A stretch of DNA of 64,000 bases from the NCBI GenBank assembly GCA_020444275.1, contig JAHLLG010000002.1, positions 310,001 through 374,000 on the forward strand, read 5' to 3'. How positions within the stretch are numbered: position 1 is the first letter of the stretch; each line of letters starts with the position of its first letter. Below are positions 1 through 64,000 of this stretch, piece by piece. The translations under genes were made by a program, and so were the position numbers. Under the pieces are notes generated by a model that had not been told where the DNA came from, did not search any database, and saw only the letters and a program-made list of their open reading frames with translations. The DNA is from Bacteroidota bacterium. Its GTDB lineage: Bacteria > Bacteroidota > Bacteroidia > Bacteroidales > UBA12077.

Positions 1-1089
1 TTTTATTAACACGTTGGGATGAAACTTTAGTTGGGGTTTATTGTATTTGGATGCGAATTTCAATAAAAAGAATTGGGCTAATTGTATCACATCATCATCC
101 CTTTCTCGTAATGGTGGTAAGTTAATTTTTATGGTATTAATCCGGTACAAAAGATCTTCACGAAAGGTGTTTTTTTCTATCATTTCCTCAAGATCCTTGT
201 TAGTGGCGCAAATTAATCGGATATCGACAGGAATGGGCTTATTAGAACCCACTCTAAAAATTTCTTTATTTTGTATAGCGGTTAAAAGTTTAGCCTGCAG
301 AGGTAATGGTAAGTTTCCAATTTCATCCAGAAACAAAGTGCCTCCGGATGCAATTTCAAATCGTCCAACTCGGTGTTCTTTGGCATCCGTAAATGCTCCT
401 TTTTCATGACCAAAAAGTTCACTTTCAAATAAATTTTCTTGCAGGGCTCCAATGTCCACATTTACAAAAACTTCTTTAGCTCTAGTTGACTTTCTATGAA
501 TTTCACGTGCAATTACTTCTTTTCCCGTACCATTTTCTCCTAATATTAGTACATTGGCATCTGTTTTTGCAACTTTTTCTATCATATCAAAAACCTTCTT
601 CATTTCAGAAGAGTTGCCAACTACATGGCTGTAATTTTCATCAATCTTTTCTGTTAAATGCTTCTGCTTTTGTTCTAAACTCTGAATTTTTAATTTCGAT
701 TGTCGTAGATTATATGCTGAAAGTATTGTGGATAGAATCTTCTTTTCATCCCACGATTTTTGGATGAAATCAGCAGCACCTTCTTTCATGGCTTTAACCG
801 CCAACTCAACATCGCCATATGCAGTTATTAAAACAATCGTTGCGTTGGAATCTTTGGCAAGAATCTCCTTCATCCAATATATTCCTTCATTGCCTGTATT
901 AACACCTGCTTTGAAATTCATATCCAGCAGAATAATATCATAAATTTCCTTTCTTAGTTGCTCGTGAATAAGATTCGGATTTTTTATGGTATCAATTTGT
1001 GAAAAGTGTTTCGATAAGAAAAACCGAAATGCTATCAATAACTCCTCATTATCATCTACAATTAGTATTTTACCTTTCGACTTTGACAT
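1..1089 (-). CDS. Sigma-54-dependent response regulator (NtrC family), 3' end outside the window
   Basis: Read on the minus strand from ATG at 1087-1089, it stays open for 363 codons and runs off the left edge. The receiver domain covers about residues 6-125, with the acidic pair in ILIVDDNEE and the expected phospho-acceptor Asp56 (IILLDMNF). The AAA+ domain follows, with Walker A GENGTGKE (about 184-191), loop 1 as GAFTDA (231-236) instead of the usual GAFTGA, and Walker B TLFLDEIG (251-258). The C-terminal Fis-type HTH would lie off-window. Proteins of this family bind upstream sites and use ATP to open sigma-54 promoters. It is divergent from three ABC permeases whose upstream gap has a sigma-54-like site, so it probably controls them. 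A cognate kinase is not in view. Confidence 0.93.
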   Translation of the reverse strand, partial: MSKSKGKILIVDDNEELLIAFRFFLSKHFSQIDTIKNPNLIHEQLRKEIYDIILLDMNFKAGVNTGNEGIYWMKEILAKDSNATIVLITAYGDVELAVKAMKEGAADFIQKSWDEKKILSTILSAYNLRQSKLKIQSLEQKQKHLTEKIDENYSHVVGNSSEMKKVFDMIEKVAKTDANVLILGENGTGKEVIAREIHRKSTRAKEVFVNVDIGALQENLFESELFGHEKGAFTDAKEHRVGRFEIASGGTLFLDEIGNLPLPLQAKLLTAIQNKEIFRVGSNKPIPVDIRLICATNKDLEEMIEKNTFREDLLYRINTIKINLPPLRERDDDVIQLAQFFLLKFASKYNKPQLKFHPNVLIK

Positions 1090-1290
1090 TTTTATAATGA
1101 TTTATTTGCTTTGTGAAACCCTGTCTGCCGAGAGGCAGGTTTGAGCCTTCTTTGTATTACCTGGTGATATAACTGTTACAAAAAGTTACGCTAAGAAAAC
1201 ACAGAGTATCCCAAAGTTTTAATACTTTTAATTTTATCTTTAATCCTTATTTAAGCATTATTGTATTAACTCATTTAATCATTTAAAATT

Positions 1291-1337
1291 ACAACATATT
1301 GTTGTTAATTCCGACATAAGTGTTGGATTTTGCAACA
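1291..1337. promoter_or_regulatory. Pair of inverted repeats, candidate enhancer sites
   Basis: Two inverted repeats sit in the divergent gap: ACAACA-TAT-TGTTGT at 1291-1305 and TGTTG-N7-CAACA at 1321-1337. They lie about 55-100 bp upstream of the sigma-54-like site at 1393, the usual distance for an NtrC-type activator. The symmetry is visible directly; binding by the adjacent regulator is inferred. Confidence 0.5.
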
Positions 1338-1392
1338 GTAAAATATTGAGTTGGTTATTGTAAAGTTAAGATAATGTGAATATAAGGATTTT

Positions 1393-1407
1393 TGGTATAA
1401 CATTGGT
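1393..1407 (+). promoter_or_regulatory. Candidate sigma-54 promoter of the ABC permease operon
   Basis: TGGTATAACATTGGT fits the -24 half of the consensus (TGGYAY) well and the -12 half only in part (TGG for TTG, T for C). Transcription would start near 1418, leaving a short leader to the ATG at 1438. The divergent sigma-54 activator supports it. The imperfect -12 element is the weak point. Confidence 0.5.
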
Positions 1408-1437
1408 TGTCCTATTTGAAAATATAAAATAATTGTT

Positions 1438-3819
1438 ATGATTACAAATTATATAAAAATTGCTTTAAGAAATTTCTATAGAAATAAATCTATAACCTTT
1501 ATTAAAATTCTGGGACTTGCATTAGGTTTGGCTGTTACCTTATTTATTCTCATTTATGTAAGTACAGAAACAAGTTACAACGATGATTATAAAAATAAGA
1601 ACAGAATTGTAAGAGTATGTCAGAATAATAAAATACACGGATGGCATACAGCAAATACTCCATTTCCAATGAGAGATGGATTATTAGATAATTTTCCAGA
1701 AGTAGAAAAAGCTACAAGATACATGATTATTAATGATTTTATTTTTAATAAACACGGTGAGGAGTTTACAGGTAATAAAATGCTTGGTGTCGATGAAAAC
1801 TTTTTTGAAATATTTAGTATTCAAAAAGTAAAGGGAGATGTAAGTAGTTTTATTTCAGGTAATAATATTGTTGTTACAGAATCTGCTGCAAACAGATATT
1901 TTGGTTCAACCGATATCATAAATGAATCTGTGGAAACAAAAATAGGAGAGAAGGATGTTGTGTTAAACATTATAGCCGTAATCAAGGATTTCCCTTCGGC
2001 ATCTACAATACAAGCAGATATCATTTCCAACTCAGATATTGGTTTAGAGCTGGTTAATAAACGGATGATGTGGAGTGATGGTAAAGAGCGCGATTCGGAT
2101 ATTTATCGCAATGATTGGTCAACAAACTTTGTACAAACCTACGCTATCTTTAACAAAGTAGAAAACAAAATAAATTTTGACGATAAGCTAAGAGTATTAG
2201 AAGCCAAATATCTTGAAGATACAACAGAACGAGATTACTATATTCAGGATTTGGATGATATTTATTTGCACTCCGACGGAATGTATGGCAATGAGGAGGT
2301 TGGGGACTTAAAATCAATATACATTTTTTCATTGGTAGCATTTTTGGTTTTGGTTATTGCAAGTATTAATTATATTATACTTTCCATTTCACAAATGCTT
2401 GCGCGAAAAAAGGAAGTGGGGATTAGAAAAATTGTAGGGGCCAGAAGTAGAGATTTGTTTAAACAAATAGTTATAGAATCATTACTTGTTCTGATCGTTA
2501 CACTGCCATTGGCATTAATATTAATTGAGCAGTTAAGGCCATTTCTCGAGAATATCATTCAGAAAGAAATAAAGTTCATTTACAATTATAAAATAATTCT
2601 TGGCTTTTTATCCATCATGTTATTTGTGGTTTTTATACCCGGTGTAAATATTATTTTTTATTTGAATAGAATTTCACCTCTGTCGATTTTCCGTAAAGAT
2701 GTTCAAGGACAGGCCAGAGGCTTAGGTAAAAAGAGTATATTAATCATATTACAATTTATTATTTTCATTGTATTGGTTGTTCTGGCTTTAGGAATTAAGC
2801 GACAAATTGATTATTCAATGCACAGTAATTTGGGATTTAATCCTGAAAATAAGATCACTGTATTTGTTAAGGATTTGGTTCAAAATGGCAAATACGAAAC
2901 CCTTAAAGCTGAACTGTTAAATGATCCGGATATTGCAAATGTTTCCGGTGCCATGTGGTTGCCACCTTCAAATAGCAGGATGAGTGTGAGCTACTCCGAT
3001 TCAAACTTTACAGAACCGTTGAAAATAGAAGCGCTTTTTGTTGATCCGGATTTTATTGAAACCTTTGATATTAAATTGATTAAAGGAAAATCGTTAAGCG
3101 AATTCAAAGCAAACCCGGATTGGAAAATTGTGGTAAATGAATCATTAGCCGAGATACTCGGAAATGATGTTATTGGGAAAGAAGTGTGGAATGGAGAAAC
3201 AGTTGGTATAATTAGCGATTTCAGGTTTCATTCTGTGCATGAGGAAATTCAACCTATGATGCTGGTTACAGGAAACTATATGATTAACGAAATGATTGTA
3301 AGTTACAATAGTCCAATTAGTGATAAATACATTGTTGAGTTAAAAGAGCAAATAAAACAGGTTGATGAGTTTTTTGATGCTGAACCTAAATTTCTGTCAG
3401 ATCGATTTGATGAACTATATGAAAAAGAGAATCGTTTGGTTGTTTTAATTAGCGTTTTTTCATTCCTAGCCATATTTATTGCCTCAATCGGCTTGTTGGG
3501 AATTACGATATTTACTACAAAGAAGCAAACCAAAAATATAGCAATCAGGAAAGTTAACGGGGCAACAACTGCAATAATCTGGAGGTTTTTAATTAAAGAT
3601 TATATTCAGTTAATTTTAATAGCTTTTGTTATTGCAGTTCCTGTTGCATATTTTCTCTTGAATAAATGGCTGCAAGATTTTGCATATAAAGCTCCAATTG
3701 ACTGGTGGATATTTATTGTAGCAGGAATTCTGGCGTTGTTAATCTCTTTACTAACTATTAGCTGGTATAGCTTAAAAGCAGCACGTAAAAATCCTGTTGA
3801 AAGTTTACGTTACGAATAA
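1438..3819 (+). CDS. MacB/FtsX-type ABC transporter permease (first of three)
   Basis: A 793-residue inner membrane protein with the doubled MacB layout. It has a transmembrane helix at about 20-42, a periplasmic MacB_PCD-type domain, an FtsX block near 290-405, another helix near 435-455, a second periplasmic domain, and a C-terminal FtsX block near 660-790. The coupling motif appears twice, as KEVGIRKIVGA (about 325) and NIAIRKVNGA (about 700). It ends in NPVESLRYE, like the next two genes. Such permeases work with a MacB/LolD-type ATPase in export or envelope stress functions, but none is encoded in this window. The next permease starts 11 bp downstream, so the three are one operon. The substrate is unknown. 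Confidence 0.9.
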   Translation: MITNYIKIALRNFYRNKSITFIKILGLALGLAVTLFILIYVSTETSYNDDYKNKNRIVRVCQNNKIHGWHTANTPFPMRDGLLDNFPEVEKATRYMIINDFIFNKHGEEFTGNKMLGVDENFFEIFSIQKVKGDVSSFISGNNIVVTESAANRYFGSTDIINESVETKIGEKDVVLNIIAVIKDFPSASTIQADIISNSDIGLELVNKRMMWSDGKERDSDIYRNDWSTNFVQTYAIFNKVENKINFDDKLRVLEAKYLEDTTERDYYIQDLDDIYLHSDGMYGNEEVGDLKSIYIFSLVAFLVLVIASINYIILSISQMLARKKEVGIRKIVGARSRDLFKQIVIESLLVLIVTLPLALILIEQLRPFLENIIQKEIKFIYNYKIILGFLSIMLFVVFIPGVNIIFYLNRISPLSIFRKDVQGQARGLGKKSILIILQFIIFIVLVVLALGIKRQIDYSMHSNLGFNPENKITVFVKDLVQNGKYETLKAELLNDPDIANVSGAMWLPPSNSRMSVSYSDSNFTEPLKIEALFVDPDFIETFDIKLIKGKSLSEFKANPDWKIVVNESLAEILGNDVIGKEVWNGETVGIISDFRFHSVHEEIQPMMLVTGNYMINEMIVSYNSPISDKYIVELKEQIKQVDEFFDAEPKFLSDRFDELYEKENRLVVLISVFSFLAIFIASIGLLGITIFTTKKQTKNIAIRKVNGATTAIIWRFLIKDYIQLILIAFVIAVPVAYFLLNKWLQDFAYKAPIDWWIFIVAGILALLISLLTISWYSLKAARKNPVESLRYE

Positions 3820-3830
3820 AAATTGCAATT

Positions 3831-6173
3831 ATGGTACGGCATTTTATTAGGTTACTCATACAAAGAAACTTCAAACGAAACGGTTTTCATACCTTGATAA
3901 ATATTCTGGGTTTGTCCATCGGTTTAGCTTCGTTTATACTTTTTATCACTTTTATTCAGGGATTAAAGGAGTATGATACCTTTCATGAGAACTATCATGA
4001 TATTTATCGAATAGTTAGCGAAAAAGGTGATAGCAGGGGAGCTTTTGGTGGAACACCTGCTCAACTTGGAAGTTATCTTAAAGAAAGAGTTCCTGAGATA
4101 AAACAATATGTACGCCTTGATGATATAAAGAATGTGGTAATAATAAAAGACAAGGAAAAATTCTTTGAATCGGATTTATTATATGCTGACAACAGCTTTT
4201 TCGATATATTTTCATTTCCAATTATTCAAGGTAATGTGAATAATCCTATTGAAGATATAAACTCAGTTGTTTTATCAGAAGATATGGCCCACAAGTATTT
4301 TGGCGATGTTGATCCTATCGGGAAATTCATAAAAATTGGAAATAATGAAAAGGAGTATAAAGTAACCGCTATTGTTCAGAATTATCCAGAGAATTCGAGT
4401 ATTAAGTATAGTTTCATTCTCTCGTTTGATATTATAGAAAAAGAGGCTCAGTGGGGAATGTTTAATTATACAACATATTTATTATTAGATAGTTCAAAGA
4501 AGGAGATAGCAGAAAATAAAATTAAGGACTGTGCTGTTGACAGAGGAGGAGATAATTTAATGAGTTTAAATTTCTTGAGGCTGCAGCCGCTAAAAGATAT
4601 GCGTTTTGAAGTTGTTCGTGGTAATACATTTAATACGATAGATCGAAAGTATATTTTAATATTCTTCTCAGCCTCGATATTTATTTTGCTGTTGGCTATT
4701 ATCAATTATACGAATCTGGCATCGGCCATTTCATTAAAACGATCCAAAGAGGTTGCTATTAAAAAAATCTTAGGAAGTTATAGGACAAGAATTATAATGG
4801 AATTTTTGATCGAATCAATTGTATTTGCAATATTTGCCTTAGTAATTGCCTTTATTTTAGTAGAATTGGTAAGTCCTTACTTTGGTCAGTTAATTCATGA
4901 GGAAATCCAACTTTCTTATTCATATATTCCTTTATTTATCTTGTTAGCAGTAGTTGTAGGATTAGCTGCAGGAATTTATCCATCTTTTTACGGATCGCGT
5001 TATGATATTCTTGGGTTAATGAAGCAATCTATTTATAAAGGGAAAAAAGCTAAGTTATTCAGAAACATCCTGGTTGTTTTGCAGTTTGGTATTACATGCT
5101 TTTTGTTGGTTTGTGCACTTACTTTTTCAAAACAACTTGATTTTTTATTAAATAGAAATCTTGGATTTGAAACAAAAAATGTTTTTGAAATAGATGTGCA
5201 ATGGGATGGTATTAAACTGGAAAGTTTGAAAAATGAGCTGTTAAAATTTACAGCAGTAGAAAATGTCACAACAAGTTCATTTACTGCTGGTGAGGACGGT
5301 TGGAATCAAAACACCTATTGGGAGGGAATGACTGAAGAAACGCAAATTAATATGTTTGTTTTAGCTGCCGATAAAGATTTTGTAGAAACAATGCAGATAC
5401 CGTACATTGAAAAGCTAAAGGATTTTAACAAACTTAATTTTAAAGAAAATAGATATTACATTCTCAATGAATCGGCCAAAAAGTATTTAGGTTGGGATGA
5501 ATGTATTAATAAATCATTCTCTATTCATTATAATAGTATAGGACATGTTGCTGGTGTTGTAAAGGATTTTAACTTTAGGTCTTTGCATCATGAATCAAGC
5601 CCTTCGGTTATTGTATTAAGCGGTAAACCTGTTCACGATAAAATGCAGATTAAAATTCAACCGGGAGCAGAAGTAGATTTAATGAACTTTTTAAGAAAAA
5701 AGTGGAAAGAGTATGCACCAGTTAATGCACCGCTTATTACAACAAGCTTATCTGAAGATTTTGAGAATCTGTATGCTGCAGAAAGAAAAACAAAAACAGT
5801 AATCATTCTATTTACTATTGTAGCTTTATTTATTTCTATGTTAGGATTATTTGGACTCGCAACATTTATTACATTGCAGCGAACAAAAGAAATAGGAATA
5901 CGAAAAGCCAATGGTGCCAATATTCAAAATCTTATTTTTATGCTTGTGGCTGAATTTGTAAGATGGGTTCTTCTTGCTTTGATAATTTCTGTTCCTGTGG
6001 CATTCATTTACTTAAAAAGCTGGCTTCAGAATTTTTCATATCAAACTCAACTGAGTTGGTGGGTTTTTGCTGTTTCCGGTTTATTTGTATTGTTTATTGC
6101 TTTTTTAAGTGTTATTGTTCAGTCATATAGGGCATCACTAAAAAATCCTGTTGAAAGCTTACGTTACGAATAG
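3831..6173 (+). CDS. MacB/FtsX-type ABC transporter permease (second of three)
   Basis: A 780-residue paralogue of the preceding permease with the same order: N-terminal helix, periplasmic domain, FtsX block, helix, periplasmic domain, FtsX block. Coupling motifs are KEVAIKKILGS and KEIGIRKANGA, and the C terminus is NPVESLRYE. It starts 11 bp after the first permease and ends 12 bp before the third, so it is translated from the same message. Sequence similarity to its neighbours is clear only at helices, coupling motifs and tail. The periplasmic domains differ, suggesting old duplication with different partners or cargos. It may pair with either neighbour and an ATPase encoded elsewhere. Confidence 0.9.
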   Translation: MVRHFIRLLIQRNFKRNGFHTLINILGLSIGLASFILFITFIQGLKEYDTFHENYHDIYRIVSEKGDSRGAFGGTPAQLGSYLKERVPEIKQYVRLDDIKNVVIIKDKEKFFESDLLYADNSFFDIFSFPIIQGNVNNPIEDINSVVLSEDMAHKYFGDVDPIGKFIKIGNNEKEYKVTAIVQNYPENSSIKYSFILSFDIIEKEAQWGMFNYTTYLLLDSSKKEIAENKIKDCAVDRGGDNLMSLNFLRLQPLKDMRFEVVRGNTFNTIDRKYILIFFSASIFILLLAIINYTNLASAISLKRSKEVAIKKILGSYRTRIIMEFLIESIVFAIFALVIAFILVELVSPYFGQLIHEEIQLSYSYIPLFILLAVVVGLAAGIYPSFYGSRYDILGLMKQSIYKGKKAKLFRNILVVLQFGITCFLLVCALTFSKQLDFLLNRNLGFETKNVFEIDVQWDGIKLESLKNELLKFTAVENVTTSSFTAGEDGWNQNTYWEGMTEETQINMFVLAADKDFVETMQIPYIEKLKDFNKLNFKENRYYILNESAKKYLGWDECINKSFSIHYNSIGHVAGVVKDFNFRSLHHESSPSVIVLSGKPVHDKMQIKIQPGAEVDLMNFLRKKWKEYAPVNAPLITTSLSEDFENLYAAERKTKTVIILFTIVALFISMLGLFGLATFITLQRTKEIGIRKANGANIQNLIFMLVAEFVRWVLLALIISVPVAFIYLKSWLQNFSYQTQLSWWVFAVSGLFVLFIAFLSVIVQSYRASLKNPVESLRYE

Positions 6174-6185
6174 AAAGTTGATATT

Positions 6186-8534
6186 ATGTTTAGATACACC
6201 TTAAAATTTACCCTTAGAAATATTTTTAGAAATAAGCTCTTTTCAATTATAAATATTTTAGGCTTAACGCTGGGTTTAACAGGTTCAATTTTAATTCTTT
6301 TATGGATTTGGAATGAGATTAGTTACGACCGGTTTTACAAAAACATCGATAATATTTATTTATTAGTTAACACAAATACAGATGATAACGGAAATAGTGT
6401 AGAGTATGTTGAGAGTCCTTCGCCGATGGCTGATTATTTGGAAAGTAATTTCCCGGAGATTGAAAGAACAGCGCGGGTTGAATATTTTTATAATGGAGGT
6501 TTAATTCAGAAGGGAAATGATATTCTTAAAGAAAAAGGAGCTGCGGTAGATAGTCCTTTTTTAGACATTTTTAGTATCTCTTTTAAATATGGAAACCGTC
6601 GAAATGCCCTTATCAATCCCGGATCGATAATTATTTCCGAGGATATGGCTGAACGTTATTACGGAGACAGGAATCCGATTGGCGAAATATTAAAGGTTAA
6701 GGGATACGGTGATACGTATAGAACAGTAAAAATAACAGGGGTTTATAAAAATTTCCCGAACAACTCAACCATACAATTTGATTTTATAATTCCTTTTTCG
6801 TTAGAAGAGAAATATTATGCTGATAATTGGAAGGTTTCCATTTATGCTACATTTGTTCAGACTGATTGCAATTCCAAATTAGCGGATATTAATAAAAAAA
6901 TAGCATCAATTTATAAAAACGTTATTGATGATGATCACTATTCTTCTTCTTTATATCCCTTTAAGAATCTGTATTTACATTCAAATTTAACTTTTTTTAA
7001 TAGCTACGACAGGGGAAATATTAAGCTTATTTACTTAATGAGCTTTGTAGCTGTATTAATATTATTAATTGCATGTATTAATTACATGAATCTGGCTACA
7101 GCCAGAACGGTTAAAAAACAAAAGGAAATAAGTATAAAGAAAATATTGGGTGCTAATCGTAAACGATTGGTATTAGACTTTTTAACTGAAACAGTCCTGT
7201 TTTCTTTATTTTCTTTTCAATTAGCCATTGTATTGGTGGAGCTAATTCGTCCTTTGTTTAACAGGATAACAGGAAAGGAATTAGCTATAAATTATCTTGA
7301 ACCTCAGTTGTTACTCAGTGCATGTTTAATCTTAGTGATTATTAGTTTAGTTTCGGCTATCTATCCCTATTTGTTTCTTAAATCGAATAAACCGGTTAAT
7401 TTTCTAAGAAGTAAAATTTCTCTTAAAACTAAAAGAACAAATTCTAAAAAGATACTGGTTGTATTTCAGTTTATTGTGTCAACCATTCTAATCATATTTG
7501 CAGGAGTTGTAATTAAACAGATCAGTTTTATTTATACTAAAGATTTAGGTTTTAAAAAAGAAAACATAATTGTTGTGAATTCATCTGCTCTTTCAGGAAA
7601 AGAAAAAGTCTTTAAAGAAGAGATTTTTCAGAATCCTGATGTTATTTGTGCTTCAATCGGGAAAACTCCATTTGGTGGAGGTTGGCCAGCCACATGGTCT
7701 TGGAAAGGAAAACAAGAAGAAAAAAGAATGGATGTTGTAAGCATATATTCAGATTCAGATTATTTAGAAGTATTGGGCATAAAGCTACTTGATGGAAGGT
7801 TTTTTAAAGATGGTTTTGTAGATACTAATAAGGTTGTTATCAATCAGAAGTTTGCTGATTTAATTGGAAATGATCATATACTTGGTAAAGAAATTATTTA
7901 TGGAGAGCATAAATATGAGATATTAGGTATTATAGATAATATTTATTCTCATCATTTTTCCAACGAAATAAAACCTGTTGCTATTTTTAATGAGCCAACC
8001 CATAAATTTTTAATACAGGTAAAGGAAGATAAGATGTTGGCTGTTCTCGATCATTTAAAGTCGAGTTTTGAAAAATTGGTTGATGATAGAAACTTTGAAT
8101 ATACCACAATACAAGATCAATTTGATTATATGTTTGAAAAAGAAGTAAGATTTGGCAAGTTATTCGGGTATTTTTCTTTTCTTGCCATATTTATTTCTTG
8201 CTTGGGATTATTTGGCGTTAGTGTTTTTGCTTCGGAACAGAGAACCAAAGAAATTGGAATAAGAAAGGTTTTAGGTGCTTCATCTCATAGAATTCTCAGC
8301 ATGTTAAACGCAGAATTCATCAAGCTGGTTCTTATTGCATACGCAATTTCGTGCCCAGTTGCTTGTTATATTTCAGAGCAGTGGTTGCAAAGGTTTGTTT
8401 ATAGAACCGAATTATCATGGTGGATATTTGCTGTTGCAGGAATTCTTGTATTTCTTATTGCGACTGCAACCATAAGCTGGTATAGTATAAGAGTAGCTCG
8501 AAAAAACCCGGTTGACAGTTTACGTTACGAATAA
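6186..8534 (+). CDS. MacB/FtsX-type ABC transporter permease (third of three)
   Basis: A 782-residue third paralogue with the same doubled FtsX architecture. Coupling motifs KEISIKKILGA and KEIGIRKVLGA and the end NPVDSLRYE match the family. The first helix (about 20-42) and C-terminal three-helix block (about 660-775) are clear. It closes the permease run. The next gene has its own -7 box, so the operon probably ends here, although I see no strong terminator hairpin between 8534 and 8596. No ATPase gene is adjacent. Function beyond ATP-driven envelope export or mechanotransmission cannot be read from the sequence. Confidence 0.9.
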   Translation: MFRYTLKFTLRNIFRNKLFSIINILGLTLGLTGSILILLWIWNEISYDRFYKNIDNIYLLVNTNTDDNGNSVEYVESPSPMADYLESNFPEIERTARVEYFYNGGLIQKGNDILKEKGAAVDSPFLDIFSISFKYGNRRNALINPGSIIISEDMAERYYGDRNPIGEILKVKGYGDTYRTVKITGVYKNFPNNSTIQFDFIIPFSLEEKYYADNWKVSIYATFVQTDCNSKLADINKKIASIYKNVIDDDHYSSSLYPFKNLYLHSNLTFFNSYDRGNIKLIYLMSFVAVLILLIACINYMNLATARTVKKQKEISIKKILGANRKRLVLDFLTETVLFSLFSFQLAIVLVELIRPLFNRITGKELAINYLEPQLLLSACLILVIISLVSAIYPYLFLKSNKPVNFLRSKISLKTKRTNSKKILVVFQFIVSTILIIFAGVVIKQISFIYTKDLGFKKENIIVVNSSALSGKEKVFKEEIFQNPDVICASIGKTPFGGGWPATWSWKGKQEEKRMDVVSIYSDSDYLEVLGIKLLDGRFFKDGFVDTNKVVINQKFADLIGNDHILGKEIIYGEHKYEILGIIDNIYSHHFSNEIKPVAIFNEPTHKFLIQVKEDKMLAVLDHLKSSFEKLVDDRNFEYTTIQDQFDYMFEKEVRFGKLFGYFSFLAIFISCLGLFGVSVFASEQRTKEIGIRKVLGASSHRILSMLNAEFIKLVLIAYAISCPVACYISEQWLQRFVYRTELSWWIFAVAGILVFLIATATISWYSIRVARKNPVDSLRYE

Positions 8535-8568
8535 TTAAACTGAAACAAGTTAAGTTGGTCTAAAAATC

Positions 8569-8576
8569 TATCTTTG
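8569..8576 (+). promoter_or_regulatory. Bacteroidota -7 box (TATCTTTG)
   Basis: TATCTTTG matches TAnnTTTG exactly and lies 19 bp before the ATG at 8596. I do not see a convincing -33 TTTG at the right distance, so the call rests on the -7 box alone. It suggests the Gate-domain gene can be transcribed apart from the permeases. Confidence 0.4.
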
Positions 8577-8595
8577 TAGCTTAATAGATTTATAG

Positions 8596-9561
8596 ATGGA
8601 GAACAGGCAAATCCTTGACCGTATATTAAATTGCATTAAACCGGCATTACCTAAAGCAGCGAAAACCACGCTTTGGTTGTTGAAAATTACCATCCCGGTA
8701 ACTTTTGTGGTATTGGTGCTGAATTATACAGGTTGGTTGGCACAGATTTCAGCTGGGTTACAACCCTTTTTCAATCTGTTGGGATTGCCTGCCGAATCGG
8801 CCTTTGTTTTAATTACCAGTATGCTCACCAATATATATTCAGTAATTGCTGTAATTTCAACCCTTGGAATACCAATCAGAGAAGCAACTATTCTTGCCAT
8901 AATGAGTCTGGTAGCGCACGGTTTTATTATAGAATCAGCCATTATTAAAAAATCAGGTTCTAGTGTTATTCGAATGCTTACAATTAGGGTAGTTTTTAGT
9001 TTGATTGCAGGCTTATTTTTAAATGCTATTTTACCACAAGGTGAGGTTTTGGTGCAGAAGCAAATAGTCTCAGATGAGCAAAACTTTATCCTTGTTTTGA
9101 AGGAATGGGGTGTAAACATGCTTTTTCTGGGATTAAAGATCATCAGTTTGGTTAGTATCTTATTTATTTTCCAAAATATTCTGGAGGAGTTTGGAATTAT
9201 TGCATGGATATCAAAAGCAATGAAGCCACTTATGCGTGTATTAGGCTTACCGGAAAGCACTTCAGTTTCCTTGATCGTTGTTAATACAATAGGATTAGCC
9301 TATGGTGCAGCGGTTGTATTAGATCAGCTGGATAAAAACAAAATGAACCGAAAAGATGCAGATTTATTAAATCATCATGCGGTTATCTCACATTCACAGA
9401 TTGAAGATCCATTATTATTTTTAGCTTTAGGAATAACAATTCATTGGATTATATGGCCACGAATTATTCTGGCAATTGCAGCAGTCTGGTTACGAAAACT
9501 AGAGGTGAAAATAAAAAATAGCAAAAAAGCAAAAGTTCAGCTTTTAATGAGCTCATCATAG
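8596..9561 (+). CDS. Gate/nucleoside-recognition domain membrane protein
   Basis: A 321-residue polytopic membrane protein with about eight hydrophobic segments and two repeat halves. Each half carries the motif set of the Gate domain (PF07670-type, seen in SpmA/SpmB and nucleoside permeases), for example LITSMLTNIYSVIAVISTLG in the first half and VNTIGLAYGAAVV in the second. The tail is lysine-rich and likely cytoplasmic. Sporulation is not expected in this lineage, so a spore-maturation label from a database hit would be misleading. The protein is probably a transporter or channel-like membrane protein of unknown substrate. The small zinc-ribbon gene follows 17 bp later and may be co-transcribed. 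Confidence 0.75.
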   Translation: MENRQILDRILNCIKPALPKAAKTTLWLLKITIPVTFVVLVLNYTGWLAQISAGLQPFFNLLGLPAESAFVLITSMLTNIYSVIAVISTLGIPIREATILAIMSLVAHGFIIESAIIKKSGSSVIRMLTIRVVFSLIAGLFLNAILPQGEVLVQKQIVSDEQNFILVLKEWGVNMLFLGLKIISLVSILFIFQNILEEFGIIAWISKAMKPLMRVLGLPESTSVSLIVVNTIGLAYGAAVVLDQLDKNKMNRKDADLLNHHAVISHSQIEDPLLFLALGITIHWIIWPRIILAIAAVWLRKLEVKIKNSKKAKVQLLMSSS

Positions 9562-9578
9562 ACTAAAAGAACAAAAGA

Positions 9579-9791
9579 ATGAAATTCATGGTTTGCCCGC
9601 AATGTGGAATCAGTAACTTTTATGTAATGAATGAGAAAGGAGAGAGGGTAAATATAAAAGTGAACAGAAATATAGAAATCATACCAATGGGAACAGATAA
9701 AAGTCTGGAAGGATTCAACCTTGATAAGATTTTTTGTTTGGGTTGCTCGTGGAGGGGTACTGTTAATCAGTTGAAGAAATATTTGGTTTAA
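9579..9791 (+). CDS. Small zinc-ribbon-like protein, function unknown
   Basis: A 70-residue protein with two CxxC knuckles, CPQC at residues 6-9 and CLGC near 53-56, spaced as in a zinc ribbon. The region between is a short beta-rich stretch (NEKGERVNIKVNRNIEI). There is no signal peptide or membrane helix. It starts 17 bp after the Gate-domain gene and ends just before a palindromic repeat that separates it from the converging peptidase gene. It could be a small nucleic-acid- or protein-binding accessory. I do not recognise a named family. Confidence 0.65.
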   Translation: MKFMVCPQCGISNFYVMNEKGERVNIKVNRNIEIIPMGTDKSLEGFNLDKIFCLGCSWRGTVNQLKKYLV

Positions 9792-9792
9792 T

Positions 9793-9868
9793 CTCTCGCA
9801 AAGCCGCAAAGTCGCAAAGTATGCTTACTTAATAACATTTTCTTTGCGTCTTCGCGTCTCTGCGAGAA
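9793..9868. repeat. GCAAAG-unit palindromic intergenic repeat
   Basis: The left arm (9793-9819) has three GCAAAG units (CGCAAAGCCGCAAAGTCGCAAAG). The right arm (9842-9867) is its inverted, slightly degenerate copy, with CTTTGCG, TTCGCG and TCTGCGAGA. The arms flank a 22-bp AT-rich loop. It lies between two converging genes and can form a long hairpin, so it may serve as a two-way terminator. Repeats of this look recur in intergenic regions of many Bacteroidota genomes. Confidence 0.8.
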
Positions 9869-9887
9869 AAATTTTATATATCTATAT

Positions 9888-11372
9888 TTACTTTGAATAC
9901 TGATCAATTACCTGGCTAATACCATATTGACAAACTTTACAATGTGTGGTATGTCGTGTAAACATAATACAATCAAGCTGCGATCTGTATAAACCATACT
10001 GATTGTACTTTGCGCCTTCAAAAGCTCCAATTTTATCTTTATAAGGTTCTTGAGCAAAGAAAGAATCTTGCTTGTAATGCGCTTTCATAAAGAACTCTTC
10101 CATTACTGATTCTTCAACCCTTTGAGCTCTTAATTCACCACGTTTTTCCTGCACTTTATAACTGAATGCATCAAACTCCTCTTTATTCCATGGCGTAGGA
10201 ATTGGAGTTTCTTCGTTAACCAAATGTTTCCATTTTAAATTATCCTTATCCTTAAGTGCGGTTACATTAACTTCGTAAGGTTCAACTTCAATGGTTGGTG
10301 CTTCATATGCAGTTGAAGAAGAGTAATATTCGTCAGCTAAATCAGCTAAATGATGCCCCATCTCATGAATCATCAAATATTCAGCAAATTTATTATCAAC
10401 AGCATTGGTTGTATATAGTTTATAGATTCCACCACCACCATAGGTTTGTTCATTAATTAAAATTGATGTAAACTCATACGGAGCAGCAGATGCCACATTA
10501 CGAATGGTTTTGTTATCATAGCTAAGTACATAGCGTTCAGAATCAAAGCTGCTATAATGTGCCGATAATGCTGTACGTTTATAAACTTCCGGATGTGGAC
10601 GAGATACACCAGATTCTTGTGAAGGTGTTTTTACCGCCCAAACATTGATTTCATCTTTACGAGATTTATACGGTTCTGCATTTAGAAGGTAACCGGTAAC
10701 ACGTTTTGCATCCGCAACGAATTTATCCATTTCTTCTGCAGTATAACCATCACCAAGTAATACTAAATCTAACTTTTCGTTTGGATCACCACTTTCATGA
10801 ATAGCTACAACTTCTTCAGTGTGCTCAATATCAGCAGGGTTTACCTGCCTTGATGACGGATCAATATCGTATGTCCAGATAGGCTGGAAATTATTTTCAG
10901 CATCGCGTTTTTTTAATCTAACAGTAACAGGTTTCAATGGCCATGGAAAGCGAATAGATTCATGGAAAGTTCCCCACTCTTTTTTGGCTTGAGGCGTTGT
11001 TTGCCATTCACCAAAAATGCTTGAAAATCCACGGGAATAAAGCAGGGTTTTTGTTTCCTGATCGATAACTTCAAAGAAAAAGTAACCTAGTTCCAATTCG
11101 TCAATTAAAACGGTTTTACTTCCATACCATTCACCATCTGATAAAACTTTATCAACAGAAAAATGCTCAGTTTCTGAGTTTCCTGTATGGAAATAATCCA
11201 GACGCATGGTTTTGTTTTTAAAGTAGTCATCAAAATTAACATTTCCGTTATTCACAACGTTAATTTCCTGTACTATTTCAGATGCATGTTTTTCTTTTGA
11301 TTGTTCGTTCTGAACAGGAGTGCAAGCGAATAATACTGCAAGTCCAAGTAATAAGGGTAGTATTTTTTTCAT
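9888..11372 (-). CDS. M64-type zinc metallopeptidase, lipoprotein
   Basis: A 494-residue protein with a lipoprotein signal (LLGLAVLFAC, lipid-attached Cys at about 17). An N-terminal beta-rich domain of about 150 residues comes first, then a peptidase domain. The zinc site is HEMGHHLADLADEYY: two His of HExxH, the catalytic Glu, and a likely third ligand downstream. This fits the M64 (IgA peptidase-like) family, whose Bacteroidota members are usually surface or periplasmic lipoproteins cleaving host or environmental proteins. Near the C terminus is a CIMFTRHTTHCKVC segment with three Cys. It stands alone on the minus strand. The true substrate is unknown; IgA cleavage should not be assumed. 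Confidence 0.88.
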   Translation of the reverse strand: MKKILPLLLGLAVLFACTPVQNEQSKEKHASEIVQEINVVNNGNVNFDDYFKNKTMRLDYFHTGNSETEHFSVDKVLSDGEWYGSKTVLIDELELGYFFFEVIDQETKTLLYSRGFSSIFGEWQTTPQAKKEWGTFHESIRFPWPLKPVTVRLKKRDAENNFQPIWTYDIDPSSRQVNPADIEHTEEVVAIHESGDPNEKLDLVLLGDGYTAEEMDKFVADAKRVTGYLLNAEPYKSRKDEINVWAVKTPSQESGVSRPHPEVYKRTALSAHYSSFDSERYVLSYDNKTIRNVASAAPYEFTSILINEQTYGGGGIYKLYTTNAVDNKFAEYLMIHEMGHHLADLADEYYSSSTAYEAPTIEVEPYEVNVTALKDKDNLKWKHLVNEETPIPTPWNKEEFDAFSYKVQEKRGELRAQRVEESVMEEFFMKAHYKQDSFFAQEPYKDKIGAFEGAKYNQYGLYRSQLDCIMFTRHTTHCKVCQYGISQVIDQYSK

Positions 11373-11459
11373 GGTTAAAGAATTATAAATTTATTTGATT
11401 CTAGGGCATGCAAAGTACCAATAAAAATTGTGATCGCAAAAAACAACGTTAACAATTTA

Positions 11460-11543
11460 AAACTTGAAATCTGAATACCGAAAACCTGTAACTTGAAACC
11501 TGTAATGAAATCTAAAACTTGAAATATGAAATCTGAAATCTAA
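11460..11543. repeat. Degenerate tandem repeat of CTTGAAA/ATCTGAAAT units
   Basis: The gap between the divergent peptidase and symporter genes contains an array of short related words (ACTTGAAA, ATCTGAA, AACCTGTA, ATGAAATCT) repeated about seven times over 84 bp. Units are 10-14 bp and imperfect. It has no coding potential. It may be a decayed simple repeat or a repeat-type intergenic element. It sits directly upstream of the symporter promoter region. Confidence 0.6.
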
Positions 11544-11554
11544 TCGGTTTTTAT

Positions 11555-11562
11555 TATCTTAG
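11555..11562 (+). promoter_or_regulatory. Possible -7 box of the symporter gene
   Basis: TATCTTAG matches TAnnTTTG at seven of eight positions and lies 30 bp before the ATG at 11593. No clear -33 element is seen because the repeat array occupies that position. Confidence 0.3.
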
Positions 11563-11592
11563 TGGGCATTCAAATTTTAAACCTTAATTACT

Positions 11593-13038
11593 ATGGAATA
11601 TAATATGCAACTTCTAGTCGTAATGATTACTTACATGACACTACTTATTCTATGGGGTGTTTATCAAGGTAGAAAAGTGAAAAATAGTTCGGATTTTGCA
11701 ATTGCCGGACGAAACTTACCGGGTTGGGTAGCAGCTTTATCAGAAAGAGCAACCGGAGAATCATCCTGGGCATTATTAGGTTTACCAGGCGCAGCTTATG
11801 CAACGGGTTTGTTAGAAATATGGACTGCTATTGGATGTGTAGCTGGTATAATTACTGCATGGGCTTTAATTGCATGGAGGTTAAGAGATGAAGCCGAAAA
11901 ATACGAGATTGATACGTTTACGCAGTATATTGCAAAACGTCATGGAGAAGTGGGTAAATGGATTCGCATAGTAGGAAGTTTTACCATTGTATTTTTCTTC
12001 TTCTTTTATGTTGGAGCACAGTTCTTAGGAGGAGGAAAAACATTACATGCGATGTTCGAAATTAAACCGCAATATGGTATGCTCATTACAGCAGCCATAA
12101 TTATTCCTTATACAATTTATGGTGGTTTTAGAAGTGTTGTGTACACCGATGTTGTTCAGGCGATCGTTATGATTACTACATTGGTTCTGGGACCCATAAT
12201 TGGATTGATTTATGTTTCGAATCATCCTGAACTTTTTGCTTCTAATATTTCGGAAGCTTTGCGTTTGGCTGGCCCAGAATATAATACCATGACAGGCGCA
12301 TTTACTGGTTTTGCTGCTGGTGTAGCAATAGTTGGCGGATTTAGTTGGTTTTTTGGATACCTGGGAGGTCAACCTCAATTGTCGATGCGATTTATGGCAA
12401 TTCATAATGCCAAGCAGGCAAAAAGAGCAAGAAACGTTGGTATAGTATGGACTATTGTAGCATATATTGGAGCGCTTACAATTGGCTGGTTGGGTATAGC
12501 AATTTTTGGACCTACAGGTTTGGCCGATAGAGAATATGTAATGCCCGCTGTATTGCTTGAGATATTTCCTCCCGCAATTGCCGCTGTTTTAATTACAGGA
12601 GCTATAGCGGCAATGGTTTCAACAGCCGATTCTCTGTTGATCTTATCTGCAACAGAGTTTTCTGAGAACCTCATGCGTGAAAGAAAAGATGGTGATAAAA
12701 CTAAAAAACTGATTAGACACAGAATTGTTACTGCATCGTTAGCTGTTATTGCATTAGCAATTGCATATATAGCACCTGCAGACTATATTTTTACCTTGGT
12801 AAGTTATGTTTGGGCAGGTATTGGAGGAACATTTTCTGTAGTGATTTTACTTACACTTTTCTGGAAAAGATACCATGGAAGGGCAGTACTGTTAACTATA
12901 ATTACCGGATTGGTATTTACTGTTATCTGGATCCAAACGGGTATGGACGAAAAAGTAACTTCAAGAATGCTAACCTTCTTTGTTGCTTTGTTTGCAGCTG
13001 TTGCAGGAACTTACCTCATTCCTAAAAAGCAAGAATAA
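11593..13038 (+). CDS. Sodium:solute symporter, proline symporter-like (SSS family)
   Basis: A 481-residue inner membrane protein with about 12-13 helices. The SSS signature region is clear: SSDFAIAGRNLPGWVAALSE near the N terminus, then GESSWALLGLPGAAYATGL, and a later AAMVSTADSLLILSATEF stretch (about residues 335-352) with the Ser/Thr residues that bind sodium in this family. The overall pattern is closest to sodium/proline symporters (PutP), but the substrate cannot be settled by eye. It is a single-gene unit closed by a strong terminator at 13065. A start four codons later (Met5) is also possible. Confidence 0.85.
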   Translation: MEYNMQLLVVMITYMTLLILWGVYQGRKVKNSSDFAIAGRNLPGWVAALSERATGESSWALLGLPGAAYATGLLEIWTAIGCVAGIITAWALIAWRLRDEAEKYEIDTFTQYIAKRHGEVGKWIRIVGSFTIVFFFFFYVGAQFLGGGKTLHAMFEIKPQYGMLITAAIIIPYTIYGGFRSVVYTDVVQAIVMITTLVLGPIIGLIYVSNHPELFASNISEALRLAGPEYNTMTGAFTGFAAGVAIVGGFSWFFGYLGGQPQLSMRFMAIHNAKQAKRARNVGIVWTIVAYIGALTIGWLGIAIFGPTGLADREYVMPAVLLEIFPPAIAAVLITGAIAAMVSTADSLLILSATEFSENLMRERKDGDKTKKLIRHRIVTASLAVIALAIAYIAPADYIFTLVSYVWAGIGGTFSVVILLTLFWKRYHGRAVLLTIITGLVFTVIWIQTGMDEKVTSRMLTFFVALFAAVAGTYLIPKKQE

Positions 13039-13064
13039 AGAACTTTTATAAGTGCAACATACTG

Positions 13065-13092
13065 ACCCGAAGCTCGTTCTTCGGGTTTTTTT
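13065..13092 (+). terminator. Rho-independent terminator after the symporter
   Basis: The stem is ACCCGAAG (13065-13072) with CTTCGGGT (13079-13086) around a 6-nt loop, followed by a run of seven T. Perfect 8-bp pairing and the T run make this a strong call. Confidence 0.92.
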
Positions 13093-13113
13093 ATGCAAAA
13101 ACATGCAAAAAAT

Positions 13114-13145
13114 GTTGTACAATGTAAAACAATGTTGTATATTTG
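13114..13145 (+). promoter_or_regulatory. Promoter of the J-domain/RHH mini-operon with repeated AATGTTGTA box
   Basis: TTG at 13115-13117, a 20-bp spacer and TATATTTG at 13138-13145 fit the Bacteroidota -33/-7 pattern. AATGTTGTA occurs twice (13111 and 13131), and the first copy overlaps the small palindrome TTGTACAA, which looks like an operator. The -7 box covers the TTG codon at 13143, so translation should begin at the ATG at 13164. Confidence 0.6.
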
Positions 13146-13163
13146 AAACAAAAAAATTTAGAT

Positions 13164-13511
13164 ATGACTTATTTTGCTGATGTAAAAGAAAGAACCGACC
13201 TAAAATCTATGTACCGAAGATTGTCGTTTTTATATCATCCGGATAAGGGAGGTCAGGTTGAGAAAATGCAGGCCATTAATGCCGAGTATAACATGTTAAA
13301 AAATACCTTTGGTAAGTTCCCTCAGGATTTAAGAAAGGTGAGAGTTGGTAATTTTGTGTATGTGAATAAATCACTTAGTGTGGTTACCAAAGTTGAGCAG
13401 AAGCTGTTTTATGCTAAATCATTTAAAACGGGAAGGGTTGCCATGTTTGCCAAAGATACCGGGTATGGTGTTTTTAATTTTAAATTGAGGGCTTATGCAA
13501 GAGGGTACTAG
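13164..13511 (+). CDS. Orphan J-domain protein, function unknown
   Basis: The 115-residue product begins with a short J domain: helix-rich MTYFADVKERTDLKSMYRRL, then the HPD tripeptide at residues 25-27 (LYHPDKGG). HPD is the motif that stimulates Hsp70 ATPase. No Gly/Phe region, zinc fingers or client-binding domain follow. Residues 60-115 form a basic beta-rich domain (VGNFVYVNKSLSVV..., KSFKTGRVAMF) that I do not recognise. I prefer ATG 13164 over the upstream TTG at 13143 because a promoter box covers that codon. The stop overlaps the start of an RHH-like gene by 17 bp, so the two are translationally coupled. It could recruit DnaK to a DNA-bound or plasmid-type complex; this is inference. 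Confidence 0.75.
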   Translation: MTYFADVKERTDLKSMYRRLSFLYHPDKGGQVEKMQAINAEYNMLKNTFGKFPQDLRKVRVGNFVYVNKSLSVVTKVEQKLFYAKSFKTGRVAMFAKDTGYGVFNFKLRAYARGY

Positions 13512-13686
13512 TGAAACAAAAGTTCATACCGGTTTTAGACTAACCAAAAATAATTACAAGCTGCTTGAAGAGCTTGAAAACGATTTAGGCATTAATAAAA
13601 CCAGCATTATGAATATGATATTAACACTCATTAAAAAAGATAAATCGGTTTTAATAGGTTTAATTAAATCCGCAATAAAAAAATAG
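13495..13686 (+). CDS. Small ribbon-helix-helix-like protein
   Basis: A 63-residue basic protein with the shape of a ribbon-helix-helix or partition-type DNA-binding protein. A beta strand (VHTGFRLTKNNYKLLEEL) is followed by helix, turn and helix (DLGINKTSIMNMILTLIKK). It overlaps the J-domain gene by 17 bp and is closed by a terminator at 13742. Pairing a Hsp70 co-chaperone fragment with a small DNA-binding protein suggests a regulatory or mobile-element remnant. No toxin, integrase or replication gene is beside it. Family assignment is by fold pattern only. Confidence 0.6.
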   Translation: MQEGTSETKVHTGFRLTKNNYKLLEELENDLGINKTSIMNMILTLIKKDKSVLIGLIKSAIKK

Positions 13687-13741
13687 GTTAGGAAGGGGGA
13701 GTAGATTTTTTTCATAGATTGCACAATTAGTTTTCAAAAAG

Positions 13742-13766
13742 CCCGAATGAAGATTCGGGTTTTTTA
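13742..13766 (+). terminator. Rho-independent terminator after the mini-operon
   Basis: CCCGAAT (13742-13748) pairs with ATTCGGG (13753-13759) around a GAAG loop and is followed by seven T. The stem resembles the terminator at 13065, but the two are on either side of the mini-operon and not in a repeat unit. Confidence 0.9.
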
Positions 13767-13876
13767 TTACCCGAAACCCGAAAGAGTATATCCCAGTTTT
13801 CTTTCGTAGATAAAAATGTCCCTTCTAACCAAATAAAACCTGCAACCATTGATTTTATTTTCATTCAGCACAGCTG

Positions 13877-14656
13877 ATGTTTAATATTGTCACAGATATT
13901 GAATTAAACATTGGTGCTATGAGTGTTATAGAATTTATTATACAAGGTTTCAAACCCATTTCGTTATCCGAAATGGACAGTGTAAAGCTGATGAATAGGA
14001 TAGATACAAAGTATGTATGTTCTATAGAGTCGGTTCCGCTTCTTCTGTTTGATATCATCCATTCATATAAAGTATTGGAGATTAGCGAAAACAGAATTAT
14101 GCCTTATGAAACAATTTATTACGATACGTCTGATTTTAAAATGTTTATCGATCATCAGAATGGTAAACTTAACAGATATAAGGTTCGGCATAGAGAATAT
14201 CTTAATACCGGAGTGAACTTCCTGGAAATAAAATTTAAAAATAATAAAGGAAGAACTATCAAGAGCAGAATTAGTTCAGATTGTCAATTGAGTAGAGCTG
14301 AAAGTGAATTTATTTCAAAAAGTTCACCATTTGTTGCCAGTGATCTCGAACCTAAATTATGGAACAGTTTCAAACGTATTACGTTGGTTGGTGAGGATGA
14401 AAGAATTACCATTGATTTTACACTTTGCTTTAATAATGGGAACGGGCATAGTGCTGAGTATTATAACCTGGGTGTGATAGAGGTTAAGCAATCAAAATAC
14501 AACTCTTCATCGGTCATAAAACAAACACTTCGTAATCACAGAATTTTTCCTTCGGGTTTTAGCAAATATTGTATTGGAACGGCCTCACTTTATAATCATT
14601 TAAAAATCAACCGATTTAAATCTAAATTATTGTCAATTAATAAACTAACAGCTTAA
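13877..14656 (+). CDS. VTC-domain protein, polyphosphate polymerase-like
   Basis: A 259-residue cytoplasmic protein of the VTC/CYTH-like tunnel fold. Motifs in order are MNRIDTKYV (nucleotide-binding Lys and Arg), the YETIYYDT strand, NRYKVRHREY (tunnel basic residues), NFLEIKFKNNKGRTIKSR (metal-binding Glu plus basic residues) and LGVIEVKQSK near the end. In yeast Vtc4 this fold makes polyphosphate from ATP. Bacterial copies beside DUF4956 and CotH genes are recurrent, but their product is less certain. It is the first gene of the cluster, and the DUF4956 gene begins 4 bp after its stop. ATG at 13919 is an alternative start that would still keep the whole fold. Confidence 0.85.
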   Translation: MFNIVTDIELNIGAMSVIEFIIQGFKPISLSEMDSVKLMNRIDTKYVCSIESVPLLLFDIIHSYKVLEISENRIMPYETIYYDTSDFKMFIDHQNGKLNRYKVRHREYLNTGVNFLEIKFKNNKGRTIKSRISSDCQLSRAESEFISKSSPFVASDLEPKLWNSFKRITLVGEDERITIDFTLCFNNGNGHSAEYYNLGVIEVKQSKYNSSSVIKQTLRNHRIFPSGFSKYCIGTASLYNHLKINRFKSKLLSINKLTA

Positions 14657-14660
14657 TAAC

Positions 14661-15365
14661 ATGAACACCTTACATTCAATACTATGTTTCTTTCCAAGTG
14701 TGCTACTTGACATTGAACTTTTCAATATCGATTTAATCGATCTTGAAGATTTTACGGAACTTATTCTTCGTTTTTTATTTAATCTTCTGGTTTGTTTTAT
14801 TATTGTTAAAACACTGTACTATAATACGACACGAAGAAAAGATTATCTATTCACCTATTTTTTAATAAGTACCGTTATTTTTCTCTTATGCTTTTTGCTT
14901 GAGAATGTGAAGCTTGAACTTGGGTTTGCACTTGGGCTTTTTGCAATCTTTGGAATAATCCGCTACCGAACTACTACTATTCCAATTAAAGAAATGACCT
15001 ACCTCTTTATAATTATTGGTTTATCGGTTATTAATGCATTAGCCAATAAAAAAGTTAGCTATGCTGAACTGATTTTTACCAATATGATTATAGTGGCAAT
15101 AGTATATGCGTTAGAAAGGGTTTGGTTATTAAAACATGAAGGAAGTAAACAAATAATTTACGAAAAGATTGATTTGATAAAACCTGAAAATTACAACCTG
15201 CTTATAGAAGATTTAAAACTACGAACAGGTTTGGAAATTAATCGTGCCGAAGTGGGTAAACTCAATTTTCTAAGAGATACTGCCGAAATTAAAATATACT
15301 ATTTCAACGGGAATAGCAGTTGCGATGAAAATGAGGAAGTAAACGATCAGGAAATGATATCATAA
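14661..15365 (+). CDS. DUF4956 membrane protein
   Basis: A 234-residue protein with four hydrophobic segments in the first 150 residues (for example LLVCFIIVKTLYY, FLISTVIFLLCFLLE, LGFALGLFAIFGIIRYR, LFIIIGLSVINAL). A cytoplasmic tail of about 80 residues follows. The signature FAIFGIIRYRTTTIPIKEMTYLF is typical of DUF4956. These proteins commonly neighbour VTC and CotH genes. A role as the membrane partner of the VTC enzyme, perhaps moving or coupling the product across the membrane, is inferred from that linkage. It starts 4 bp after the VTC gene and is surely co-translated. Confidence 0.85.
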   Translation: MNTLHSILCFFPSVLLDIELFNIDLIDLEDFTELILRFLFNLLVCFIIVKTLYYNTTRRKDYLFTYFLISTVIFLLCFLLENVKLELGFALGLFAIFGIIRYRTTTIPIKEMTYLFIIIGLSVINALANKKVSYAELIFTNMIIVAIVYALERVWLLKHEGSKQIIYEKIDLIKPENYNLLIEDLKLRTGLEINRAEVGKLNFLRDTAEIKIYYFNGNSSCDENEEVNDQEMIS

Positions 15366-15390
15366 TTCTTTTTATTTAAATTTTTTTGAA

Positions 15391-16077
15391 ATGAAAAATA
15401 TAAAAAAATCAATATCCATAGTAATTTTTGTGGGTGCTATTTTATCCACCTTTGCACAGGAAACCGTTGTAACAAGCGATTTAGAACAATGGACTTCGTT
15501 AAGTATATCAAAAAAGATAAATAAACACTGGAAACTGTCATTAGATCAAGAGTTTAGGTTAAATCACAATGCGTCAGAATTTAATATATACTTTACAGAC
15601 CTGGGAGTAGATTATAAAATCAACAAATACTTCAGTTTAGGGGCTAATTATAGATTTTATCAGAATAAAAACAACGATAACGTTTTTGTAACCCAACATC
15701 GTTGGAGTACCGATTTAAAGTATAAACAGGATATTGGTCGGTTTGAATTCGGATATCGTTTACGCTTTCAGAACAAGGATGAAGATTTTTATACATCTGA
15801 TACCGGGAATAATTTATACAACTTACGCAATAAATTTTCGGCAGAATATAATATAAGGAATTGCAAGATTGATCCTTTTTTTAGTACTGAGTTATATCGT
15901 ACTATAAATAGCACTACTGATACTGAATTAAGTAAGCTTCGCTGGACATTAGGGTTAGAGTACTCAATTAAAAAAATAGGTGATATCGAATTGTATTACC
16001 GAATGGATAATGAGCTTAATCTTTCCTACGATAAAACAACACATATTATCGGGGTGGGCTACAAATACTCATTTTAA
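15391..16077 (+). CDS. DUF2490 outer membrane beta-barrel protein
   Basis: A 228-residue exported protein with a cleavable signal (cut after STFAQ). It is a run of amphipathic strands ending in an aromatic C terminus, GVGYKYSF, as in outer membrane barrels. The early DLEQWTSLSISKKINKHWKLSLDQEFR stretch fits DUF2490. It lies 25 bp after DUF4956 and 16 bp before the first CotH gene, so the cluster spans cytoplasm, inner membrane, outer membrane and surface. Function is unknown. Confidence 0.8.
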   Translation: MKNIKKSISIVIFVGAILSTFAQETVVTSDLEQWTSLSISKKINKHWKLSLDQEFRLNHNASEFNIYFTDLGVDYKINKYFSLGANYRFYQNKNNDNVFVTQHRWSTDLKYKQDIGRFEFGYRLRFQNKDEDFYTSDTGNNLYNLRNKFSAEYNIRNCKIDPFFSTELYRTINSTTDTELSKLRWTLGLEYSIKKIGDIELYYRMDNELNLSYDKTTHIIGVGYKYSF

Positions 16078-16093
16078 TTAAGGAGATATAGCT

Positions 16094-17500
16094 ATGAAAA
16101 AGCAGTTGATCATACTTACGGAAATAATAATACTCTTTTTTATGCTTTTTAATTCAACTTCATGCTACAAAGAAGAAGTGATAACTGATTCGGGAATTAC
16201 GCCAGGTGAGGGATTGGAAGATTGGACAGCTGAAACTCATTCAAATGCAGCTAGCCCAAACTATGATATTGTATTTCCGCAGGATAAGGTGAACAAACTG
16301 GAAATTGTTATTAATGCCGACGATTGGACTGCCATGCTAAACGACTTAACCGAGAATATTGGCGAATTTGGAACTGATGCAACTCCGGTTCAGGGAGGAG
16401 ACTGGGATCAGTATACGCCACTTTTTGTGCCTGCATTTATATTTTTTAACAACATAGAGTGGTATCATGTGGGAGTTCGTTTTAAGGGGAATTCAAGTTT
16501 GCGTTCATCCTGGCAATCGGGATGTATGAAACTTGCTTTTCGTTTTGATTTTGATGAGTTCGAAGATGATTATCCTGAAATTAACGATCAGCGCTTTTAC
16601 GGTTTTCAAAAGTTATCATTTGCTAATAATTATAAAGATGAATCGTTTTTACACGAAAAAATTGCAGCAGATATTTTCAGGGATGCAGGATTAAAAGCTC
16701 CACAAACGGCTTATTACAGACTGTATGTCGATTATGGAAATGGTCCGGTTTACTTCGGATTATATACAGCAGTTGAAATAGTGGAAGATACCATACTCGA
16801 AGATCAATTCGGTAGTGGCAGTGGGAATTGTTATAAGCCCGAGTATGATGCAGCAACATTTGCTTATGGAACGTTTAATACTACCGAGTTTTATTTGAAA
16901 ACCAACGAAGGTGCACCTGATTACTCCGATGTGGAAGCATTGTATACTATTCTACACTCCAATAGCCGGTTTACTAATGTTGAGCAATGGAAAGCAGACC
17001 TGGAATCGGTATTCGATACGGATAATTTCTTATTGTGGCTTGCGACCAACACAGTTATTCAAAACTGGGATACATATGGTTTGATGAGTCATAATTACTA
17101 TTTATATCACAACCCTTTCTCTGATAAGCTGGTTTGGATTCCCTGGGATAATAATGGTGCTCTTTTCGAAGGAAGAAGAACGCCATTATCCTTTTCAATG
17201 AATGAAGTTAGTAATCAGTGGCCTTTAATCAGATACTTAATCGATTTGCCTGAATATAAAAACATGTATGAGAATTATTTATTAGCAGTTGTTGAAGGTG
17301 CTTTTGAACCATCAAAAATGCAAGAAAAGTATCAGTATTATCATGATTTAATTTACAATTATGTAATTGGACCAGAAGGAGAACAACCAGGTTACACTTT
17401 TTTAGGTTCCGATTCTGAGTTTACTGATGCACTAAATTATCAGTTAAATCATGTTGTCAATCGGCACGATGAGGTATTAAATTATTTATCAATAAAATAA
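16094..17500 (+). CDS. CotH kinase family lipoprotein (copy 1)
   Basis: A 468-residue protein with a lipoprotein signal (LFNSTSCYKEE). The CotH domain spans about residues 50-460, with the GVRFKGNSSLR loop, the LSFANNYKDESFLHEKIA segment, YFGLYTAVEIVED, and the acidic catalytic region LYHNPFSDKLVWIPWDNN. CotH proteins are atypical kinases that phosphorylate Ser in spore-coat or surface proteins. This Bacteroidota copy would act outside the cytoplasmic membrane, where the source of ATP is an open question. An unusually good Shine-Dalgarno (AAGGAGATATA) precedes the ATG. It is a close paralogue of the gene at 18164. Confidence 0.9.
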   Translation: MKKQLIILTEIIILFFMLFNSTSCYKEEVITDSGITPGEGLEDWTAETHSNAASPNYDIVFPQDKVNKLEIVINADDWTAMLNDLTENIGEFGTDATPVQGGDWDQYTPLFVPAFIFFNNIEWYHVGVRFKGNSSLRSSWQSGCMKLAFRFDFDEFEDDYPEINDQRFYGFQKLSFANNYKDESFLHEKIAADIFRDAGLKAPQTAYYRLYVDYGNGPVYFGLYTAVEIVEDTILEDQFGSGSGNCYKPEYDAATFAYGTFNTTEFYLKTNEGAPDYSDVEALYTILHSNSRFTNVEQWKADLESVFDTDNFLLWLATNTVIQNWDTYGLMSHNYYLYHNPFSDKLVWIPWDNNGALFEGRRTPLSFSMNEVSNQWPLIRYLIDLPEYKNMYENYLLAVVEGAFEPSKMQEKYQYYHDLIYNYVIGPEGEQPGYTFLGSDSEFTDALNYQLNHVVNRHDEVLNYLSIK

Positions 17501-17517
17501 CTAAAAAAACAATTATT

Positions 17518-18093
17518 ATGAAAACAAAGATTATGGTAAAGATTTTATTTATTGCTGTGTTAGGTCTTTTAATAAATACGGCAAGTGCACAAAACAGAAG
17601 AGCTAAGCATCATAAGGCGCATACAAGGACTTGGAAAAGAAGTCACAGACATGCTCCAAACCATCGATATGCAAAGCTTCCTAAATGGGGTAAATCATAT
17701 GCATCTATACATAAAAAAGCGCATAGAATTGCCCACAGAGGATTAAGTTATTATTATCGTTCAGGTATTTATTATAAAAAAGCGAGGAATGCATATGTTA
17801 TAGCAAAAGCTCCTATTGGAGTGCGAGTTACTACACTACCTCGAAAGCACCATAAGTTTATGGTTAGAGGAAAAAAATATTACTACTACTATGGAACATA
17901 CTACGTAAAAGTTGATAACAGCAATGAGTATGAAACGGTAAAGCCACCAATCGGAGCAAAAGTTGATGCTTTGCCCGAAGGTTATACACAGTTTCAGGAT
18001 AACGGAGTGAATTATTTCGAGTTTGAAGGAACAGTGTATAAGGAAGTTAATGTTGAAAATGAAATCCTTTACGAAGTTATTAAGAACGACTAA
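17518..18093 (+). CDS. Highly basic secreted protein, DUF6515-like
   Basis: A 191-residue protein with a signal peptide (cut after TASAQ). Residues 25-80 are extremely basic, with alternating Arg, Lys and His (AKHHKAHTRTWKRSHRHAPN). Two related halves follow, each with a Tyr-rich YYYR/YYYYYGTYY strand pair and an (A/P)PIGxxVxxLP motif. That pattern resembles DUF6515. It lies between two CotH kinase genes, 17 bp after the first. Because known CotH substrates are very basic Ser/Lys/Arg-rich proteins, it is a candidate substrate, which is inference only. It may be surface-bound through charge. Confidence 0.7.
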   Translation: MKTKIMVKILFIAVLGLLINTASAQNRRAKHHKAHTRTWKRSHRHAPNHRYAKLPKWGKSYASIHKKAHRIAHRGLSYYYRSGIYYKKARNAYVIAKAPIGVRVTTLPRKHHKFMVRGKKYYYYYGTYYVKVDNSNEYETVKPPIGAKVDALPEGYTQFQDNGVNYFEFEGTVYKEVNVENEILYEVIKND

Positions 18094-18163
18094 TTAAAAT
18101 AGAATGGTTTAATTGCCTTTAACTGGATTTCAAATCAATTTTTAAACAATTAATTAGTTACAT

Positions 18164-19627
18164 ATGAAAATAAAATATCTTATAAAGATGAATATAATCT
18201 TATCGATTCTGGTAACCATTAGCGTTATAGCAACTTCGTGTTATAAAGAAGAAATAAATGCAGAAGCTGATGCGATAGTTCCCGGAACAGGTTTAATGGA
18301 TTGGAGCTCTGAAACTCACTCAGGCGAAGCAATACCGAATTATGATATGGTTTTTTCGCAAGATGCTGTAAACAGAATTGATATTGTCATTTCTGCAGAG
18401 AACTGGAAATTCATGTTAGACGATTTAACAGAGAACCTGGGAGAATTTGGTTCAGGTGGAGATTTTCCGCCACCTCCTATGATGAATAGAAGTTTTAATA
18501 AATCTTTTATCCCAGGACCACCTCCGGGAGGTGAGATGGATTTTACTCCGGTATATGCCGAAGTATCAGTATTTTTTAATGATATGGAATGGTATCATGT
18601 TGGAATCCGTTTTAAGGGGAATTCCAGCTTGCGATCAGCCTGGCAGGAAGGAATTATGAAATTGGCCTTCCGCTTTGATTTTGATGAATTTGAAGATGAG
18701 TATCCGGAAATTAAAAATCAGCGTTTTTATGGATTTCAGAAACTTTCGTTTTCTAATAATTTTCATGATGAATCATTCTTGCACGAAAAGGTGGCTGCCG
18801 ATATTTTCAGGGATGCAGGTTTGAAAGCACCACAAACAGCATATTACAGATTATATGTTGATTATGGCGAAGGACCGGTTTATTTTGGCCTCTATACAGC
18901 AGTTGAAATTGTTGAGGATACCATGCTCGAAGATCAATTTGGTAGCGACGATGGGAATTGCTACAAACCAGAAGGTAACGCAGCAACATTTGCGCTTGGA
19001 ACATTTAATGCCGAAGAGTTTGATCTGAAAACCAACGAAGATTATCCCGATTATACTGATCTTGAAACATTATATGACATTTTGCATTCGAATACCAGAA
19101 TAACAAATACAGAAGAGTGGAAATCCGATTTAGAATCGGTATTTGATGTAGATCATTTTATGCATTGGTTGGCTGTAAATACGGTAATTCAAAACTGGGA
19201 TACGTATGGTATAATGAACCATAATTACTACTTATATCATAATCCGTATACCGATAAGCTGGTTTGGATTCCCTGGGATAATAATGAAGCTTTAACTGAT
19301 GAATTAAGAGAAACATTAAGTTTATCGATGATGCAGGTAACCAGCGATTGGCCCTTGATCAGATATTTAATAGATGTTCCGGAATACGAGACTATTTATG
19401 ACGAATATTTAAATTCCACAATTAACGAGGCATTTGAGCCGTCAAAAATGAAAGAGGCTTATTCATATTATCATAACTTGATTTCCGATTATGTAATTGG
19501 TGCAGATGGAGAGCAAATGGGATATACTTTTTTACAATCCGGAGCCAATTTTACAAGTGCATTAACCGAGCAGTATAATCACGTTGATGAAAGGTATAGT
19601 GCAGTTCAGGAATACTTATCAAAATAA
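18164..19627 (+). CDS. CotH kinase family lipoprotein (copy 2)
   Basis: A 487-residue paralogue of the 16094 protein with a lipoprotein signal (SVIATSCYKEE). The central region is nearly identical between the two (FYGFQKLSF, DESFLHEK, YFGLYTAVEIVEDT, LVWIPWDNN), pointing to a fairly recent duplication. It differs by a Pro/Gly-rich insert near residues 102-124 (FPPPPMMNRS and IPGPPPGGEM) where copy 1 has a short acidic loop. The insert could contact a partner or the cell wall. The kinase residues look intact. Gaps of 70 bp before and 28 bp after suggest it remains in the operon. Confidence 0.9.
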   Translation: MKIKYLIKMNIILSILVTISVIATSCYKEEINAEADAIVPGTGLMDWSSETHSGEAIPNYDMVFSQDAVNRIDIVISAENWKFMLDDLTENLGEFGSGGDFPPPPMMNRSFNKSFIPGPPPGGEMDFTPVYAEVSVFFNDMEWYHVGIRFKGNSSLRSAWQEGIMKLAFRFDFDEFEDEYPEIKNQRFYGFQKLSFSNNFHDESFLHEKVAADIFRDAGLKAPQTAYYRLYVDYGEGPVYFGLYTAVEIVEDTMLEDQFGSDDGNCYKPEGNAATFALGTFNAEEFDLKTNEDYPDYTDLETLYDILHSNTRITNTEEWKSDLESVFDVDHFMHWLAVNTVIQNWDTYGIMNHNYYLYHNPYTDKLVWIPWDNNEALTDELRETLSLSMMQVTSDWPLIRYLIDVPEYETIYDEYLNSTINEAFEPSKMKEAYSYYHNLISDYVIGADGEQMGYTFLQSGANFTSALTEQYNHVDERYSAVQEYLSK

Positions 19628-19655
19628 ACATGTATAAATTAAAAAGATTACAACT

Positions 19656-20063
19656 ATGAAAACAAAATTTAGATTTTTAGCAACAACAATGTTGGTACTG
19701 TTTACCATGAATTGTATAGCTCAGCCGGAACAAGGTCAGCGTCCTTCCATTGAGCAAAGAACAACCAGAACATTAAGATTAATTGAACAAAAAATTGAAA
19801 TGGATTCATTACAAAAGCAAGTTGTAAGCAATGCTTTTATGAGTTTCTTCGAAACGGTTGATGAATTGGTTCAACCTGGACAAAAACCTAAAAGAGAATT
19901 AATTGAAGAACAAGAGCTAATAAGAGATGAGAAAATCAAACAAGTACTCACAACAGCTCAATATGAAGATTATCTGAGAATGAGCTGCAGATTGCGGCCA
20001 AATCCTCGCGAACAGCAGGACGGGAATAGAAAACCACGACACAGAAAGGAGGTATTCGAATAG
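19656..20063 (+). CDS. Small secreted helical protein, Spy/CpxP-like
   Basis: A 135-residue protein with a signal peptide (cut near NCIAQ). It is helical and charged (EQRTTRTLRLIEQKIEMDS, LIEEQELIRDEKIKQVLT) with a basic tail. Length, helix layout and the LTTAQYEDYL motif recall Spy/CpxP periplasmic chaperone-like proteins, which often sense envelope stress. It lies between the second CotH gene and a LytS-type kinase, so it could modulate that sensor. No exact family is recognised. Confidence 0.55.
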   Translation: MKTKFRFLATTMLVLFTMNCIAQPEQGQRPSIEQRTTRTLRLIEQKIEMDSLQKQVVSNAFMSFFETVDELVQPGQKPKRELIEEQELIRDEKIKQVLTTAQYEDYLRMSCRLRPNPREQQDGNRKPRHRKEVFE

Positions 20064-20131
20064 ACCACAATGTATTACTATTAAAAAAGATTTATCTTTA
20101 TAAAAAACTTACGTGTTTAACAGGTTTTACC

Positions 20132-21277
20132 ATGCAGTTTAAAGCTACACAAAAAGTACCCGAAAACGCAGTTTATTTAATTATCTGGTTAGTAATTTTT
20201 ATTATGCCGGTATTAATTGCTACCTCTAATACCGGCAGATTAGATAAGCAGGTTTTTGTCGGGTGGGCACGAATGGTCCCATTTGTTCTTATTTTTATCA
20301 TTAATACAGTTTGGTTGCTTCCCGAATTATTATTTAAGGGAAAAACAGGAGCATATCTTTTGGCAGTGGTTGTTCTTAGTTTTTTATTGGTATTGGTTTG
20401 GGAATATATGATGCCAATAATCAGAGAATTTCTAATCAGTGATCAGGTACAACGTCCAAATTTAAGGCCTTTACGTCCCGGCTTGGAACGGCCTGATTTT
20501 GGAAACCAATTGCCTCCCAGACCAAATCAGCGAGTTGCAGGTGATAATTTACCTGTGCGACCCAGAAATCATGTGTTAAGTATCGTAAATCAGATGGTTA
20601 TTGCGTGGTTGGTAGTTGGGTTTAATACTGCATTAAAAGTTACGAATAAGTGGTTTAAAGATGAGCAAAAGAAGAAAGAGTTGGAAAAAGAAAGTTTACG
20701 TTCTGAGCTGGCATTTTTGCAAAATCAGATTAGTCCTCACTTTTTCATGAATACATTGAATAATATTCATGCGCAAATAGATATAGATACAAAACAAGCA
20801 CAAAGCTCCATTGTAACTTTATCTAAAATGATGAGATACTTGTTATACGAATCGGAGAAGGGTAAAACAACACTTAAAAAAGAGATAGAGTTTCTAAAAA
20901 GTTATGTTGATTTAATGAAATTACGTGTTGATGAAGATGTTGATATTGATCTTAATATCAAAATTCAGGATGAGGATATCCGATTACATCCTTTGCTATT
21001 TATTTCCTTTGTTGAAAATGCATTTAAGCATGGAATCAGTTATCATGAAAAATCGTTTATTCAAATAGAACTCAGACAAGATTTGGATTCAATTCTATTT
21101 ACCTGTGAGAATAGTTTATCTGTGCAGAATAAAATAACAAACCCTTATTCCGGGGTTGGGTTAGAAAATATTAAAAAACGACTCAGTTTGTTATATAATA
21201 ACAATTACAAATTAAATATAGCTGAGAAAGAGTCGAGTTTCGAGGTTTACTTAAAAATTCCTGCTCATGCAAATTAA
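20132..21277 (+). CDS. LytS-type sensor histidine kinase
   Basis: A 381-residue inner membrane kinase of the His_kinase (PF06580) class. Hydrophobic segments occur at about 14-32, 47-67 and 72-92, then an Arg/Pro-rich external loop (about 108-148) and another helix near 150-168. The phospho-acceptor His is in FLQNQISPHFFMNTLNNI. The ATP site is FVENAFKHGI with the G box GVGLENIKKRL. The basic Pro-rich loop resembles the tail of the preceding secreted protein and the insert of CotH copy 2. It overlaps the LytTR gene by 11 bp, giving a translationally coupled two-component pair. Confidence 0.92.
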   Translation: MQFKATQKVPENAVYLIIWLVIFIMPVLIATSNTGRLDKQVFVGWARMVPFVLIFIINTVWLLPELLFKGKTGAYLLAVVVLSFLLVLVWEYMMPIIREFLISDQVQRPNLRPLRPGLERPDFGNQLPPRPNQRVAGDNLPVRPRNHVLSIVNQMVIAWLVVGFNTALKVTNKWFKDEQKKKELEKESLRSELAFLQNQISPHFFMNTLNNIHAQIDIDTKQAQSSIVTLSKMMRYLLYESEKGKTTLKKEIEFLKSYVDLMKLRVDEDVDIDLNIKIQDEDIRLHPLLFISFVENAFKHGISYHEKSFIQIELRQDLDSILFTCENSLSVQNKITNPYSGVGLENIKKRLSLLYNNNYKLNIAEKESSFEVYLKIPAHAN

Positions 21278-21983
21278 ATGTATTGCCATAGACGATGAAC
21301 CATTAGCCTTAAAGCAAATTTCAGGCTATATCAGTAAAACACCTTTCTTAGAACTGGTTGCTGGTTGTAAAAGTGCATTTGATGCTATGGTAGTGCTTGA
21401 AAATAATGAGGTTCATTTAATGTTTGTTGATATTCAAATGCCTGATCTTACGGGGATTGATTTTGTAAAATCGTTGAACAAAGAGCAAAAGATCATATTT
21501 ACTACGGCTTACGAAGAATATGCACTGGAAGGGTTTAAGGTTGAGGCGCTAGATTATATTTTAAAACCATTTGGTTACGAAGAGTTTCTAAAATCTGCTA
21601 CTAAAGCAAAAGCACATTTTGAACTACTTGAGAAAGCAGCTACATCAAATCGAGTAAATAATGAAGATTACCTATTTGTTAAAGCTGATTACAAAATCCA
21701 GCGCATTAACTTAACGGATATTGTTTACATTGAAAGCATGCGTGAATATGTGCAAATTGTTTTAAAAGATTCAAAACCGGTCATGACGTTGATGAGCCTT
21801 AAATCGCTGGAAGAGAAATTGCCCAAAAAGCATTTTATGCGGGTTCATCGCTCGTTTATTGTGAACCTAAACAAAATAAAAACAGTTGAGCGTAGTAGAA
21901 TTATTTTTGAAAAGAAGTATGTTCCTGTTAGCGAACAGTATAGGGATCAGTTTCAGGAATTCTTAGGCAAAAGTTTTATTTAA
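21267..21983 (+). CDS. LytTR-family response regulator
   Basis: A 238-residue regulator. The receiver has IDDEPLA, the phospho-acceptor Asp in HLMFVDIQMPDLTG, and the Lys of DYILKPF. The LytTR DNA-binding domain follows at about 140-238 (YIESMREYVQIVL, FMRVHRSFIVNLNKI). It is coupled to the upstream kinase by an 11-bp overlap. It probably regulates the VTC/CotH cluster, since both genes sit at its end, but no pair of LytTR direct repeats could be recognised with confidence. Confidence 0.92.
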   Translation: MQIKCIAIDDEPLALKQISGYISKTPFLELVAGCKSAFDAMVVLENNEVHLMFVDIQMPDLTGIDFVKSLNKEQKIIFTTAYEEYALEGFKVEALDYILKPFGYEEFLKSATKAKAHFELLEKAATSNRVNNEDYLFVKADYKIQRINLTDIVYIESMREYVQIVLKDSKPVMTLMSLKSLEEKLPKKHFMRVHRSFIVNLNKIKTVERSRIIFEKKYVPVSEQYRDQFQEFLGKSFI

Positions 21984-21987
21984 AATG

Positions 21988-22019
21988 TTGCAATTATTGT
22001 AAACATTTTCTACCTTTTG
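21988..22019 (+). promoter_or_regulatory. Candidate promoter of the SiaC-like gene
   Basis: TTG at 21988-21990, a 20-bp spacer and TACCTTTTG at 22011-22019 resemble the -33/-7 pattern with one extra T in the -7 box. It lies 36 bp before the ATG at 22055. Confidence 0.4.
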
Positions 22020-22054
22020 CGTATAGTAGTATTGCAAATTACATACTCTTATTC

Positions 22055-22480
22055 ATGAACTCACTTAAAATTGAAGCAACTACGTTTACTCCTGAAATCA
22101 ATTTCGATATTGAAAGTAATACGCTTAGTTTTCTAAAAGTTTCAAAACCAGCTAATGCAATAACTTTTTATAAACCTGTATTTGATTTTATCGATAGTTT
22201 TGAACAAACGAAAGTAAAGTCAAAGGTGGTAAAAGAATTAGTCATCGATTTTAAGTTTGATTACTTTAATACCGCAACAGCTAAAGTTATTTATGAACTG
22301 CTGGAAAAATTTCACAAAATAGAGAAACAAGGAGTTGGTGTGGTTATCAATTGGTATTATCATCCCGAAGATGATGATTTACTTGAAGAAGGACAAATCA
22401 TGTCGGAGGCATTAGGCCTTAAATTTAATTTTCTCGCTTGTGAAGAGGACGAGCACGAAGATGATGATCAGGAAAACTGA
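22055..22480 (+). CDS. SiaC-like regulatory phosphoprotein (DUF1987)
   Basis: A 141-residue cytoplasmic protein of the DUF1987/SiaC family. The marker is FDYFNTATAKVIYELL (about residues 68-83), the place where the Thr/Ser of SiaC is phosphorylated by SiaB. In Pseudomonas, SiaC is freed by the phosphatase SiaA and activates the cyclase SiaD. The C terminus is a very acidic tail (EEDEHEDDDQEN). No SiaA, SiaB or SiaD gene lies beside it; the next genes are a HAMP sensor and trkH. It may act in trans or control something else. Confidence 0.8.
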   Translation: MNSLKIEATTFTPEINFDIESNTLSFLKVSKPANAITFYKPVFDFIDSFEQTKVKSKVVKELVIDFKFDYFNTATAKVIYELLEKFHKIEKQGVGVVINWYYHPEDDDLLEEGQIMSEALGLKFNFLACEEDEHEDDDQEN

Positions 22481-22520
22481 TCATTTTTATTTACATTACG
22501 TTGTACTTTATTTATTTTTA

Positions 22521-22549
22521 TTGGAAATTAAACTTAAATATTATTTTTG
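22521..22549 (+). promoter_or_regulatory. Promoter of the HAMP-trkH operon
   Basis: TTG (22521-22523), 18-bp spacer and TATTTTTG (22542-22549, an exact TAnnTTTG). Transcription would start near 22555, just before the ATG at 22574. Confidence 0.55.
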
Positions 22550-22573
22550 TGCTCCATTTAATTTCTGGATACT

Positions 22574-23335
22574 ATGAAGATCAAATCAAAAATTTTAGCA
22601 GGTTTCATGCTGTTAATATTTATGCTATTAATAGCAGGAGCTATGTCAATTTATGAATTTTCGCGTATTGGAAATTCAGTTAAAGCATTAATTGATAATA
22701 ATTACAAAACCATTGAAGCTTCAAAAACTATGATTGAAGCTTTAGAACGTGAAGATAGTGGTATTTTGTTACTCATTTCAGGACAGTGGAAAAAGGGACG
22801 TACAATACTTGAATCGGCAGATAGCTCTTTTATTGCAGCTTTTGAGAAAGCACAGAATAATCTTACCGAAGAAAACGAAGAAGATCATATAAATCAAATA
22901 AGAGAAGTGTATGCCAGTTATAAAGCAAAATGGGAACTTCCAATTGTTGGTACATACAAAGAAAATAGCATGGAATGGTACCTGAATGAGGTGCACGATA
23001 ACTTCTTACAGGTTAAGATTGAGGTAGAAGATTTAATGACACTAAATCAAGAGAGTATGTATAAAGAAGCATCTGCCTTAAAACAGCAGTCGCACAGAGC
23101 ACTTATGCCCGGTATTATCGCTATTGTGTCAGCATTAGTATTTTTGATCCTATTTAATTTCTTTATTCGTAGAATTTTCGTTCGCCCAATTCAAAAAATC
23201 ACAGAATCGGTAAAGAATTTTCATCAAAGTTCAGAAGGATTAAAGTCAGATATTACATACCATGATGAGTTCGAGGTTCTTGAGAATGAAATTCAGCAGC
23301 TAATCCAAAGATTAAGAATAAAAAATGAGAACTGA
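22574..23335 (+). CDS. Membrane sensor with HAMP domain, no output domain
   Basis: A 253-residue protein with helices at about 8-28 and 178-198 flanking a helical periplasmic sensor (about 30-175, four-helix type; SKTMIEALEREDSGILLLIS resembles KinB/NarX-like and chemoreceptor sensor bundles). A HAMP domain (RPIQKITESVKNFHQ) and a short coiled coil follow. The protein stops where a kinase or methyl-accepting domain would begin. The stop lies inside the trkH gene, which begins 11 bp upstream of it, so the two are translationally coupled. It may gate or regulate TrkH, or act with a kinase from elsewhere. Confidence 0.8.
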   Translation: MKIKSKILAGFMLLIFMLLIAGAMSIYEFSRIGNSVKALIDNNYKTIEASKTMIEALEREDSGILLLISGQWKKGRTILESADSSFIAAFEKAQNNLTEENEEDHINQIREVYASYKAKWELPIVGTYKENSMEWYLNEVHDNFLQVKIEVEDLMTLNQESMYKEASALKQQSHRALMPGIIAIVSALVFLILFNFFIRRIFVRPIQKITESVKNFHQSSEGLKSDITYHDEFEVLENEIQQLIQRLRIKNEN

Positions 23336-24764
23336 AATAGTTATTAGGCATATAGGGCTGGTACTCATATTTAACGCGATATTTTTATTCATCTCATTCT
23401 TAATATCATTATTTCTGGCCGAATCTTCTGCAGCTTCTTTACTTTACAGTGCATTAGTAGCGCTGGTTTTTGGACTCTTCCCATTAATCTATGTTAAGTC
23501 ATCGGATTATTTAACCATATTGGAAGGAACTTCCATTGTTGTATTTGGATGGCTTACCACTTGTTTAGTTGGTTCGTTACCATACATTTTATGGGGAGGT
23601 GAGTTTTCTGTAATAGATGCCTGGTTCGAAAGTGTTTCCGGGTTTACTACAACCGGTTCTACTATTATTAATGACATCGAAGCGCTTCCCAAGGGATTAC
23701 TGTTCTGGCGTTCTGCTACGCATTGGCTAGGTGGAATAGGAATTATATTATTTACTATTTTAATTCTTCCTGGATCAAATACATCAAAATTGGTTTTGTT
23801 GAATACAGAAATGTCTCCTTTAGCTAAAACAAATTTCAAGTACAGAGCTGTTGAAATTTTGAGAATACTAATTTATGTGTATCTGGGATTGACTGTGCTT
23901 GAAACGGTTCTGCTAAAAGTAGCCGGAATGTCATTTTTTGATGCAGTAAACCATTCTTTTGCAACCATTGCAACGGGAGGTTTTTCAACAAAAAATTTAA
24001 GTATTGCTTCATACAATAGCATATCTATCGAAGTTATCATTATGATATTTATGGTTCTCTCAGGTGTACATTTCGGACTTACATTTAATACGATAACCGG
24101 AAATAAAAAAAATCTATTTAAGTCTTCCATCTTTAAAGCCTATATATCATTTTTATTTATAGGTATTGTACTAGTTGCATTAAAACTTTATTTAAATGGA
24201 ATGTATTCATGGTGGGATTCAGTACGATATGCATCATTTCAGGTCATTTCATTAGGAACCACCACAGGTTTCGCTACTGTTGATACTGCACACTGGCCAA
24301 GTTTTACGATAATCGTTTTAATATATTTTACCATTCAATGTGCCATGATTGGTTCTACTTCTGGAGGATTGAAGTTTGACAGAATTTTTATTTTCTTCAA
24401 ATCTATTTTAAAGCAAATAAAATCGATTCAGCACCCTAGGGCAGTTCTCTCTTTAAAAATTGATGGAAATCCTATTAATGAGAAGACCGAATTGCATACG
24501 ATGATATTTATAATCCTGTATTTAGGTATAATACTTATTACAACGTTATTATTAACCTTTTTGAATATTGATACCTTAACAGCTTTCTCGGGTTCTGCAG
24601 CTACTATAGGAAATGTTGGACCTGGATTTGCGCATGTTAGTTCGCTGGGTAATTATAGCGATTTACCAAACCTGGGTAAACTTATATTAAGTATCAATAT
24701 GATTTTAGGACGATTAGAAATATTCGGAATTATTTCGTTACTATTTATTAAATCGTGGAAATAA
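23325..24764 (+). CDS. trkH: TrkH-family potassium uptake protein
   Basis: A 479-residue membrane protein with the four pore repeats of Trk/Ktr/HKT subunits. Selectivity-filter stretches include SGFTTTGST (about residue 105), HSFATIATGGFST (about 212), SLGTTTGFATV (about 310) and SAATIGNVGPGF (about 424), each with the central Gly. It passes potassium across the inner membrane, usually with a cytoplasmic TrkA-type RCK subunit, and none is encoded nearby. Start ATG 23325 overlaps the HAMP gene by 11 bp. No good terminator follows, and the next genes run the other way. Confidence 0.93.
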   Translation: MRTEIVIRHIGLVLIFNAIFLFISFLISLFLAESSAASLLYSALVALVFGLFPLIYVKSSDYLTILEGTSIVVFGWLTTCLVGSLPYILWGGEFSVIDAWFESVSGFTTTGSTIINDIEALPKGLLFWRSATHWLGGIGIILFTILILPGSNTSKLVLLNTEMSPLAKTNFKYRAVEILRILIYVYLGLTVLETVLLKVAGMSFFDAVNHSFATIATGGFSTKNLSIASYNSISIEVIIMIFMVLSGVHFGLTFNTITGNKKNLFKSSIFKAYISFLFIGIVLVALKLYLNGMYSWWDSVRYASFQVISLGTTTGFATVDTAHWPSFTIIVLIYFTIQCAMIGSTSGGLKFDRIFIFFKSILKQIKSIQHPRAVLSLKIDGNPINEKTELHTMIFIILYLGIILITTLLLTFLNIDTLTAFSGSAATIGNVGPGFAHVSSLGNYSDLPNLGKLILSINMILGRLEIFGIISLLFIKSWK

Positions 24765-24834
24765 CTAGAATAAACGATATTAGAAGAGATCTCAAAACCT
24801 TCATGCGTTTGTAATTTATCATTTAGATTAGCAT

Positions 24835-25209
24835 TTACTTCTTGTTCCGTAGCATCAAAACAGAAAAGATTGCCAAAAGTAATGATGCAAAAAATATTGA
24901 AGACCCGGAGGTGAATATCCAAAACCAGTCTATAGTTACTTTTTGCCATAAAATATCCCAAATTGAAGTAATCATTGGGAATCGTAATCCGGTAAAGACC
25001 AGTAATAGCAGATCGATTACAAATGCCGGGATCATTATGGCTGCTCCAATCATTAAAATAAGTACAATAACTAGTATTTGAATTATGGCAAATAATGATC
25101 CCGGAAGTGAGATATACGTAAAGCTATCTCCTGATATCTTTCCCGAAACAAGTCCTATCAGTATAAACAGAATAGAAACGATAAATAAGAAAATAAGATA
25201 CTTTTTCAT
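24835..25209 (-). CDS. Small membrane protein, function unknown
   Basis: A 124-residue protein with three strong hydrophobic segments (about 5-22, 40-72 in two parts, and 97-118), short loops and a basic C terminus (LMLRNKK). I do not recognise a family. It is the last gene of a leftward unit that starts with the STAS/SpoIIAA-like gene at 26122, with 17 bp between it and the preceding gene. Its converging neighbour is trkH. Confidence 0.6.
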   Translation of the reverse strand: MKKYLIFLFIVSILFILIGLVSGKISGDSFTYISLPGSLFAIIQILVIVLILMIGAAIMIPAFVIDLLLLVFTGLRFPMITSIWDILWQKVTIDWFWIFTSGSSIFFASLLLAIFSVLMLRNKK

Positions 25210-25226
25210 AGCTATTAAGTTTTAGA

Positions 25227-25682
25227 TTAATCGCATTTATCTGATTCATGAGCCGGTTCAAGTCTCAGCTTTAGGCCGGTTTCGCAGTATTCACCGGTTT
25301 CAATATTTAGTTTTTCAATTTCCCAGATAAAACTCCGGTCGTTAATCTCCTCTAAGGTTTTAATATCTGATTCGAAAACCAAGTCCCATCTTTTCCCTTT
25401 TATGGTTTGGCCGGGTTTTAAGCAATATTCCTTATAACCACTTTTTGAATGTGTCATACCATTTAAAAAATAGAAAAGCTCAAAACTTACCTTTTTTCTT
25501 TCTATTCCGTAATTAGTTATTTTAACATACATTACATAAGGACTATCCTTTTTCAATAGATTCTTTTTTCTCCATTTGTATTCGAATTTTACATCATCTT
25601 TCGATATAAAATCAACATATTCTTGTGCATTTATGAATAATGGCATAAAGAATAAGGTTGTTAGTATAATTATATATTTCAT
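25227..25682 (-). CDS. Secreted protein of unknown function
   Basis: A 151-residue protein with a signal peptide (FFMPLFINAQEYV). The mature part is beta-rich (YVMYVKITNYGIERKKVSFELFYFLNG, GQTIKGKRWDLVFES) with two Cys near 98 and 132 that could pair. The fold resembles a small Ig-like periplasmic module, but no family is recognised. It lies 32 bp after the STAS-like gene and 17 bp before the membrane protein. Confidence 0.55.
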   Translation of the reverse strand: MKYIIILTTLFFMPLFINAQEYVDFISKDDVKFEYKWRKKNLLKKDSPYVMYVKITNYGIERKKVSFELFYFLNGMTHSKSGYKEYCLKPGQTIKGKRWDLVFESDIKTLEEINDRSFIWEIEKLNIETGEYCETGLKLRLEPAHESDKCD

Positions 25683-25714
25683 AACGTGTAATTTTGGTTA
25701 AACATTTGTTTTAA

Positions 25715-26122
25715 TTAAGCTTTCGAATTCTGAATATCAGCTTTGGTTTGTGTTTGTTTTAAACACCAAAAATTTGCATCGCTAATATTTTCAAATAATT
25801 TGCATTTCCAGTTCGTCCATTTCATTTCCTGAATATATACTTCAAACTCTTTTATTAGTTGAGGATTAGCTATCACAATTGCTACATGAACTTGATTATT
25901 CCATCTTACTGCACTTTTATGGAGCAGTGCGAATGCTCTAATTTCACGCAGTGAAATATCTGTATTTTCAATTTTTGTAAAATCAAAAATCTGATAGTTC
26001 ATGTAATCAAATTTTGAATTTGAAAAAATAATGGCATTTGCTTCAAGTAAAACCTCTAGGTTCAGCGTTCCCTGAATTTCAATGAGAATATTGTTTTCTA
26101 TCCAGTTATAGTTAAGTTTCAT
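25715..26122 (-). CDS. STAS/SpoIIAA-like domain protein
   Basis: The 135-residue product starts at the second in-frame Met (codon 26120-26122), because the longer form adds 15 residues (MIRQTDHPFHPKTNT) that fall in a leader with a hairpin. The pattern is beta-helix with a central FDYMNYQIFDFTKIENTDISL motif and an AIVIANPQLIKEFEVYI strand-helix, as in SpoIIAA-like/STAS folds. It lacks the clear DSxG phospho-Ser of classical anti-anti-sigma factors. It may be a stress modulator in the output of the adjacent sigma-54 system. Confidence 0.55.
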   Translation of the reverse strand: MKLNYNWIENNILIEIQGTLNLEVLLEANAIIFSNSKFDYMNYQIFDFTKIENTDISLREIRAFALLHKSAVRWNNQVHVAIVIANPQLIKEFEVYIQEMKWTNWKCKLFENISDANFWCLKQTQTKADIQNSKA

Positions 26123-26141
26123 AGTGTTTGTTTTTGGATGA

Positions 26142-26172
26142 AAGGGATGATCAGTCTGTCTAATCATCCCTT
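26142..26172 (-). promoter_or_regulatory. Hairpin in the leader of the STAS-like gene
   Basis: AAGGGATGAT (26142-26151) and ATCATCCCTT (26163-26172) are perfect inverted repeats with an 11-nt loop. No T run follows on the minus strand, so it looks more like a leader hairpin or operator than a terminator. Confidence 0.5.
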
Positions 26173-26174
26173 CT

Positions 26175-26197
26175 TAATAAAGGACAGATAGTGTCCT
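26175..26197 (-). terminator. Terminator-like hairpin after the coiled-coil lipoprotein gene
   Basis: Read leftward, AGGACA (26197-26192) pairs with TGTCCT (26186-26181) around a 5-nt loop and is followed by TTATTA. The stem is short, but it is well placed 29 bp after the stop codon at 26226. Confidence 0.5.
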
Positions 26198-26225
26198 GGA
26201 TGAATATATATGGAGTCATGAAATT

Positions 26226-26675
26226 TTATATATCATCGTTAAAGAATGCTTTTACACTTCTTCCAAATTTGGAGAAATCGTGTTTTACTTCTTCTTTAAA
26301 TTCTGCCAGATTTTCGTTCTGTTCGTCATTTAGCATATCGAGCTTGTTTTGCAGCTCTTTTTCTGCATTTTTAAGATCAGTTATATTTTGTTGAGTTTTC
26401 TGATCTATTTCTTCGCCAGACGCTTTTAAGTTCATTTCAAATTCCTCCATCTGCTGGCTGAAATCATCAAGAACTACCTGAGCTTGCTGTTTGAACTCAC
26501 TTTCAGATTGTTTAAGTTTGTCAATAGCAATGCTGATATCGTTCATCTCTTTTTTTAGTTCTTGTAAGCTCGCATTAGTCTTTTCTTCCTTTTTAGCCTC
26601 TTGATTGCAAGCGGTAAATAAGGTAAATGTTGCCAATACAATTGCTATTCCCGTTAGTTTTAATACTTTTTTCAT
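26226..26675 (-). CDS. Coiled-coil lipoprotein
   Basis: A 149-residue lipoprotein (signal IAIVLATFTLFTAC, lipid Cys at about 23). The rest is one long coiled coil (LQELKKEMNDISIAIDKLKQSESEFKQQ and on to about residue 130) with an aromatic end (KHDFSKFGRSVKAFFNDD). It probably extends from a membrane into the periplasm. It lies 57 bp after the larger coiled-coil protein and is likely part of the same sigma-54-controlled message. No catalytic motif is seen. Confidence 0.65.
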   Translation of the reverse strand: MKKVLKLTGIAIVLATFTLFTACNQEAKKEEKTNASLQELKKEMNDISIAIDKLKQSESEFKQQAQVVLDDFSQQMEEFEMNLKASGEEIDQKTQQNITDLKNAEKELQNKLDMLNDEQNENLAEFKEEVKHDFSKFGRSVKAFFNDDI

Positions 26676-26732
26676 AATTTAAAATTTATTGGTTTTTAAT
26701 TAATGTATTTGATTTATAATCGTATAGTTAGA

Positions 26733-27740
26733 TTACTTGTTAGTTTCAATGACTGCATATTTTGTTATCTTCCAAAATTCGTCGGGGTTCTTAATCTCTA
26801 TGTAAGCGATAAGACTATCGTTGCTTACAAATTCAAATGAATTTCTAGGATGATCAGAAATGATCTTGGCTTTTTTAGAATTGATGGCAATTCTATTGGT
26901 TTGATCAATGTTTATTGTATTAAACTGATCTTCAGATAGGCTGGGCGAGACTGTTTTGCTTTTTCCTAACAATCCCAGAAATCCTCCCTCTTTTTTCATT
27001 AGGCCCTTCTCTTTGAGTTCTTTCTGATTGCCTAATGCATAATAGCCGCGAGTTAGTTGTGTGCGTTGTTCTTTAATTTCCTGATCTTTTTTAACGATCT
27101 CTTCATTTCTCTTAATTAATTCGTAGTCAAGGCTATCAACAACCTGATTTAGATCCTGAAGCTTAAAGTTATTTTCCAGCAGGTCAACTTTTAAATCGGC
27201 GATACTTCTATCTCGTTGTTCAACGGCATCTTCAAGTTGTATAACTTTTTTCTTTAAAGCCGCAATTTGTACCCCCGATTTTTTAAGTTTTTGATTTAAA
27301 GATGCTATTTTGGCTTTATTGTCTTTAAGTAACGTGTTAATTTGTTTTAACTCATTGATTACTCTTTTTCTTACATCTTTTGTCATTTCAGGATCGGAGG
27401 AATCGAACTTTAGCAAAGCTTCTTTTTCCTGCATCGTGATCAAATCTTTCTCAATATCATTGAATGTTGTTATCCATTCGTTAATTAAGGAATCACGATA
27501 AGCCAGTTCGGTTGATAGATCCGAGTTAATGCTTTGCAGATTATCATAATTTTCTTTATGATAATTTTCTGTGTAAAGGAATAGTAAAGCCGCTGCTAAA
27601 ATAAGCAGAACAACTGATCCAACTACAGACCAAATATCCTTTTTTCTGTAGGTAACATTTTTTAAGTTTTTACCAGGTTGTTTGTTTTTATCTGATTGCT
27701 CATTGTTGTGATTTGTGTTTTTTATTTCATCCTTTTTCAT
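26733..27740 (-). CDS. Membrane-anchored coiled-coil protein, Cbp1-type
   Basis: A 335-residue protein with a charged N-terminal cytoplasmic segment (about 1-35), one helix near 38-58, and a long coiled coil to about residue 235 (VIQLEDAVEQRDRSIADLKVDLLENNFKL). The compact C-terminal domain has KEGGFLGLLGKSKTVSPSLS and SKKAKIISDHPRNSFEF. This architecture matches proteins often labelled Cbp1 collagen-binding adhesins in Bacteroidota. Adhesion is not evident here; an envelope tether is as likely. A sigma-54-like promoter sits 31-47 bp upstream, and the gene follows a sigma-54 response regulator, so it is probably its main target. Confidence 0.7.
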   Translation of the reverse strand: MKKDEIKNTNHNNEQSDKNKQPGKNLKNVTYRKKDIWSVVGSVVLLILAAALLFLYTENYHKENYDNLQSINSDLSTELAYRDSLINEWITTFNDIEKDLITMQEKEALLKFDSSDPEMTKDVRKRVINELKQINTLLKDNKAKIASLNQKLKKSGVQIAALKKKVIQLEDAVEQRDRSIADLKVDLLENNFKLQDLNQVVDSLDYELIKRNEEIVKKDQEIKEQRTQLTRGYYALGNQKELKEKGLMKKEGGFLGLLGKSKTVSPSLSEDQFNTINIDQTNRIAINSKKAKIISDHPRNSFEFVSNDSLIAYIEIKNPDEFWKITKYAVIETNK

Positions 27741-27770
27741 GATTGTAATTTTTAGTATTTGGTCTCACTA

Positions 27771-27787
27771 TGCCAAACCATATACCA
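27771..27787 (-). promoter_or_regulatory. Candidate sigma-54 promoter of the coiled-coil gene
   Basis: On the minus strand the bases read TGGTATATGGTTTGGCA. The -24 half is TGGTAT and the -12 half is TTGG(C). GG and the later G have the expected spacing. Transcription would start near 27757, before the ATG at 27740. Confidence 0.55.
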
Positions 27788-27855
27788 AAACAACCATTAA
27801 AGTTTAAATAGTTAAAAATCAATACATTAAAAAAGAGGGTGAAGGTTATGAAAAA

Positions 27856-27886
27856 ATCAAAATGATGAAGATTTATCAAATTGATA
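27856..27886. promoter_or_regulatory. Tandem ATCA-N3-TGAT palindromes, candidate enhancer sites
   Basis: ATCA-AAA-TGAT (27856-27866) and TATCA-AAT-TGATA (27874-27886) share the same core and lie 19 bp apart, centre to centre. They are about 70-100 bp upstream of the sigma-54-like promoter, the usual position for an activator. Related half-matching bases occur at 32263-32273, before the other sigma-54-like site. Confidence 0.55.
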
Positions 27887-27891
27887 CAGAA

Positions 27892-29247
27892 TTATTCTTG
27901 TTCTTTTGTTTCTTTTAACATACGATAAATTGTAGCTGTTCCAATATCAAGTTTTCTGGCAACCAACCTTACATCATTATTATATTTCTGTAAAAATGAC
28001 GATACAATCTTTCTTTCGTATTCTCTTAGGGTGAGTTCTTTATCGTTATCGCTATCAATAATTTCTTCGCTATTGAATAAGATGTCCTGATCGCTAATTT
28101 CGTTATTATCGCTCAACGTTACCGCAAGTTCAATTACTGATTTTAGTTCCCTGATATTACCGGGGAAGGTATATTTTTTGATTTTGTTTCGCGCTGCATG
28201 TGAAAGCTTTTTTTCCGGCAGGTTATTTTCTTCACAAAACGATTGAATGAAATGCTTGGCAAGAATTAATACATCATTATCTCTGTCTCTTAAAGGAGGC
28301 AACTCAATTGGTAATCCAATTAAACGATAATAAAGATCTTGCCTAAAACTACCATGCTTAACTTCCTGAACCAGGTTTTTATGTGTAGCTGTAATAATCC
28401 GGCAATTTACTTTAATTGTTTTATTACTGCCTATTCGGGTAATTTCTTTTTCCTGAAGCGTTCTAAGTAATTTTGCCTGAAATGCAATGTCCATCTCACC
28501 AATTTCGTCTAAAAAAAGCGTGCCTCCGTCGGCTTCTTCAAATTTACCTTTACGTTGAAATGAAGCACCTGTAAAAGCACCTTTTTCGTGTCCAAAAAGC
28601 TCACTTTCTACTAATTCTGAGGGAATAGCAGAAACATTAACCGCAACAAAAGGATTAGATTTACGATTGGAATTATAATGAATTGCCTTGGCTACAAGCT
28701 CTTTTCCTGTTCCTGTTTCGCCATAAATAGAAACATTAATATTTGTGGTTAACGCTTTATTAATTAGATCGTGTATTTTTTTTATGGCTTCACTTTCACC
28801 TATAATTGAACTGCTATAGCTGTATTTTTTCTGAACTTCTTTTTTTAATTCAGTAATTTCATTTTTTAACCCGACATTTTTTTGGATATTTAAAATGGTA
28901 TTATGAAGCCGTTCCTTAATATCATTAGATTTAACAATATAATCGTAGGCACCTTCCTTTAAAAGATCTACAACAACATCAATATCATCTTGTTCTGAAA
29001 TAAGAATAACCTGCGATTCGTAACTATGTTGTTTAATCCTCTTAAGAACTTCCATTCCGCTGATATCGGGCAGCTTAAAATCTAAGGTTATAATGTCGGG
29101 GTTTTGATCCAGATTATTTATACAATCCCAGCCATTTAAGTAGCTAATGACTTCAAAATCAGGATTCAAAGAAAGATTATGTACAATTAATTTATTATAC
29201 CATTCATTATCTTCGACAACAAAAATTTTGAGAGATTTGTTATTCAT
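27892..29247 (-). CDS. Sigma-54-dependent response regulator (NtrC family)
   Basis: A 451-residue regulator with receiver (Asp56 in IITLDFKLPD), AAA+ domain and Fis-type HTH. The AAA+ region has Walker A GETGTGKE, intact GAFTGA, and Walker B GGTLFLDEIGE. The C terminus carries the HTH YNNDVRLVARKLDIGTATIYRMLKE. It follows a hybrid kinase by 35 bp and precedes the coiled-coil gene that has a sigma-54-like promoter and ATCA-N3-TGAT repeats. It likely receives phosphate from that kinase and activates the envelope genes. Unlike the left-edge regulator it keeps the canonical loop. Confidence 0.94.
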   Translation of the reverse strand: MNNKSLKIFVVEDNEWYNKLIVHNLSLNPDFEVISYLNGWDCINNLDQNPDIITLDFKLPDISGMEVLKRIKQHSYESQVILISEQDDIDVVVDLLKEGAYDYIVKSNDIKERLHNTILNIQKNVGLKNEITELKKEVQKKYSYSSSIIGESEAIKKIHDLINKALTTNINVSIYGETGTGKELVAKAIHYNSNRKSNPFVAVNVSAIPSELVESELFGHEKGAFTGASFQRKGKFEEADGGTLFLDEIGEMDIAFQAKLLRTLQEKEITRIGSNKTIKVNCRIITATHKNLVQEVKHGSFRQDLYYRLIGLPIELPPLRDRDNDVLILAKHFIQSFCEENNLPEKKLSHAARNKIKKYTFPGNIRELKSVIELAVTLSDNNEISDQDILFNSEEIIDSDNDKELTLREYERKIVSSFLQKYNNDVRLVARKLDIGTATIYRMLKETKEQE

Positions 29248-29282
29248 GAGTTAATACTATTCTGGATTAAAGTATCTAAACG

Positions 29283-31685
29283 TTATTTTGATTGTTTTGT
29301 TAATTCCTGAAATTGATTCTGAAGGCTTTTCATAGCAATAGTTGTTACTTCTTCAGCTTCTTGTATTAACTCCAAAATTAAGGTTTTATTTTCATTTAAC
29401 GCATTTTCTTCAATGATCTTAAGTGCTTTTACCAATTTTTTAACGCCTAAATGTCTGCTGGAAGGTACTAATTTGTGCGCCAAATCGGAAACCATCTCAT
29501 ACTGTTCATTTTCTAAAGCTATTTTAATTTCTTTTAATCCTTTTTCGGTTGATATTTTAAATTGCTGAATCATTTCTTGTACAAAATCTAAATCATTTCC
29601 TGCAACTCTAACCAGATTTGTTAAATCGGCTTCATAACTCTTTTCGTTCTGATTATTTTTATATGTATCGGATAGACTCTCTAAATTCGGATCTAGCTCA
29701 GCTTTAAATAACTGGTATATTTGATCTTCGGAAAAAGGCTTTGTTAAAATATGATTAAACAGAGCTTTAACTTCTGGTGTAAGGTTATCAGCAGTGTCGG
29801 CAGTTATACCTATTACTTTGGTTTCTTTATTAGATAATTGTAAACTTTCGCGAATAAGTTTAGTAGCCATTACACCGTTTATAATCGGCATTCTAATATC
29901 CATAAGAATGAAATCATACTTGTTTTTTTGCTTCAAAAGTTCAATAGCTTCTAATCCGTTATTTGCAATGTCGTATTTGATATTCCATCTATCTAATATA
30001 CTACTTATCAGTAACCGGTTGTACTCTTCATCATCAGCAATTAAAACATTGAAATTATCAGGAAAGTTATGTGGAGTAGAATCGGTCTTTAGTACTTCAA
30101 TTTTTTCCTTCTCGCCAGGTTCAAATCTGAGCATACAAACGGCCTTAGTGCCTGATCCTTTTCTGCTTTCCAGCCTAATATCTCCGTTAAAGAGCTCTAC
30201 TATTTTTTTTACTATGGTCAATCCCAGTCCTGTGCCTTCATATCTGGTTGCAATATTTTGATCTTCCTGTGTATATTCCTGGAATACATCTTCCAGTTTG
30301 GAAGGATCTATGCCTAATCCATTATCTTTTACAATTAATTCAACAAGTACAGTATTTTTATTTTCCGTTTTAATATTTGCTAATACTTCGATAGTTCCTT
30401 GCTCGGTAAATTTTACAGCATTACTTAAAAGATTATATAAAATCTGTTGAAACCTATTAACATCGCCAAAAAGAACAAGGTTTTCTTCGTTTTTTATGGT
30501 ATAAGTAATAACATTTTCATTATTCTTAGCTAATTCAAAAAATAAGTTGCATACATTTTTGATCAAATGCTCAGGATTAAAATGCGTTTTATGCAGAACA
30601 AGTTTATCAGACTGAAGCTTAGTAAAATCAAGCACATCATTAATTAATCGGATTAACTGATCGCTGGCTGCGTTTACTATTTCGATTTTATCTCTGAGTT
30701 TAACATCCAAAGGTTCGTTAAGTATTTGTTTAATGAAACCTGAAATAGCATTCAATGGTGTTCTTATTTCGTGACTAACTTTTGCCATAAATAACTCTTT
30801 TGATTTAGCAAGCTTTTCGGCATCTATTCTTGAGCTAATCAATATATCATTGTATTGTTTGTTTTTTCTAATGTATTTTATTATTACGATTAATACAACC
30901 AATGAAAGGAGTACCCCGAAAAGCGAAAAGAACGTTAAGCGGTTATATGCAATGTTTGCTAATTTTTCAGCATTATTATAGTGATTTATTTCTTTTTGCC
31001 TTTCGTAATTTTCTAATTGTTCCATTAGTGATGTAAACGCTTCGTTTATCTTATTGCTTGACTCAGTCAGTTCTGATTCCTTTTGCAGTAGTTTATGCTC
31101 TATGACCTTCTCGCCTTGTTCTATCTTATTTAATTCATCCAGGATTTTTTCGTTGTCGATCTTTTTCTCTTCAATTTTATTTGAGCCAAATATTCGTTGG
31201 AATAGATTTTTATCTTTATCAAGAGTATCTTTATTCGTTTGTAGCTGTGTTGTAAGGTATGTAAATACTTTATCGGTAGTGTCGGTTTGCCATAGCCAGA
31301 TCATTTCATCCCAAAGCTGCAATCTACTTTCTAGTAACTGATTAATGGTATCTAATTTGGCTGAAAACCATTCGTCGTGTGGATAATGTTCATTCAGTAA
31401 TTTAAAACTTGAATCGATAGCTGTAATATGGTTTCTGTGTTTTTTTAAATAACTTCTTTGCTTTGTTAATCCATATAATCTTATATTATTTTCAGCTTGT
31501 TCAATAGATGTTGTGATATTTTTAATTGTAATAAATCCATATTGGGGAGTGTTTTCCTCATACATTAACTTTACTACTGAAGATAAACTTCTGTAAGAAA
31601 AATATCCTCCTACCAGTATTACTATTACACCTATTGTTAATAGTAATCCTATTTTTACTGAAATGGATATTTTTGTTTTAAGCAT
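29283..31685 (-). CDS. Hybrid sensor histidine kinase with receiver and HPt domains
   Basis: An 800-residue inner membrane phosphorelay protein. It has two helices (about 12-32 and 250-272) around a helical periplasmic sensor of 215 residues. The HisKA domain carries His305 (KVSHEIRTP), then HATPase (NLLSNAVKFTEQG, VKDNGLGIDPS, GTGLGLTIVKK). A receiver near 545-665 has VLIADDEEYN and FILMDIRMP, and a C-terminal HPt has the His in SDLAHKLVPSSRHLG. The full relay can pass phosphate to the downstream sigma-54 regulator. The 7-bp gap from the receiver gene at 31692 shows an operon. Confidence 0.94.
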   Translation of the reverse strand: MLKTKISISVKIGLLLTIGVIVILVGGYFSYRSLSSVVKLMYEENTPQYGFITIKNITTSIEQAENNIRLYGLTKQRSYLKKHRNHITAIDSSFKLLNEHYPHDEWFSAKLDTINQLLESRLQLWDEMIWLWQTDTTDKVFTYLTTQLQTNKDTLDKDKNLFQRIFGSNKIEEKKIDNEKILDELNKIEQGEKVIEHKLLQKESELTESSNKINEAFTSLMEQLENYERQKEINHYNNAEKLANIAYNRLTFFSLFGVLLSLVVLIVIIKYIRKNKQYNDILISSRIDAEKLAKSKELFMAKVSHEIRTPLNAISGFIKQILNEPLDVKLRDKIEIVNAASDQLIRLINDVLDFTKLQSDKLVLHKTHFNPEHLIKNVCNLFFELAKNNENVITYTIKNEENLVLFGDVNRFQQILYNLLSNAVKFTEQGTIEVLANIKTENKNTVLVELIVKDNGLGIDPSKLEDVFQEYTQEDQNIATRYEGTGLGLTIVKKIVELFNGDIRLESRKGSGTKAVCMLRFEPGEKEKIEVLKTDSTPHNFPDNFNVLIADDEEYNRLLISSILDRWNIKYDIANNGLEAIELLKQKNKYDFILMDIRMPIINGVMATKLIRESLQLSNKETKVIGITADTADNLTPEVKALFNHILTKPFSEDQIYQLFKAELDPNLESLSDTYKNNQNEKSYEADLTNLVRVAGNDLDFVQEMIQQFKISTEKGLKEIKIALENEQYEMVSDLAHKLVPSSRHLGVKKLVKALKIIEENALNENKTLILELIQEAEEVTTIAMKSLQNQFQELTKQSK

Positions 31686-31691
31686 ATCTTA

Positions 31692-32129
31692 TTATAAATT
31701 GTAAATATAATTCTCAATTATTGCACAACAAATATCTGGAGTATACTCATGTTTATGAATTTTAATAAAGCTATGACTTTTTGCTGAAGGAACCTTAATT
31801 TTTGTAAGTATTTTCTCCGATTGTGAAAGAAGTACAGTCCTGATGTTTTTATTTACCTCTTGTAATAAATATACCAACTGCAAACCATTTATACCATATC
31901 CCAGATAATAATCAACAAAAGCAATTGTAATACTATTTAGTTTATTGTTCTCCTCAACCATACGTAAAAGCTTGTCGGGATGAAAGAACTGTTTGATATT
32001 CAAATCAAAATGAATATTAATCTCGGGTTTTTGATTTAAATCACGCATTTTTTTTGCCAGCAGGTTATTATAAAAAGCATCATCTTCCATTATGAGAATA
32101 TTAATCTGCTTTGGTGTATTATTTTTCAT
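31692..32129 (-). CDS. Stand-alone receiver-domain protein
   Basis: A 145-residue CheY-like protein. Acidic residues in ILIMEDDAFY, the predicted acceptor Asp in ITIAFVDYYLGYGINGL, and the Lys near HSFIKIHKHE fit a receiver. No DNA-binding or catalytic output follows. It is first in the operon with the hybrid kinase and sigma-54 regulator. It may compete for phosphate or tune the relay. A sigma-54-like site at 32160 suggests that the circuit controls its own expression. Confidence 0.85.
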   Translation of the reverse strand: MKNNTPKQINILIMEDDAFYNNLLAKKMRDLNQKPEINIHFDLNIKQFFHPDKLLRMVEENNKLNSITIAFVDYYLGYGINGLQLVYLLQEVNKNIRTVLLSQSEKILTKIKVPSAKSHSFIKIHKHEYTPDICCAIIENYIYNL

Positions 32130-32159
32130 ATAAGTAACAATTTGGTTGGGAGTTAGTTT

Positions 32160-32174
32160 TCAATTTTAGTACCA
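32160..32174 (-). promoter_or_regulatory. Candidate sigma-54 promoter of the relay operon
   Basis: The minus strand reads TGGTACTAAAATTGA: TGGTAC, 5-bp spacer, TTGA. This is close to TGGCAC-N5-TTGC with A for C at the -12 end. It lies about 31-45 bp before the ATG at 32129. A partial ATCA-AAA-TGAA repeat at 32263-32273 is about 89 bp upstream. Confidence 0.6.
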
Positions 32175-32387
32175 AAACTGTTAAATGTATGTAAAGATCA
32201 ATAAATCAGAAAGATATTGTCTTTTGTAATTCTTAAGTAATCTATTATTATGAGAACACTTTATCAAAATGAAACAATACGTAGGTGCTTTAAATTATTA
32301 AAGATACTTGTAACTAATTTTGGAAAGTGAACGAAGCATACTCTTTCTACTTAATTAGCTAAGGATAAAAAAAATAAATAATTGTGA

Positions 32388-32636
32388 TTAACATTTATTC
32401 CGGGCACAAGGACTATTAGTTAAAAAGAATCCTATAAATGCTCCGGTTAGTATATTTGTTAACATTTCTTTTGATGTGAGCTTAGATAGTTCACTACCTT
32501 CAGCAAAATAACTAAAAACAAGCCCAAGCACTGCACCAATTAAAATGTAGATAACCGATTTCTTAAAATGGCCGGATGTTATTAATCTTTTAAACCAATT
32601 GCCTTCTTGTTTTATTTCTAGTTTTTTAAATTTCAT
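32388..32636 (-). CDS. Small membrane protein with Cys-containing tail
   Basis: An 82-residue protein with two hydrophobic helices (about 27-43 and 58-74), a basic N-terminal region and the tail SPCARNKC. The gap upstream has a TAnnTTTG match on the minus strand at 32659-32666. No family is recognised. It lies alone between the sigma-54 relay operon and the divergent STAS gene. Confidence 0.55.
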   Translation of the reverse strand: MKFKKLEIKQEGNWFKRLITSGHFKKSVIYILIGAVLGLVFSYFAEGSELSKLTSKEMLTNILTGAFIGFFLTNSPCARNKC

Positions 32637-32658
32637 ACTATTTATATATAATTATGCA

Positions 32659-32666
32659 CAAATATA
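32659..32666 (-). promoter_or_regulatory. -7 box of the small membrane protein gene
   Basis: CAAATATA on the plus strand is TATATTTG on the minus strand, an exact match to TAnnTTTG, 23 bp before the start codon. No convincing -33 box is seen. Confidence 0.4.
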
Positions 32667-32873
32667 GATAAATGATATTAATCTGTAAATTTTAAACATG
32701 ATTTTTAAATTTTATTCTTTTAACTTACAATTTGTCAGGCTAATAAGTTGGGCATGAATTTTGAAATTACTTGAATATTAATTAGGATGATAAGAATTCT
32801 GGTAAAGTACTAAGGGATGTGCTGGTTTTCTTAATCTTATCTATAGAATAGGTAAACTTAAATTTTTGAAATT

Positions 32874-33233
32874 ATGGAAAACAAGATATTAGCTCAAAAA
32901 AGGATTAATGATGGAATTGTAGTTTCTATTAAAGAATCAAACAAAATTTGTATTACCAATGCAAATCGAATAGAAGAAGAGTTACTTCAACTCATTAAAC
33001 AAGGAGAAAACACCGTATTATTAGATTTCTCAAAAATAGAATTTATTGATACAGCAGGTTTCCAGGCACTTCTTTCAGCACAAATAGAATCAAAGCTGTA
33101 TCATGTAAATTTTAGCATAATTAATGCGAATGATGATGTTCGGGAATTATTTACATTAGTAAAACTTGACAGTGTTTTTGATATAAGAAATAAACCTGTT
33201 TCAGATTATAATAAATTAAAAAAAGCCTCATAG
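32874..33233 (+). CDS. STAS domain protein, anti-anti-sigma factor type
   Basis: A 119-residue single STAS domain: strands VVSIKES and NTVLLDFSKIEFIDTAGFQALLSA, then a helix, and VNFSIINANDDVRELFTLVKLDSVFDI. The phosphorylatable residue would be Thr in FIDTAGF, where classical SpoIIAA has Ser. STAS proteins of this kind act in partner-switching with a kinase and an anti-sigma factor, but no such gene is near. Terminator-like hairpin 33258-33300 follows. Confidence 0.85.
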   Translation: MENKILAQKRINDGIVVSIKESNKICITNANRIEEELLQLIKQGENTVLLDFSKIEFIDTAGFQALLSAQIESKLYHVNFSIINANDDVRELFTLVKLDSVFDIRNKPVSDYNKLKKAS

Positions 33234-33257
33234 TTTTACCTGATAAAATTTGTTAAG

Positions 33258-33300
33258 AGACCTCACGATAGACAATATCATTAAACAGAGGTCTTTTCTT
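33258..33300 (+). terminator. Terminator-like hairpin after the STAS gene
   Basis: AGACCTC (33258-33264) pairs with GAGGTCT (33288-33294) around a 23-nt loop, followed by TTTCTT. The loop is long, so this is a moderate call. Confidence 0.5.
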
Positions 33301-33336
33301 ATATTTGCAGTTATTTAATATTTGTTTATTATTTAT

Positions 33337-33344
33337 TAAATTTG
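33337..33344 (+). promoter_or_regulatory. -7 box of the glucan regulator gene
   Basis: TAAATTTG is an exact TAnnTTTG match 47 bp before the preferred ATG at 33391. TTTG at 33321-33324 is only 12 bp away, so the -33 element is unclear. Confidence 0.35.
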
Positions 33345-33390
33345 AAATATTACCAAAATCACATTTAACTTGAATAAGCTGATAAATAAA

Positions 33391-36327
33391 ATGATAAGAA
33401 GTTCTATTTCGCTACTTATTTTTACGTTGATTACGTTGGTTGCGAAATCCCAAATAAAGAGTATAGGCATTCCTAATATTACAAACTATTCTCAACGAGA
33501 ATATAATGCCAGTACGCAAAACTGGGCCGCTTTGCAGGACAAGCGAGGAGTTTTATATTTTGGTAATAATAGTGGACTTTTAGAATTCGACGGAATTCGT
33601 TGGAGGCTAATTGAAATGCCTAATACATCGGTAGTAAGGTCTATTGCAACAGATCAGTCCGGAGTAATATATATTGGAGCTTTTTGTGAATTTGGTTATC
33701 TACAACCAGATATAAATGGTAAATTCGAATATGTTTCATTAGTTGATCTAGTGCCTGCTGAACTCAGAGATTTTGGCGATATCTGGAAAATTCATGAAAC
33801 AACAAATGGCATAATTTTTCAATCTTTTTCCGAAATATTTCTTTATACAAATGGTGAAATTAAGGTATTGGCCCAAAAAAGAGAATTTCATTTTAGTTTT
33901 TTTGTAAATAACGAATTATATATTACAGAGAAGAACAAGGGATTGCTTAAATTGCGGGATGAAAAATTAATTCCGGTTAAAGGAGGAGATATTTTTAATA
34001 ACAACGTTTGGTCTATTCTTCCATTTAATGATACAAAACTTTTAATATCTACTTCTAACCACGGTTTATATATTCTGGAAAACGATTCAGTAAAAAAATG
34101 GGAGATTGCTGCTAATGATTTCCTAATCGAAAATCAAATTTACTGTGCAACTAAGGTAAAAGGTTATTTTGCTATTGGTACCATCCTGAATGGTCTTCTA
34201 ATCATTGATGAAAATGGAAAGCCAATCCAACATATTAACAGGGATAAAGGCTTGCAGAATAATACTGTGCTGAGTATTTATACCGATAATTATGATAACT
34301 TATGGTTAGGTCTTGATAATGGTATCGATTATGTTGCAACAAATAATCCTTTCACAAGCATTGTTAATAAAAGCAAAATCGGTGCTGGTTATGTATCATT
34401 TATTTATAATAATAAGCTCTATCTAGGAACAAATCAAGGCCTGTTTTATAAAAAATGGACTATGCTGGAAGACCCTTTTAAAAGTGAAGAAGATTTTAAA
34501 ATGGTGGAAAACACTCAGGGGCAGGTGTGGAGTCTATTTGAACATAATAATGAGCTCTTTTGTGGCCATAATAATGGTACATATATTATTAAAGATGATA
34601 AAGCAGAACTAATTTCAGACATAATGGGTGGCTGGTTACTATTTACTTTTCCTGATAAAGAGGATATTATAGTTGAAGGCACATATAATGGATTAGTGAA
34701 ATTTGAAAAGAACGATAAGGAAAATTGGAAAGCCACAAGGATAAACGGATTCAATGAATCATGCCGGGTTATTGAAACATATTTAGAAAAGGATGCATAT
34801 GCTTTATGGGTTAGTCATGTGTACAAAGGTGTATATAGAATTATCCTAAACTCACAACTGGATAGTATTGTAAGTATTGACTTTTTCGATTCATCCAATG
34901 GTTTAGAAACCAAATTTGGAAATAACGTGTTGCGGTTTGACGACAAAATAATTTTTATCAATAATACAGGGATATATACATTTAATGAAGAACTTAACAA
35001 ATTTAATCCGGACAAAAAGCTAAATGATTTGTTTGGAGATTATGGTCCGGTTCGGGAAATTGTAAAGGATTACGCTTCAAATTATTGGTTTATACAAGGC
35101 GATGAAATGGGAGTGCTTAAAAAGTTAAATGATGGGAACTATAAAATTCAACGTACTATTTTCAAATCTTTTACAGGAAATTTTGTAGGCGATTTTGAGC
35201 ATTTAAATCCGTATGATGATAAGAATGTAATTATTGCAAATGAGGATGGTTTTTCTCATTTTAGTGCAGGTTTTCAGAAGGATACAGACATACCGTTTCA
35301 GATATTAATACGAACAGTAGAGATGGATGATAGCTTGTTATTTGGTGGAACTTTTCAGGATAGTAGTGGGAATATTATTATGAATCAACAAAACGCTCAA
35401 ATTAAAGAGTTATCATATAAATACAATGATTTTAAATTTGAATACTCTGCAACACATTACGAAAATTTAAGCAATCTGGAATATAGTTATATACTCGAAG
35501 GATTTGAGGAGGATTGGTCTGACTGGACAGAAAAAACCTCAAAAGAATATACAAACTTAAAAGAAGGAACATATACTTTTAAAGTTAAAGCTAAGAATAT
35601 ATATAACAAAGAAACTGAAATTTCATCATTTTCCTTTATTATTAATCCTCCATGGTATAGATCAGTTATTGCGTACATAGCTTATATAATTTTAATAGTG
35701 TCTGCTGTATGGTTAACGGTTAGGATTATTAGAAAAAGAATAGAAAGAGAAAAGAAATTACTTCAGATTAAACAAAAAAGAGAACTCCAGGAGCAAAAGG
35801 TTAATCATGAGAACGAAGTATTATCAGCACAACAAGAGATAGTTAAACTTCGAAATGAAAAACTGCGTGTAGAAAATGAACGAAATAAAGCCGAGGTTGA
35901 GTTAAAAACAAAAGAGTTAGCCAGCTATGCCATGCAGGTAACTCAAAAGAATGAATCACTATTTGCTTTAAAAGAGCAATTAAAACATATTGCAGAAAAG
36001 GTTAATCCTGATGCTCAAAAATATCTTCATAAATTAATTAAGAGCATTGAAAAAAGTATGAATCAAAAGGACGATTGGGATAAATTTGAAGGATATTTTG
36101 ACCAGGTTTATGAAGACTTTACAAAGCGTTTAAGGGAAAAATATCCTAGTTTAACACCTAATGATATTAAACTTTGTGCTTACTTAAGAATGAATTTATC
36201 AACCAAAGAAATTGCCCCTTTACTTAATATTTCCGTCAGAGGTGTTGAAGTGAGTCGCTACAGATTAAGAAAAAAATTAGACATGCCTCAAAATGAAAAT
36301 CTTGTCGATTTTATGATGAACCTTTAA
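33391..36327 (+). CDS. Membrane-spanning propeller/Y_Y_Y/LuxR-HTH regulator of the glucan locus
   Basis: A 978-residue protein starting at ATG 33391; the upstream TTG at 33370 would only prepend seven residues before the signal sequence. A signal (SISLLIFTLITLVAKS) leads into beta-propeller repeats, with signatures such as NLWLGLDNGIDYV and repeated GLYIL/GLLII strands. Then comes a Y_Y_Y domain (EYSYILEGFEEDWSDW, LKEGTYTFKVKAKN), one helix near 755-775, a long coiled coil and a LuxR-type HTH (LCAYLRMNLSTKEIAPLLNI, VSRYRLRKKLD). There is no kinase domain, so sensing and DNA binding are in one membrane-spanning chain. It lies directly before the glucan locus and is the natural candidate for binding the 11-bp repeats at 36443 and 38877. 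Confidence 0.9.
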   Translation: MIRSSISLLIFTLITLVAKSQIKSIGIPNITNYSQREYNASTQNWAALQDKRGVLYFGNNSGLLEFDGIRWRLIEMPNTSVVRSIATDQSGVIYIGAFCEFGYLQPDINGKFEYVSLVDLVPAELRDFGDIWKIHETTNGIIFQSFSEIFLYTNGEIKVLAQKREFHFSFFVNNELYITEKNKGLLKLRDEKLIPVKGGDIFNNNVWSILPFNDTKLLISTSNHGLYILENDSVKKWEIAANDFLIENQIYCATKVKGYFAIGTILNGLLIIDENGKPIQHINRDKGLQNNTVLSIYTDNYDNLWLGLDNGIDYVATNNPFTSIVNKSKIGAGYVSFIYNNKLYLGTNQGLFYKKWTMLEDPFKSEEDFKMVENTQGQVWSLFEHNNELFCGHNNGTYIIKDDKAELISDIMGGWLLFTFPDKEDIIVEGTYNGLVKFEKNDKENWKATRINGFNESCRVIETYLEKDAYALWVSHVYKGVYRIILNSQLDSIVSIDFFDSSNGLETKFGNNVLRFDDKIIFINNTGIYTFNEELNKFNPDKKLNDLFGDYGPVREIVKDYASNYWFIQGDEMGVLKKLNDGNYKIQRTIFKSFTGNFVGDFEHLNPYDDKNVIIANEDGFSHFSAGFQKDTDIPFQILIRTVEMDDSLLFGGTFQDSSGNIIMNQQNAQIKELSYKYNDFKFEYSATHYENLSNLEYSYILEGFEEDWSDWTEKTSKEYTNLKEGTYTFKVKAKNIYNKETEISSFSFIINPPWYRSVIAYIAYIILIVSAVWLTVRIIRKRIEREKKLLQIKQKRELQEQKVNHENEVLSAQQEIVKLRNEKLRVENERNKAEVELKTKELASYAMQVTQKNESLFALKEQLKHIAEKVNPDAQKYLHKLIKSIEKSMNQKDDWDKFEGYFDQVYEDFTKRLREKYPSLTPNDIKLCAYLRMNLSTKEIAPLLNISVRGVEVSRYRLRKKLDMPQNENLVDFMMNL

Positions 36328-36371
36328 AATTACTTTTCGTAATTATATTCCATTTTATTAGCAAAATCATA

Positions 36372-36400
36372 TGATGTTGTAGTGGTGTGTGTATTGTGTA
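36372..36400 (+). promoter_or_regulatory. Upstream accessory element of iteron promoter A
   Basis: TGATGTTGTAGTGGTGTGTG resembles the element at 38809-38827 (TGATGTAGTAGTGTGTATA). It lies 71 bp before the first 11-bp repeat of promoter A; the matching element of promoter B lies 68 bp before its repeats. It probably holds two degenerate copies of the same box. Confidence 0.5.
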
Positions 36401-36442
36401 ATTTTTTTCAAACAATTCAAAATCAGCGTATAAGTAAAAATA

Positions 36443-36522
36443 TGATGTAGTTTTGATGTATAAGTGATGTATTTATGAAGTATTTATATTATTGACTTTA
36501 CATGTTTTAAAGGTTAACATTG
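36443..36522 (+). promoter_or_regulatory. Iteron promoter A: four 11-bp TGATGTA repeats and -33/-7 element
   Basis: TGATGTA occurs at 36443, 36454 and 36465, and TGAAGTA at 36476, each exactly 11 bp apart, one helical turn. Nine bp after the last copy is TTG (36492-36494), then 20 bp, then TAACATTG (36515-36522). The same order, spacing and variant fourth copy recur at 38877. The gene it drives starts at 36693 and encodes the surface lipoprotein. Confidence 0.8.
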
Positions 36523-36692
36523 TCCTAACATTTATTAAACACAACACGATGTTATTTCATTTATGTGCAATTATAAAAACTACTTATTTAATTGAACCTT
36601 GATTTTTGAAATCGTCAAATGGATTCTGCGGTTTTCTTTAATCATGAAAAAAAATAATTAGAATCTAACCTTAATAAATAAAAAAAAGTAAC

Positions 36693-38177
36693 ATGAAAAC
36701 TAAAAGATTTAGAATTTTAGCACAGACATTCTTTTTGGGAGCTGTAGTCTCATTGTTTACAACATTTACAGCATGTGACGATGACGATGACGATGCGGTA
36801 AAAGATCCCGTAGCCAGCTTTCAGTATGAAGTTAGCGAAACTAATGCCTTAGAGGTGGCGTTTACCAATTACTCTCAAGATGCAAGTTCTTACGCATGGG
36901 ATTTTGGTGATGGAGAAACATCAATCGAAGAAAATCCAACACACATTTTTGCTGCAGAAGGTACTTATACCGTAAAGCTTACTGCAACAAATTCTGCTGG
37001 AGTAACTGATGATGTAAGTAAAGAGATTACACTTACCGAAAATGCTCAAGCACTCTTAACCGGAGAAACTTCCAAAAAATGGATGCTTATGCGCAAAGGT
37101 TATGTTATGGGAATTGGCCCAGATGCAGATAATTATTGGCAGTACTGGGGTTTGGAAAATAATGGTAAGCGTCCTTGCGTTTTCGGACAATCCTGGACAT
37201 TCAACGCCGATGGCACGTTTGATTTTGATGATGGTGGTTTTATGTGGGGAGATAACATTGTATTTGTTAGCGCGGATAATCCTCAATTCGAAGTTTGTAT
37301 TCCAGCATCAGAATTTTCTGTTAATGATAATGGTGATGATATAACTGCATGGTTAAGCGGAACGCATGATTTTACATATGATCCTTCTGCCGGTACTTTG
37401 ACAGTTTCAGGAGAAGGTGCATGGATGGGATTAATATCAAGAACTGCTAATGGTGATGTTATTGTTCCTCAGAACGAAGTAACATATGATGTAACTATTG
37501 GAGAAGGTACATTATACGATTCGATGTTAGTTTCGTTAACCTATCCTAATGGTGATTACTGGCAATTCAATTATGTAAGCTATTACGATTGGGCTGATCA
37601 ACCAGCTGTAGAAACAGAAGAAGAGACTTTTGGTGAAGACCTTGCTGATATTACTCCGTCGGAAATTAAAGCAACTTTTGCTTCTAAAGACGCTGCCGAC
37701 TTGGTTACTATTGATACAATTACTTCAGGATCAACTCTTGAATTTGGTGTTGATGATCCTACAGATGCAGCTGCTGCCAAAGTGGGTCAGTTTAATAGAG
37801 TAGCAGGTGTTAGTTATCAAGAACTTCAGTTCCAGGCAAGTCCAGAAGCAAAAGATATTCAGTTTGATAATTTTACTACAGTTAAAATTGATATTTATGT
37901 TCCAGCTAGTACTGTATTTGAAACAGATGGTCTTGTACGTCAGTTTGTATTTGGCTTTGCAGATAAGAGTCAAACAGAAGAGTGGTGGAATAGCCCTGAG
38001 CAGTATCTGGTAGAAGGTGAAGATTTTGTTGTTGGTACTTGGACAACATATACATTTGATCTGTCTACTACAGACGTGTTAACCAGAGCAGATTTAGATA
38101 TGCTATATCTTGGTATCGGTGGCGGAGGACACAATGCTGGTGGTACGTTCTATGTTCGTAACCTAATTTTTGAATAA
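36693..38177 (+). CDS. PKD-domain surface lipoprotein, probable glycan-binding protein
   Basis: A 494-residue lipoprotein (TTFTACDDDDDD, with a surface-export-like acidic stretch right after the Cys). A PKD domain covers about 37-112 (ASSYAWDFGDGETSIEENPTH). The middle has a glycan-binding-like region (GQSWTFNADGTFDFDDGGF), and the C-terminal part has a jelly-roll-like domain (FTTVKIDIYVPAS, YTFDLST). This design fits SGBP/SusE-F-type proteins of Bacteroidota glucan loci. It is transcribed from its own iteron promoter ahead of susC, an unusual position. Direct evidence for glucan binding is absent. Confidence 0.75.
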   Translation: MKTKRFRILAQTFFLGAVVSLFTTFTACDDDDDDAVKDPVASFQYEVSETNALEVAFTNYSQDASSYAWDFGDGETSIEENPTHIFAAEGTYTVKLTATNSAGVTDDVSKEITLTENAQALLTGETSKKWMLMRKGYVMGIGPDADNYWQYWGLENNGKRPCVFGQSWTFNADGTFDFDDGGFMWGDNIVFVSADNPQFEVCIPASEFSVNDNGDDITAWLSGTHDFTYDPSAGTLTVSGEGAWMGLISRTANGDVIVPQNEVTYDVTIGEGTLYDSMLVSLTYPNGDYWQFNYVSYYDWADQPAVETEEETFGEDLADITPSEIKATFASKDAADLVTIDTITSGSTLEFGVDDPTDAAAAKVGQFNRVAGVSYQELQFQASPEAKDIQFDNFTTVKIDIYVPASTVFETDGLVRQFVFGFADKSQTEEWWNSPEQYLVEGEDFVVGTWTTYTFDLSTTDVLTRADLDMLYLGIGGGGHNAGGTFYVRNLIFE

Positions 38178-38200
38178 AAAGATTTTTCAAAAGAAATAAG

Positions 38201-38227
38201 TGGCCGGTTCTTCCGGCCATTTTTTTT
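38201..38227 (+). terminator. Rho-independent terminator after the surface lipoprotein gene
   Basis: TGGCCGG (38201-38207) pairs with CCGGCCA (38213-38219) around a 5-nt loop, followed by eight T. It is the strongest terminator in the window and separates the lipoprotein message from susC. Confidence 0.95.
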
Positions 38228-38229
38228 AT

Positions 38230-38800
38230 TTGTAGTTAAATAAATAATTAAAAACCAACATGTCGTAGGATAATTTTATTTAATCTATCTCATTATTTGA
38301 ATCATATTATCGAGTGCATTATTTCTTGCTATTATAACTAGCATAAATATAGTTCAGTATACTAAAATCATGAGTAAGTGCTTAACAAAACATAATATTT
38401 TTATCTCAGCTCTATTCTATTCTATTCTATTTGATACCACATTAAAAACAGACTTAAAATTTTATGTTGATTATTTATTCTATTTCAAATCCGTTTAAAA
38501 GTTATGCCTTATTAAGTACAGATTTGAAATGCATAAACTATAACGAAACCATACGTTTATTAAGAGTTAATGATTGGTATGAATAATTAGTTAATTCCGC
38601 ATAAATTAAACTTTTCAATCAGTACTACTAATTGATCGCTCATAAAATTACCACATGTAATTTATTTTATTCGCTGGATGGGTAGCGTATTTTTAAGTAG
38701 CAGTTCTAATAGGTTTGATATGTTTATTATTTAGGGAAGCAAAGGAAGGTTGTGTAAAAATTTTGCGAAATAAACAGAATGATCTAAATTATGTTAAAAT
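38230..38800. other. Noncoding AT-rich gap before susC
   Basis: No ORF of credible length or RNA gene is visible on either strand. A short microsatellite, (TCTAT)4, lies at 38411-38430. The remainder shows no clear structure that I can support. The gap ends with the regulatory region described at 38809-38956. Confidence 0.5.
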
Positions 38801-38808
38801 AAATAGTG

Positions 38809-38827
38809 TGATGTAGTAGTGTGTATA
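38809..38827 (+). promoter_or_regulatory. Upstream accessory element of iteron promoter B
   Basis: TGATGTAGTAGTGTGTATA is the partner of the element at 36372-36400 and lies 68 bp before the first iteron of promoter B. Confidence 0.5.
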
Positions 38828-38876
38828 ATCTTATAAGTTAAGTAAAGATCACAATAATAGAAACTTAAATAATTAG

Positions 38877-38956
38877 TGATGTACTTTTGATGTATGTATG
38901 ATGTATTTTTGAAGTATTATTATGATTGATTTTGTGGTAATATATGTCTTAAATTG
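38877..38956 (+). promoter_or_regulatory. Iteron promoter B of susCD: four 11-bp TGATGTA repeats and core promoter
   Basis: TGATGTA at 38877, 38888 and 38899 and TGAAGTA at 38910 are exactly 11 bp apart. TTG follows 9 bp later (38926-38928), then 20 bp, then TTAAATTG (38949-38956). Promoter A (36443) has the same copy number, phase, variant copy and distances. susC starts at 39002. Confidence 0.8.
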
Positions 38957-39001
38957 CTAAAAGATTTAAATTAACCTAAAATTTACAACCAAATTAAAAA
39001 T

Positions 39002-42000
39002 ATGAAAAAGATCTTACTTATTTCAACGTTTTTAATTGTCTCACTACAAATTTTTGCTCAACAAGTAAATATAGAAGGAGTAGTTACTTCTGCTGACGAT
39101 GGGCAGACTTTACCAGGTGTTACAATATTAGAAAAAGGAACCAACAACGGAACTGTTACTGACATTAATGGATATTATAAAATAGCAGTTTCGCCCGAGG
39201 CAACTCTCCAATTTTCTTACGTTGGTATGGAATCGCAAGAAGTTCAAATATTAGGACGTTCTAAAATTGATATTGCGTTACGTACCTCAGCTACTGATCT
39301 TGATGAGGTAGTTGTTATTGGTTATGGTGTGCAGAAAAAAAGTTTAGTAACTGGTGCTATATCAAAGGTTGATGCAGATGATTTAGAACAAAATCAGGTG
39401 CGAATAGAACAAGCTTTGCAAGGTAAAACTGCAGGTGTTAATATCATGCAAGAGTCTGGATCACCAGGAGGAGGTTTAACAGTAAGAATAAGAGGAACTG
39501 GAACTAATAAAAATTCAAATCCTTTATTTGTTGTAGATGGAATGAGAACAGGAGGAATTGAATATTTAAATCCTAATGATATAGCATCTATTGAAATCCT
39601 GAAAGATGCTGCGTCTGCTGCTATCTACGGTGCTGAAGCAGCCAATGGTGTTGTTTTAGTTACCACTAAATCTGGCACAAAAGATAAATCAACCATATCA
39701 TATAACGGATATTATGGAATGCAAGAAGCGCGAAATATTACTGAGGTATTGAACGCACAACAGTATGCTACTTATTTTAGAGATGGTCTAGAACACGAAT
39801 TAAGAAGTAAAAATCCGAATATTACTGATGAAGCAGTTAATAATTCACTTGACGCGGCTTATCCATTTAACCCCGATACATTAGGAGCAGGAACTGATTG
39901 GATGAATGAGATTTACACACCGGCTCCTATACAAGAGCATAATATATCGGTAACAGGAGGAAATGAAAAAACTTCAGTATTCTTTTCAGGTTCTTACTTA
40001 ACGCAAGATGGAATAGTTGGAGGTTCAAAAGCTAATTTTGAGAGATATACAGCAAGATTGAATGCAGACCATCAGGCAAAAGATTGGTTATCTGTAGGTG
40101 GAAAATTGTCTTTCACTCATTTTGAAAGAAAGTCAATTGATGAAAATAATGAGTTTGGAGGAGTTATTTCAAATGCCATGAATATTGATCCTTTAACACC
40201 GGTATATTATAATGATACGAGTCAGTTTCCAGATATGTATAAAGATCAGATTTATGATAATTTTGATGATATAGATAATTCATCGTTAAGTGCTGGTGAT
40301 AAAGGTTATTATGGAATGTCAAAATATGTACAGAACGAAATTCGTAACCCCAGAGCACAAATTGACAATAATCACAATTCATATTATCAGGATAAAGTAT
40401 TGGGAGGCGTTAATTTAACAATTACACCTATAGAAGGTTTAGTTTTTAAAACAGCGTATGATATTGATTTAGCCTATGGTAATAATAATTGGTGGACTCC
40501 AAGGTATTATTACCATTCTGTAAACTATAATTACCTAAGTAGTGTAAATCAAACTGTAGAACGCTGGTTTACATGGCAATGGGAAAATACCTTAAATTAC
40601 TCAAAACAATTAGGATTACATGATGTGAATGTTCTTGCTGGTAATACCTTAAGAGATTATAGTTTTTATTATTTCGGGGGATTAGGTGAAGGTTTACAGG
40701 AAGAATCCTGGGATTTTGCTGTTTTTGATGCGGTCTTAAGTGATTCAACAAAATCGGCTGTTTCCGGAAGAAGAAATGAAGATAACAGGCTGGTTTCTTA
40801 TTTTGGTAGAGTAAACTACAATTATGATGGTCGTTATATGGTTGGTGTAACCTTGCGTGCTGATGCCTCTTCTAAACTAAGTAGTGCAAACAGAACGCAA
40901 TATTTCCCTTCTGTATCTGTAGGATGGGTTGCATCTAATGAAAGTTTCTGGAATTTTACTCCAGTTACTTTTGCAAAACTTCGCTTTAGCTGGGGACAAA
41001 ACGGATCCATACAATCTTTAAGTAATTTTGAGTACGTTTCGCTTATTACAAGTGGAGCAGAGCCAAGTTACTATTTAAGCGGCGGGACAAGACTTACTGG
41101 AGCGGAGCCATCTCAATTGAGTAACCCAGACTTAATTTGGGAAACTTCAGAACAAACCAATATTGGTCTTGACTTAAGATTTTTAAATGACCGCTTAACG
41201 TTTACTGCAGATTACTACAAAAAAGTAACAAAAGGGTTAATAACTACGGCATCTATACCATTATATGTTGGTAATGATAAACCAAATGCAAATTCAGGGG
41301 ATATTACAAATCAGGGAGTTGAACTAGAGTTAGGTTTTAGAGGACAAATGGGCGAATTTAAATATAATATTGGATTAAACGCAGCATATAATAAAAATGA
41401 AGTTACATCACTTGAGTCTCCATTGTTAGGTGCTAATTTAGGTACTACTGGTGCTATTACAAGATCTGATGAAGGAAAACCTGTGTGGTATTTTTATGGA
41501 TATGAGGCAGATGGTATCTTTGATTCTTTTGATGACATTAATGCATATATAAATGATGATGGTGATCCAATCCAACCCAATGCAATTCCCGGCGATGTTA
41601 GGTTCGTAGATATTGATGGAAATGGAAAAATAGATGAAGATGATAAAACTATGATTGGAAATCCGCATCCTGATTGGACATTTGGTTTAAATACTAATTT
41701 TAGTTACAAGGATTTTGATTTAACGATATTCTTAAGTGGTACATTAGGAAATGATGTGTATTATGGAGCATATAGAACTGATCTGGATGCTAATAATAAA
41801 CCACTTTATTTTTATGAGAATGCATGGACCCCAGATAATCAAACAGATGACTTTCCTCGTTATACAGTAAATAGTAATCAAAACTTCTCTCACAATAGTA
41901 TGTTTGTATTTGATGGTAGTCATATACGCTTGCAAAATATTGAACTGGGGTATTCATTGAGTAAACCGGTTTTAGAAAAGATTCACATTGAAAAGTTGAG

Positions 42001-42169
42001 ATTATATGTTTCAGGAAGAAATTTATTTGTACTAACTAACTATCCTGGAGCTGATCCTGAAGTAGGAAATTCGGTTGGAGATGATAATAATAAAACGAGT
42101 ATTGGTATAGATAGAGGATTATATCCAAGGCCTCGCATTATTTCATTCGGAATTAATCTATCAATATAA
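39002..42169 (+). CDS. SusC/RagA-family TonB-dependent outer membrane transporter
   Basis: A 1055-residue outer membrane protein. After the signal peptide (LQIFAQ) comes a carboxypeptidase-regulatory-like domain (about 25-95), then a TonB-box-like DLDEVVVIGYGVQKKS, and a plug domain with GTGTNKNSNPLFVVDGMRTG and ILKDAASAAIYGAEAANGVV. A 22-strand-type barrel follows, ending in GINLSI. It forms with SusD a lidded importer for oligosaccharides, here most likely beta-glucan fragments. It is under promoter B, and susD starts 24 bp downstream. Confidence 0.95.
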   Translation: MKKILLISTFLIVSLQIFAQQVNIEGVVTSADDGQTLPGVTILEKGTNNGTVTDINGYYKIAVSPEATLQFSYVGMESQEVQILGRSKIDIALRTSATDLDEVVVIGYGVQKKSLVTGAISKVDADDLEQNQVRIEQALQGKTAGVNIMQESGSPGGGLTVRIRGTGTNKNSNPLFVVDGMRTGGIEYLNPNDIASIEILKDAASAAIYGAEAANGVVLVTTKSGTKDKSTISYNGYYGMQEARNITEVLNAQQYATYFRDGLEHELRSKNPNITDEAVNNSLDAAYPFNPDTLGAGTDWMNEIYTPAPIQEHNISVTGGNEKTSVFFSGSYLTQDGIVGGSKANFERYTARLNADHQAKDWLSVGGKLSFTHFERKSIDENNEFGGVISNAMNIDPLTPVYYNDTSQFPDMYKDQIYDNFDDIDNSSLSAGDKGYYGMSKYVQNEIRNPRAQIDNNHNSYYQDKVLGGVNLTITPIEGLVFKTAYDIDLAYGNNNWWTPRYYYHSVNYNYLSSVNQTVERWFTWQWENTLNYSKQLGLHDVNVLAGNTLRDYSFYYFGGLGEGLQEESWDFAVFDAVLSDSTKSAVSGRRNEDNRLVSYFGRVNYNYDGRYMVGVTLRADASSKLSSANRTQYFPSVSVGWVASNESFWNFTPVTFAKLRFSWGQNGSIQSLSNFEYVSLITSGAEPSYYLSGGTRLTGAEPSQLSNPDLIWETSEQTNIGLDLRFLNDRLTFTADYYKKVTKGLITTASIPLYVGNDKPNANSGDITNQGVELELGFRGQMGEFKYNIGLNAAYNKNEVTSLESPLLGANLGTTGAITRSDEGKPVWYFYGYEADGIFDSFDDINAYINDDGDPIQPNAIPGDVRFVDIDGNGKIDEDDKTMIGNPHPDWTFGLNTNFSYKDFDLTIFLSGTLGNDVYYGAYRTDLDANNKPLYFYENAWTPDNQTDDFPRYTVNSNQNFSHNSMFVFDGSHIRLQNIELGYSLSKPVLEKIHIEKLRLYVSGRNLFVLTNYPGADPEVGNSVGDDNNKTSIGIDRGLYPRPRIISFGINLSI

Positions 42170-42193
42170 TGTATAACCATTAAAATTAATATA

Positions 42194-43696
42194 ATGAAAT
42201 CAATAAAATATATATTAGTTCTAATAGCAATTTTTTCTACCAGTTGTTCGGACTGGTTAGAAATGGATCCTGTTGGAGAAAAATTTGAAAGTAATTTTTA
42301 CCAAACTGAAGAAGATATTTTTCAAGGTTTGGTTGCTACCTATTCCATGCTACAACCCAAGTATTATAACAACTGGTCATCATATTATTTCTTAGCTAAC
42401 TTTCCATCAGATGATTCAGAAGTGGTTGGTGGTGGTTCAGGAGATAGACCTGAATATCATGCAATTGCTGATTTTAAGATGTTGCCAACAAATACTGCAA
42501 TACTGGAATTATGGAGAAGAGGATTTTACGGTGTTAATCGTGCAAATGCAGTAATCTTAAATGCGAATCCGGAGGCTTCAGCAAAATCAAAAGAATATAT
42601 TGCCGAAGCAAAATTCTTAAGAGCCTATTTTTACTTTGAATTAGTAAGATTTTTTGGTGACGTTCCTCTTATTACAAAACAACTTTTGCCAGGTGAATAT
42701 GACCAACCACGAGTTGATGCAGCGATTGTATACCAACAGATTATTACCGATTTACAAGAGGCGATTACAGATTTGGCTGACGCACCTTCTGAAAACTATC
42801 GGGCAAGTAAAGGAGCCGGATATTCATTATTGGGAAAAGTTTATTTGTATATGGCATCACCTTATTACCAGCAGCGATACAACTTTGAACTTGGCGCTAC
42901 AGATTACTATCAATTAGCGATGCAACAATTTCAAGAAGTCTATGGACAATATGCTTTGGAACCAAATTACGATGATATTTGGAGTTATGAACATGAGCAT
43001 GGTGTAGAATCAATTTTCGAAATTGAATATGCTAATATAGCCAGAGGAGGAGATTGGGGTAATGGTAGAGTTAACGGTGGAAATATTGATGTTCAAATGT
43101 CAGGACCACGAGGTATTTCAACAGATACATTAAATGCTGGTTGGGGATTCGATATGGTTTCAACTGATCTTATTGCTTTGTATGATGCTGAAGGAGATGT
43201 TGTAAGAAAAGATGGAACTGCATATGGAGAAGCATTTTTAACTTCAATTGGTGCCTCAAGTTGGGAGAAAAATGATGGGTATACCGGTTGGTTCAGTAAG
43301 AAAAGAGCTCCATGGGCACATCTTACCTTTAATAGTAGTGCAGAATGGAATTATGAAACCAATGAAAGGGTGATTAGATATGGAGATGTGCTGTTGATGA
43401 TGGCAGAAGCGGCACTAGGTGGTGGAACAGGTAATCCGGATACTTATTTTAATGAAGTTAGACAAAGAGCCGGTCTTGGAACTATTTCAGGTGTTACTTT
43501 AGCTGATATCAAAAAGGAAAGAAGGTTAGAGTTAGCTATGGAGGGTTTTAGATATTTCGATTTGGTTCGTTGGGGAGATGCACCATCTGTTTTAAGCGAT
43601 CGTGGTTTTAAAGAGGGAACTCATGAGGTTTTCCCGATACCACAAGATGAAATCATTAATTCAAATTATACATTAACACAAAATGATGGATATTAA
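42194..43696 (+). CDS. SusD/RagB-family outer membrane lipoprotein
   Basis: A 500-residue lipoprotein (signal IFSTSCSDWLEMDP). The fold is of helical TPR-like units typical of SusD, with EAKFLRAYFYFELVRFFGDV, the GRASKGAGYSL-like segment (YRASKGAGYSLLGKVYLY), and the C-terminal RLELAMEGFRYFDLVRWGD. It caps the SusC channel and binds glycan. A strong hairpin spans its stop codon and the gap to the GH16 gene. Confidence 0.94.
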   Translation: MKSIKYILVLIAIFSTSCSDWLEMDPVGEKFESNFYQTEEDIFQGLVATYSMLQPKYYNNWSSYYFLANFPSDDSEVVGGGSGDRPEYHAIADFKMLPTNTAILELWRRGFYGVNRANAVILNANPEASAKSKEYIAEAKFLRAYFYFELVRFFGDVPLITKQLLPGEYDQPRVDAAIVYQQIITDLQEAITDLADAPSENYRASKGAGYSLLGKVYLYMASPYYQQRYNFELGATDYYQLAMQQFQEVYGQYALEPNYDDIWSYEHEHGVESIFEIEYANIARGGDWGNGRVNGGNIDVQMSGPRGISTDTLNAGWGFDMVSTDLIALYDAEGDVVRKDGTAYGEAFLTSIGASSWEKNDGYTGWFSKKRAPWAHLTFNSSAEWNYETNERVIRYGDVLLMMAEAALGGGTGNPDTYFNEVRQRAGLGTISGVTLADIKKERRLELAMEGFRYFDLVRWGDAPSVLSDRGFKEGTHEVFPIPQDEIINSNYTLTQNDGY

Positions 43697-43712
43697 TGCA
43701 TATCCATCATTT
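43681..43712 (+). promoter_or_regulatory. Perfect 13-bp hairpin enclosing the susD stop codon
   Basis: AAATGATGGATAT (43681-43693) and ATATCCATCATTT (43700-43712) are perfect inverted repeats with a 6-nt loop that holds the TAA stop. No T run beyond TTT follows. It probably protects the susCD message or reduces read-through into the enzyme genes. Confidence 0.8.
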
Positions 43713-43750
43713 TAATCGTTGAACTATATCCTTTAATATAATTTATTTAG

Positions 43751-45757
43751 ATGATCCGGAAGAAGATTTTTGTTCTGTTAGCAATTTTTCTAAGTGTTCA
43801 ATCTATTGATAACCTGAACGCACAGTCCTGTTATGAGTTAGTTTGGAATGATGAATTTAATTACAATGGTTTACCAGACTCAACCAAATGGTATTTTGAA
43901 GAAGGTGGTACAGGTTGGGGTAATAACGAATTACAATATTATACTTCAAAACGTATAGAGAATGCATATGTGGAGAATGGCTATTTGACCATCGAAGCCA
44001 GAAAAGAAGATTATAACGGAAAGGATTATACTTCTGCAAGGTTAATAACATACCCCAATGGACACTCCTGGAAGTATGGTAAAATAGAAGCTCGAATTAA
44101 ACTGCCTTATGGCCAGGGAATTTGGCCAGCTTTTTGGATGCTTGGTGATGGAATATTTGAAGGAACACCTTGGCCGGGTTGCGGAGAAATTGACATTATG
44201 GAAATGGTTGGTGGCGGTGAAGGTAAAGATGATGTAATTTATGGAACCATGCATTATGACGATAATGGACATGCTGAGTATGGAGATTCTTACCAACTAT
44301 CGGAAGGAATATTTGCAGATGATTTTCATGTTTTTAGTATCGAATGGACGCAAACTCAATTGAAATGGTATGTTGATGGTATTAAATATCATGAAGCAAG
44401 TTTAATACCTAGCTACCTTAGCGAATTTCAAAAGGAGTTTTTTATTCTATTAAATATAGCTGTTGGCGGTAACTGGCCAGGTAATCCGGATGGAAGTACA
44501 GTCTTTCCGCAAAAAATGATGGTGGATTATGTGCGCGTGTATCAATTGGATAACCAACCTGAAATTACGGGTTTCGATTTAGTTAATAAAGCACAAAAGA
44601 ATGTTACTTATAGTACAGTAGAGTCAGAAGATTTTAGCTATAATTGGACTGTACCTAGTGGTGCAACGATAACTGGGGGTCAGGGCACGAGTTCAATATC
44701 GGTTAACTGGGGGTGTGCTGATGGTGATGTTACATGTCAACTTACAACCAATTGTTCAACCTATAACCTAACTAAAAATATTCAAGCCCAACCCATTGAG
44801 ATTACTGGTCAGGAAAAAATTGAACCTTCAAGTGAAAACCTTAGCTATTCGATTTCAGAATTAGACGCTACCAATTATACATGGGAAGTTCCCAATGATG
44901 CTGAATTTGTTGGTGATTCTGACACAAATGTCGTATTTGTAAATTGGGGTAGCGAATCAGGTTACGTAATTGTTAGTGCAGAAACAAATTGCGGTGATCA
45001 ACACGATTCAATTTATGTAGAAGCTATAAAACAGCTACCTTACCCGGATCCTAACTCTAAACACAAAATTCCGGGAACCATTGAGGCAATCGATTATGAT
45101 ACAGGTGGCGAAGGAATTGCTTACCATGATGCTGATGTAGAAAATCAAGGTACCGGGTTACGACAAGATGAAGGTGTAGACACTGAATATAATGATGGAG
45201 GTCAGAATATTGGATGGATAAAATCCGGAGAGTGGGTTGAGTATTCAGTTGATGTTGAAAGTAGCGGTCCGCACGATATTGAATTACGTGTTGCTTCTCT
45301 AAATGGAGGAGGACAAATGGAAATATATTTTAGTAATGAAAATAGAACTGGAATTATTGATATTCCAAGCACAGGTTCATGGACCAGTTTTACTTCAATA
45401 TATTTATCGGATATTCAACTGTATGATACAGATACATTGATGAAGTTAAATTTTGTTGTTGGAGATTTTAATATTAGCAGGCTCATATTTGGCAACGAAA
45501 CAACTTCAAAAACAGACCTTTATAATCCTACTAATGCTATTGGTTTATTCCCTAACCCAGCTAGTGATATAATATATTTAAGTAATCATCTGGTAGAGTT
45601 TGAATATTCGATTATTAGCTTATTAGGAAATGTTGTACAAAGAGGTGTTATATCACCAGGAATGAGTATTGATATAAGCAACATTAATCCAGGAACTTAT
45701 TATTTACAGCTTGTGAATAAAAATCAAGTAATAACCTTAAAGTTTATCAAACTGTAA
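43751..45757 (+). CDS. GH16 endo-beta-1,3-glucanase with CBM6-like and T9SS sorting domains
   Basis: A 668-residue secreted enzyme. After the signal peptide (NLNAQ), the GH16 domain spans about 28-262 with the ExDxxE core GEIDIMEMVGG: nucleophile Glu146 and acid/base Glu151. PKD-like/Ig-like modules follow (about 265-430). A CBM6-like domain (about 435-580; EAIDYDTGGEGIAYHD, GQNIGWIKSGEWVEYSVDV) and a T9SS type A sorting domain (GLFPNPASDIIYL, GTYYLQLVNK) finish it. T9SS export implies release or surface attachment. It probably starts laminarin breakdown. Confidence 0.93.
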   Translation: MIRKKIFVLLAIFLSVQSIDNLNAQSCYELVWNDEFNYNGLPDSTKWYFEEGGTGWGNNELQYYTSKRIENAYVENGYLTIEARKEDYNGKDYTSARLITYPNGHSWKYGKIEARIKLPYGQGIWPAFWMLGDGIFEGTPWPGCGEIDIMEMVGGGEGKDDVIYGTMHYDDNGHAEYGDSYQLSEGIFADDFHVFSIEWTQTQLKWYVDGIKYHEASLIPSYLSEFQKEFFILLNIAVGGNWPGNPDGSTVFPQKMMVDYVRVYQLDNQPEITGFDLVNKAQKNVTYSTVESEDFSYNWTVPSGATITGGQGTSSISVNWGCADGDVTCQLTTNCSTYNLTKNIQAQPIEITGQEKIEPSSENLSYSISELDATNYTWEVPNDAEFVGDSDTNVVFVNWGSESGYVIVSAETNCGDQHDSIYVEAIKQLPYPDPNSKHKIPGTIEAIDYDTGGEGIAYHDADVENQGTGLRQDEGVDTEYNDGGQNIGWIKSGEWVEYSVDVESSGPHDIELRVASLNGGGQMEIYFSNENRTGIIDIPSTGSWTSFTSIYLSDIQLYDTDTLMKLNFVVGDFNISRLIFGNETTSKTDLYNPTNAIGLFPNPASDIIYLSNHLVEFEYSIISLLGNVVQRGVISPGMSIDISNINPGTYYLQLVNKNQVITLKFIKL

Positions 45758-45773
45758 ATTCTTACTGTGATAT

Positions 45774-48026
45774 ATGAGAAAAACCAAACTTCATATCATT
45801 TTTATATTCGGGATTATTATGGCTTTCGCTTGCGATTCTTCAAAATTTTCAAAAGAAATGATTACTGAATTAAAAGTTGATTCTCTATTACAGGAGATGA
45901 CCATTGAGGAAAAAATAGGACAAATGAACCAATTGATGAATTTCGTCGATTCAATGCCGTTAGATCCTTATTTCTACGATTTAATTAAACAAGGTAAGGT
46001 GGGTTCAGCAATAAATGTTTTTTCTCCAGAAATGATCCAAGAAATGCAACGTATTGCTTTTGAAGAAAGCAGGTTAGGAATTCCTCTTTTAATAGGTCGT
46101 GATGTTATTCATGGATATCGAACCATATTCCCTGTAAATATTGGGTTAGCTGCTACATTTAATCCCGAACTGGTTATGGAAACAGCTCAAATTGCGGCAA
46201 TGGAAGCAAGATCGGAAGGTGTAAACTGGACTTTTGCTCCTATGATGGATATTTCACGTGATCCACGGTGGGGAAGAATGGTAGAAAGTAGTGGTGAAGA
46301 TCCATATTTAACCGAACAAATAGCAATAGCCAGTGTAAGAGGATTTCAGGGTAATGATCTTTCAAACAAAAATAGTATTGCCGCTACCGCCAAACATTAT
46401 GTTGGCTATGGAGCAGCCATTGGTGGTCGCGATTATAATACGACTTTGATTCCGGAAACCGAACTAAGAAATATCTACCTTAAACCTTTTAAAGCTGCTG
46501 TTCAGGAAAATGTAGCTTCGATAATGTCTGGTTTTAATGAACTTAACGGGGTACCTACCAGTGGAAATGTATACACTATTAGAAATATACTAAAAAGTGA
46601 ATGGGGATTTAAAGGGTTTGTGGTAAGCGATTGGGCATCCATAAAAAACTTACAAGTACACGGATATGCTAAAGATAGTTTAGATGCTGCGCAAAAAGCA
46701 ATTCAAGCTGGTGTTGATATGGATATGTGCAGTAATTATTATTCAGAGAATCTTAAACAGCTTATAGAACAAGGAATTATTGAAGAAGAACTTATTGATG
46801 ATGCAGTACGGAGAATTCTAACAGTTAAAGTAGAGTTAGGGCTTTTTGAAAATCCTTATGCCACTTCGGAGAATGAGTTATTAACCGAAAAAGCGTTAGA
46901 TGTAGCAAAAAAAGCTGTGATTCAAAGTACTGTTTTGCTGCAAAACAAAAATGATGTTCTACCATTATCTAAAAATAATAAAAAAGTGGCTGTTATTGGT
47001 CCTCTGGCCAATGCGCCATACGAGCAAATGGGAACTTGGGTTTTTGATGGGAACGAAGAAAATTCAGTAACTCCATTAGCAGCAATTCAAGAATATTTAG
47101 GTGCAGATAGAGTTAATTATGCACCTGGACTAGAAATAAGTAGATCACTAGATAAGAAGGGGTTCAATAAAGCAATTAATGCAGCACGTAATTCCGATGT
47201 TGTGTTATTGTTTATGGGTGATGAGTCTATATTAACAGGCGAGGCACATAGTCGTGCCATGCTTACTCTTCCCGGAAGCCAGAATGAATTGATTCATGCA
47301 ATTAGTCAATTAGGGAAGCCAACTGTATTAGTCATTATGACTGGGGTAATACATATGGTTGAACCGTATTTAAAGGAAGTAGACGCTCTATTCTACGGAT
47401 GGCATCCGGGTACTATGGGAGGTCCTGGGTACGTCGATCTGTTATTTGGTTTGGAATCTCCGTCCGCTAAATTACCAATGACATTTCCTCGTACCGAAGG
47501 GCAAATCCCTATTTATTACAACCATAACAGAACAGGTCATCCTCCTTCAGATGAAAGCTGGGTTAAGATGTACGATATTCCGGTAAAAGCGTGGCAAACA
47601 TCTTTAGGAAATACAAGCCATTACCTGGATTTTGGATTTGAACCTCTGTTTGAATTTGGTTTTGGATTATCCTATACAGAATTTAATTATAGTGATATCA
47701 AACTTTCTAAGAATGTAATATCGAATAAAGATTCCTTGATTATTACAGCAAAAATTAAAAACATTGGAGGAGTTCAGGCCGAAGATGTTGCACAGTTATA
47801 CATTCGCGATTTAGTTGGAAGTATTGTTCGTCCGGTAAAGGAACTGAAACGATTTAAAAGAGTGAGATTAAATCCTGGTGAAGAAAAAATAGTTGAATTT
47901 ACATTGTATCCAGAAGATTTAAAATTTCATAATGGTGAACAGTGGGTGATAGAATCTGGCGAATTTCATGTCTGGGTTGGTAATAGCTCAAAAGCATCTC
48001 TTAGGTCAGAATTTGAATTAAAATAA
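45774..48026 (+). CDS. GH3 beta-glucosidase-like lipoprotein
   Basis: A 750-residue enzyme with a lipoprotein signal (IIMAFACDSS). GH3 N domain has the FPVNIGLAATFNPEL, TFAPMMDISRDPRWGRM and KHYVGYGAAIGGRDY motifs. The nucleophile is Asp286 in GFVVSDWAS. The second domain (from about 380) and a C-terminal fibronectin-III-like domain (from about 640) follow. It trims beta-1,3- and perhaps beta-1,6-linked glucose from oligosaccharides in the periplasm or at the surface. It follows GH16 by 16 bp and is in the same operon. Confidence 0.93.
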   Translation: MRKTKLHIIFIFGIIMAFACDSSKFSKEMITELKVDSLLQEMTIEEKIGQMNQLMNFVDSMPLDPYFYDLIKQGKVGSAINVFSPEMIQEMQRIAFEESRLGIPLLIGRDVIHGYRTIFPVNIGLAATFNPELVMETAQIAAMEARSEGVNWTFAPMMDISRDPRWGRMVESSGEDPYLTEQIAIASVRGFQGNDLSNKNSIAATAKHYVGYGAAIGGRDYNTTLIPETELRNIYLKPFKAAVQENVASIMSGFNELNGVPTSGNVYTIRNILKSEWGFKGFVVSDWASIKNLQVHGYAKDSLDAAQKAIQAGVDMDMCSNYYSENLKQLIEQGIIEEELIDDAVRRILTVKVELGLFENPYATSENELLTEKALDVAKKAVIQSTVLLQNKNDVLPLSKNNKKVAVIGPLANAPYEQMGTWVFDGNEENSVTPLAAIQEYLGADRVNYAPGLEISRSLDKKGFNKAINAARNSDVVLLFMGDESILTGEAHSRAMLTLPGSQNELIHAISQLGKPTVLVIMTGVIHMVEPYLKEVDALFYGWHPGTMGGPGYVDLLFGLESPSAKLPMTFPRTEGQIPIYYNHNRTGHPPSDESWVKMYDIPVKAWQTSLGNTSHYLDFGFEPLFEFGFGLSYTEFNYSDIKLSKNVISNKDSLIITAKIKNIGGVQAEDVAQLYIRDLVGSIVRPVKELKRFKRVRLNPGEEKIVEFTLYPEDLKFHNGEQWVIESGEFHVWVGNSSKASLRSEFELK

Positions 48027-48042
48027 AGCATAAAAAGAAAAA

Positions 48043-49599
48043 ATGAATAAAGCATATATAGTTCGTGTCGCATTAATTGTTGCTTTGGGTGGATTTCTTA
48101 TGGGTTTTGATGCATCGGTAATATCCGGTGTTGTACGTTTTATTGAGCCCTACTTTGAATTAACAAAAATGCAGTTAGGATGGGCCGTAGCTTGTTTAAC
48201 CTTGGTTGCTACAATTACCATGTTAGTTGCAGGACCTATTAGTGATAAAATTGGTAGAAAAAAGGTTCTAACATTTGCAGCTGTATTCTTTGCTATTTCT
48301 GCAATAACATCTGCACTAGCAACAGAATTTTGGTTTTTTATTGTTGCACGTATGTTGGGAGGAATAGGAGTTGGTGCTGCGTTGATTATTGCTCCAATGT
48401 ATATCGCAGAAATTTCTCCACCTAAAGCTAGAGGTAGGCTGGTTTCTTTCAATCAGTTAAATATTGTATTGGGAATATCTGTTGCATTCTTCTCTAATTA
48501 TATCATTCTTAAGTTAAGTAGTTCAGATTTAGGATGGATAAAAACATTGCAGGCTGATGAACATGCCTGGAGATATATGCTGGGTGTAGAAGCTATTCCA
48601 GCTTTATTATATTTTGTTTGTTTGTTTTTTGTTCCTAAAAGTCCACGTTGGCTGGCTCTTCAAGGATTTGAAAATAAAGCACTTGCTATTATGAAAAGAG
48701 CAAGTGGTGAAGCTATTGCATTAGAAGAGTTCAAAGCGATTAAACATAGCCTCACAACTGATTCAAAGAAAGAAAAAGCACATATCAAAGAATTGTTTAA
48801 ACCTGCCATGAAACTGGTTTTGCTCATTGGAATTGTGATCGCCATTACACAGCAGATAACAGGAATAAATGCAGTATTCTTTTATGCTCCTATGATTTTT
48901 GAACAATCTGGAGTTGGTGTTGATGCTTCTTTTTCGCAAGCCATATGGGTTGGATTAACAAATCTCATTTTTACGTTTGTTGCAATTTGGTTGATTGATA
49001 AGATTGGTCGAAAACCACTACTCATGATAGGTTTATCAGGTATAATTATTTCTATGTTTGTTATTGGAATGGCCTTTAAAACAGCTATGTATAAGCTAGA
49101 CTCGAAAAAAGTGAAAGAATTAACAGAGATTATCCAAAATGATAAATTGTATCAGTTGGAAAACAGACAATTTAACAGTGATGTCGAATTTAGAACTGAA
49201 CTTCAAACGGTTTTTGGAGAAGATTTAAATAAAGAGCAGGAAAAGCTATTACTAACAAAGGCTATAAATATCAATCCAATGTTAGTATTATTTGGCATAA
49301 TAGGATTTGTCGCATCGTTTGCCTGTTCGTTAGGTCCAGTAATGTGGGTTTTGTTTTCGGAACTGTTTCCTAACCGCCTTAGAGGTCTGGCAATTTCATT
49401 TGCCGGAACTATAAATTCAGCTTTTAGTTTTTTGGTTCAGTTAGTATTTCCTTGGGAGTTAGATAAGTTAGGCAACTCAAATACATTTTTTATTTATGGT
49501 CTGTTTGCAATTATTGGCCTTATTATTTTAAAAATTTACCTGCCAGAAACAAAAGGAAAGTCATTAGAAGAATTAGAACAAATATTGGTTAAAAGTTAA
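48043..49599 (+). CDS. MFS sugar porter
   Basis: A 518-residue protein with 12 helices and sugar-porter signatures: GFDASVISG, DKIGRKKVL, GGIGVGAALIIAPMYIAEISPPKARG, PKSPRWLALQG, QQITGINAVFFYAP, DKIGRKPLL, PETKGKSLEELE. A charged insert of about 60 residues near 350-410 (KVKELTEIIQNDKLY, FGEDLNKEQEKLL) lies between helices 9 and 10. It imports glucose or short glucans across the inner membrane, probably feeding the phosphorylase. It begins 16 bp after the GH3 gene. Confidence 0.88.
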   Translation: MNKAYIVRVALIVALGGFLMGFDASVISGVVRFIEPYFELTKMQLGWAVACLTLVATITMLVAGPISDKIGRKKVLTFAAVFFAISAITSALATEFWFFIVARMLGGIGVGAALIIAPMYIAEISPPKARGRLVSFNQLNIVLGISVAFFSNYIILKLSSSDLGWIKTLQADEHAWRYMLGVEAIPALLYFVCLFFVPKSPRWLALQGFENKALAIMKRASGEAIALEEFKAIKHSLTTDSKKEKAHIKELFKPAMKLVLLIGIVIAITQQITGINAVFFYAPMIFEQSGVGVDASFSQAIWVGLTNLIFTFVAIWLIDKIGRKPLLMIGLSGIIISMFVIGMAFKTAMYKLDSKKVKELTEIIQNDKLYQLENRQFNSDVEFRTELQTVFGEDLNKEQEKLLLTKAININPMLVLFGIIGFVASFACSLGPVMWVLFSELFPNRLRGLAISFAGTINSAFSFLVQLVFPWELDKLGNSNTFFIYGLFAIIGLIILKIYLPETKGKSLEELEQILVKS

Positions 49600-49603
49600 A
49601 AAA

Positions 49604-50917
49604 ATGAATAGACTAAATATAATTATCATACTTACCGTCATTTTATTTTCATCATGTAAAAGTAGTACTGAAAATAAGGATAAAACGGAAATGAGTCCTG
49701 TAGAAGTAGAATTAATTGAACAGAACGATCATTATCAGCTTTTAGTAAATGGTGAATTGTATTTTATTAAAGGCGCCGGTACTGAAATTGATAAAATTCC
49801 AATCTTAGCCGAAAGCGGAGCAAATTCTTGTAGAACATGGAGTACGGAAATGCCGGGTTTTACTGCTGATGAATTTTTAGATTTAGCACATGAACATGGC
49901 TTAACTGTAACTATGGGTTTAGATGTTAAAAAAGAAAGGTTGGGATTCGATTATAATGATTCAGTTGCTGTAAAAAAGCAGTTTGACTATATTAAAAGCG
50001 AGGTGATGAAATACAAAGATCATCCCGCACTTATAATTTGGGGAATAGGCAATGAGTTGAATTTAAACTATTCCAATCCAATGGTTTGGGATGCAGTAAA
50101 TGATATTGCTAAAATGATTCACGATATTGATCCCAATCATTTAACAACCACCATGTTGGCTGGCATTAAAAAAAATGATATAGATGAAATTGCGAAGCGT
50201 TGTCCTGATTTGGACTTTATAAGTATTCAGATGTATGGAGATCTTCCCAATTTGCAACAGCGAATTAAGGAAAGCGGTTACGATGGTCCTTATTTAGTTA
50301 CAGAATGGGGAGCCACAGGTCATTGGGAAGTTGCACGAACATCATGGGATACGCCAATTGAGCAAACAAGTAGTGAAAAGGCGGAATCTTATATTCATAG
50401 ATATAAAGTAGCTATCGAGGCTGATTCTATGCATTGTCTCGGTTCATATGTATTTTACTGGGGGCAGAAGCAGGAAAGAACGCCCACCTGGTATGGTTTA
50501 TTTACCGAAGATGGTCAACCAACGGAAACCATTGACGCGATGCAGCACCTTTGGACTGGTGAATGGCCTGATAACAGGGCCCCACGAATGGATTCATTAA
50601 GATTGAATGGTTTATCTGCTTTTGAAAATATAAAACTCGATAAATCAGAGAAATATTTTGCCGAAGTTTATATTCATAATTATGAGAATGATTCATTAGA
50701 TTGTAGCTGGGAAGTCTTATATGAAAGTACTGATTTAGGCGTAGGTGGTGATCATGAAAGCCGTCCGCAGAGCCTGGAAGGATTAATTACCAAAAATGGA
50801 CATTATTCAATTGAATTAACTGCACCAAATGAAACCGGAGCCTTTAGGTTGTTTATTTATGTTATGGATGATCAAAACAAAGTGGCTACAGCAAACATTC
50901 CTTTTTACGTAAATTAG
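49604..50917 (+). CDS. Clan GH-A glycoside hydrolase lipoprotein (GH2-TIM or GH158-like)
   Basis: A 437-residue lipoprotein (VILFSSCKSS). A TIM barrel holds acid/base Glu151 (IWGIGNELN) and nucleophile Glu234 (YLVTEWGATG), 83 residues apart, plus the YWGQKQERTPTWYGLF strand. A C-terminal beta-sandwich (about 320-437) follows. By motif it is clan GH-A. Databases may call it a GH2 TIM-barrel protein, and GH158 (beta-1,3-glucanases of similar length and layout) is a good alternative. It starts 4 bp after the MFS gene, so the genes are translationally linked. Confidence 0.75.
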   Translation: MNRLNIIIILTVILFSSCKSSTENKDKTEMSPVEVELIEQNDHYQLLVNGELYFIKGAGTEIDKIPILAESGANSCRTWSTEMPGFTADEFLDLAHEHGLTVTMGLDVKKERLGFDYNDSVAVKKQFDYIKSEVMKYKDHPALIIWGIGNELNLNYSNPMVWDAVNDIAKMIHDIDPNHLTTTMLAGIKKNDIDEIAKRCPDLDFISIQMYGDLPNLQQRIKESGYDGPYLVTEWGATGHWEVARTSWDTPIEQTSSEKAESYIHRYKVAIEADSMHCLGSYVFYWGQKQERTPTWYGLFTEDGQPTETIDAMQHLWTGEWPDNRAPRMDSLRLNGLSAFENIKLDKSEKYFAEVYIHNYENDSLDCSWEVLYESTDLGVGGDHESRPQSLEGLITKNGHYSIELTAPNETGAFRLFIYVMDDQNKVATANIPFYVN

Positions 50918-50949
50918 AGTATGCTAATTCTTAAAAATTTTAGTATTGA

Positions 50950-53900
50950 ATGAGTAATAAAAAGATATATATTGGAGATACATTATTACATTCTGGCCAA
51001 AAAGAAGTAAAAGGTCAGTTTGTTGAAATTGAAGGAGAAAAGTATTATAAAATAAGTAATTATGATCAGATGCAAGACTTTTTTATAAGTGTTGTGAGCA
51101 ATTCTGATCATTGGATGTTTATTTCAAGTAACGGTTCATTAAGCGCAGGTCGAAAAAATAGAGACCATGCGCTTTTTCCGTATTATACTGTCGATAAAAT
51201 TCATGATTATAAAGGAATTACAGGAAGTAGTTCCTGTTTTATTATTCAAATGGAAGATAAAAACTATTTGTGGGAACCTTTTACAGAAACATCACATAAA
51301 TTATATGCTGTAAAAAGAAACATCTACAAAAGTTTTTTTGGGAATCAGCTCATTTTCGAAGAGATAAATCAAGATTTGAATGTGACTTTTCTATATAGCT
51401 GGTGCAACAGCGAAAAATTTGGATTTATCAAGAAATCTAAACTGATTAATAATGATTCAGAAAAAAAGGTAATTCAGGTTTTGGATGGTATTCAGAATAT
51501 TTTACCTGCCGGAATCGATTATAATTTTCAAAACGAATTTAGCAATTTATTAGATGCCTATAAGAAAAACGAATTAATGGCAGATACTCAACTAGGTTTG
51601 TTTACGTTAAGTTCTGTACCTGTGGATAGGGCAGAACCCAGTGAGTCGCTTTATGCCACTACAGTTTGGAATGCAGGATTGCATAATGCCAAAGTTTTAA
51701 TCTCAGGTAATCAGATCGATTCGTTTAAAAAAGGGATTGATATTGATACTGAGCTGGATATTAGAGCAAGACGAGGTGCTTATTTTGTAAATTCTGCGTT
51801 ACAATTAAAAGCCGGTGAAGAGAAGGATTGGATGTTGGTAGCAGAAATTAACCAGGATAATGCTGCTGTTTCTGACCTGAATCAATTCCTTCTTGAAACT
51901 AAAAATCTTGAAAATATTGTTGAAGAAGATATTAAAGCTGGAACGGAAAGCCTTAGAAAGATTGCTTCTGTTGCTGACGGAATGCAGGTAACCAATACGC
52001 CTTTATGTTATGCACGCCATTATTCAAATACACTGTATAATGCGATGCGGGGTGGCGTATTTGTAAACAATTATACGATTGATACACAAGATTTCAAAGC
52101 GTATTTGTCACAAATAAACAAACTCATTTATACTGATTTTCAACTTTGGTTAAATGATTTGCCTGCAAAAATATCAAGCACTGAATTAATTCAACTGGCA
52201 GAGAAAACAAAAAATACAGATTTATTACGAATAACCTACGAGTATTTGCCATTAACCTTTAGTCGCAGACATGGAGATCCAAGTCGCCCGTGGAATTTAT
52301 TTTCCATAGAAACCAAAAATGATGATGGATCGGTAAAATATAATTATGAAGGAAACTGGCGGGATATTTTCCAGAACTGGGAGGCTTTAGCGTATTCTTT
52401 CCCTGAGTTTGTTGAAGGAATGATTAGCAAGTTTGTTAACACCTCAACTGCCGATGGTTATAATCCTTATCGTGTTATGCGCAATGGTATGGACTGGGAA
52501 AGTCCTGATCCTGATGACCCCTGGGCATATATCGGATATTGGGGCGATCATCAAATTATTTACCTGCAAAAGTTATTGGAAGTTTCCAATAATTTTCATC
52601 CCGGAAAGTTGGATGAATTGTTGGTAAAAGAGATTTTTACATATGCCAATGTTCCCTATCAGATCAAACCACACAAAGAGATTATCGAGAATCCGAAGGA
52701 TACCATTGTTTTTAACCATAAGTTAAACAAACAGATCGTTGCAATGGAAGAGTTGGTTGGTGCCGATGCCAAACTGCTGAAAAACTGGGATGTAGATAAA
52801 GCGTATAAGGCGAATTTAATGGAGAAAGTGCTTGTAACATTGCTTTCCAAGCTAAGTAACTTTGTTCCTGAAGCAGGTATTTGGTTAAATACTCAACGTC
52901 CTGAATGGAACGATGCAAATAATGCCCTGGTTGGTAACGGAACCTCCATGGTTACGCTTTATTACTTAAGAAGATTTTTAACATTTTGGCAAAATAAATT
53001 GACAAACACCTCTATCACAGAATTTCAGATTACTCATGAAGTAGCCAGTTTATTCGAAGATATCTTTAAAACATTTAAGGATTATTTAAGAACTCTGGAT
53101 AAAGGTTTTATAGATACCGATCGCAAGCAAATTACTGATATGCTTGGAATGGCACACAGTGATTATCGTGAAACAATCTATAAAAAGTCGTTTAATGGAA
53201 GGAAAAGAAAAATCAGTTTAAATGATTTAGTAGAATTTATTGCAATAAGCTTAGAATATATTGATCAATCTATTCAAGCGAATAAACGAGAGGATGGTTT
53301 GTATCACGCGTATAATTTAATTTCTATTTCGAGAGATGAAATTACTATTCGCCATTTGTATGAGATGCTTGAGGGGCAGGTAGCTGTATTAAGTTCCGGA
53401 TATTTATCTACTGAAGAAAATTTACATGTGCTCGATGCACTTAAAAATAGTAAAATGTTCAGATCAGATCAGTATAGTTATATGCTTTATCCCGATCGCG
53501 AATTGCCTAAATTTATTGAGAAGAATATCATTCCAGCCAAAAAAGTAAAAGAATCAAAATTATTGACCACTCTTTTAGATGATGAAAATCCATTGATTGT
53601 AAAAGTTAATAAAACAGGAAAATACTATTTTAACAGCGAGTTCAGAAATGCTGATATATTAGAACAGGCTTTGGATAAACTGGATAAAAAGTACAGTTCA
53701 TTGCTTGAGGAGGAAAAAGATCAAATCTTAAATATTTATGAAGAAATTTTTGATCATCAGTCATTTACCGGTAGATCAGGAACTTTTTATGGTTACGAAG
53801 GATTAGGTTCTATATACTGGCACATGGTATCGAAACTTTTATTAGCAACACAGGAATGCTATTTTAAAGCAGTAGATGAAGGCGCTGATGAAAATATTCT

Positions 53901-54417
53901 GGGCAGATTAAAAGAACACTATTACGAAATAAAAGCAGGCATTGGACTTTACAAGTCTCCTGATTTATATGGAGCTTTTCCAACCGATGCTTATTCGCAC
54001 ACACCGGGGAAATCAGGTGTAAAGCAACCCGGGTTAACCGGCCAGGTAAAAGAAGATGTAATTTCACGATTAGGTGAATTAGGAATCAGAATCAAAAATG
54101 GTGAGATTTTATTTGACACTTCACTGTTAAATCATAAAGAAATTCTATCAGATCAGGCTGATTTTGAGTTTTATACAATGGATGGTAATTTGAGAAGAAT
54201 ATCGTTGGAACAAAAACAGTTGGCGTTAACCTTTTGCCAGGTTCCGATTGTATATACTGATGCAAAAGAAGATCATATTATCATCACCTTTACAAATCAC
54301 GAACAGATAACCATCCCGGGAAATACGTTGACCAAAGAGATCAGCGAACAAATTTTTAAGCGTAATGGAGAAATTAAACAGCTCGATGTGCTGAAAAATA
54401 ACCTTAATGGTAATTAA
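50950..54417 (+). CDS. Beta-1,3-glucan phosphorylase-like enzyme (GH149/GH94-type)
   Basis: A 1155-residue cytoplasmic protein with no signal peptide. It has an N-terminal beta-sandwich (about 1-330) and an (alpha/alpha)6 barrel. The barrel contains GNWRDIFQNWEAL (Asp472 is the predicted acid), YNPYRVMRNGMDWE, PDDPWAYIGYWGDHQI and the C-terminal part TGRSGTFYGYEGLGSIYWH with GAFPTDAYSHTPG. This pattern is that of inverting glycan phosphorylases of the GH94 group; the length and genomic setting fit GH149 best. It would use phosphate to release glucose-1-phosphate from imported beta-1,3-oligoglucosides. Its exact linkage specificity is inferred. Confidence 0.75.
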   Translation: MSNKKIYIGDTLLHSGQKEVKGQFVEIEGEKYYKISNYDQMQDFFISVVSNSDHWMFISSNGSLSAGRKNRDHALFPYYTVDKIHDYKGITGSSSCFIIQMEDKNYLWEPFTETSHKLYAVKRNIYKSFFGNQLIFEEINQDLNVTFLYSWCNSEKFGFIKKSKLINNDSEKKVIQVLDGIQNILPAGIDYNFQNEFSNLLDAYKKNELMADTQLGLFTLSSVPVDRAEPSESLYATTVWNAGLHNAKVLISGNQIDSFKKGIDIDTELDIRARRGAYFVNSALQLKAGEEKDWMLVAEINQDNAAVSDLNQFLLETKNLENIVEEDIKAGTESLRKIASVADGMQVTNTPLCYARHYSNTLYNAMRGGVFVNNYTIDTQDFKAYLSQINKLIYTDFQLWLNDLPAKISSTELIQLAEKTKNTDLLRITYEYLPLTFSRRHGDPSRPWNLFSIETKNDDGSVKYNYEGNWRDIFQNWEALAYSFPEFVEGMISKFVNTSTADGYNPYRVMRNGMDWESPDPDDPWAYIGYWGDHQIIYLQKLLEVSNNFHPGKLDELLVKEIFTYANVPYQIKPHKEIIENPKDTIVFNHKLNKQIVAMEELVGADAKLLKNWDVDKAYKANLMEKVLVTLLSKLSNFVPEAGIWLNTQRPEWNDANNALVGNGTSMVTLYYLRRFLTFWQNKLTNTSITEFQITHEVASLFEDIFKTFKDYLRTLDKGFIDTDRKQITDMLGMAHSDYRETIYKKSFNGRKRKISLNDLVEFIAISLEYIDQSIQANKREDGLYHAYNLISISRDEITIRHLYEMLEGQVAVLSSGYLSTEENLHVLDALKNSKMFRSDQYSYMLYPDRELPKFIEKNIIPAKKVKESKLLTTLLDDENPLIVKVNKTGKYYFNSEFRNADILEQALDKLDKKYSSLLEEEKDQILNIYEEIFDHQSFTGRSGTFYGYEGLGSIYWHMVSKLLLATQECYFKAVDEGADENILGRLKEHYYEIKAGIGLYKSPDLYGAFPTDAYSHTPGKSGVKQPGLTGQVKEDVISRLGELGIRIKNGEILFDTSLLNHKEILSDQADFEFYTMDGNLRRISLEQKQLALTFCQVPIVYTDAKEDHIIITFTNHEQITIPGNTLTKEISEQIFKRNGEIKQLDVLKNNLNGN

Positions 54418-54429
54418 AACTTTGCTCAG

Positions 54430-55494
54430 ATGAAACGATTTCAATTAAACATTTCCATAGTATTTATATTAGCAAGCATAGTTGCTTGCAATCCTTCAAA
54501 AACTGAAGATAATACAAGTACACAAATCAATACTTTACAGCAAAAAAAGGAAGATTTGTTAGGTGGAGTTTCGAAAGCAGTGTGTTATTCCGGCTTTAGA
54601 TCGGGCCAACACCCGGATAGAGGTGATGGAGCCGTAAATCCAACTTATGGTCAGGTGTTGGAAGATCTTCAGATTCTTTCTCATAATTCGAATTTCAAGC
54701 TCATCCGTGTTTATGATAGCGGGGAAAATTCTGAAATGGTTTTGAAAGTGATTAAAGAAAATAACATCGATATTAAAGTGTTGTTGGGAATATGGTTACA
54801 AGCAGAGTTAAGCAATCATGAAACCTGCGAATGGTTGACAGAGCCAATTTCTGAAGAAACATTGAGAATAAATAAAAATCTTAATCAGGAAGAAATTATA
54901 AAGGGTATTGGTTTGGCTAATTTATATCCTGAAATAGTAGTAGCAGTTAATGTAGGCAACGAAGCCTTAGTTGATTGGAATGATCATAAGGTAGATGTTG
55001 ATACGATTATTTCCTATGTAAAACAGGTAAAATCAGTAATTAATCAACCGGTTACAGTAGCGGATAATTATAAATGGTGGGCCGATCATGGCACCGAATT
55101 AGCCAAAGTTTGCGATTTTGTTTCTATCCATACGTATCCGGTCTGGGAAGGAAAAGATATTAACGAAGGCATGTCGTACACTATTGAAAATATGGAAGAA
55201 GTACGAAAAGCTTTACCTAACTCACAACTGGTAATTACCGAAGCAGGCTGGGCTACCATTGCATCTGAATTCGGAGAAAGAGCAAGTGAAGAAAAGCAGA
55301 TGCAATACTACAACGAAATAATGGATTGGGCTAAAAAAATGAATATTACAACCTTTTTCTTCGAGGCATTTGATGAGGATTGGAAAGGAGATCCAAACAA
55401 TCCGTTAGGTGCAGAAAAACACTGGGGTTTATTTACAGTCGATAGAAAGCCGAAAAAGGTAATGCATAATCTTTATCCACACTTAACAGAATAA
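54430..55494 (+). CDS. GH17 endo-beta-1,3-glucanase-type lipoprotein
   Basis: A 354-residue lipoprotein (SIVACNPS). The TIM-barrel strands KLIRVYDSGE, IDIKVLLGIWLQAE, VVAVNVGNEALV (acid/base Glu178), CDFVSIHTYPVWEG and QLVITEAGWAT (nucleophile Glu271) match GH17. Family members cut or transglycosylate beta-1,3-glucan. It starts 12 bp after the phosphorylase and 3 bp before a GPH transporter. With GH16 it gives two endo-acting enzymes at different sites. Confidence 0.9.
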   Translation: MKRFQLNISIVFILASIVACNPSKTEDNTSTQINTLQQKKEDLLGGVSKAVCYSGFRSGQHPDRGDGAVNPTYGQVLEDLQILSHNSNFKLIRVYDSGENSEMVLKVIKENNIDIKVLLGIWLQAELSNHETCEWLTEPISEETLRINKNLNQEEIIKGIGLANLYPEIVVAVNVGNEALVDWNDHKVDVDTIISYVKQVKSVINQPVTVADNYKWWADHGTELAKVCDFVSIHTYPVWEGKDINEGMSYTIENMEEVRKALPNSQLVITEAGWATIASEFGERASEEKQMQYYNEIMDWAKKMNITTFFFEAFDEDWKGDPNNPLGAEKHWGLFTVDRKPKKVMHNLYPHLTE

Positions 55495-55497
55495 AAA

Positions 55498-56847
55498 ATG
55501 AGTAAAATAGGAACGAAGTTATCAATAAAAGAAAAACTAGGTTACGGATTGGGCGATACTGCTTCTCACTTTGTTTGGGATATGGTAGGTTTCTGGATAC
55601 TTATTTTTTATACCGATACATTTGGGATTTCTGCAGCAGCAGCCGGAACGATTATGCTCATTGCCCGTTTTTGGGATATGATAAGCGATCCGATCATGGG
55701 AATTATTTCGGATAGAACGAAAACACGCTGGGGAAAGTTCCGACCTTATATTTTATGGATGGCTTTACCTTATAGTATTTTGGCGATTTTAACCTTTACT
55801 ACACCTGATTTTGAATATACTGGAAAAATAATCTGGGCAGGAACAACCTACTTTTTGTTGATGACCGTTTTCACAGCTATTAATTTGCCCTATTCATCAT
55901 TAGGTGCGGTAATGACAGCAGATTCTTATGAGCGAGCAGGATTAAATTCATACCGGTTTATATTTGCATTTGCTGGCCAGCTAATTGTTTCCGGAACAGC
56001 ACTAACACTTGCAAAATTCTTTGGTAATGGAAATGATGCTAAGGGATACCAAATAACCTTGGTTCTCTTTTCAGTAATCAGCTTTATTCTATTCATGATC
56101 ACATTTAGTTCTACAAAAGAGAGGGTTCTTCCTCCTAATGAACAGCAGAAAGATTTAAAAGAAGATTTAAAAAATCTGTTTAAAAATCGACCATGGGTAA
56201 TCCTGTTTTTTGTTGGTATTATTTCGTTCATAATGTTCGCTGTTCAGAATCTTTCTATTGCCTACTATTTTAAGTATTATGTTGGAAAAGCAGAAAGTGT
56301 TCAATTGTTTAATGTAATTGGTACTATAGCTTTAATTGTTGCAATTCCTTTTTCAAAAGGATTAGCACAAAGATTCGGAAAGAAAAATGTTTTTCTCGCA
56401 AGTTCTTTGATTTCGGGATTATTCTTTATGCTACTGTATATTCCAGGTGAAAAAGACATCATATCCATTTATGTTTTGAATATTCTTGCAAAAATGTCGT
56501 ACGCTCCTGCGGTACCTTTACTTTGGACTATGTTAGCCGATACAGCCGATTATTCAGAATGGAAAAGTGGAAGAAGAGCAACTGGTCTGGTATTTTCTGC
56601 AGCAACTTTTGCGCAAAAAGCAGGCTGGGGAATAGGAGGAGCCTTGGCAGGATGGCTGCTTGTATTATTCAATTTTGTTCCAAATGTAGAGCAAACTCCT
56701 ACAGCAATTACCGGAATTAAACTAATGATATCAGTTATTCCAGGCATTCTATACATGACATGTGCCATTTTCTTATTTTTCTATACTATTGATAAGCAAA
56801 CGTGTGAAGTAATGCAGCACGATTTGGAAAAAAGAAGAGAAGAATAA
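55498..56847 (+). CDS. GPH-family sugar:cation symporter (MelB-like)
   Basis: A 449-residue membrane protein with 12 helices. Motifs fit the GPH family: YGLGDTASHFVWDMVGFWI near the N terminus with Asp residues that bind Na+, DPIMGIISDRTKTRWGKFRP, and AVPLLWTMLADTADYSEWKSGRR. It starts 3 bp after GH17 and is the second inner-membrane sugar carrier of the operon. The substrate could be a beta-linked glucose dimer or longer. Confidence 0.88.
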   Translation: MSKIGTKLSIKEKLGYGLGDTASHFVWDMVGFWILIFYTDTFGISAAAAGTIMLIARFWDMISDPIMGIISDRTKTRWGKFRPYILWMALPYSILAILTFTTPDFEYTGKIIWAGTTYFLLMTVFTAINLPYSSLGAVMTADSYERAGLNSYRFIFAFAGQLIVSGTALTLAKFFGNGNDAKGYQITLVLFSVISFILFMITFSSTKERVLPPNEQQKDLKEDLKNLFKNRPWVILFFVGIISFIMFAVQNLSIAYYFKYYVGKAESVQLFNVIGTIALIVAIPFSKGLAQRFGKKNVFLASSLISGLFFMLLYIPGEKDIISIYVLNILAKMSYAPAVPLLWTMLADTADYSEWKSGRRATGLVFSAATFAQKAGWGIGGALAGWLLVLFNFVPNVEQTPTAITGIKLMISVIPGILYMTCAIFLFFYTIDKQTCEVMQHDLEKRREE

Positions 56848-56897
56848 AATAAACTTAATTTTTGCCGGGAAGCTTAGTTTGGAGTAAACATAATAAA

Positions 56898-56930
56898 TTG
56901 AAAATCATTATATTTGATTATGTAAGTTTG
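56898..56930 (+). promoter_or_regulatory. Candidate promoter of the SSS transporter and oxidoreductase genes
   Basis: TTG at 56898-56900, a 22-bp spacer and TAAGTTTG at 56923-56930 (exact TAnnTTTG) precede the ATG at 56957. A second TAnnTTTG match is at 56909-56916. It suggests that these genes have their own start site beside read-through from the operon. Confidence 0.4.
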
Positions 56931-56956
56931 TTGTTAACTGTTTAAATCTTTTAATC

Positions 56957-58600
56957 ATGAACCAGAATTTTGCTACCATCGATTTTATCATATTTGGAAT
57001 ATACGCTATTGTAATTATCGGAGTAGGTCTGTTTGTTTCCAGAACAAAGAAAGGAACTGAAAAAACTGCCGAAGATTATTTTCTTGCAGGAAAAGCTCTA
57101 CCATGGTGGGCAATTGGAGCATCTTTAATTGCAGCAAACATTTCGGCAGAACAGTTTATTGGGATGTCGGGCTCGGGATTTGCAGTGGGGCTGGCTATAG
57201 CTTCCTACGAATGGATGGCTGCCATAACCTTAATAATTGTAGGTAAATATTTTCTTCCAATTTTCATCCGGCAGGGATTATATACGATCCCGCAATTTGT
57301 CGAGAAACGATTCAACACTTCACTAAAGACCATACTAGCCGTTTTCTGGATCTCACTGTTTATTTTTGTTAACCTTACTTCGGTTCTTTATTTGGGCGCA
57401 AAGGCTTTAGATACAATACTTGGCGTGGGCGATGGTACAACCATAATTCCGTTTATGTTAGGATTAGCCCTTTTTGCGGCAGCATATTCTGTTTGGGGAG
57501 GTTTATCAGCTGTGGCATGGACGGATGTTATTCAAGTAGTTTTGCTGGTTGCCGGAGGATTAGTGACAACTTTTATTGCATTACATCATGTTACTCCTGA
57601 AGGTGGCATATTTAATGGTTTTGCTCATATTTATGATGTTGCTCAGGATAAATTTCATATGATCATTAAAAGAGACAATCCAGAGTTCTCAAATTTGCCT
57701 GGAATTGCTGTGTTAATTGGTGGTATGTGGGTTGCGAATCTGTATTACTGGGGTTTTAACCAATATATTGTACAACGGGCATTAGCTGCAAAATCGTTAC
57801 AGGAAGCACAAAGAGGAATTGCATTTGCAGCCTTTTTAAAGCTGTTAATTCCGTTAATCGTTGTAATTCCGGGTATTGTTGCTTACGTAATGTATACACA
57901 ACATGATGGTACAACGGTAATTGAAGGCGTATCCAGCGTTTTTCAAAAATCAAGTGGTGCCATAGACTACGATAGAGCCTATCCATGGTTAATTGGCACA
58001 TTTATACCTTCTGGCCTTAAAGGATTGGTAGTTGCCGCTTTATCAGCAGCTATTGTTTCATCACTGGCATCCATGCTGAACTCAACTGCTACAATTTTTA
58101 CCATGGATATTTATAAACCCTATTTCAATAAAAATGCTGATAACAAGCAATTAGTAACCGTCGGTAGGGTTGCCGTATTAGTAGCATTAGCACTGGCAGT
58201 TTCGGTAGCAAACTCTTTAGGTTCAATACCTCAAATGTTTCAGTATATTCAGGAGTACACCGGGCTTGTGAGTCCTGGAATTCTTGGTGTATTTTTGATG
58301 GGATTATTCTGGAAGAAGACTTCGGTTAAAGGAGCTATAGCAGGAATTTTGTCATCTATTCCGGTAGCTTTAATCTTAAAATTTTTACCTATTTCTATGC
58401 CATTTCTGGATCAAATGTTATATACACTGCTCATTACCATAGTTATAATCATGGGTGTTTCACTAAGAAGTGGAAAGTTGGACGATGATCCAAAAGCAAT
58501 ACCATTGCATGGAGTAAATTTCATTACAGGTAAGCGATTTAATATCAGTGCATATATTCTGCTGGTTATATTGGTGATTTTGTATACAGTTTTCTGGTAA
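56957..58600 (+). CDS. SSS-family sodium/glucose-type symporter
   Basis: A 547-residue membrane protein with about 14 helices. Motifs include AEDYFLAGKALPWWAIGASL, ANISAEQFIGMSGSGFAVGL, GGMWVANLYYWGFNQYIVQRAL, and AAIVSSLASMLNSTATIFTMDI, as in SGLT-type sodium/sugar symporters. It is the third inner-membrane sugar carrier in the locus, likely taking up glucose. It lies 109 bp after the GPH transporter. Confidence 0.9.
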   Translation: MNQNFATIDFIIFGIYAIVIIGVGLFVSRTKKGTEKTAEDYFLAGKALPWWAIGASLIAANISAEQFIGMSGSGFAVGLAIASYEWMAAITLIIVGKYFLPIFIRQGLYTIPQFVEKRFNTSLKTILAVFWISLFIFVNLTSVLYLGAKALDTILGVGDGTTIIPFMLGLALFAAAYSVWGGLSAVAWTDVIQVVLLVAGGLVTTFIALHHVTPEGGIFNGFAHIYDVAQDKFHMIIKRDNPEFSNLPGIAVLIGGMWVANLYYWGFNQYIVQRALAAKSLQEAQRGIAFAAFLKLLIPLIVVIPGIVAYVMYTQHDGTTVIEGVSSVFQKSSGAIDYDRAYPWLIGTFIPSGLKGLVVAALSAAIVSSLASMLNSTATIFTMDIYKPYFNKNADNKQLVTVGRVAVLVALALAVSVANSLGSIPQMFQYIQEYTGLVSPGILGVFLMGLFWKKTSVKGAIAGILSSIPVALILKFLPISMPFLDQMLYTLLITIVIIMGVSLRSGKLDDDPKAIPLHGVNFITGKRFNISAYILLVILVILYTVFW

Positions 58601-58614
58601 ATAAGAAAGTATAA

Positions 58615-59589
58615 GTGAAGAAAATAAACTGGGGCATAATAGGATTAGGTAAAATTGCCAATCGATTTGCGAACGATATAACATTATCTAAAAATGCAAT
58701 TTTATATGCTGTAGCATCCAGAGATAGAGATAGAGCAAAAGCTTTTAGTCAGAAATATAATGTGGCTAAAATTTTTGATTCTTACGAGGAGTTACTAAAA
58801 GATCCGGATATAGATATTGTTTATATTGCCACACCGCATACGTTTCATTTTGAACATGCCATGATGAGCTTCAAGCATGGAAAACATGTACTGGTGGAAA
58901 AACCAATGGGAATGAATGCTGAAGAAGTTACTGCAATGATTCATGAAGCAAAAGCCAGAAATTTATTTCTGATGGAAGGTATCTGGACCCGTTTTATACC
59001 TGCAACCGAAAAATTGATTGAGCTTCTTGCTCAAAATATTATTGGTGATATTATTTCAGTAAAAGCAGATTTTGGATTTAAAGCGGATTTTGATCCAAAG
59101 AGCAGAATCTATAATAAAAACTTAGGCGGAGGATCGCTTCTCGATATTGGTATTTATCCCATTTATTTAAGTTTGCTTGTTCTGGGAATTCCTGCAGATA
59201 TTAAAGCTATAGCTCGAATGGCAGAAACAGAAGTGGATAGCTATTGCGCTATGTTGTTTGATTATGCGAACTGTGCCAAGGCAATGCTTGAATCTACAAC
59301 GGAAGCTGATACACCTATCGAAGGTTATATTTATGGAACTAAAGGCTACATCAAATTACATCGAAGATTTCATCATGCAAAAACAATATCGGTGCATTTA
59401 AGTGGCAAAGAAGAAGAAATATACCATATGGAATACCAGGGAGAGGGGCTTTTATATGAAATTGAAGAAGTCAATCAATGTATATTAAATAACCAAACAG
59501 AAAGCAAAAAGCTTCCGCTATCGACAAGTTTCAACTTAATTCAAATTATTGATCGGGTAAAAGAGAAGATAGGATTAAATTATCTCTAG
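58615..59589 (+). CDS. Gfo/Idh/MocA-family oxidoreductase
   Basis: A 324-residue cytoplasmic protein starting at GTG (58615), chosen because the Rossmann motif INWGIIGLGKIANRFA begins three codons later. The NAD(P) domain has VYIATPHTFH and HVLVEKPMG. The C-terminal domain has KADFGFKADFDPKSR and GGGSLLDIGIYPIYL, as in sugar and dihydrodiol dehydrogenases. It probably oxidises a sugar or a related metabolite; the substrate is unknown. It starts 14 bp after the SSS gene. Confidence 0.88.
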   Translation: MKKINWGIIGLGKIANRFANDITLSKNAILYAVASRDRDRAKAFSQKYNVAKIFDSYEELLKDPDIDIVYIATPHTFHFEHAMMSFKHGKHVLVEKPMGMNAEEVTAMIHEAKARNLFLMEGIWTRFIPATEKLIELLAQNIIGDIISVKADFGFKADFDPKSRIYNKNLGGGSLLDIGIYPIYLSLLVLGIPADIKAIARMAETEVDSYCAMLFDYANCAKAMLESTTEADTPIEGYIYGTKGYIKLHRRFHHAKTISVHLSGKEEEIYHMEYQGEGLLYEIEEVNQCILNNQTESKKLPLSTSFNLIQIIDRVKEKIGLNYL

Positions 59590-59622
59590 TTATCTACATC
59601 TCTAAATTTTATGGTAATTATA

Positions 59623-60225
59623 TTATTGAGGAAGCGATTTTAAAATGATATCATGAATTCTTTCTTTTACTCCTATAATGTTAATTGAGCTGGAGTTTTT
59701 ATCAACATCAATTTCTAAATTGAAGATATTAATTCCAATAACCTGCCATCCACAAAGCGAAATAATATTTACAATAAAGTGTTTTGTATCCTTCAACATA
59801 ATATTTTCTTTTTGAGATAGTTTAATGATTTTATTTTCAAATTCTTTAAAAAACAGAATGATAGGTTTAAGCTCCGAGTTTATCTTTTCAAAATTTTGGT
59901 TGTATTCATTAATGATAAATGACATTAGGTTTTTATTGTCTTTGAACAATAGGAGAATATTATATATAAAATGATCTATTAGCTCAAAAAAATCAAGATC
60001 TTTGGTTAGAACTGGAGTTATTCGTTTAACAACCATATCAATACTATCATTTACTACGATTTTAAACAAATGCTCTTTAGTTCTGAAATAATAATGTAAC
60101 AGTGATTTACTAACTTCTGCATCTTTCGCAATTTCAGTTACTCGGGCTCCATTAAAGCCTTTTTCGTAGAAAACTTTTTTTGCTGACTTTTTAATTTTAT
60201 CAACTGTATAATCTAAATATATCAT
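59623..60225 (-). CDS. TetR/AcrR-family regulator (distal copy)
   Basis: A 200-residue regulator. The HTH is ARVTEIAKDAEVSKSLLHYYFRTKEHLFKIV (about 25-55), and the rest is an all-helical ligand domain with several aromatic residues. It is last in the leftward cluster, 60 bp after a second TetR gene. Its target is unknown. Two consecutive TetR genes suggest a two-layer control of the membrane/lipid genes in this cluster. Confidence 0.85.
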   Translation of the reverse strand: MIYLDYTVDKIKKSAKKVFYEKGFNGARVTEIAKDAEVSKSLLHYYFRTKEHLFKIVVNDSIDMVVKRITPVLTKDLDFFELIDHFIYNILLLFKDNKNLMSFIINEYNQNFEKINSELKPIILFFKEFENKIIKLSQKENIMLKDTKHFIVNIISLCGWQVIGINIFNLEIDVDKNSSSINIIGVKERIHDIILKSLPQ

Positions 60226-60285
60226 ATGCTGGCTATTAAAATTCGTAGTTTTGATCTTTTACAAGATAGTTTAAGGCATTTCATC

Positions 60286-60837
60286 TTAATCATTGGATTT
60301 TTTCAAAAGTTCCAGATCAATAATCATCTCGTTTATATATTGCTCATCTTGCATTAACAATCTAAATTCAGTTAGCATTTTGTTTACAAGTAAATTTGTT
60401 GATGTTTTAGTTTTAAACGTGTTATTCTTTTTACCTGATTCTATTAAACGTGTTAGGTAATTCTCAATCGTATTTCTCATACGTATGATTGATTTCCTTA
60501 CCTTGCTATTTTTTCCCTTTAACCTTCTGTCAAAAATAATAGAGAGGTAATAAGGTTTTTGTAAGAATACATTATATAAGCTTTTAAAAAATGTATCAAA
60601 TTCCATGGCTGGTGTCTTGCTTTGATTGCCTATTTCATAAATAAATTCTTCCAAGTCATCTTCAAAACTTCTAAAAACCATTAGAAGAATATCTTCATCT
60701 GTTGTAAAAACTTTATAAAGTTCGTTTTTATCTATACGTAATGAATTCGCCAGCTCTTCAATTGTTAGGGCTTCTATCCCTGAATTCATTATGATATGTA
60801 TAGATTTTCCGGTAATGTCTTTCATTTTATCTTCCAT
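60286..60837 (-). CDS. TetR/AcrR-family regulator (proximal copy)
   Basis: A 183-residue regulator with an N-terminal HTH, GIEALTIEELANSLRIDKNELYKVFTTDEDILLMVF. The HTH is close to TetR, although the usual YYxF before the HTH turn is altered to YKVF. The C-terminal part is helical. It lies 28 bp after the DUF2147 gene and is co-transcribed with it. It might respond to a lipid or an envelope signal. Confidence 0.75.
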   Translation of the reverse strand: MEDKMKDITGKSIHIIMNSGIEALTIEELANSLRIDKNELYKVFTTDEDILLMVFRSFEDDLEEFIYEIGNQSKTPAMEFDTFFKSLYNVFLQKPYYLSIIFDRRLKGKNSKVRKSIIRMRNTIENYLTRLIESGKKNNTFKTKTSTNLLVNKMLTEFRLLMQDEQYINEMIIDLELLKKSND

Positions 60838-60865
60838 AATACTTAGTTACTTCTTATATCTCTGC

Positions 60866-61309
60866 TTATTGTAATCGTTCCCAAATAATTGTTTTGCTAA
60901 AAAATAGTTTACTCCCTTTAGCCTCAAGTGTTTTTCCGTTAATTTTAAGTATGGTTAAGTCAAGAGTCAATCCTTTCTGGGGAGCATAAATAGTTCCATT
61001 GATCCATCTATCAGTCTTTTGATCGTATTGTAAATCGGAAATAATTATCTTACCTATTAAATTATCGTTACGTTTAGATTGATCAGGATTATGTATGTCT
61101 TTTTCCTGGCCATCATTAAAGCCATAGATTTCGGTTATTTTACCATAGAATTTATTTCCTTTTTTAAATATTTCTATTTCAAGATTATCTGGTAGTAACC
61201 AGATACCTAATATTTTATCTTCTTGTTTTAAACTGTAACCTGTTGAAACGGTTAAACTTGAAATAAGTAGTAAGAAAAATAGTTTTGAAATGTTTGATTT
61301 CTGTTTCAT
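60866..61309 (-). CDS. DUF2147-family secreted protein
   Basis: A 147-residue exported protein (signal KLFFLLLISSLTVSTGYS) starting at the second in-frame Met (61309); an upstream start adds eight residues. The mature part has ILGIWLLPDNLEIEIFKKGNKFYGKI, NDNLIGKIIISDL and WINGTIYAPQKGLTLDLTI, which fit DUF2147, a small lipocalin-like beta barrel. It may bind a hydrophobic ligand. Confidence 0.8.
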   Translation of the reverse strand: MKQKSNISKLFFLLLISSLTVSTGYSLKQEDKILGIWLLPDNLEIEIFKKGNKFYGKITEIYGFNDGQEKDIHNPDQSKRNDNLIGKIIISDLQYDQKTDRWINGTIYAPQKGLTLDLTILKINGKTLEAKGSKLFFSKTIIWERLQ

Positions 61310-61346
61310 ATTTTTAATTGTAATGATTTGCATAATATTGAGTAGG

Positions 61347-62252
61347 TTAAAATCTTATTACTTCTGTCATAATGCCTAATCTGATGACATGGACTGTGTT
61401 TGAGAAGTAAATATTATAATAATCTATACCATGGTAGTACTGAATAAAAAGTACTATATCTTCAAAAAAATTAGGATGGTAAGTGAACGTTCCGGAGAAT
61501 GTAAGTCGGTCAATATCCAAAAAGTCATGTTGATCCATTTTACCAAACAGCCAGTTTAGTTCCGCTTTAAGAGAAATGTTCGCTTTTTGGGATTTGTTGA
61601 GTTGGTCGGTACTATTAAGTTTAAAAATGTATAATAAATTGTTCCATCGGTAAAAACTATACCTCCCGTCGAGCTCATCGGCAGATAGGATAGGAGGATG
61701 TATTTCTACAGATGTTCTGAGCATTCTAACTGCGTTAAATCTTGTATTTAAATCTGTTTTAATGAGTCCTAACTCAAAATAGTTGGTGGAGAAGTTTCCC
61801 GATTTAAAATTGATTTCACCATTTTCTTTATAGAATTCATCCTGTTGTCCATTGGAGTGGTGTGCCAATCGTCCAAATAAATTAAGGCTCTTATACTTAT
61901 TCTGATTATATACAGACCAATATAATGTAGTTTGGGGTATATAACTTGGCGTTCGTACAGGGAAAGATTCTTCCTGGTACATTCTTAATATAACCTGTGG
62001 GGTTAATACTCCAAGTAACCTTGAATCATCACTTACCCGTATATAAAAACTAGGGATAAGATTTGCTTCAAACCACAAGTGTTCTATTTGCCCAATTCCT
62101 TCAAGAATTGTTGCATAACTATTCCCTTGATGAGCTTGAGCAACAGTAGTTAAAGGAATTTGTATAATACTGTCATTCTCCTCTGATCCTATAAGTTCAA
62201 AATGAATTGAGAAGACAAGAAAGATAATAACAATTTTTCTTTTGATGCTCAT
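61347..62252 (-). CDS. Outer membrane phospholipase A-like beta-barrel protein
   Basis: A 301-residue exported barrel with a signal peptide (FSIHFELIGSEE). The centre has FGRLAHHSNGQQ and NFSTNYFELGL; in OMPLA/PldA the catalytic His and Ser lie in a similar HxSNG motif with a later Asn. The C terminus (QYYHGIDYYNIYFSNTVHVIRLGI) resembles the OMPLA end. It is between DUF2147 and a second barrel, and their stop and start nearly touch. A lipid-hydrolysing role is inferred from motif only. Confidence 0.6.
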   Translation of the reverse strand: MSIKRKIVIIFLVFSIHFELIGSEENDSIIQIPLTTVAQAHQGNSYATILEGIGQIEHLWFEANLIPSFYIRVSDDSRLLGVLTPQVILRMYQEESFPVRTPSYIPQTTLYWSVYNQNKYKSLNLFGRLAHHSNGQQDEFYKENGEINFKSGNFSTNYFELGLIKTDLNTRFNAVRMLRTSVEIHPPILSADELDGRYSFYRWNNLLYIFKLNSTDQLNKSQKANISLKAELNWLFGKMDQHDFLDIDRLTFSGTFTYHPNFFEDIVLFIQYYHGIDYYNIYFSNTVHVIRLGIMTEVIRF

Positions 62253-62253
62253 A

Positions 62254-62889
62254 TCAGTAATAAATTACGATTCCTAATCCTAAACTAAATATATCTTCTA
62301 ATGGGATAGAAGAGTTAGAGAATTTGCTGGTCAAGTAAACTCCTCGGGTTACAATTCGGTAATAAAAACCTATTTCCGAGAAGTTTTGATCGGGTTTTTT
62401 ATATCGATAATTAAGCTGTCCTTCAATGAATAATCCGCCAGTTCTTCCGGGATACCACCAATAATAATCTTCAGGATAATGATCGGGTAACGTGAGATAA
62501 TATTCCTCACCAAATGTATGATGAATAAAAATGCCAATATTTAGTGGGTAATACTTGACCTTATGCGTGAGATCAAGTTTAAAAGGCTTTCCAGAAATTT
62601 GCAGACTAACACTATGAAGATCCTCTTCTGAATGCCATTGGGGCACATATCCATAAAAATAGCTTAAATCTACACGATTATTGAAAAAGTCATAACCAAA
62701 TCCCGCTGACAGGAAACCAATACCTCCTGCAAATTGAACTTTATAATGATTGGGATAAAAAGTTTTTAACCAATTGGAATTGGGCTCTTTACCCAGAGAA
62801 TTTAAAGGAATCAAAGCAAAAATTACTGAAATAATAAATGCAATGAAGCTTCTTTTTAATAACGTTATATGTTTAAAAATTAATAACAT
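62254..62889 (-). CDS. Outer membrane beta-barrel protein, function unknown
   Basis: A 211-residue protein with a signal (FIISVIFALIPLNSLG) and a strand-rich body (KVQFAGGIGFLSAGFGYDFFNNRVDLSYFYGYVP, PLNIGIFIHHTFGEEYYLTLP) that ends in GLGIVIYY, typical of an outer membrane barrel. It overlaps the phosphoesterase gene by 17 bp and is 1 bp before the OMPLA-like gene. No family is recognised. Confidence 0.6.
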   Translation of the reverse strand: MLLIFKHITLLKRSFIAFIISVIFALIPLNSLGKEPNSNWLKTFYPNHYKVQFAGGIGFLSAGFGYDFFNNRVDLSYFYGYVPQWHSEEDLHSVSLQISGKPFKLDLTHKVKYYPLNIGIFIHHTFGEEYYLTLPDHYPEDYYWWYPGRTGGLFIEGQLNYRYKKPDQNFSEIGFYYRIVTRGVYLTSKFSNSSIPLEDIFSLGLGIVIYY

Positions 62890-63673
62890 CTACTTTAAAT
62901 TCATTTTCAAAAATTTTCACCAAAACAAACTTGTTTTTTTCTGCACTTGCTGTATTCAAAAATGGTATTCCATCTGAGTAGGGTTGAGATAAATTGAAAC
63001 TGTGCAAATGTCCGTGTGTAACAAATAGGACATTATCATTCTCATGCAGGGTATTCATGAATTCTTCTTTAAGAGCCGGATCAAAATCACCATCATAAGG
63101 AGGTGCATGAAATACAACAATAGCTTTTTCAAAGTTATCATCAGGTTTAATTTCTTGCTTGAGCCAGTTTATTTCAGGAACATTGCCATTGAATTCAAAT
63201 TCGCGGCTATTCGTGTTCATGAATATAAATTTGAATGAGCTATATATAAATGAGAAGTTGAAATCGCCAAACATTTCCTGGTAACTATCTTCACCATTAC
63301 TAACCAGGTCATGATTTCCAACAACTACAAAGTAAGGGGCATTTAATTCTGAAAACAGCATGTTGCTCCAGTGGTATTGCTTCGGGATACCATAGTCAGT
63401 AAAGTCACCCGTGTGGATTAAAAAATCGATATTGTATTCTGTATTGATTTTAGCTACCATATCTTCTATTTCATCGTAAAAACGATGACTATCGCCGGTT
63501 AAGGCAATTGTTAAAGTATCTGACACACTTAAAGAAGATAGTTTTGAGATGTTTTTCAGAGTGAGGTTTGTTTCATGATCTTCAAAATCTATTGCATAAG
63601 GAGAGTACTCAAATACATCGTCGCAAGAGTAAATGAGTATTCCAAAAATAAGTGCTGTCAGATACTTTTTCAT
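62873..63673 (-). CDS. Calcineurin-type metallophosphoesterase lipoprotein
   Basis: A 266-residue lipoprotein (ILIYSCDDVFE). Metal-binding motifs of the calcineurin fold appear in order: LTGDSH (D-x-H), IHTGDFTDYG, VVVGNHDLVS (GNHD), VFHAPPYDG and VTHGHLHSF. Such enzymes cut phosphomonoesters or diesters at the envelope. It overlaps the downstream barrel gene and starts 10 bp after the partial gene at the window edge. Confidence 0.85.
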   Translation of the reverse strand: MKKYLTALIFGILIYSCDDVFEYSPYAIDFEDHETNLTLKNISKLSSLSVSDTLTIALTGDSHRFYDEIEDMVAKINTEYNIDFLIHTGDFTDYGIPKQYHWSNMLFSELNAPYFVVVGNHDLVSNGEDSYQEMFGDFNFSFIYSSFKFIFMNTNSREFEFNGNVPEINWLKQEIKPDDNFEKAIVVFHAPPYDGDFDPALKEEFMNTLHENDNVLFVTHGHLHSFNLSQPYSDGIPFLNTASAEKNKFVLVKIFENEFKVDVINF

Positions 63674-63683
63674 TATAAAAGGG

Positions 63684-64000
63684 TTAAAAACTGTATTTCA
63701 TCTTTACAAAAACCATATCATTCTTATCATACTGACCAAATCTGCCTTCGCTGTTACCAATAAATAAGTTAGCCCCGGCCAATACTTCAAGACCATCAGA
63801 TATACTATAAGTTAATTTCGGACGTATTAAGGCATCTTCGTTATTTAGCCCTATGTATGAGAACAATTCTAGTGTCAGTGTTTCACGGAAAAATGTTTCG
63901 TTGACTAGAAAGGTCATCGTATTTTCGAACTCATCATTAATGATATCATCAGTATAATCTAAAATATATTCCTGAATAAACTGCACACTCATAGATATAT
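63684..64000 (-). CDS. Outer membrane protein C-terminal part, 5' end outside window
   Basis: The open frame continues to the window edge with no start; Met codon at 63990-63992 is internal. It shows alternating strands (TMTFLVNETFFRETLTLELFSYIGLNNED, PKLTYSISDGLEVLAGANLF) ending in VFVKMKYSF, as in outer membrane barrels such as DUF1302-like partners of RND/MMPL transporters. Family is uncertain. Its stop is 10 bp before the phosphoesterase start, so it heads or continues the operon. Confidence 0.6.
   Translation of the reverse strand, partial: ISMSVQFIQEYILDYTDDIINDEFENTMTFLVNETFFRETLTLELFSYIGLNNEDALIRPKLTYSISDGLEVLAGANLFIGNSEGRFGQYDKNDMVFVKMKYSF

What the first reader, a model, noticed from the sequence alone, without database searches (positions are those of the whole stretch)
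13877..21983. VTC/DUF4956/DUF2490/CotH cluster with LytS-LytTR: possible surface phosphorylation or polyphosphate system
A polyphosphate-polymerase-like enzyme, a membrane protein, an outer membrane barrel, two CotH-kinase lipoproteins, a basic secreted protein, a Spy-like protein and a two-component pair are arranged in one direction with small gaps. VTC, DUF4956 and CotH recur together in several phyla, but their joint function is not settled. A polymer made in the cytoplasm could supply phosphate outside the cell, where ATP is absent, for CotH-dependent modification.
Basis: inference. Interest (0 to 1): 0.72.

Follow-up and report, generated by a model that had tools for sequence, protein, structure and literature searches.

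The report
Possible polyphosphate-export and surface-kinase cluster
A row of bacterial genes joins a yeast-type polyphosphate-making enzyme and its membrane partner to an outer-membrane channel and kinases on the cell surface, so it may build a phosphate polymer, send it outside and use it there; what the set does has not been tested.

Summary
The gene row is real (13877-21983, nine co-directional genes): VTC, DUF4956, DUF2490 barrel, CotH, DUF6515, CotH, Spy-like, PF06580 histidine kinase, LytTR regulator. VTC-DUF4956 is a near-invariant, often translationally coupled pair across Bacteroidota and also in other phyla. Bacterial VTC keeps the residues whose mutation kills yeast Vtc4 (R264, R266, E426). 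The pair mostly comes with an envelope-crossing partner, either DUF2490 or a HlyD-type adaptor, never both in one run (53 of 61). CotH co-occurs with VTC by genome (55 of 57 versus 80 of 338; family-stratified p 1.5e-7). The genome's second VTC-DUF4956 pair carries a far CotH relative that Pfam does not recognise. PelG is absent, so this is not the Pel context described in print; PPK1 is present, so VTC is not a PPK substitute. Best reading: a polyphosphate synthesis-and-export machine loading the cell surface, where CotH kinases work. That polyphosphate is CotH's phosphate donor is untested. Verdict: known association, new and better-defined variant; interesting, testable, not proven.

The parts
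13877..14656 (+). VTC-domain protein, predicted cytoplasmic polyphosphate polymerase (true start probably 13919)
   Evidence: PF09359 3.1e-27; profile hits Vtc4 structures at 5.4e-20; K45, R104, R106, K119, K129, R167, E202, K230 invariant in 30 sequences and aligned to Vtc4 K200, R264, R266, K281, K294, R361, E426, K458
14661..15365 (+). DUF4956 membrane protein: five helices and a C-terminal ferredoxin-like domain; predicted translocation partner
   Evidence: PF16316 3.6e-53; AlphaFold model pLDDT 85.7; R101 and R103 invariant in 31 sequences; DUF4956 follows VTC directly for 166 of 175 VTC genes
15391..16077 (+). DUF2490 outer-membrane beta-barrel, candidate outer-membrane exit
   Evidence: PF10677 8.6e-29, weaker Porin_4 1.4e-4; directly behind DUF4956 in 74 cases, 58 with overlap or gap of 10 nt or less
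16094..17500 (+). CotH-family kinase, surface lipoprotein
   Evidence: PF08757 2.3e-61; B. cereus CotH 5jd9 7.8e-15; lipobox STSC-YKEE; catalytic-loop and metal-site Asp kept
17518..18093 (+). DUF6515 secreted protein with a Lys/Arg/His-rich N-terminal half, candidate CotH substrate or polyanion binder
   Evidence: PF20125 2e-31; similarly basic N-terminus in L072 and L079, next to VTC-CotH loci
18164..19627 (+). second CotH-family kinase, surface lipoprotein
   Evidence: PF08757 2.5e-62; 68% identical to the first; lipobox ATSC-YKEE
19656..20063 (+). Spy-like secreted protein
   Evidence: no Pfam hit; relatives in a matching place in L072, L073, L079, L157
20132..21277 (+). sensor histidine kinase (PF06580) with an Arg/Pro-rich stretch before its last membrane helix
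   Evidence: similar Arg/Pro/Gln-rich stretch in L072, L073, L074, L079
21267..21983 (+). response regulator with LytTR DNA-binding domain
   Evidence: PF00072 4.1e-18, PF04397 9e-23
13741..13770 (.). terminator-like hairpin with T run ahead of the operon
   Evidence: sequence; hairpin also listed on the minus strand (13754-13775 and 13742-13759)

Best explanation
A trans-envelope phosphate-polymer system. VTC polymerises phosphate from ATP in the cytoplasm (inferred from shared catalytic residues). The chain is handed to the DUF4956 membrane protein, which takes the place of the membrane half of the yeast VTC complex (inferred). It then crosses the outer envelope through the DUF2490 barrel here, or with a HlyD-type adaptor in other lineages (inferred from the exclusive, tightly coupled gene order). 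On the surface it meets the CotH lipoprotein kinases and basic proteins such as DUF6515: it acts as a surface polyanion, and CotH phosphorylates surface proteins or glycans of the same layer. The HK-LytTR pair with the Spy-like protein is read as envelope-stress control of the operon. Shown: gene order, residue conservation, co-occurrence, surface signals on CotH. Inferred: polymer identity, export and every activity.
For: VTC profile finds Vtc4 (5.4e-20) ahead of Vtc2 (3.9e-13). R264/R266/E426, which PMC9911596 mutated to inactivate Vtc4 (passages), map to invariant R104/R106/E202. VTC-DUF4956: 166 of 175 VTC genes, 136 of these 166 with overlap or gap of 10 nt or less. Phylum sample: DUF4956 in the run of 60 of 61 called VTC loci; six-frame search found both genes in the 3 regions where gene calling failed (L088, L114, L120), so in 63 of 63 regions held (of 66 places listed). 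Envelope partner in 53 of 61: HlyD-like 37, DUF2490 16, both 0; HlyD-like identity from Pfam and NCBIfam. CotH link: 55 of 57 versus 80 of 338 genomes, p 3e-27; stratified over 15 families (185 of 395 genomes, counts read by hand) odds ratio 30, p 1.5e-7; within one genus 5 of 6 versus 0 of 4, p 0.048. The kinase label needs 33 changes on the VTC tree, so the link recurs. PPK1 is present in this genome and in 55 of 57 VTC genomes: VTC does something other than bulk storage. Phosphate context in other phyla: DUF4956-VTC-phosphate transporter-phytase-like in Nitratireductor, DUF4956-VTC-phytase-like in Aminobacter and Shinella, acid phosphatase and phosphonate transport beside it in Deinococcus QL22, a PF07396 phosphate-selective porin behind DUF4956 in Pseudoalteromonas.
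Against: No activity is known for any bacterial VTC in the passages I read. In Streptococcus intermedius, deleting the VTC gene (SIR_1593) gave no reported change in aggregation or Pel, unlike the DUF4956 and CotH genes (PMC12345266, passages). The DUF4956 model matches no solved channel clearly; best Z 6.1. DUF4956 also occurs without a VTC found beside it (L161-L163, L171, L178, L193, L196, L206, L214, L218; L161 and L196 start at or near the DUF4956 gene, so their upstream side is cut). CotH is absent from the run in 41 of 61 loci. Gram-positive hosts of the set have no outer membrane. In the Pseudoalteromonas locus the VTC is only a C-terminal fragment.
Confidence: 0.5

Rival explanations
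1. Surface phosphorylation or glycan-modification system in which CotH uses a nucleotide donor, and VTC-DUF4956 supplies or senses phosphate metabolism or regulates the surface polymer without exporting polyphosphate.
For: B. subtilis CotH phosphorylates CotB with ATP and needs the protein CotG for efficiency (PMC7821199, passages); CotG's basic repeats are recalled and would resemble the basic DUF6515 between the two cotH genes. Deletion of the DUF4956 gene raised and of cotH lowered Pel in S. intermedius, the VTC deletion was not reported to do either (PMC12345266, passages). The aromatic residue before the metal-site Asp (PWD) is kept as W/Y/F in 74 of 78 aligned CotHs; that it stacks on adenine in 5JDA is recalled, and the second recalled stacking residue (Tyr142) is Lys in the window protein (alignment).
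Against: No ATP source outside the outer membrane is known; catalytic polymerase residues are invariant, which a mere sensor would not need; envelope-crossing partners are coupled to VTC-DUF4956 more often than to CotH.
Confidence: 0.22
2. Polyphosphate storage or phosphate homeostasis: VTC-DUF4956 makes polyphosphate that stays in the cell or periplasm, and CotH is carried along as a co-regulated surface protein.
For: Phosphate transporter and phytase-like neighbours in Alphaproteobacteria; CotH absent from the run in 41 of 61 loci.
Against: PPK1 is already present in 55 of 57 VTC genomes. DUF2490 or HlyD-like genes sit in the run of 53 of 61 loci. The CotH association holds within families.
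Confidence: 0.15
3. VTC and DUF4956 serve an exopolysaccharide, as proposed for Pel operons: DUF4956/VTC tune synthesis and CotH modifies the matrix.
For: Next to pelDEADAFG in streptococci and clostridia, with a variant in bifidobacteria (PMC7112168, passages); mutant phenotypes in PMC12345266; carbohydrate-binding Cthe_2159-type protein behind DUF2490 in L059 and L132; ASST near CotH in 11 loci.
Against: No PelG in this genome and no Pel gene in the window cluster; Deinococcus taeanensis has CotH-VTC-DUF4956 between unrelated genes.
Confidence: 0.13

Closest known systems
Eukaryotic VTC complex (Vtc1/Vtc3/Vtc4), coupled polyphosphate synthesis and translocation
   Same: Tunnel domain with the same catalytic residues; tied to a membrane partner.
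   Different: No SPX domain and no fused membrane helices; the membrane partner is DUF4956, for which no relation to the Vtc membrane domain was found; further envelope genes and surface kinases are added.
cotH-PPP-DUF4956-DUF4832 accessory genes of Gram-positive pel operons (PMC7112168, PMC12345266; passages)
   Same: VTC, DUF4956 and CotH together.
   Different: No PelG; DUF2490 barrel, two CotH lipoproteins, DUF6515 and a two-component pair instead. PMC12345266 says the three-gene synteny was not found outside the Pel locus; it is found here and in Deinococcus taeanensis.
B. subtilis cotB-cotG-cotH phosphorylation module (PMC7821199, passages)
   Same: CotH kinase encoded beside a candidate basic substrate or helper protein.
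   Different: Spore coat, kinase shown with ATP; here surface lipoproteins with VTC-DUF4956.
BT3498-BT3499 (DUF4956, DUF2490) of Bacteroides thetaiotaomicron
   Same: Same DUF4956-DUF2490 pair, listed in an iron-stimulon table (PMC10434189, one passage; value 0.175 in the second column, which I read as not significant).
   Different: No CotH named there.

Membership tests
VTC tunnel domain (PF09359), polyphosphate polymerase | Profile match over the curated cut-off | tested here: met
   96.1 bits against 23
VTC tunnel domain (PF09359), polyphosphate polymerase | Catalytic basic residues and Glu of Vtc4 | tested here: met
   R264, R266, E426 and others kept
VTC tunnel domain (PF09359), polyphosphate polymerase | Polyphosphate synthesis from ATP | not testable with these tools
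   needs enzyme assay
Eukaryotic VTC complex | SPX domain and fused C-terminal membrane domain in the VTC protein | tested here: not met
   Pfam found VTC alone, residues 40-239 of 259
CotH kinase family (PF08757) | Profile match | tested here: met
   208.5 and 211.7 bits against 23.8
CotH kinase family (PF08757) | Two catalytic/metal-site Asp residues | tested here: met
   NWD and PWD in the window protein; Asp in 74 of 76 and 78 of 78 aligned non-gap sequences (92 sequences given, gaps set aside)
CotH kinase family (PF08757) | Kinase activity and donor | not testable with these tools
   needs enzyme assay
CotH family: 352-aa protein of the second VTC-DUF4956 locus (L036) | Profile match | tested here: inconclusive
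   L036 itself has no Pfam hit; its homologue L206 (30% over 319 aa, E 3e-45) hits CotH at 3.1e-7, over cut-off; L214, L040, L048 do not; hhalign E 0.0013, probability 18
Pel-operon accessory genes | Linkage to pelDEADAFG | tested here: not met
   PelG absent from the genome (assembly 98.9% complete)
LytS-type sensor | LytS membrane sensor domain | tested here: inconclusive
   only PF06580 and a weak GHKL match found
Spy/CpxP family | Profile match | tested here: inconclusive
   no Pfam hit at E 0.1
Membrane channel (DUF4956) | Fold of a known channel | tested here: inconclusive
   no Foldseek match below E 0.001; best VIA Z 6.1

The most novel reading that the evidence does not exclude
Exported polyphosphate is the phosphate (energy) currency of the bacterial surface: VTC-DUF4956 with DUF2490 or a HlyD-type adaptor delivers it across the envelope, and extracytoplasmic CotH-type kinases, perhaps also the ASST-like transferases beside them, use it in place of ATP to phosphorylate surface proteins or glycans.
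Probability: 0.12. Interest if true: 0.9.

Novelty: new variant of a known kind. Interest (0 to 1): 0.62.

Why it matters
How secreted bacterial kinases get a phosphate donor outside the cell, and what bacterial VTC proteins are for in cells that already have PPK1, are both open as far as I could find. If this reading is right, a single operon links cytoplasmic polyphosphate synthesis, export and surface phosphorylation, and it gives a compact genetic system in which to test it. Even without the donor idea, a dedicated polyphosphate export machine of Gram-negative bacteria would be new to me and to the passages I read.

Tried and rejected
AlphaFold of the far CotH relative (L206 with L214) failed: pLDDT 35 with a two-row alignment, so no fold search was run on it. 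Fold search of DUF4956 gave nothing above the noise level; a missing match does not show a new fold. phmmer of the single VTC protein against the PDB found nothing; the profile did. The DUF4956 profile found no solved structure. NCBIfam had no usable family for the seven window proteins tested. The promoter scan was at chance level, 40 found against 43.8 expected. A VTC in a 778-aa open frame in L114 looked like a fusion; I read it as a calling artefact in GC-rich DNA, since an ordinary DUF4956 follows directly in six-frame search. PF07396 porin as a general partner: rejected, one adjacent case only; two more copies lie elsewhere in VTC loci (L224, L133). CotH-anchored loci L143-L155 (13) have no DUF4956, but I had picked them away from VTC, so this only shows that CotH can stand alone. 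Rfam, RNA-model, phage and viral or metagenome contig searches were not used. Of 48 VTC places in relatives 45 were fetched and of 66 in the phylum sample 62 were fetched and one is the window; the rest were fragments, a contig-end copy or copies already held. The stratified test leaves out 210 of 395 genomes (families without VTC or with no VTC-negative/positive listing, or genomes not listed by handle). The VTC tree is a FastTree with long-branch warnings. The iterated CotH and KinB profiles took in each other's members, so their E-values are inflated and I rely on Pfam and BLASTP instead. Papers: passages only were read; the CotH structure paper (10.1073/pnas.1605917113) is not held, so its residue roles (adenine-stacking Trp/Tyr, second Asp) are recalled. 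The surface-export meaning of CYKEE after the lipobox is recalled too.
Full report
What is there. Nine co-directional genes lie at 13877-21983: VTC, DUF4956, DUF2490, CotH, DUF6515, CotH, a Spy-like protein, a PF06580 histidine kinase and a LytTR response regulator. Gaps are short. The genome has a second VTC-DUF4956 pair elsewhere but CotH by Pfam only in the window.

The enzyme. The VTC profile built from 30 relatives finds the Vtc4 structures at 5.4e-20 and Vtc2 at 3.9e-13. Eighteen columns are invariant in those 30 sequences. Mapped through the printed alignment, they include the equivalents of Vtc4 K200, R264, R266, K281, K294, R361, E426 and K458. PMC9911596 (passages) inactivated Vtc4 with R264A/R266A/E426N. 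So the sequence predicts an active polymerase; no assay of this protein exists that I know of.

The membrane partner. DUF4956 directly follows VTC on the same strand for 166 of 175 VTC genes, with overlap or a gap of at most 10 nt in 136 of the 166. In the phylum sample 60 of 61 called VTC loci have it in the run, and the three regions where gene calling had failed hold both genes in six-frame search. A partial VTC in a relative (L080) is the one locus of the relatives where none was found. The pair is also present in all 8 plasmid loci I fetched (of 11 records matched), from Pseudomonadota, Deinococcota and Actinomycetota, one of them with a VTC fragment. AlphaFold gives five membrane helices and a C-terminal domain of ferredoxin-like make-up (pLDDT 85.7); R101 and R103 are invariant in 31 divergent sequences. 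By the positive-inside rule (my inference) that pair sits on the cytoplasmic face. No solved fold matches well. DUF4956 can also stand without an adjacent VTC.

The envelope partners. In the phylum sample 16 of 61 runs contain DUF2490 and 37 a HlyD-type adaptor; none contains both. The adaptor hits HlyD_D23 at 4.8e-6, below Pfam's cut-off, and NCBIfam periplasmic-adaptor families at about 1e-11, also below their cut-offs. On a VTC tree of 169 rows (FastTree, rough) the HlyD type needs 2 changes and DUF2490 20. DUF4956-DUF2490 (58 of 74) and DUF4956-HlyD (13 of 13) are tightly coupled. This is the strongest anatomical hint that the product leaves the cell.

The kinases. In the 395-genome phylum sample VTC occurs in 57 genomes and CotH in 135. 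55 of the 57 VTC genomes have CotH, against 80 of 338 without VTC. Stratified by family (15 families, 185 genomes, counts read by hand) the odds ratio is 30, p 1.5e-7; in one genus it is 5 of 6 against 0 of 4. The exceptions are G296, whose locus L132 has a Cthe_2159-type protein behind DUF2490 and an HK-LytTR pair after it, and G363. All 43 CotHs scanned from these loci match Pfam CotH, and 27 have a type IX secretion tail; the window's two are lipoproteins. CotH therefore probably works outside the outer membrane. The catalytic Asp residues are kept. On the VTC tree the kinase label changes at least 33 times, so the pairing has been lost and gained repeatedly. Yet only 20 of 61 phylum-sample runs contain CotH.

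A far CotH relative. The genome's second locus reads VTC-DUF4956-352 aa secreted protein (L036). That protein has no Pfam or NCBIfam hit but its family is in the run of 14 of 45 loci of relatives. It aligns with a CotH profile over the N-lobe (hhalign E 0.0013, probability 18). Its homologue L206 (30% identity, E 3e-45) hits Pfam CotH at 3.1e-7, over the cut-off; the four other members tested, L036 among them, do not. It is best read as a far relative of CotH, which would make a secreted kinase a feature of both VTC loci of this genome.

Other partners. An arylsulfotransferase-like protein (PF05935) occurs in 11 VTC/DUF4956 loci, each with CotH nearby. A family of lipoproteins with prealbumin-like repeats has 53 members in these runs, 37 with a lipobox. 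In Alphaproteobacteria DUF4956-VTC is followed by a phosphate transporter and a phytase-like protein, or by the latter alone. In Deinococcus taeanensis the order is CotH-VTC-DUF4956. These support a phosphate product and a general link with CotH.

Why not plain storage or Pel. PPK1 is present here and in 55 of 57 VTC genomes, so bulk polyphosphate does not need VTC. PelG is absent. PMC12345266 (passages) reports that the three-gene synteny was not found outside the Pel locus; the window and Deinococcus taeanensis are such cases. The same paper is also the main evidence against a simple model: deleting the VTC gene of S. intermedius had no reported effect on aggregation or Pel, while DUF4956 and CotH deletions did.

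What is in print. Searches of the held library for DUF4956, CotH with VTC or polyphosphate, DUF2490, bacterial VTC and CotH kinases found the Pel papers, a C. perfringens locus list (PMC2879425, passages) and a B. thetaiotaomicron table entry (PMC10434189). None of the passages read proposes polyphosphate export through DUF4956 and an outer-membrane partner. Subscription papers are mostly not held, so this is not a claim that nobody has.

Verdict. Observation confirmed. The direct donor reading is kept as the novel case at 0.12.

Noticed in passing
L036:8642-11129 (G000:C7, same genome): Second VTC-DUF4956 pair followed by a 352-aa secreted protein without Pfam hit that is a far relative of CotH.
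   Followed up: yes
L039, L076, L091, L105, L122, L126, L135, L185, L186, L205, L235: Arylsulfotransferase-like protein (PF05935) near CotH in VTC/DUF4956 loci; role unknown, might be another surface group transferase.
   Followed up: partly
L236:5309-7687 (Pseudoalteromonas plasmid): DUF4956 followed by a phosphate-selective porin (PF07396, 2.4e-47); VTC is only a C-terminal fragment there, with a lamin-tail protein before it.
   Followed up: partly
L161-L163, L193, L206, L214: DUF4956 without an adjacent VTC; in L206 and L214 it is followed directly by the far CotH relative.
   Followed up: partly
window 20390-20590: Arg/Pro-rich stretch in the histidine kinase, and Arg/Pro-rich tails in the Spy-like proteins; could sense a polyanion, or mean nothing.
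   Followed up: no
window 13143-13511: TTG-start ORF with a weak DnaJ match and a weak ProQ-C-like match, upstream of the operon and separated by a terminator-like hairpin.
   Followed up: no
L046:7517-8721 and many other loci: Lipoprotein with prealbumin-like repeats and a 138-aa secreted repeat protein just upstream of VTC in many Bacteroidota loci.
   Followed up: partly

Follow-up and report, generated by a model that had tools for sequence, protein, structure and literature searches.

HAMP domains drive kinases, cyclases and chemoreceptor tips. The locus described here raises the question of what such a domain would drive in a protein that ends directly after it, and whose gene runs into trkH, the gene for a K+ channel/transporter subunit. 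The DNA is from a Bacteroidota bacterium (UBA12077; assembly GCA_020444275.1, contig JAHLLG010000002.1, positions 310,001-374,000 of the forward strand), and this stretch of 64,000 nt is the window to which the coordinates below refer.

The overlapping sensor and trkH genes

The orphan sensor gene (22574..23335, + strand) is an open reading frame that starts with ATG and encodes 253 residues, arranged as a first transmembrane helix (TM1), a periplasmic four-helix bundle (4HB), a second transmembrane helix (TM2) and a HAMP domain, after which the protein stops. Residues 1-161, which include TM1 (22574..23056, +), match the Pfam family 4HB_MCP_1 with 31.9 bits against a cut-off of 27. TM2, at about residues 178-200 (23105..23173, +; helix limits read from the sequence), starts at P179-G180, a feature specific to the orphan sensors: P179 is found in 95% and G180 in 89% of 64 orphan homologs, and they are not the consensus in related kinases. 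The probable HAMP domain, residues 197-248 (23162..23317, +), lies directly before the stop codon. Its match of 14.5 bits is under the Pfam cut-off of 25, and the assignment is supported because the signature residues P205, D231, E232 and L236 are 97-100% conserved in the 64 homologs. The match of the sensor to the Pfam family KinB_sensor (15.5 bits) is also under its cut-off of 27, the NCBIfam search gives no match, and a PDB sequence search with the sensor profile gives weak matches only (E 0.08-0.09). Pfam detects no kinase or other output domain in the 253 residues, HisKA and HATPase being absent, and no MCPsignal cytoplasmic domain. The trkH gene begins ahead of the sensor stop codon.

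The trkH gene (23325..24764, +) also starts with ATG and encodes 479 residues that match TrkH (PF02386) with 186.9 bits against a cut-off of 27; in the tree the protein belongs to the sensor-linked clade described below. The start of trkH and the stop of the sensor gene overlap by 11 bp (23325..23335, +). The open reading frames and Pfam matches thus bear out the sequence-only reading, which had described an orphan HAMP sensor without an output domain overlapping trkH by this length. A special role for the 11-bp overlap was rejected, since the distance between the two genes in relatives ranges from -80 to +165 nt and a 4-bp overlap (-4) is the commonest arrangement.

The gene directly upstream of the sensor encodes a SiaC-family regulatory phosphoprotein (22055..22480, +; PF09345, 101.7 bits). 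Upstream of it are a LytTR response regulator (21267..21983) and a His_kinase-family sensor (20132..21277), which follow a small ORF and a 487-residue ORF (18164..19627, +) that reads like a CotH-type protein. Elsewhere in the window, Pfam identifies a CHASE3 hybrid histidine kinase, with a receiver and weak Hpt matches (29283..31685, -), and the adjoining gene resembles an NtrC-type sigma-54 regulator in its sequence (27892..29247, -). A terminator-like hairpin of nine pairs followed by a T-rich tail (22463..22485, +), located by a pattern scan, overlaps the end of the SiaC gene and would make sensor and trkH a separate transcription unit; the scan finds five terminator-like sites in 22400..24950, where 1.3 are expected. 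A Bacteroidota-type promoter upstream of the sensor, TAnnTTTG at 22542, was dropped, as the window holds 83 such sites against 103.8 expected from shuffles. The two-part Bacteroidota promoter motif was rejected as well (2 found, 5.6 expected), and the sigma-70 scan is at chance (12 found, 12.5 expected). Rfam has no match in 21900..25300, so a known riboswitch is absent there.

Conservation and co-divergence of the gene pair

All testable Bacteroidota loci whose TrkH scores at least 511 bits, 60 in number, have a gene for a short sensor of about 250 residues immediately before that of TrkH in the same orientation, and an RCK gene adjoins the TrkH at none of them. Among 31 lower-scoring TrkH-like matches, by comparison, full-length trkA is adjacent in 20. 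The pair that the sequence-only reading had proposed to look for in other Bacteroidota is therefore present in many genomes of the phylum, so that neither a chance pairing nor a linkage confined to the genome of the window can be maintained. The existence and linkage of a conserved gene pair are near certain.

The sensor profile (A1, built from 10 rows) detects the short sensor in 37 of 295 genomes of the order. In a phylum-wide sample it finds 7 carriers among 395 genomes, and in one family labelled with the same phylum and a different class 20 of 79 genomes carry the short sensor; within the family of the window's own genome, the sensor is detected in 9 of 25. Conversely, a TrkH profile (A2) yields 38 matches of at least 511 bits in 37 of the 295 order genomes, the next scores being no higher than 437 bits, and these are the same 37 genomes that have the sensor. 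In a 38th order genome (G620), the short sensor is related but falls into another group. The TrkH at L209, which belongs to the sensor-linked clade described below, is cut at the start of its contig and no sensor is found in its genome, which makes it a possible exception. The pair has no third conserved gene at 45 loci; the best candidate, sigma-factor-like as its sequence reads, occurs at 12 of them.

The sensor-linked TrkHs form a single clade, the 60 together with the contig-cut one (FastTree support 0.89). The TrkHs adjacent to trkA group separately (0.96), and three TrkHs beside 4HB kinases make up a third group (0.99). The 64 orphan sensors, too, split from the kinases, in a midpoint-rooted tree whose root is arbitrary and where support is 0.12 on the orphan side and 1.0 on the kinase side. 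Across 26 genomes, the pairwise distances correlate best between sensor and TrkH (r 0.77), with lower values for sensor and TrkA (0.58) and for TrkH and TrkA (0.62). The partial correlation of sensor and TrkH given TrkA is 0.65, a value reached in 0 of 2000 permutations. A functional coupling of the two proteins is likely, even though linkage and co-divergence are also compatible with a co-inherited operon whose products make no contact.

The short sensor of L121 (in genome G560) nests among the kinases, and the TrkH that follows it belongs to the third group. A kinase-less sensor beside TrkH may thus have arisen at least twice, with L121 as the possible second origin. This locus (G560:C116) is a run of K+ uptake genes in which an NtrC-like regulator, a 4HB kinase, the short kinase-less sensor and TrkH are followed by a KtrB-like protein of 605 residues and KtrA.

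TrkA and the positions of its contact sites in the sensor-linked TrkH

The sequence-only reading found no trkA near the pair, and this holds within the window, where there is no TrkA_N match (C9:310001-374000). The absence of trkA that it implied does not hold, since trkA and trkH lie together on another contig of the window's genome and TrkA is encoded in each of the 41 pair-bearing genomes searched; a genome lacking TrkA was accordingly rejected as an explanation. In seven of the 41 (G442, G647, G626, G528, G449, G426 and G643), the sensor-linked TrkH is the sole PF02386 match detected. Because TrkA is present throughout, also where this TrkH stands alone, it probably serves the sensor-linked TrkH in trans, and we infer that the sensor is most likely an addition to TrkA and not a replacement for it. 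In 15 of 26 genomes, trkA lacks a canonical trkH as its neighbour, and several of the solitary trkA genes keep a neighbour that reads as ComEC-like, as in the window's genome. E. coli likewise has two proteins of the TrkH type, TrkG and TrkH (PMC9898762). Both of them use the same TrkA; to our knowledge, no HAMP sensor gene goes with either.

The selectivity-filter glycines G111, G218, G219, G315 and G432 are invariant in the 60 sensor-linked TrkHs, so that all four filter segments are present. The fold, the filters and the HN2 motif are shared with TrkH of Vibrio parahaemolyticus (PDB 4j9u and 6v4k), which is regulated by cytosolic TrkA through two sites, HN1 and HN2 (PMC6987127). There, T175 and R177 in HN1 and H377 and R379 in HN2 contact TrkA; HN1 keeps the channel closed with ADP, and the T175A substitution changes the response to ADP (PMC6987127). 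The sensor-linked TrkHs differ from this system in having a co-encoded membrane sensor, a trkA gene located elsewhere and no proline in HN1.

The two TrkA contact sites have fared differently in the clade. At the HN1 closing-contact position, the aligned residues 172-175 (23838..23849, +) read KYRA and are rewritten: proline at position 173 occurs in 0 of 60 sensor-linked TrkHs versus 20 of 20 TrkHs adjacent to trkA, and the closing-contact motif [TH]-P-R-I/V is accordingly missing from the sensor-linked proteins. The HN2 docking motif, HPRAV at residues 370-374 (24432..24446, +), is retained. Pro371 is present in 60 of 60 sensor-linked TrkHs and His370 in 56, the histidine being absent from the other four, and all 20 trkA-adjacent TrkHs have His-Pro. 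The gating loop after the third filter, residues 336-353 (24330..24383, +), carries residues specific to the clade, namely Q338 (58 of 60), C339 (54 of 60) and D352 (59 of 60), while position 339 is Gly in 20 of 20 trkA-adjacent TrkHs. As read from the alignment, the changes in HN1 and in the gating loop are compatible with altered gating, which falls short of proving that the sensor has taken it over; the loss of HN1 could alternatively reflect a weaker dependence on TrkA and not control by the sensor.

The sensor as a probable subunit of the channel

The kinases related to the sensor give an indication of what its periplasmic domain may sense. Among 20 regions around related full-length kinases (L161-L180, hand-picked from the profile match list and not random), K+ uptake genes lie within about 5.5 kb in 14. 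These are KimA-like genes in L161, L163, L164 and L177 (the L161 protein matches KimA, 6s3k, with E 3.6e-66), kdpABC with a KdpD-like gene in L162, L164, L169, L171, L172 and L180, and Ktr or Trk genes in L168, L173, L178, L179 and, more weakly, L174. The L170 kinase sits on a contig of 3.7 kb, and the five regions without K+ genes (L165, L166, L167, L175 and L176) all belong to one separate kinase clade; eight related kinases form a clade in which no adjacent K+ gene was found, several of them having flanks of 1.5 kb only. KimA is beside the kinase at 17 of the 23 loci L030-L052 with 1.5-kb flanks, some of which are the same genes as in other regions. Since the kinases are mostly found beside KimA, Kdp, Ktr or Trk, the sensor domain is, by its neighbourhoods, assigned to a K+-uptake-associated sensor family, and the signal that it would sense is deduced from these kinase relatives.

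Several of these regions have features of their own. In L169, L171, L172, L162, L164 and L180, kdpABC is accompanied by a KdpD-like protein that is short, at about 380 to 580 residues where uncut, and by a separate 4HB-HAMP kinase; such runs give the impression of a KdpD divided into two proteins in Bacteroidota. The kinases of L166, L167, L175 and L176 adjoin NtrC-type regulators and, as their sequences read, a cluster of ExbB/ExbD/TonB-like and periplasmic proteins; K+ genes were not found in these four regions. L207 (G006:C24) and L206 (G628:C8) carry a tandem of two divergent TrkH-like genes, next to genes for a membrane protein and for a response regulator; the latter two may represent another KdpDE-like system.

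Known systems share parts of this arrangement. KdpD is a membrane sensor of K+ status encoded beside a K+ uptake system and is a kinase that acts through kdp transcription; unlike it, the conserved sensor-trkH pair includes neither a kinase nor a regulator. The Bacteroidota 4HB HAMP kinases, KinB-like in architecture, have the same 4HB-TM-HAMP front end and K+ uptake neighbourhood, but their output is a kinase and an NtrC-type regulator is often encoded nearby, whereas the orphan sensor ends after HAMP and groups apart from them. In the NtrYX/PlrSR-trkAH clusters of Proteobacteria, a HAMP-containing sensor gene adjoins trk genes, as here (PMC13001219). These are full kinase-regulator systems without an orphan sensor, and in the same paper no more than roughly one in four of the close NtrYX/PlrSR homologs has trkA or trkH as a neighbour. 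KtrAB, like the proposed complex of sensor and TrkH, combines a superfamily K+ channel with a regulatory subunit, which in that case is the cytosolic RCK protein KtrA (PMC12059179). No description of the sensor-TrkH pair was found in the open-access literature, subscription papers being mostly outside this coverage.

AlphaFold2 was applied to the L090 readthrough fusion, which consists of the sensor, a 56-residue junk linker and TrkH, with an alignment of 117 rows. The model has a pLDDT of 88.1 and a pTM of 0.85, values obtained for a single fused chain joined by an artificial linker, whereas each protein is expected to form a dimer; confidence falls below 50 only in the linker and in a short TrkH loop. 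By our own arithmetic, pTM would be about 0.6 if the placement were unknown, so the model is sure of where sensor and TrkH lie relative to each other, and a physical contact between them is a computed suggestion. A control fusion of the L007 exchanger-like gene and the sensor gives a pLDDT of 63 and a pTM of 0.46, with a shallow alignment of 20 rows, four of which are the query; this model is poor throughout and provides no yardstick for the value of 0.85. The L090 sensor is modelled as long helices, as expected for TM1, the bundle, TM2 and HAMP. Its residues from about 36 to 174 superpose on the chemoreceptor ligand-binding domain 7wrm (VIA-align Z 14.9, rmsd 2.4, 136 residues aligned) and on KinB 4llc (Z 14.3, rmsd 2.2, 124 aligned). 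Over its full length, the sensor superposes on the chemoreceptor model 9a65 (Z 13.3, rmsd 6.4, 252 aligned), although the tool warns that such Z scores alone are no proof for helical bundles. The TrkH part superposes on TrkH 6v4k (Z 46.2, rmsd 2.3, 454 aligned).

Taken as a whole, the pair is most likely a Trk channel with an added sensor subunit. This reading draws on the linkage, the TrkH clade, the co-divergence, the lack of a third gene and the K+-linked kinases, and further on the presence of TrkA everywhere, the residues of HN1, HN2 and the gating loop, and the AlphaFold2 fusion. We regard it as fairly probable that the two genes encode a two-subunit complex in which a kinase-less sensor signals directly to TrkH, with TrkA continuing to serve that TrkH in trans; the direct action of the sensor on the channel, as proposed in the sequence-only reading, is plausible. 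TrkH would be the K+-conducting subunit of this membrane complex and the upstream protein its dedicated kinase-less input subunit. The periplasmic four-helix bundle would read an extracytoplasmic condition tied to the need for K+, such as external K+, ionic strength or osmotic state, and TM2 and HAMP would relay the change straight to the cytosolic side of TrkH and not to a kinase. TrkA encoded elsewhere would dock on TrkH through HN2 and bring in the nucleotide (ATP/ADP) input. With HN1, by which ADP-bound TrkA closes an ordinary TrkH, rewritten, part of the closing or opening control would probably have moved to the sensor. A more specific proposal is put forward tentatively, as possible and not as probable: the sensor would be a HAMP transducer with an ion channel as its output, binding TrkH directly, taking over the closing or opening function of the lost HN1 contact and gating K+ flux in real time in response to an extracytoplasmic signal, with TrkA as a second, nucleotide-driven input.

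Strict linkage and co-divergence would also fit with a sensor-like subunit whose role in this TrkH clade is structural or in assembly, serving stability, membrane insertion or a dimer lock without any signalling, and the weak Pfam match of HAMP (14.5 bits, cut-off 25) and the absence of an output domain are in line with such a role. A complete 4HB ligand-domain fold and a HAMP signature conserved at 97-100% exceed the needs of a scaffold, however, and the kinase relatives are K+-linked sensors, which makes this explanation unlikely. The sensor might also work with another partner, pairing in trans for example with a 4HB histidine kinase of full length, and have only its expression coupled to trkH. 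Related kinases do occur in the phylum, and in L121 a full kinase is encoded just upstream of the short sensor and TrkH. The two-way linkage is nevertheless with TrkH only, and searching the window's genome with the sensor profile at 1e-5 brings up no further match among the 9 of 15 candidates that were scored, so that such a partner is quite improbable. A sensor that fully replaces TrkA as the gate of TrkH, as the sequence-only reading implied, would account for the lost HN1 contact and for the lack of an adjacent RCK gene at all 60 loci, but it is very hard to reconcile with TrkA in 41 of 41 genomes, including the seven where no other TrkH-family protein was detected, and with an HN2 docking motif kept in 56 of 60. 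Finally, although the first 250 residues share the domain order of the related kinases, a histidine kinase remnant left by a frameshift or stop in an accidental arrangement can practically be dismissed: the 64 homologs are mostly about 250 residues long, stop after HAMP, have TrkH next and group apart from the kinases, and this conserved length refutes a decayed kinase and rules out the frameshift that the sequence-only reading had named as a counter-explanation.

If the preferred reading of a sensor subunit acting directly on TrkH is true, a HAMP domain that drives an ion channel would extend the range of this module, and K+ uptake would be adjustable without transcription. The sensor-linked TrkH offers a natural variant with one of its two contacts to TrkA rewritten. 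The association with KimA, Kdp, Ktr and Trk marks the 4HB domain as a K+-uptake-associated sensor across these systems, and what such domains sense thereby becomes testable.

Follow-up and report, generated by a model that had tools for sequence, protein, structure and literature searches.

Two arrays of heptameric repeats, found in a 64,000-nucleotide stretch of Bacteroidota DNA (the window), stand before a surface lipoprotein gene and a susC-like gene of one putative glucan locus. On comparative sequence evidence the arrays are a real operator, very likely that of the predicted LuxR-type activator encoded next to them. It is quite probable that the arrays serve this membrane-bound one-component regulator in activating both promoters. 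Heptamers in this 11-bp geometry are already known from operators bound by other DNA-binding folds. What appears to be new is the use of this form by propeller/Y_Y_Y/LuxR regulators, its family-wide layout, and a change of the box letters that is matched by a change of the recognition helix.

Twin arrays in the window

The first-pass annotation had reported three copies of TGATGTA followed by TGAAGTA, at exact 11-bp steps, before both genes (Table 1), and direct reading of the sequence confirms this. At both promoters 9 bp separate the last box from TTG and 20 bp separate TTG from the -7-like box. The two arrays also share the variant fourth copy while their gaps otherwise differ, as had been claimed: the box letters are identical at 28/28 positions and the spacer letters at 7/12.

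Table 1. Features of the locus (window positions)
Feature	Coordinates	Strand	Description
Candidate binder/activator	33370..36327	+	Signal peptide, Reg_prop propeller, Y_Y_Y, TM, coiled coil, LuxR/GerE-type HTH
Recognition helix codons	36238..36261	+	RGVEVSRY (residues 957-964); variants accompany box-letter changes
Distal box, lipoprotein promoter	36372..36394	+	TGATGTTGTAGTGGTGTGTGTAT; core TGTTGTAGTGG at 36375
Proximal iteron array, lipoprotein promoter	36443..36482	+	TGATGTA-N4-TGATGTA-N4-TGATGTA-N4-TGAAGTA; boxes at 36443, 36454, 36465, 36476
Bacteroidota-type core promoter, lipoprotein gene	36492..36522	+	TTG 36492-36494, 20 bp, TAACATTG 36515-36522
Target gene 1	36693..38177	+	PKD-domain surface lipoprotein
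Distal box, susC promoter	38809..38826	+	TGATGTAGTAGTGTGTAT
Proximal iteron array, susC promoter	38877..38916	+	TGATGTA at 38877, 38888, 38899; TGAAGTA at 38910
Bacteroidota-type core promoter, susC	38926..38956	+	TTG 38926-38928, 20 bp, TTAAATTG 38949-38956
Target gene 2	39002..42169	+	SusC-like TonB-dependent transporter, heads operon
Remainder of putative susC operon	42194..50917	+	Starts: SusD 42194, GH16 43751, GH3 45774, MFS sugar transporter 48043, GH2/GH5-like hydrolase 49604

Matches to the TGATGTA triple at 11-bp steps (up to 3 mismatches) number 4 in the window, and all 4 lie inside these arrays; 100 dinucleotide shuffles of the window gave none. Genome-wide pattern searches for the triple and for pairs gave a sole triple outside the two arrays, with 3 mismatches; exact TGATGTA-N4-TGATGTA pairs are confined to the two arrays, and single-mismatch pairs occur at five further places. 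In this genome search, which the first-pass annotation had proposed, triples and exact pairs had no matches unrelated to glucan genes.

A fifth box (TGWTGTAGTRGT...), which had escaped the first-pass annotation, lies upstream of each array. At the lipoprotein promoter it reads TGTTGTAGTGGTGTGTGTAT from 36375 and is preceded by TGATGTT at 36372. The distance from the core of this distal box to the first iteron is 68 bp at both window promoters.

The target gene content fits a beta-1,3-glucan locus. Elsewhere, the minus strand at 27892-31685 of the window encodes side by side a CHASE3 hybrid histidine kinase that has an Hpt domain and a sigma-54 activator response regulator; the two show no evident connection with the PUL.

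At the genus level, four-box arrays precede both counterpart genes in G198 (L047) and in a MAG (L006), and they are also found before susC in G466 (L243) and G467 (L244). The distance from the last box to TTG stays at 9 bp in 7/8 genus-level promoters, and in 7/8 a distal box of the form TGWTGTAGT... begins 68 bp before the first iteron; in the eighth, the susC promoter of L006, the distal box lies at 66 bp and TTG reads TTT. Because the distal distance varies in wider relatives (33-34, 44, 65-68 or 75-81 bp), the value of 68 bp is claimed for the genus level only.

Two of these relatives carry an extra GH3 gene to the left of the regulator, preceded by TGATGTA x3 in one (L047:6050-6180, G198:C15:10065) and by TGATGGA/TGATGTA/TGATGTA upstream of 1791 in the other (L243); pattern searches found no such third array in the window genome. 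A second propeller/Y_Y_Y regulator of the window's own genome (L105, G000:C1:107000-123000) has the helix GVEISRY, and the boxes nearby, between genes 7580-9769 and 10257, are TGCTGTA-N4-TGCTGTA and not TGATGTA.

The neighbouring regulator and its orthologues

The regulator (P0001) adjoins SusCD and glucan hydrolases, both in the window's gene order and in orthologue loci. Its ORF is listed from the TTG at 33370; the likely start is the in-frame ATG at 33391, which makes for a better signal peptide. Pfam matches are to Y_Y_Y (6.7e-13), Reg_prop (4.9e-6) and GerE (1.5e-4), the last being slightly under the Pfam cut-off in this protein and over it in the orthologues. The protein has a single TM helix at about residues 766-790, with the propeller and Y_Y_Y on the periplasmic side and the coiled coil and HTH on the cytoplasmic side. 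In the full-length model, a signal helix is followed by a beta-rich ectodomain and then by a long helix that begins at residue 766 and comprises the TM and coil; the C-terminus is helical. When modelled by itself (pLDDT 92), the C-terminal part resembles NarL/FixJ/LuxR DNA-binding domains along some 60 residues; several of these matches reach probability 1.0, and the E-values are all weak (none <0.001). Together, Pfam and the models give the protein Reg_prop, Y_Y_Y, a TM helix and a C-terminal GerE-type HTH and, unlike in HTCS, no kinase or receiver domain; Pfam gives neither an OmpR-type domain nor a DUF6377 match.

For a wider sample, the flanks of orthologous regulators were taken across the order, where these orthologues adjoin beta-glucan PULs in many families, and 62 loci were scored. 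The pair TGATGTA-N4-TGATGTA, with at most one mismatch, lies upstream of a neighbouring gene in 29/62 loci, compared with a mean of 0.4 loci for 209 permuted heptamers, 2 loci on the reverse strand, and a mean of 0.05 loci (maximum 1) under a second-order Markov null. Spacings of 7-10 and 12-13 bp occur in 0/62 loci, and further peaks stand at 22, 33 and 44. A motif-blind repeat scan found period 11 in 10 upstream regions, as opposed to 1-2 for any other period, and nearly all of these period-11 repeats contain GATGTA. This recurrence next to orthologues in many families supports the earlier proposal of head-to-tail boxes beside the -33 element.

The usual family layout consists of two pairs, with boxes at 0/11/33/44, the second pair being sometimes 1 bp off, and a -7-like TT.G signal at 87-90 (first box = 0). 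In the window's clade the four boxes are consecutive and TTG again follows at 9 bp, so that the promoter register is preserved and the spacing of the pairs is changed by one turn. Four consecutive boxes are therefore the variant of one clade, and most relatives carry two pairs.

The arrays are absent beside homologous sensors with other outputs: a TGATGTA pair with up to 2 mismatches was found in 0/20 loci whose sensors are homologous and lack a LuxR-type output. Similarity of these 20 control sensors to the query ends before the LuxR-type HTH, and Pfam assigns SpoIIE or kinase outputs to the 6 that were checked. Starch loci gave the same result, with TGATGTA pairs in 0/14 SusE-selected loci (L149-L162) and none in L163; the sole pair match in the starch set, L164, re-reads a regulator locus. 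No clear iterons were found in the promoters of the starch loci examined.

Recognition helix and box letters

In loci with TGATGTA boxes, the recognition helix of the regulator is GVE(I/V)(S/G)RY. Orthologues with the helix (A/S)VENNR form a group whose boxes read TGAG(G/T)T, again at 0/11/33/44. One fixed rule scored GVE(I/V)(S/G)RY loci as 32 T-type and 0 G-type and (A/S)VENNR loci as 18 G-type and 0 T-type; this is not a blind test, because the rule was set up once both patterns were known from the first loci, and its degenerate G form also matches two unrelated loci. The sensor-domain tree places the (A/S)VENNR group as one clade nested among T-type regulators, and the Fisher value for helix class against box type (5.5e-14) overstates independence because the helix switch belongs to that one clade. 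The change of helix and boxes is thus read from the sequences as a single joint switch that many descendants have retained, not as 50 independent events. The identification of the adjacent propeller/Y_Y_Y/LuxR-HTH protein as the predicted binder, made in the first-pass annotation, gains from both observations: arrays are absent beside homologues with other outputs, and the letters change with the recognition helix.

Smaller helix classes extend the comparison. Three GVEARRY loci have TGYCGTA or TGTAGTA-like boxes, and the classes SVETNRY, SVEMTRY and GVEASR (1-3 loci each) gave no convincing motif. A tentative recognition code would be one in which GVE(I/V)SRY corresponds to TGATGTA, (A/S)VENNR to TGAG(G/T)T and GVEARRY to TGYCGTA.

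No clear pair lies nearby in 18/50 of the GVE(I/V)(S/G)RY loci, where some target promoters fall outside the fetched DNA. In four of the GVEISRY loci with no pair (L069, L079, L088, L091) susC was not covered by the fetched DNA or lay at its edge; when three of these susC promoters were fetched (all except that of L069), a pair with one mismatch was present in 2 and absent in 1.

Arrays without a local LuxR-type regulator would predict such a regulator elsewhere in the genome, which held in G348 and half held in G384. G348 encodes, on another contig, an orthologous regulator with a GVEISRY helix. The array in this genome (L048, G348:C25), TGATGTA x3 at 11 bp, precedes a 1157-aa ORF (5913-9386) that has no Pfam match and is followed by sugar transporters. 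In G384 (L049, G384:C3:6000-25799), four phased TGATGTA-type boxes stand before a susC (6610-9798) whose neighbour is a propeller histidine-kinase/receiver hybrid without any DNA-binding domain. This genome has a regulator fragment without its C-terminus, and the sole C-terminal LuxR-type homologue seen has the helix RGVEKARSR.

Known operators, alternative readings and meaning

PhoB is an OmpR-type winged-helix response regulator, and the DNA-binding domain of SARPs is OmpR-like. MalT activates sugar-polymer genes through a LuxR-type HTH, and its tandem direct-repeat boxes are found close to the core promoter; it is a cytoplasmic STAND ATPase, and the boxes lie about two turns apart with a consensus unrelated to that of the window. 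PHO boxes are 7-nt direct repeats with a 4-nt A/T-rich spacer and an 11-bp period (PMC3131613). The SARP/SARP-LAL operator of PimR from Streptomyces has two or three heptamers with 4-bp spacers, forming 11-bp units, and PimR is an activator that binds cooperatively on one DNA face (PMC5930380). The arrays of the window and of the family share this geometry of heptamers with 4-bp spacers, head to tail at 11 bp. They are not PHO boxes by their letters, since the consensus bound by PhoB is CTGTCAT and that of the window is TGATGTA. SARPs differ in being cytoplasmic regulators of antibiotic genes with a different consensus, whereas the window regulator is membrane-bound.

Within Bacteroides, SusR is a described activator, and SusR-like operators are predicted as direct repeats at two sites with centres 67 or 77 bp apart, according to the available text of Ravcheev et al. 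2013 (PMC3878776). SusR-like proteins, as presented in that text, are PUL activators, as the window regulator is predicted to be, and both have a periplasmic sensor, a C-terminal HTH and direct repeats. The distal-proximal distance of 68 bp in the window is close to the SusR-like values in that text, a comparison of distance and not of motif letters; an 11-bp iteron substructure does not appear there, motif logos aside. The cytoplasmic C-terminal modules are remotely similar (hhalign E 4e-5, probability 69). All three starch-locus regulators that were examined belong to DUF6377 and match neither propeller, Y_Y_Y nor GerE, and therefore the window protein is not SusR by family; its identity with SusR was rejected on this ground and on the absence of TGATGTA pairs from the starch loci. 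HTCS share with the window regulator the periplasmic propeller and Y_Y_Y sensor (matches to PDB 3v9f and 4a2l), the PUL context and the use of direct repeats, but have a histidine kinase, a receiver and an AraC output, which the window regulator does not. The first-pass annotation knew of no described operator of this form for this regulator class, and none was found for Y_Y_Y/LuxR regulators in the searchable literature, which leaves out many subscription papers; TGATGTA gave only incidental matches, by title, in the Bacteroidetes literature.

A different regulator, of the OmpR/PhoB type or an AraC-type HTCS, might bind the arrays, with the propeller-LuxR protein a mere neighbour. The 7-nt repeat with a 4-nt spacer is the classic PHO-box form (PMC3131613), HTCS motifs are also direct repeats, about 21 bp apart in the available text of PMC3878776, and the L049 array stands beside a propeller kinase hybrid. 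That hybrid, however, lacks a DNA-binding domain, and the arrays track LuxR-type output across families, are missing beside homologous kinase or SpoIIE-output sensors, and change their letters together with the LuxR recognition helix, making another binder quite unlikely. It is also unlikely that the regulator binds the repeats for repression, or for tethering the promoter to the membrane, instead of activating at -33. The direction of regulation is not readable from sequence, and a protein on the last box, as close to TTG as 9 bp, could also obstruct RNA polymerase, but the fixed helical phasing and the kept 9 bp to the -33 element suit polymerase contact, and the available text of PMC3878776 describes SusR as an activator. 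A recent promoter duplication within the locus, without regulatory meaning, would account for the variant fourth box common to both arrays. Such an origin is extremely improbable and was rejected: flanks and spacers of the two arrays differ, in related genomes both genes have retained the boxes while the remainder diverged, and the motif recurs in other families.

In the favoured reading, activation by the neighbouring membrane-bound regulator, a glucan oligosaccharide, probably a beta-glucan, would bind the periplasmic propeller, and Y_Y_Y, the TM helix and the coiled coil would relay the signal to the LuxR-type HTH domains. The latter would bind the TGATGTA heptamers cooperatively and head to tail on one DNA face, one per helical turn, and the last of them, beside the -33 element, would recruit RNA polymerase, so that the lipoprotein gene and the susCD-GH16-GH3 operon are switched on together. 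The distal box, at 68 bp upstream, is probably occupied by one more protomer, or pair, of the oligomer that would bind the array. A broader generalization is tentative and has somewhat less than an even chance of being right: propeller/Y_Y_Y/LuxR activators across the Bacteroidota may share an operator grammar (boxes at 0/11/33/44 or consecutive, with a distal box about six turns upstream), a readable recognition code and a membrane-anchored oligomer that spans the distal and proximal boxes.

The arrays make it testable how a membrane-anchored sensor without a phosphorelay reaches and activates a promoter, and they associate a PHO/SARP-like head-to-tail layout at 11 bp with a LuxR-type HTH as the predicted binder. 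If the recognition code is true, PUL target promoters would be predictable from the protein sequence of the regulator. Propeller/Y_Y_Y/LuxR regulators adjoin many glucan-utilization loci, and a conserved operator together with the helix-box correspondence would allow such prediction of target promoters in many genomes.
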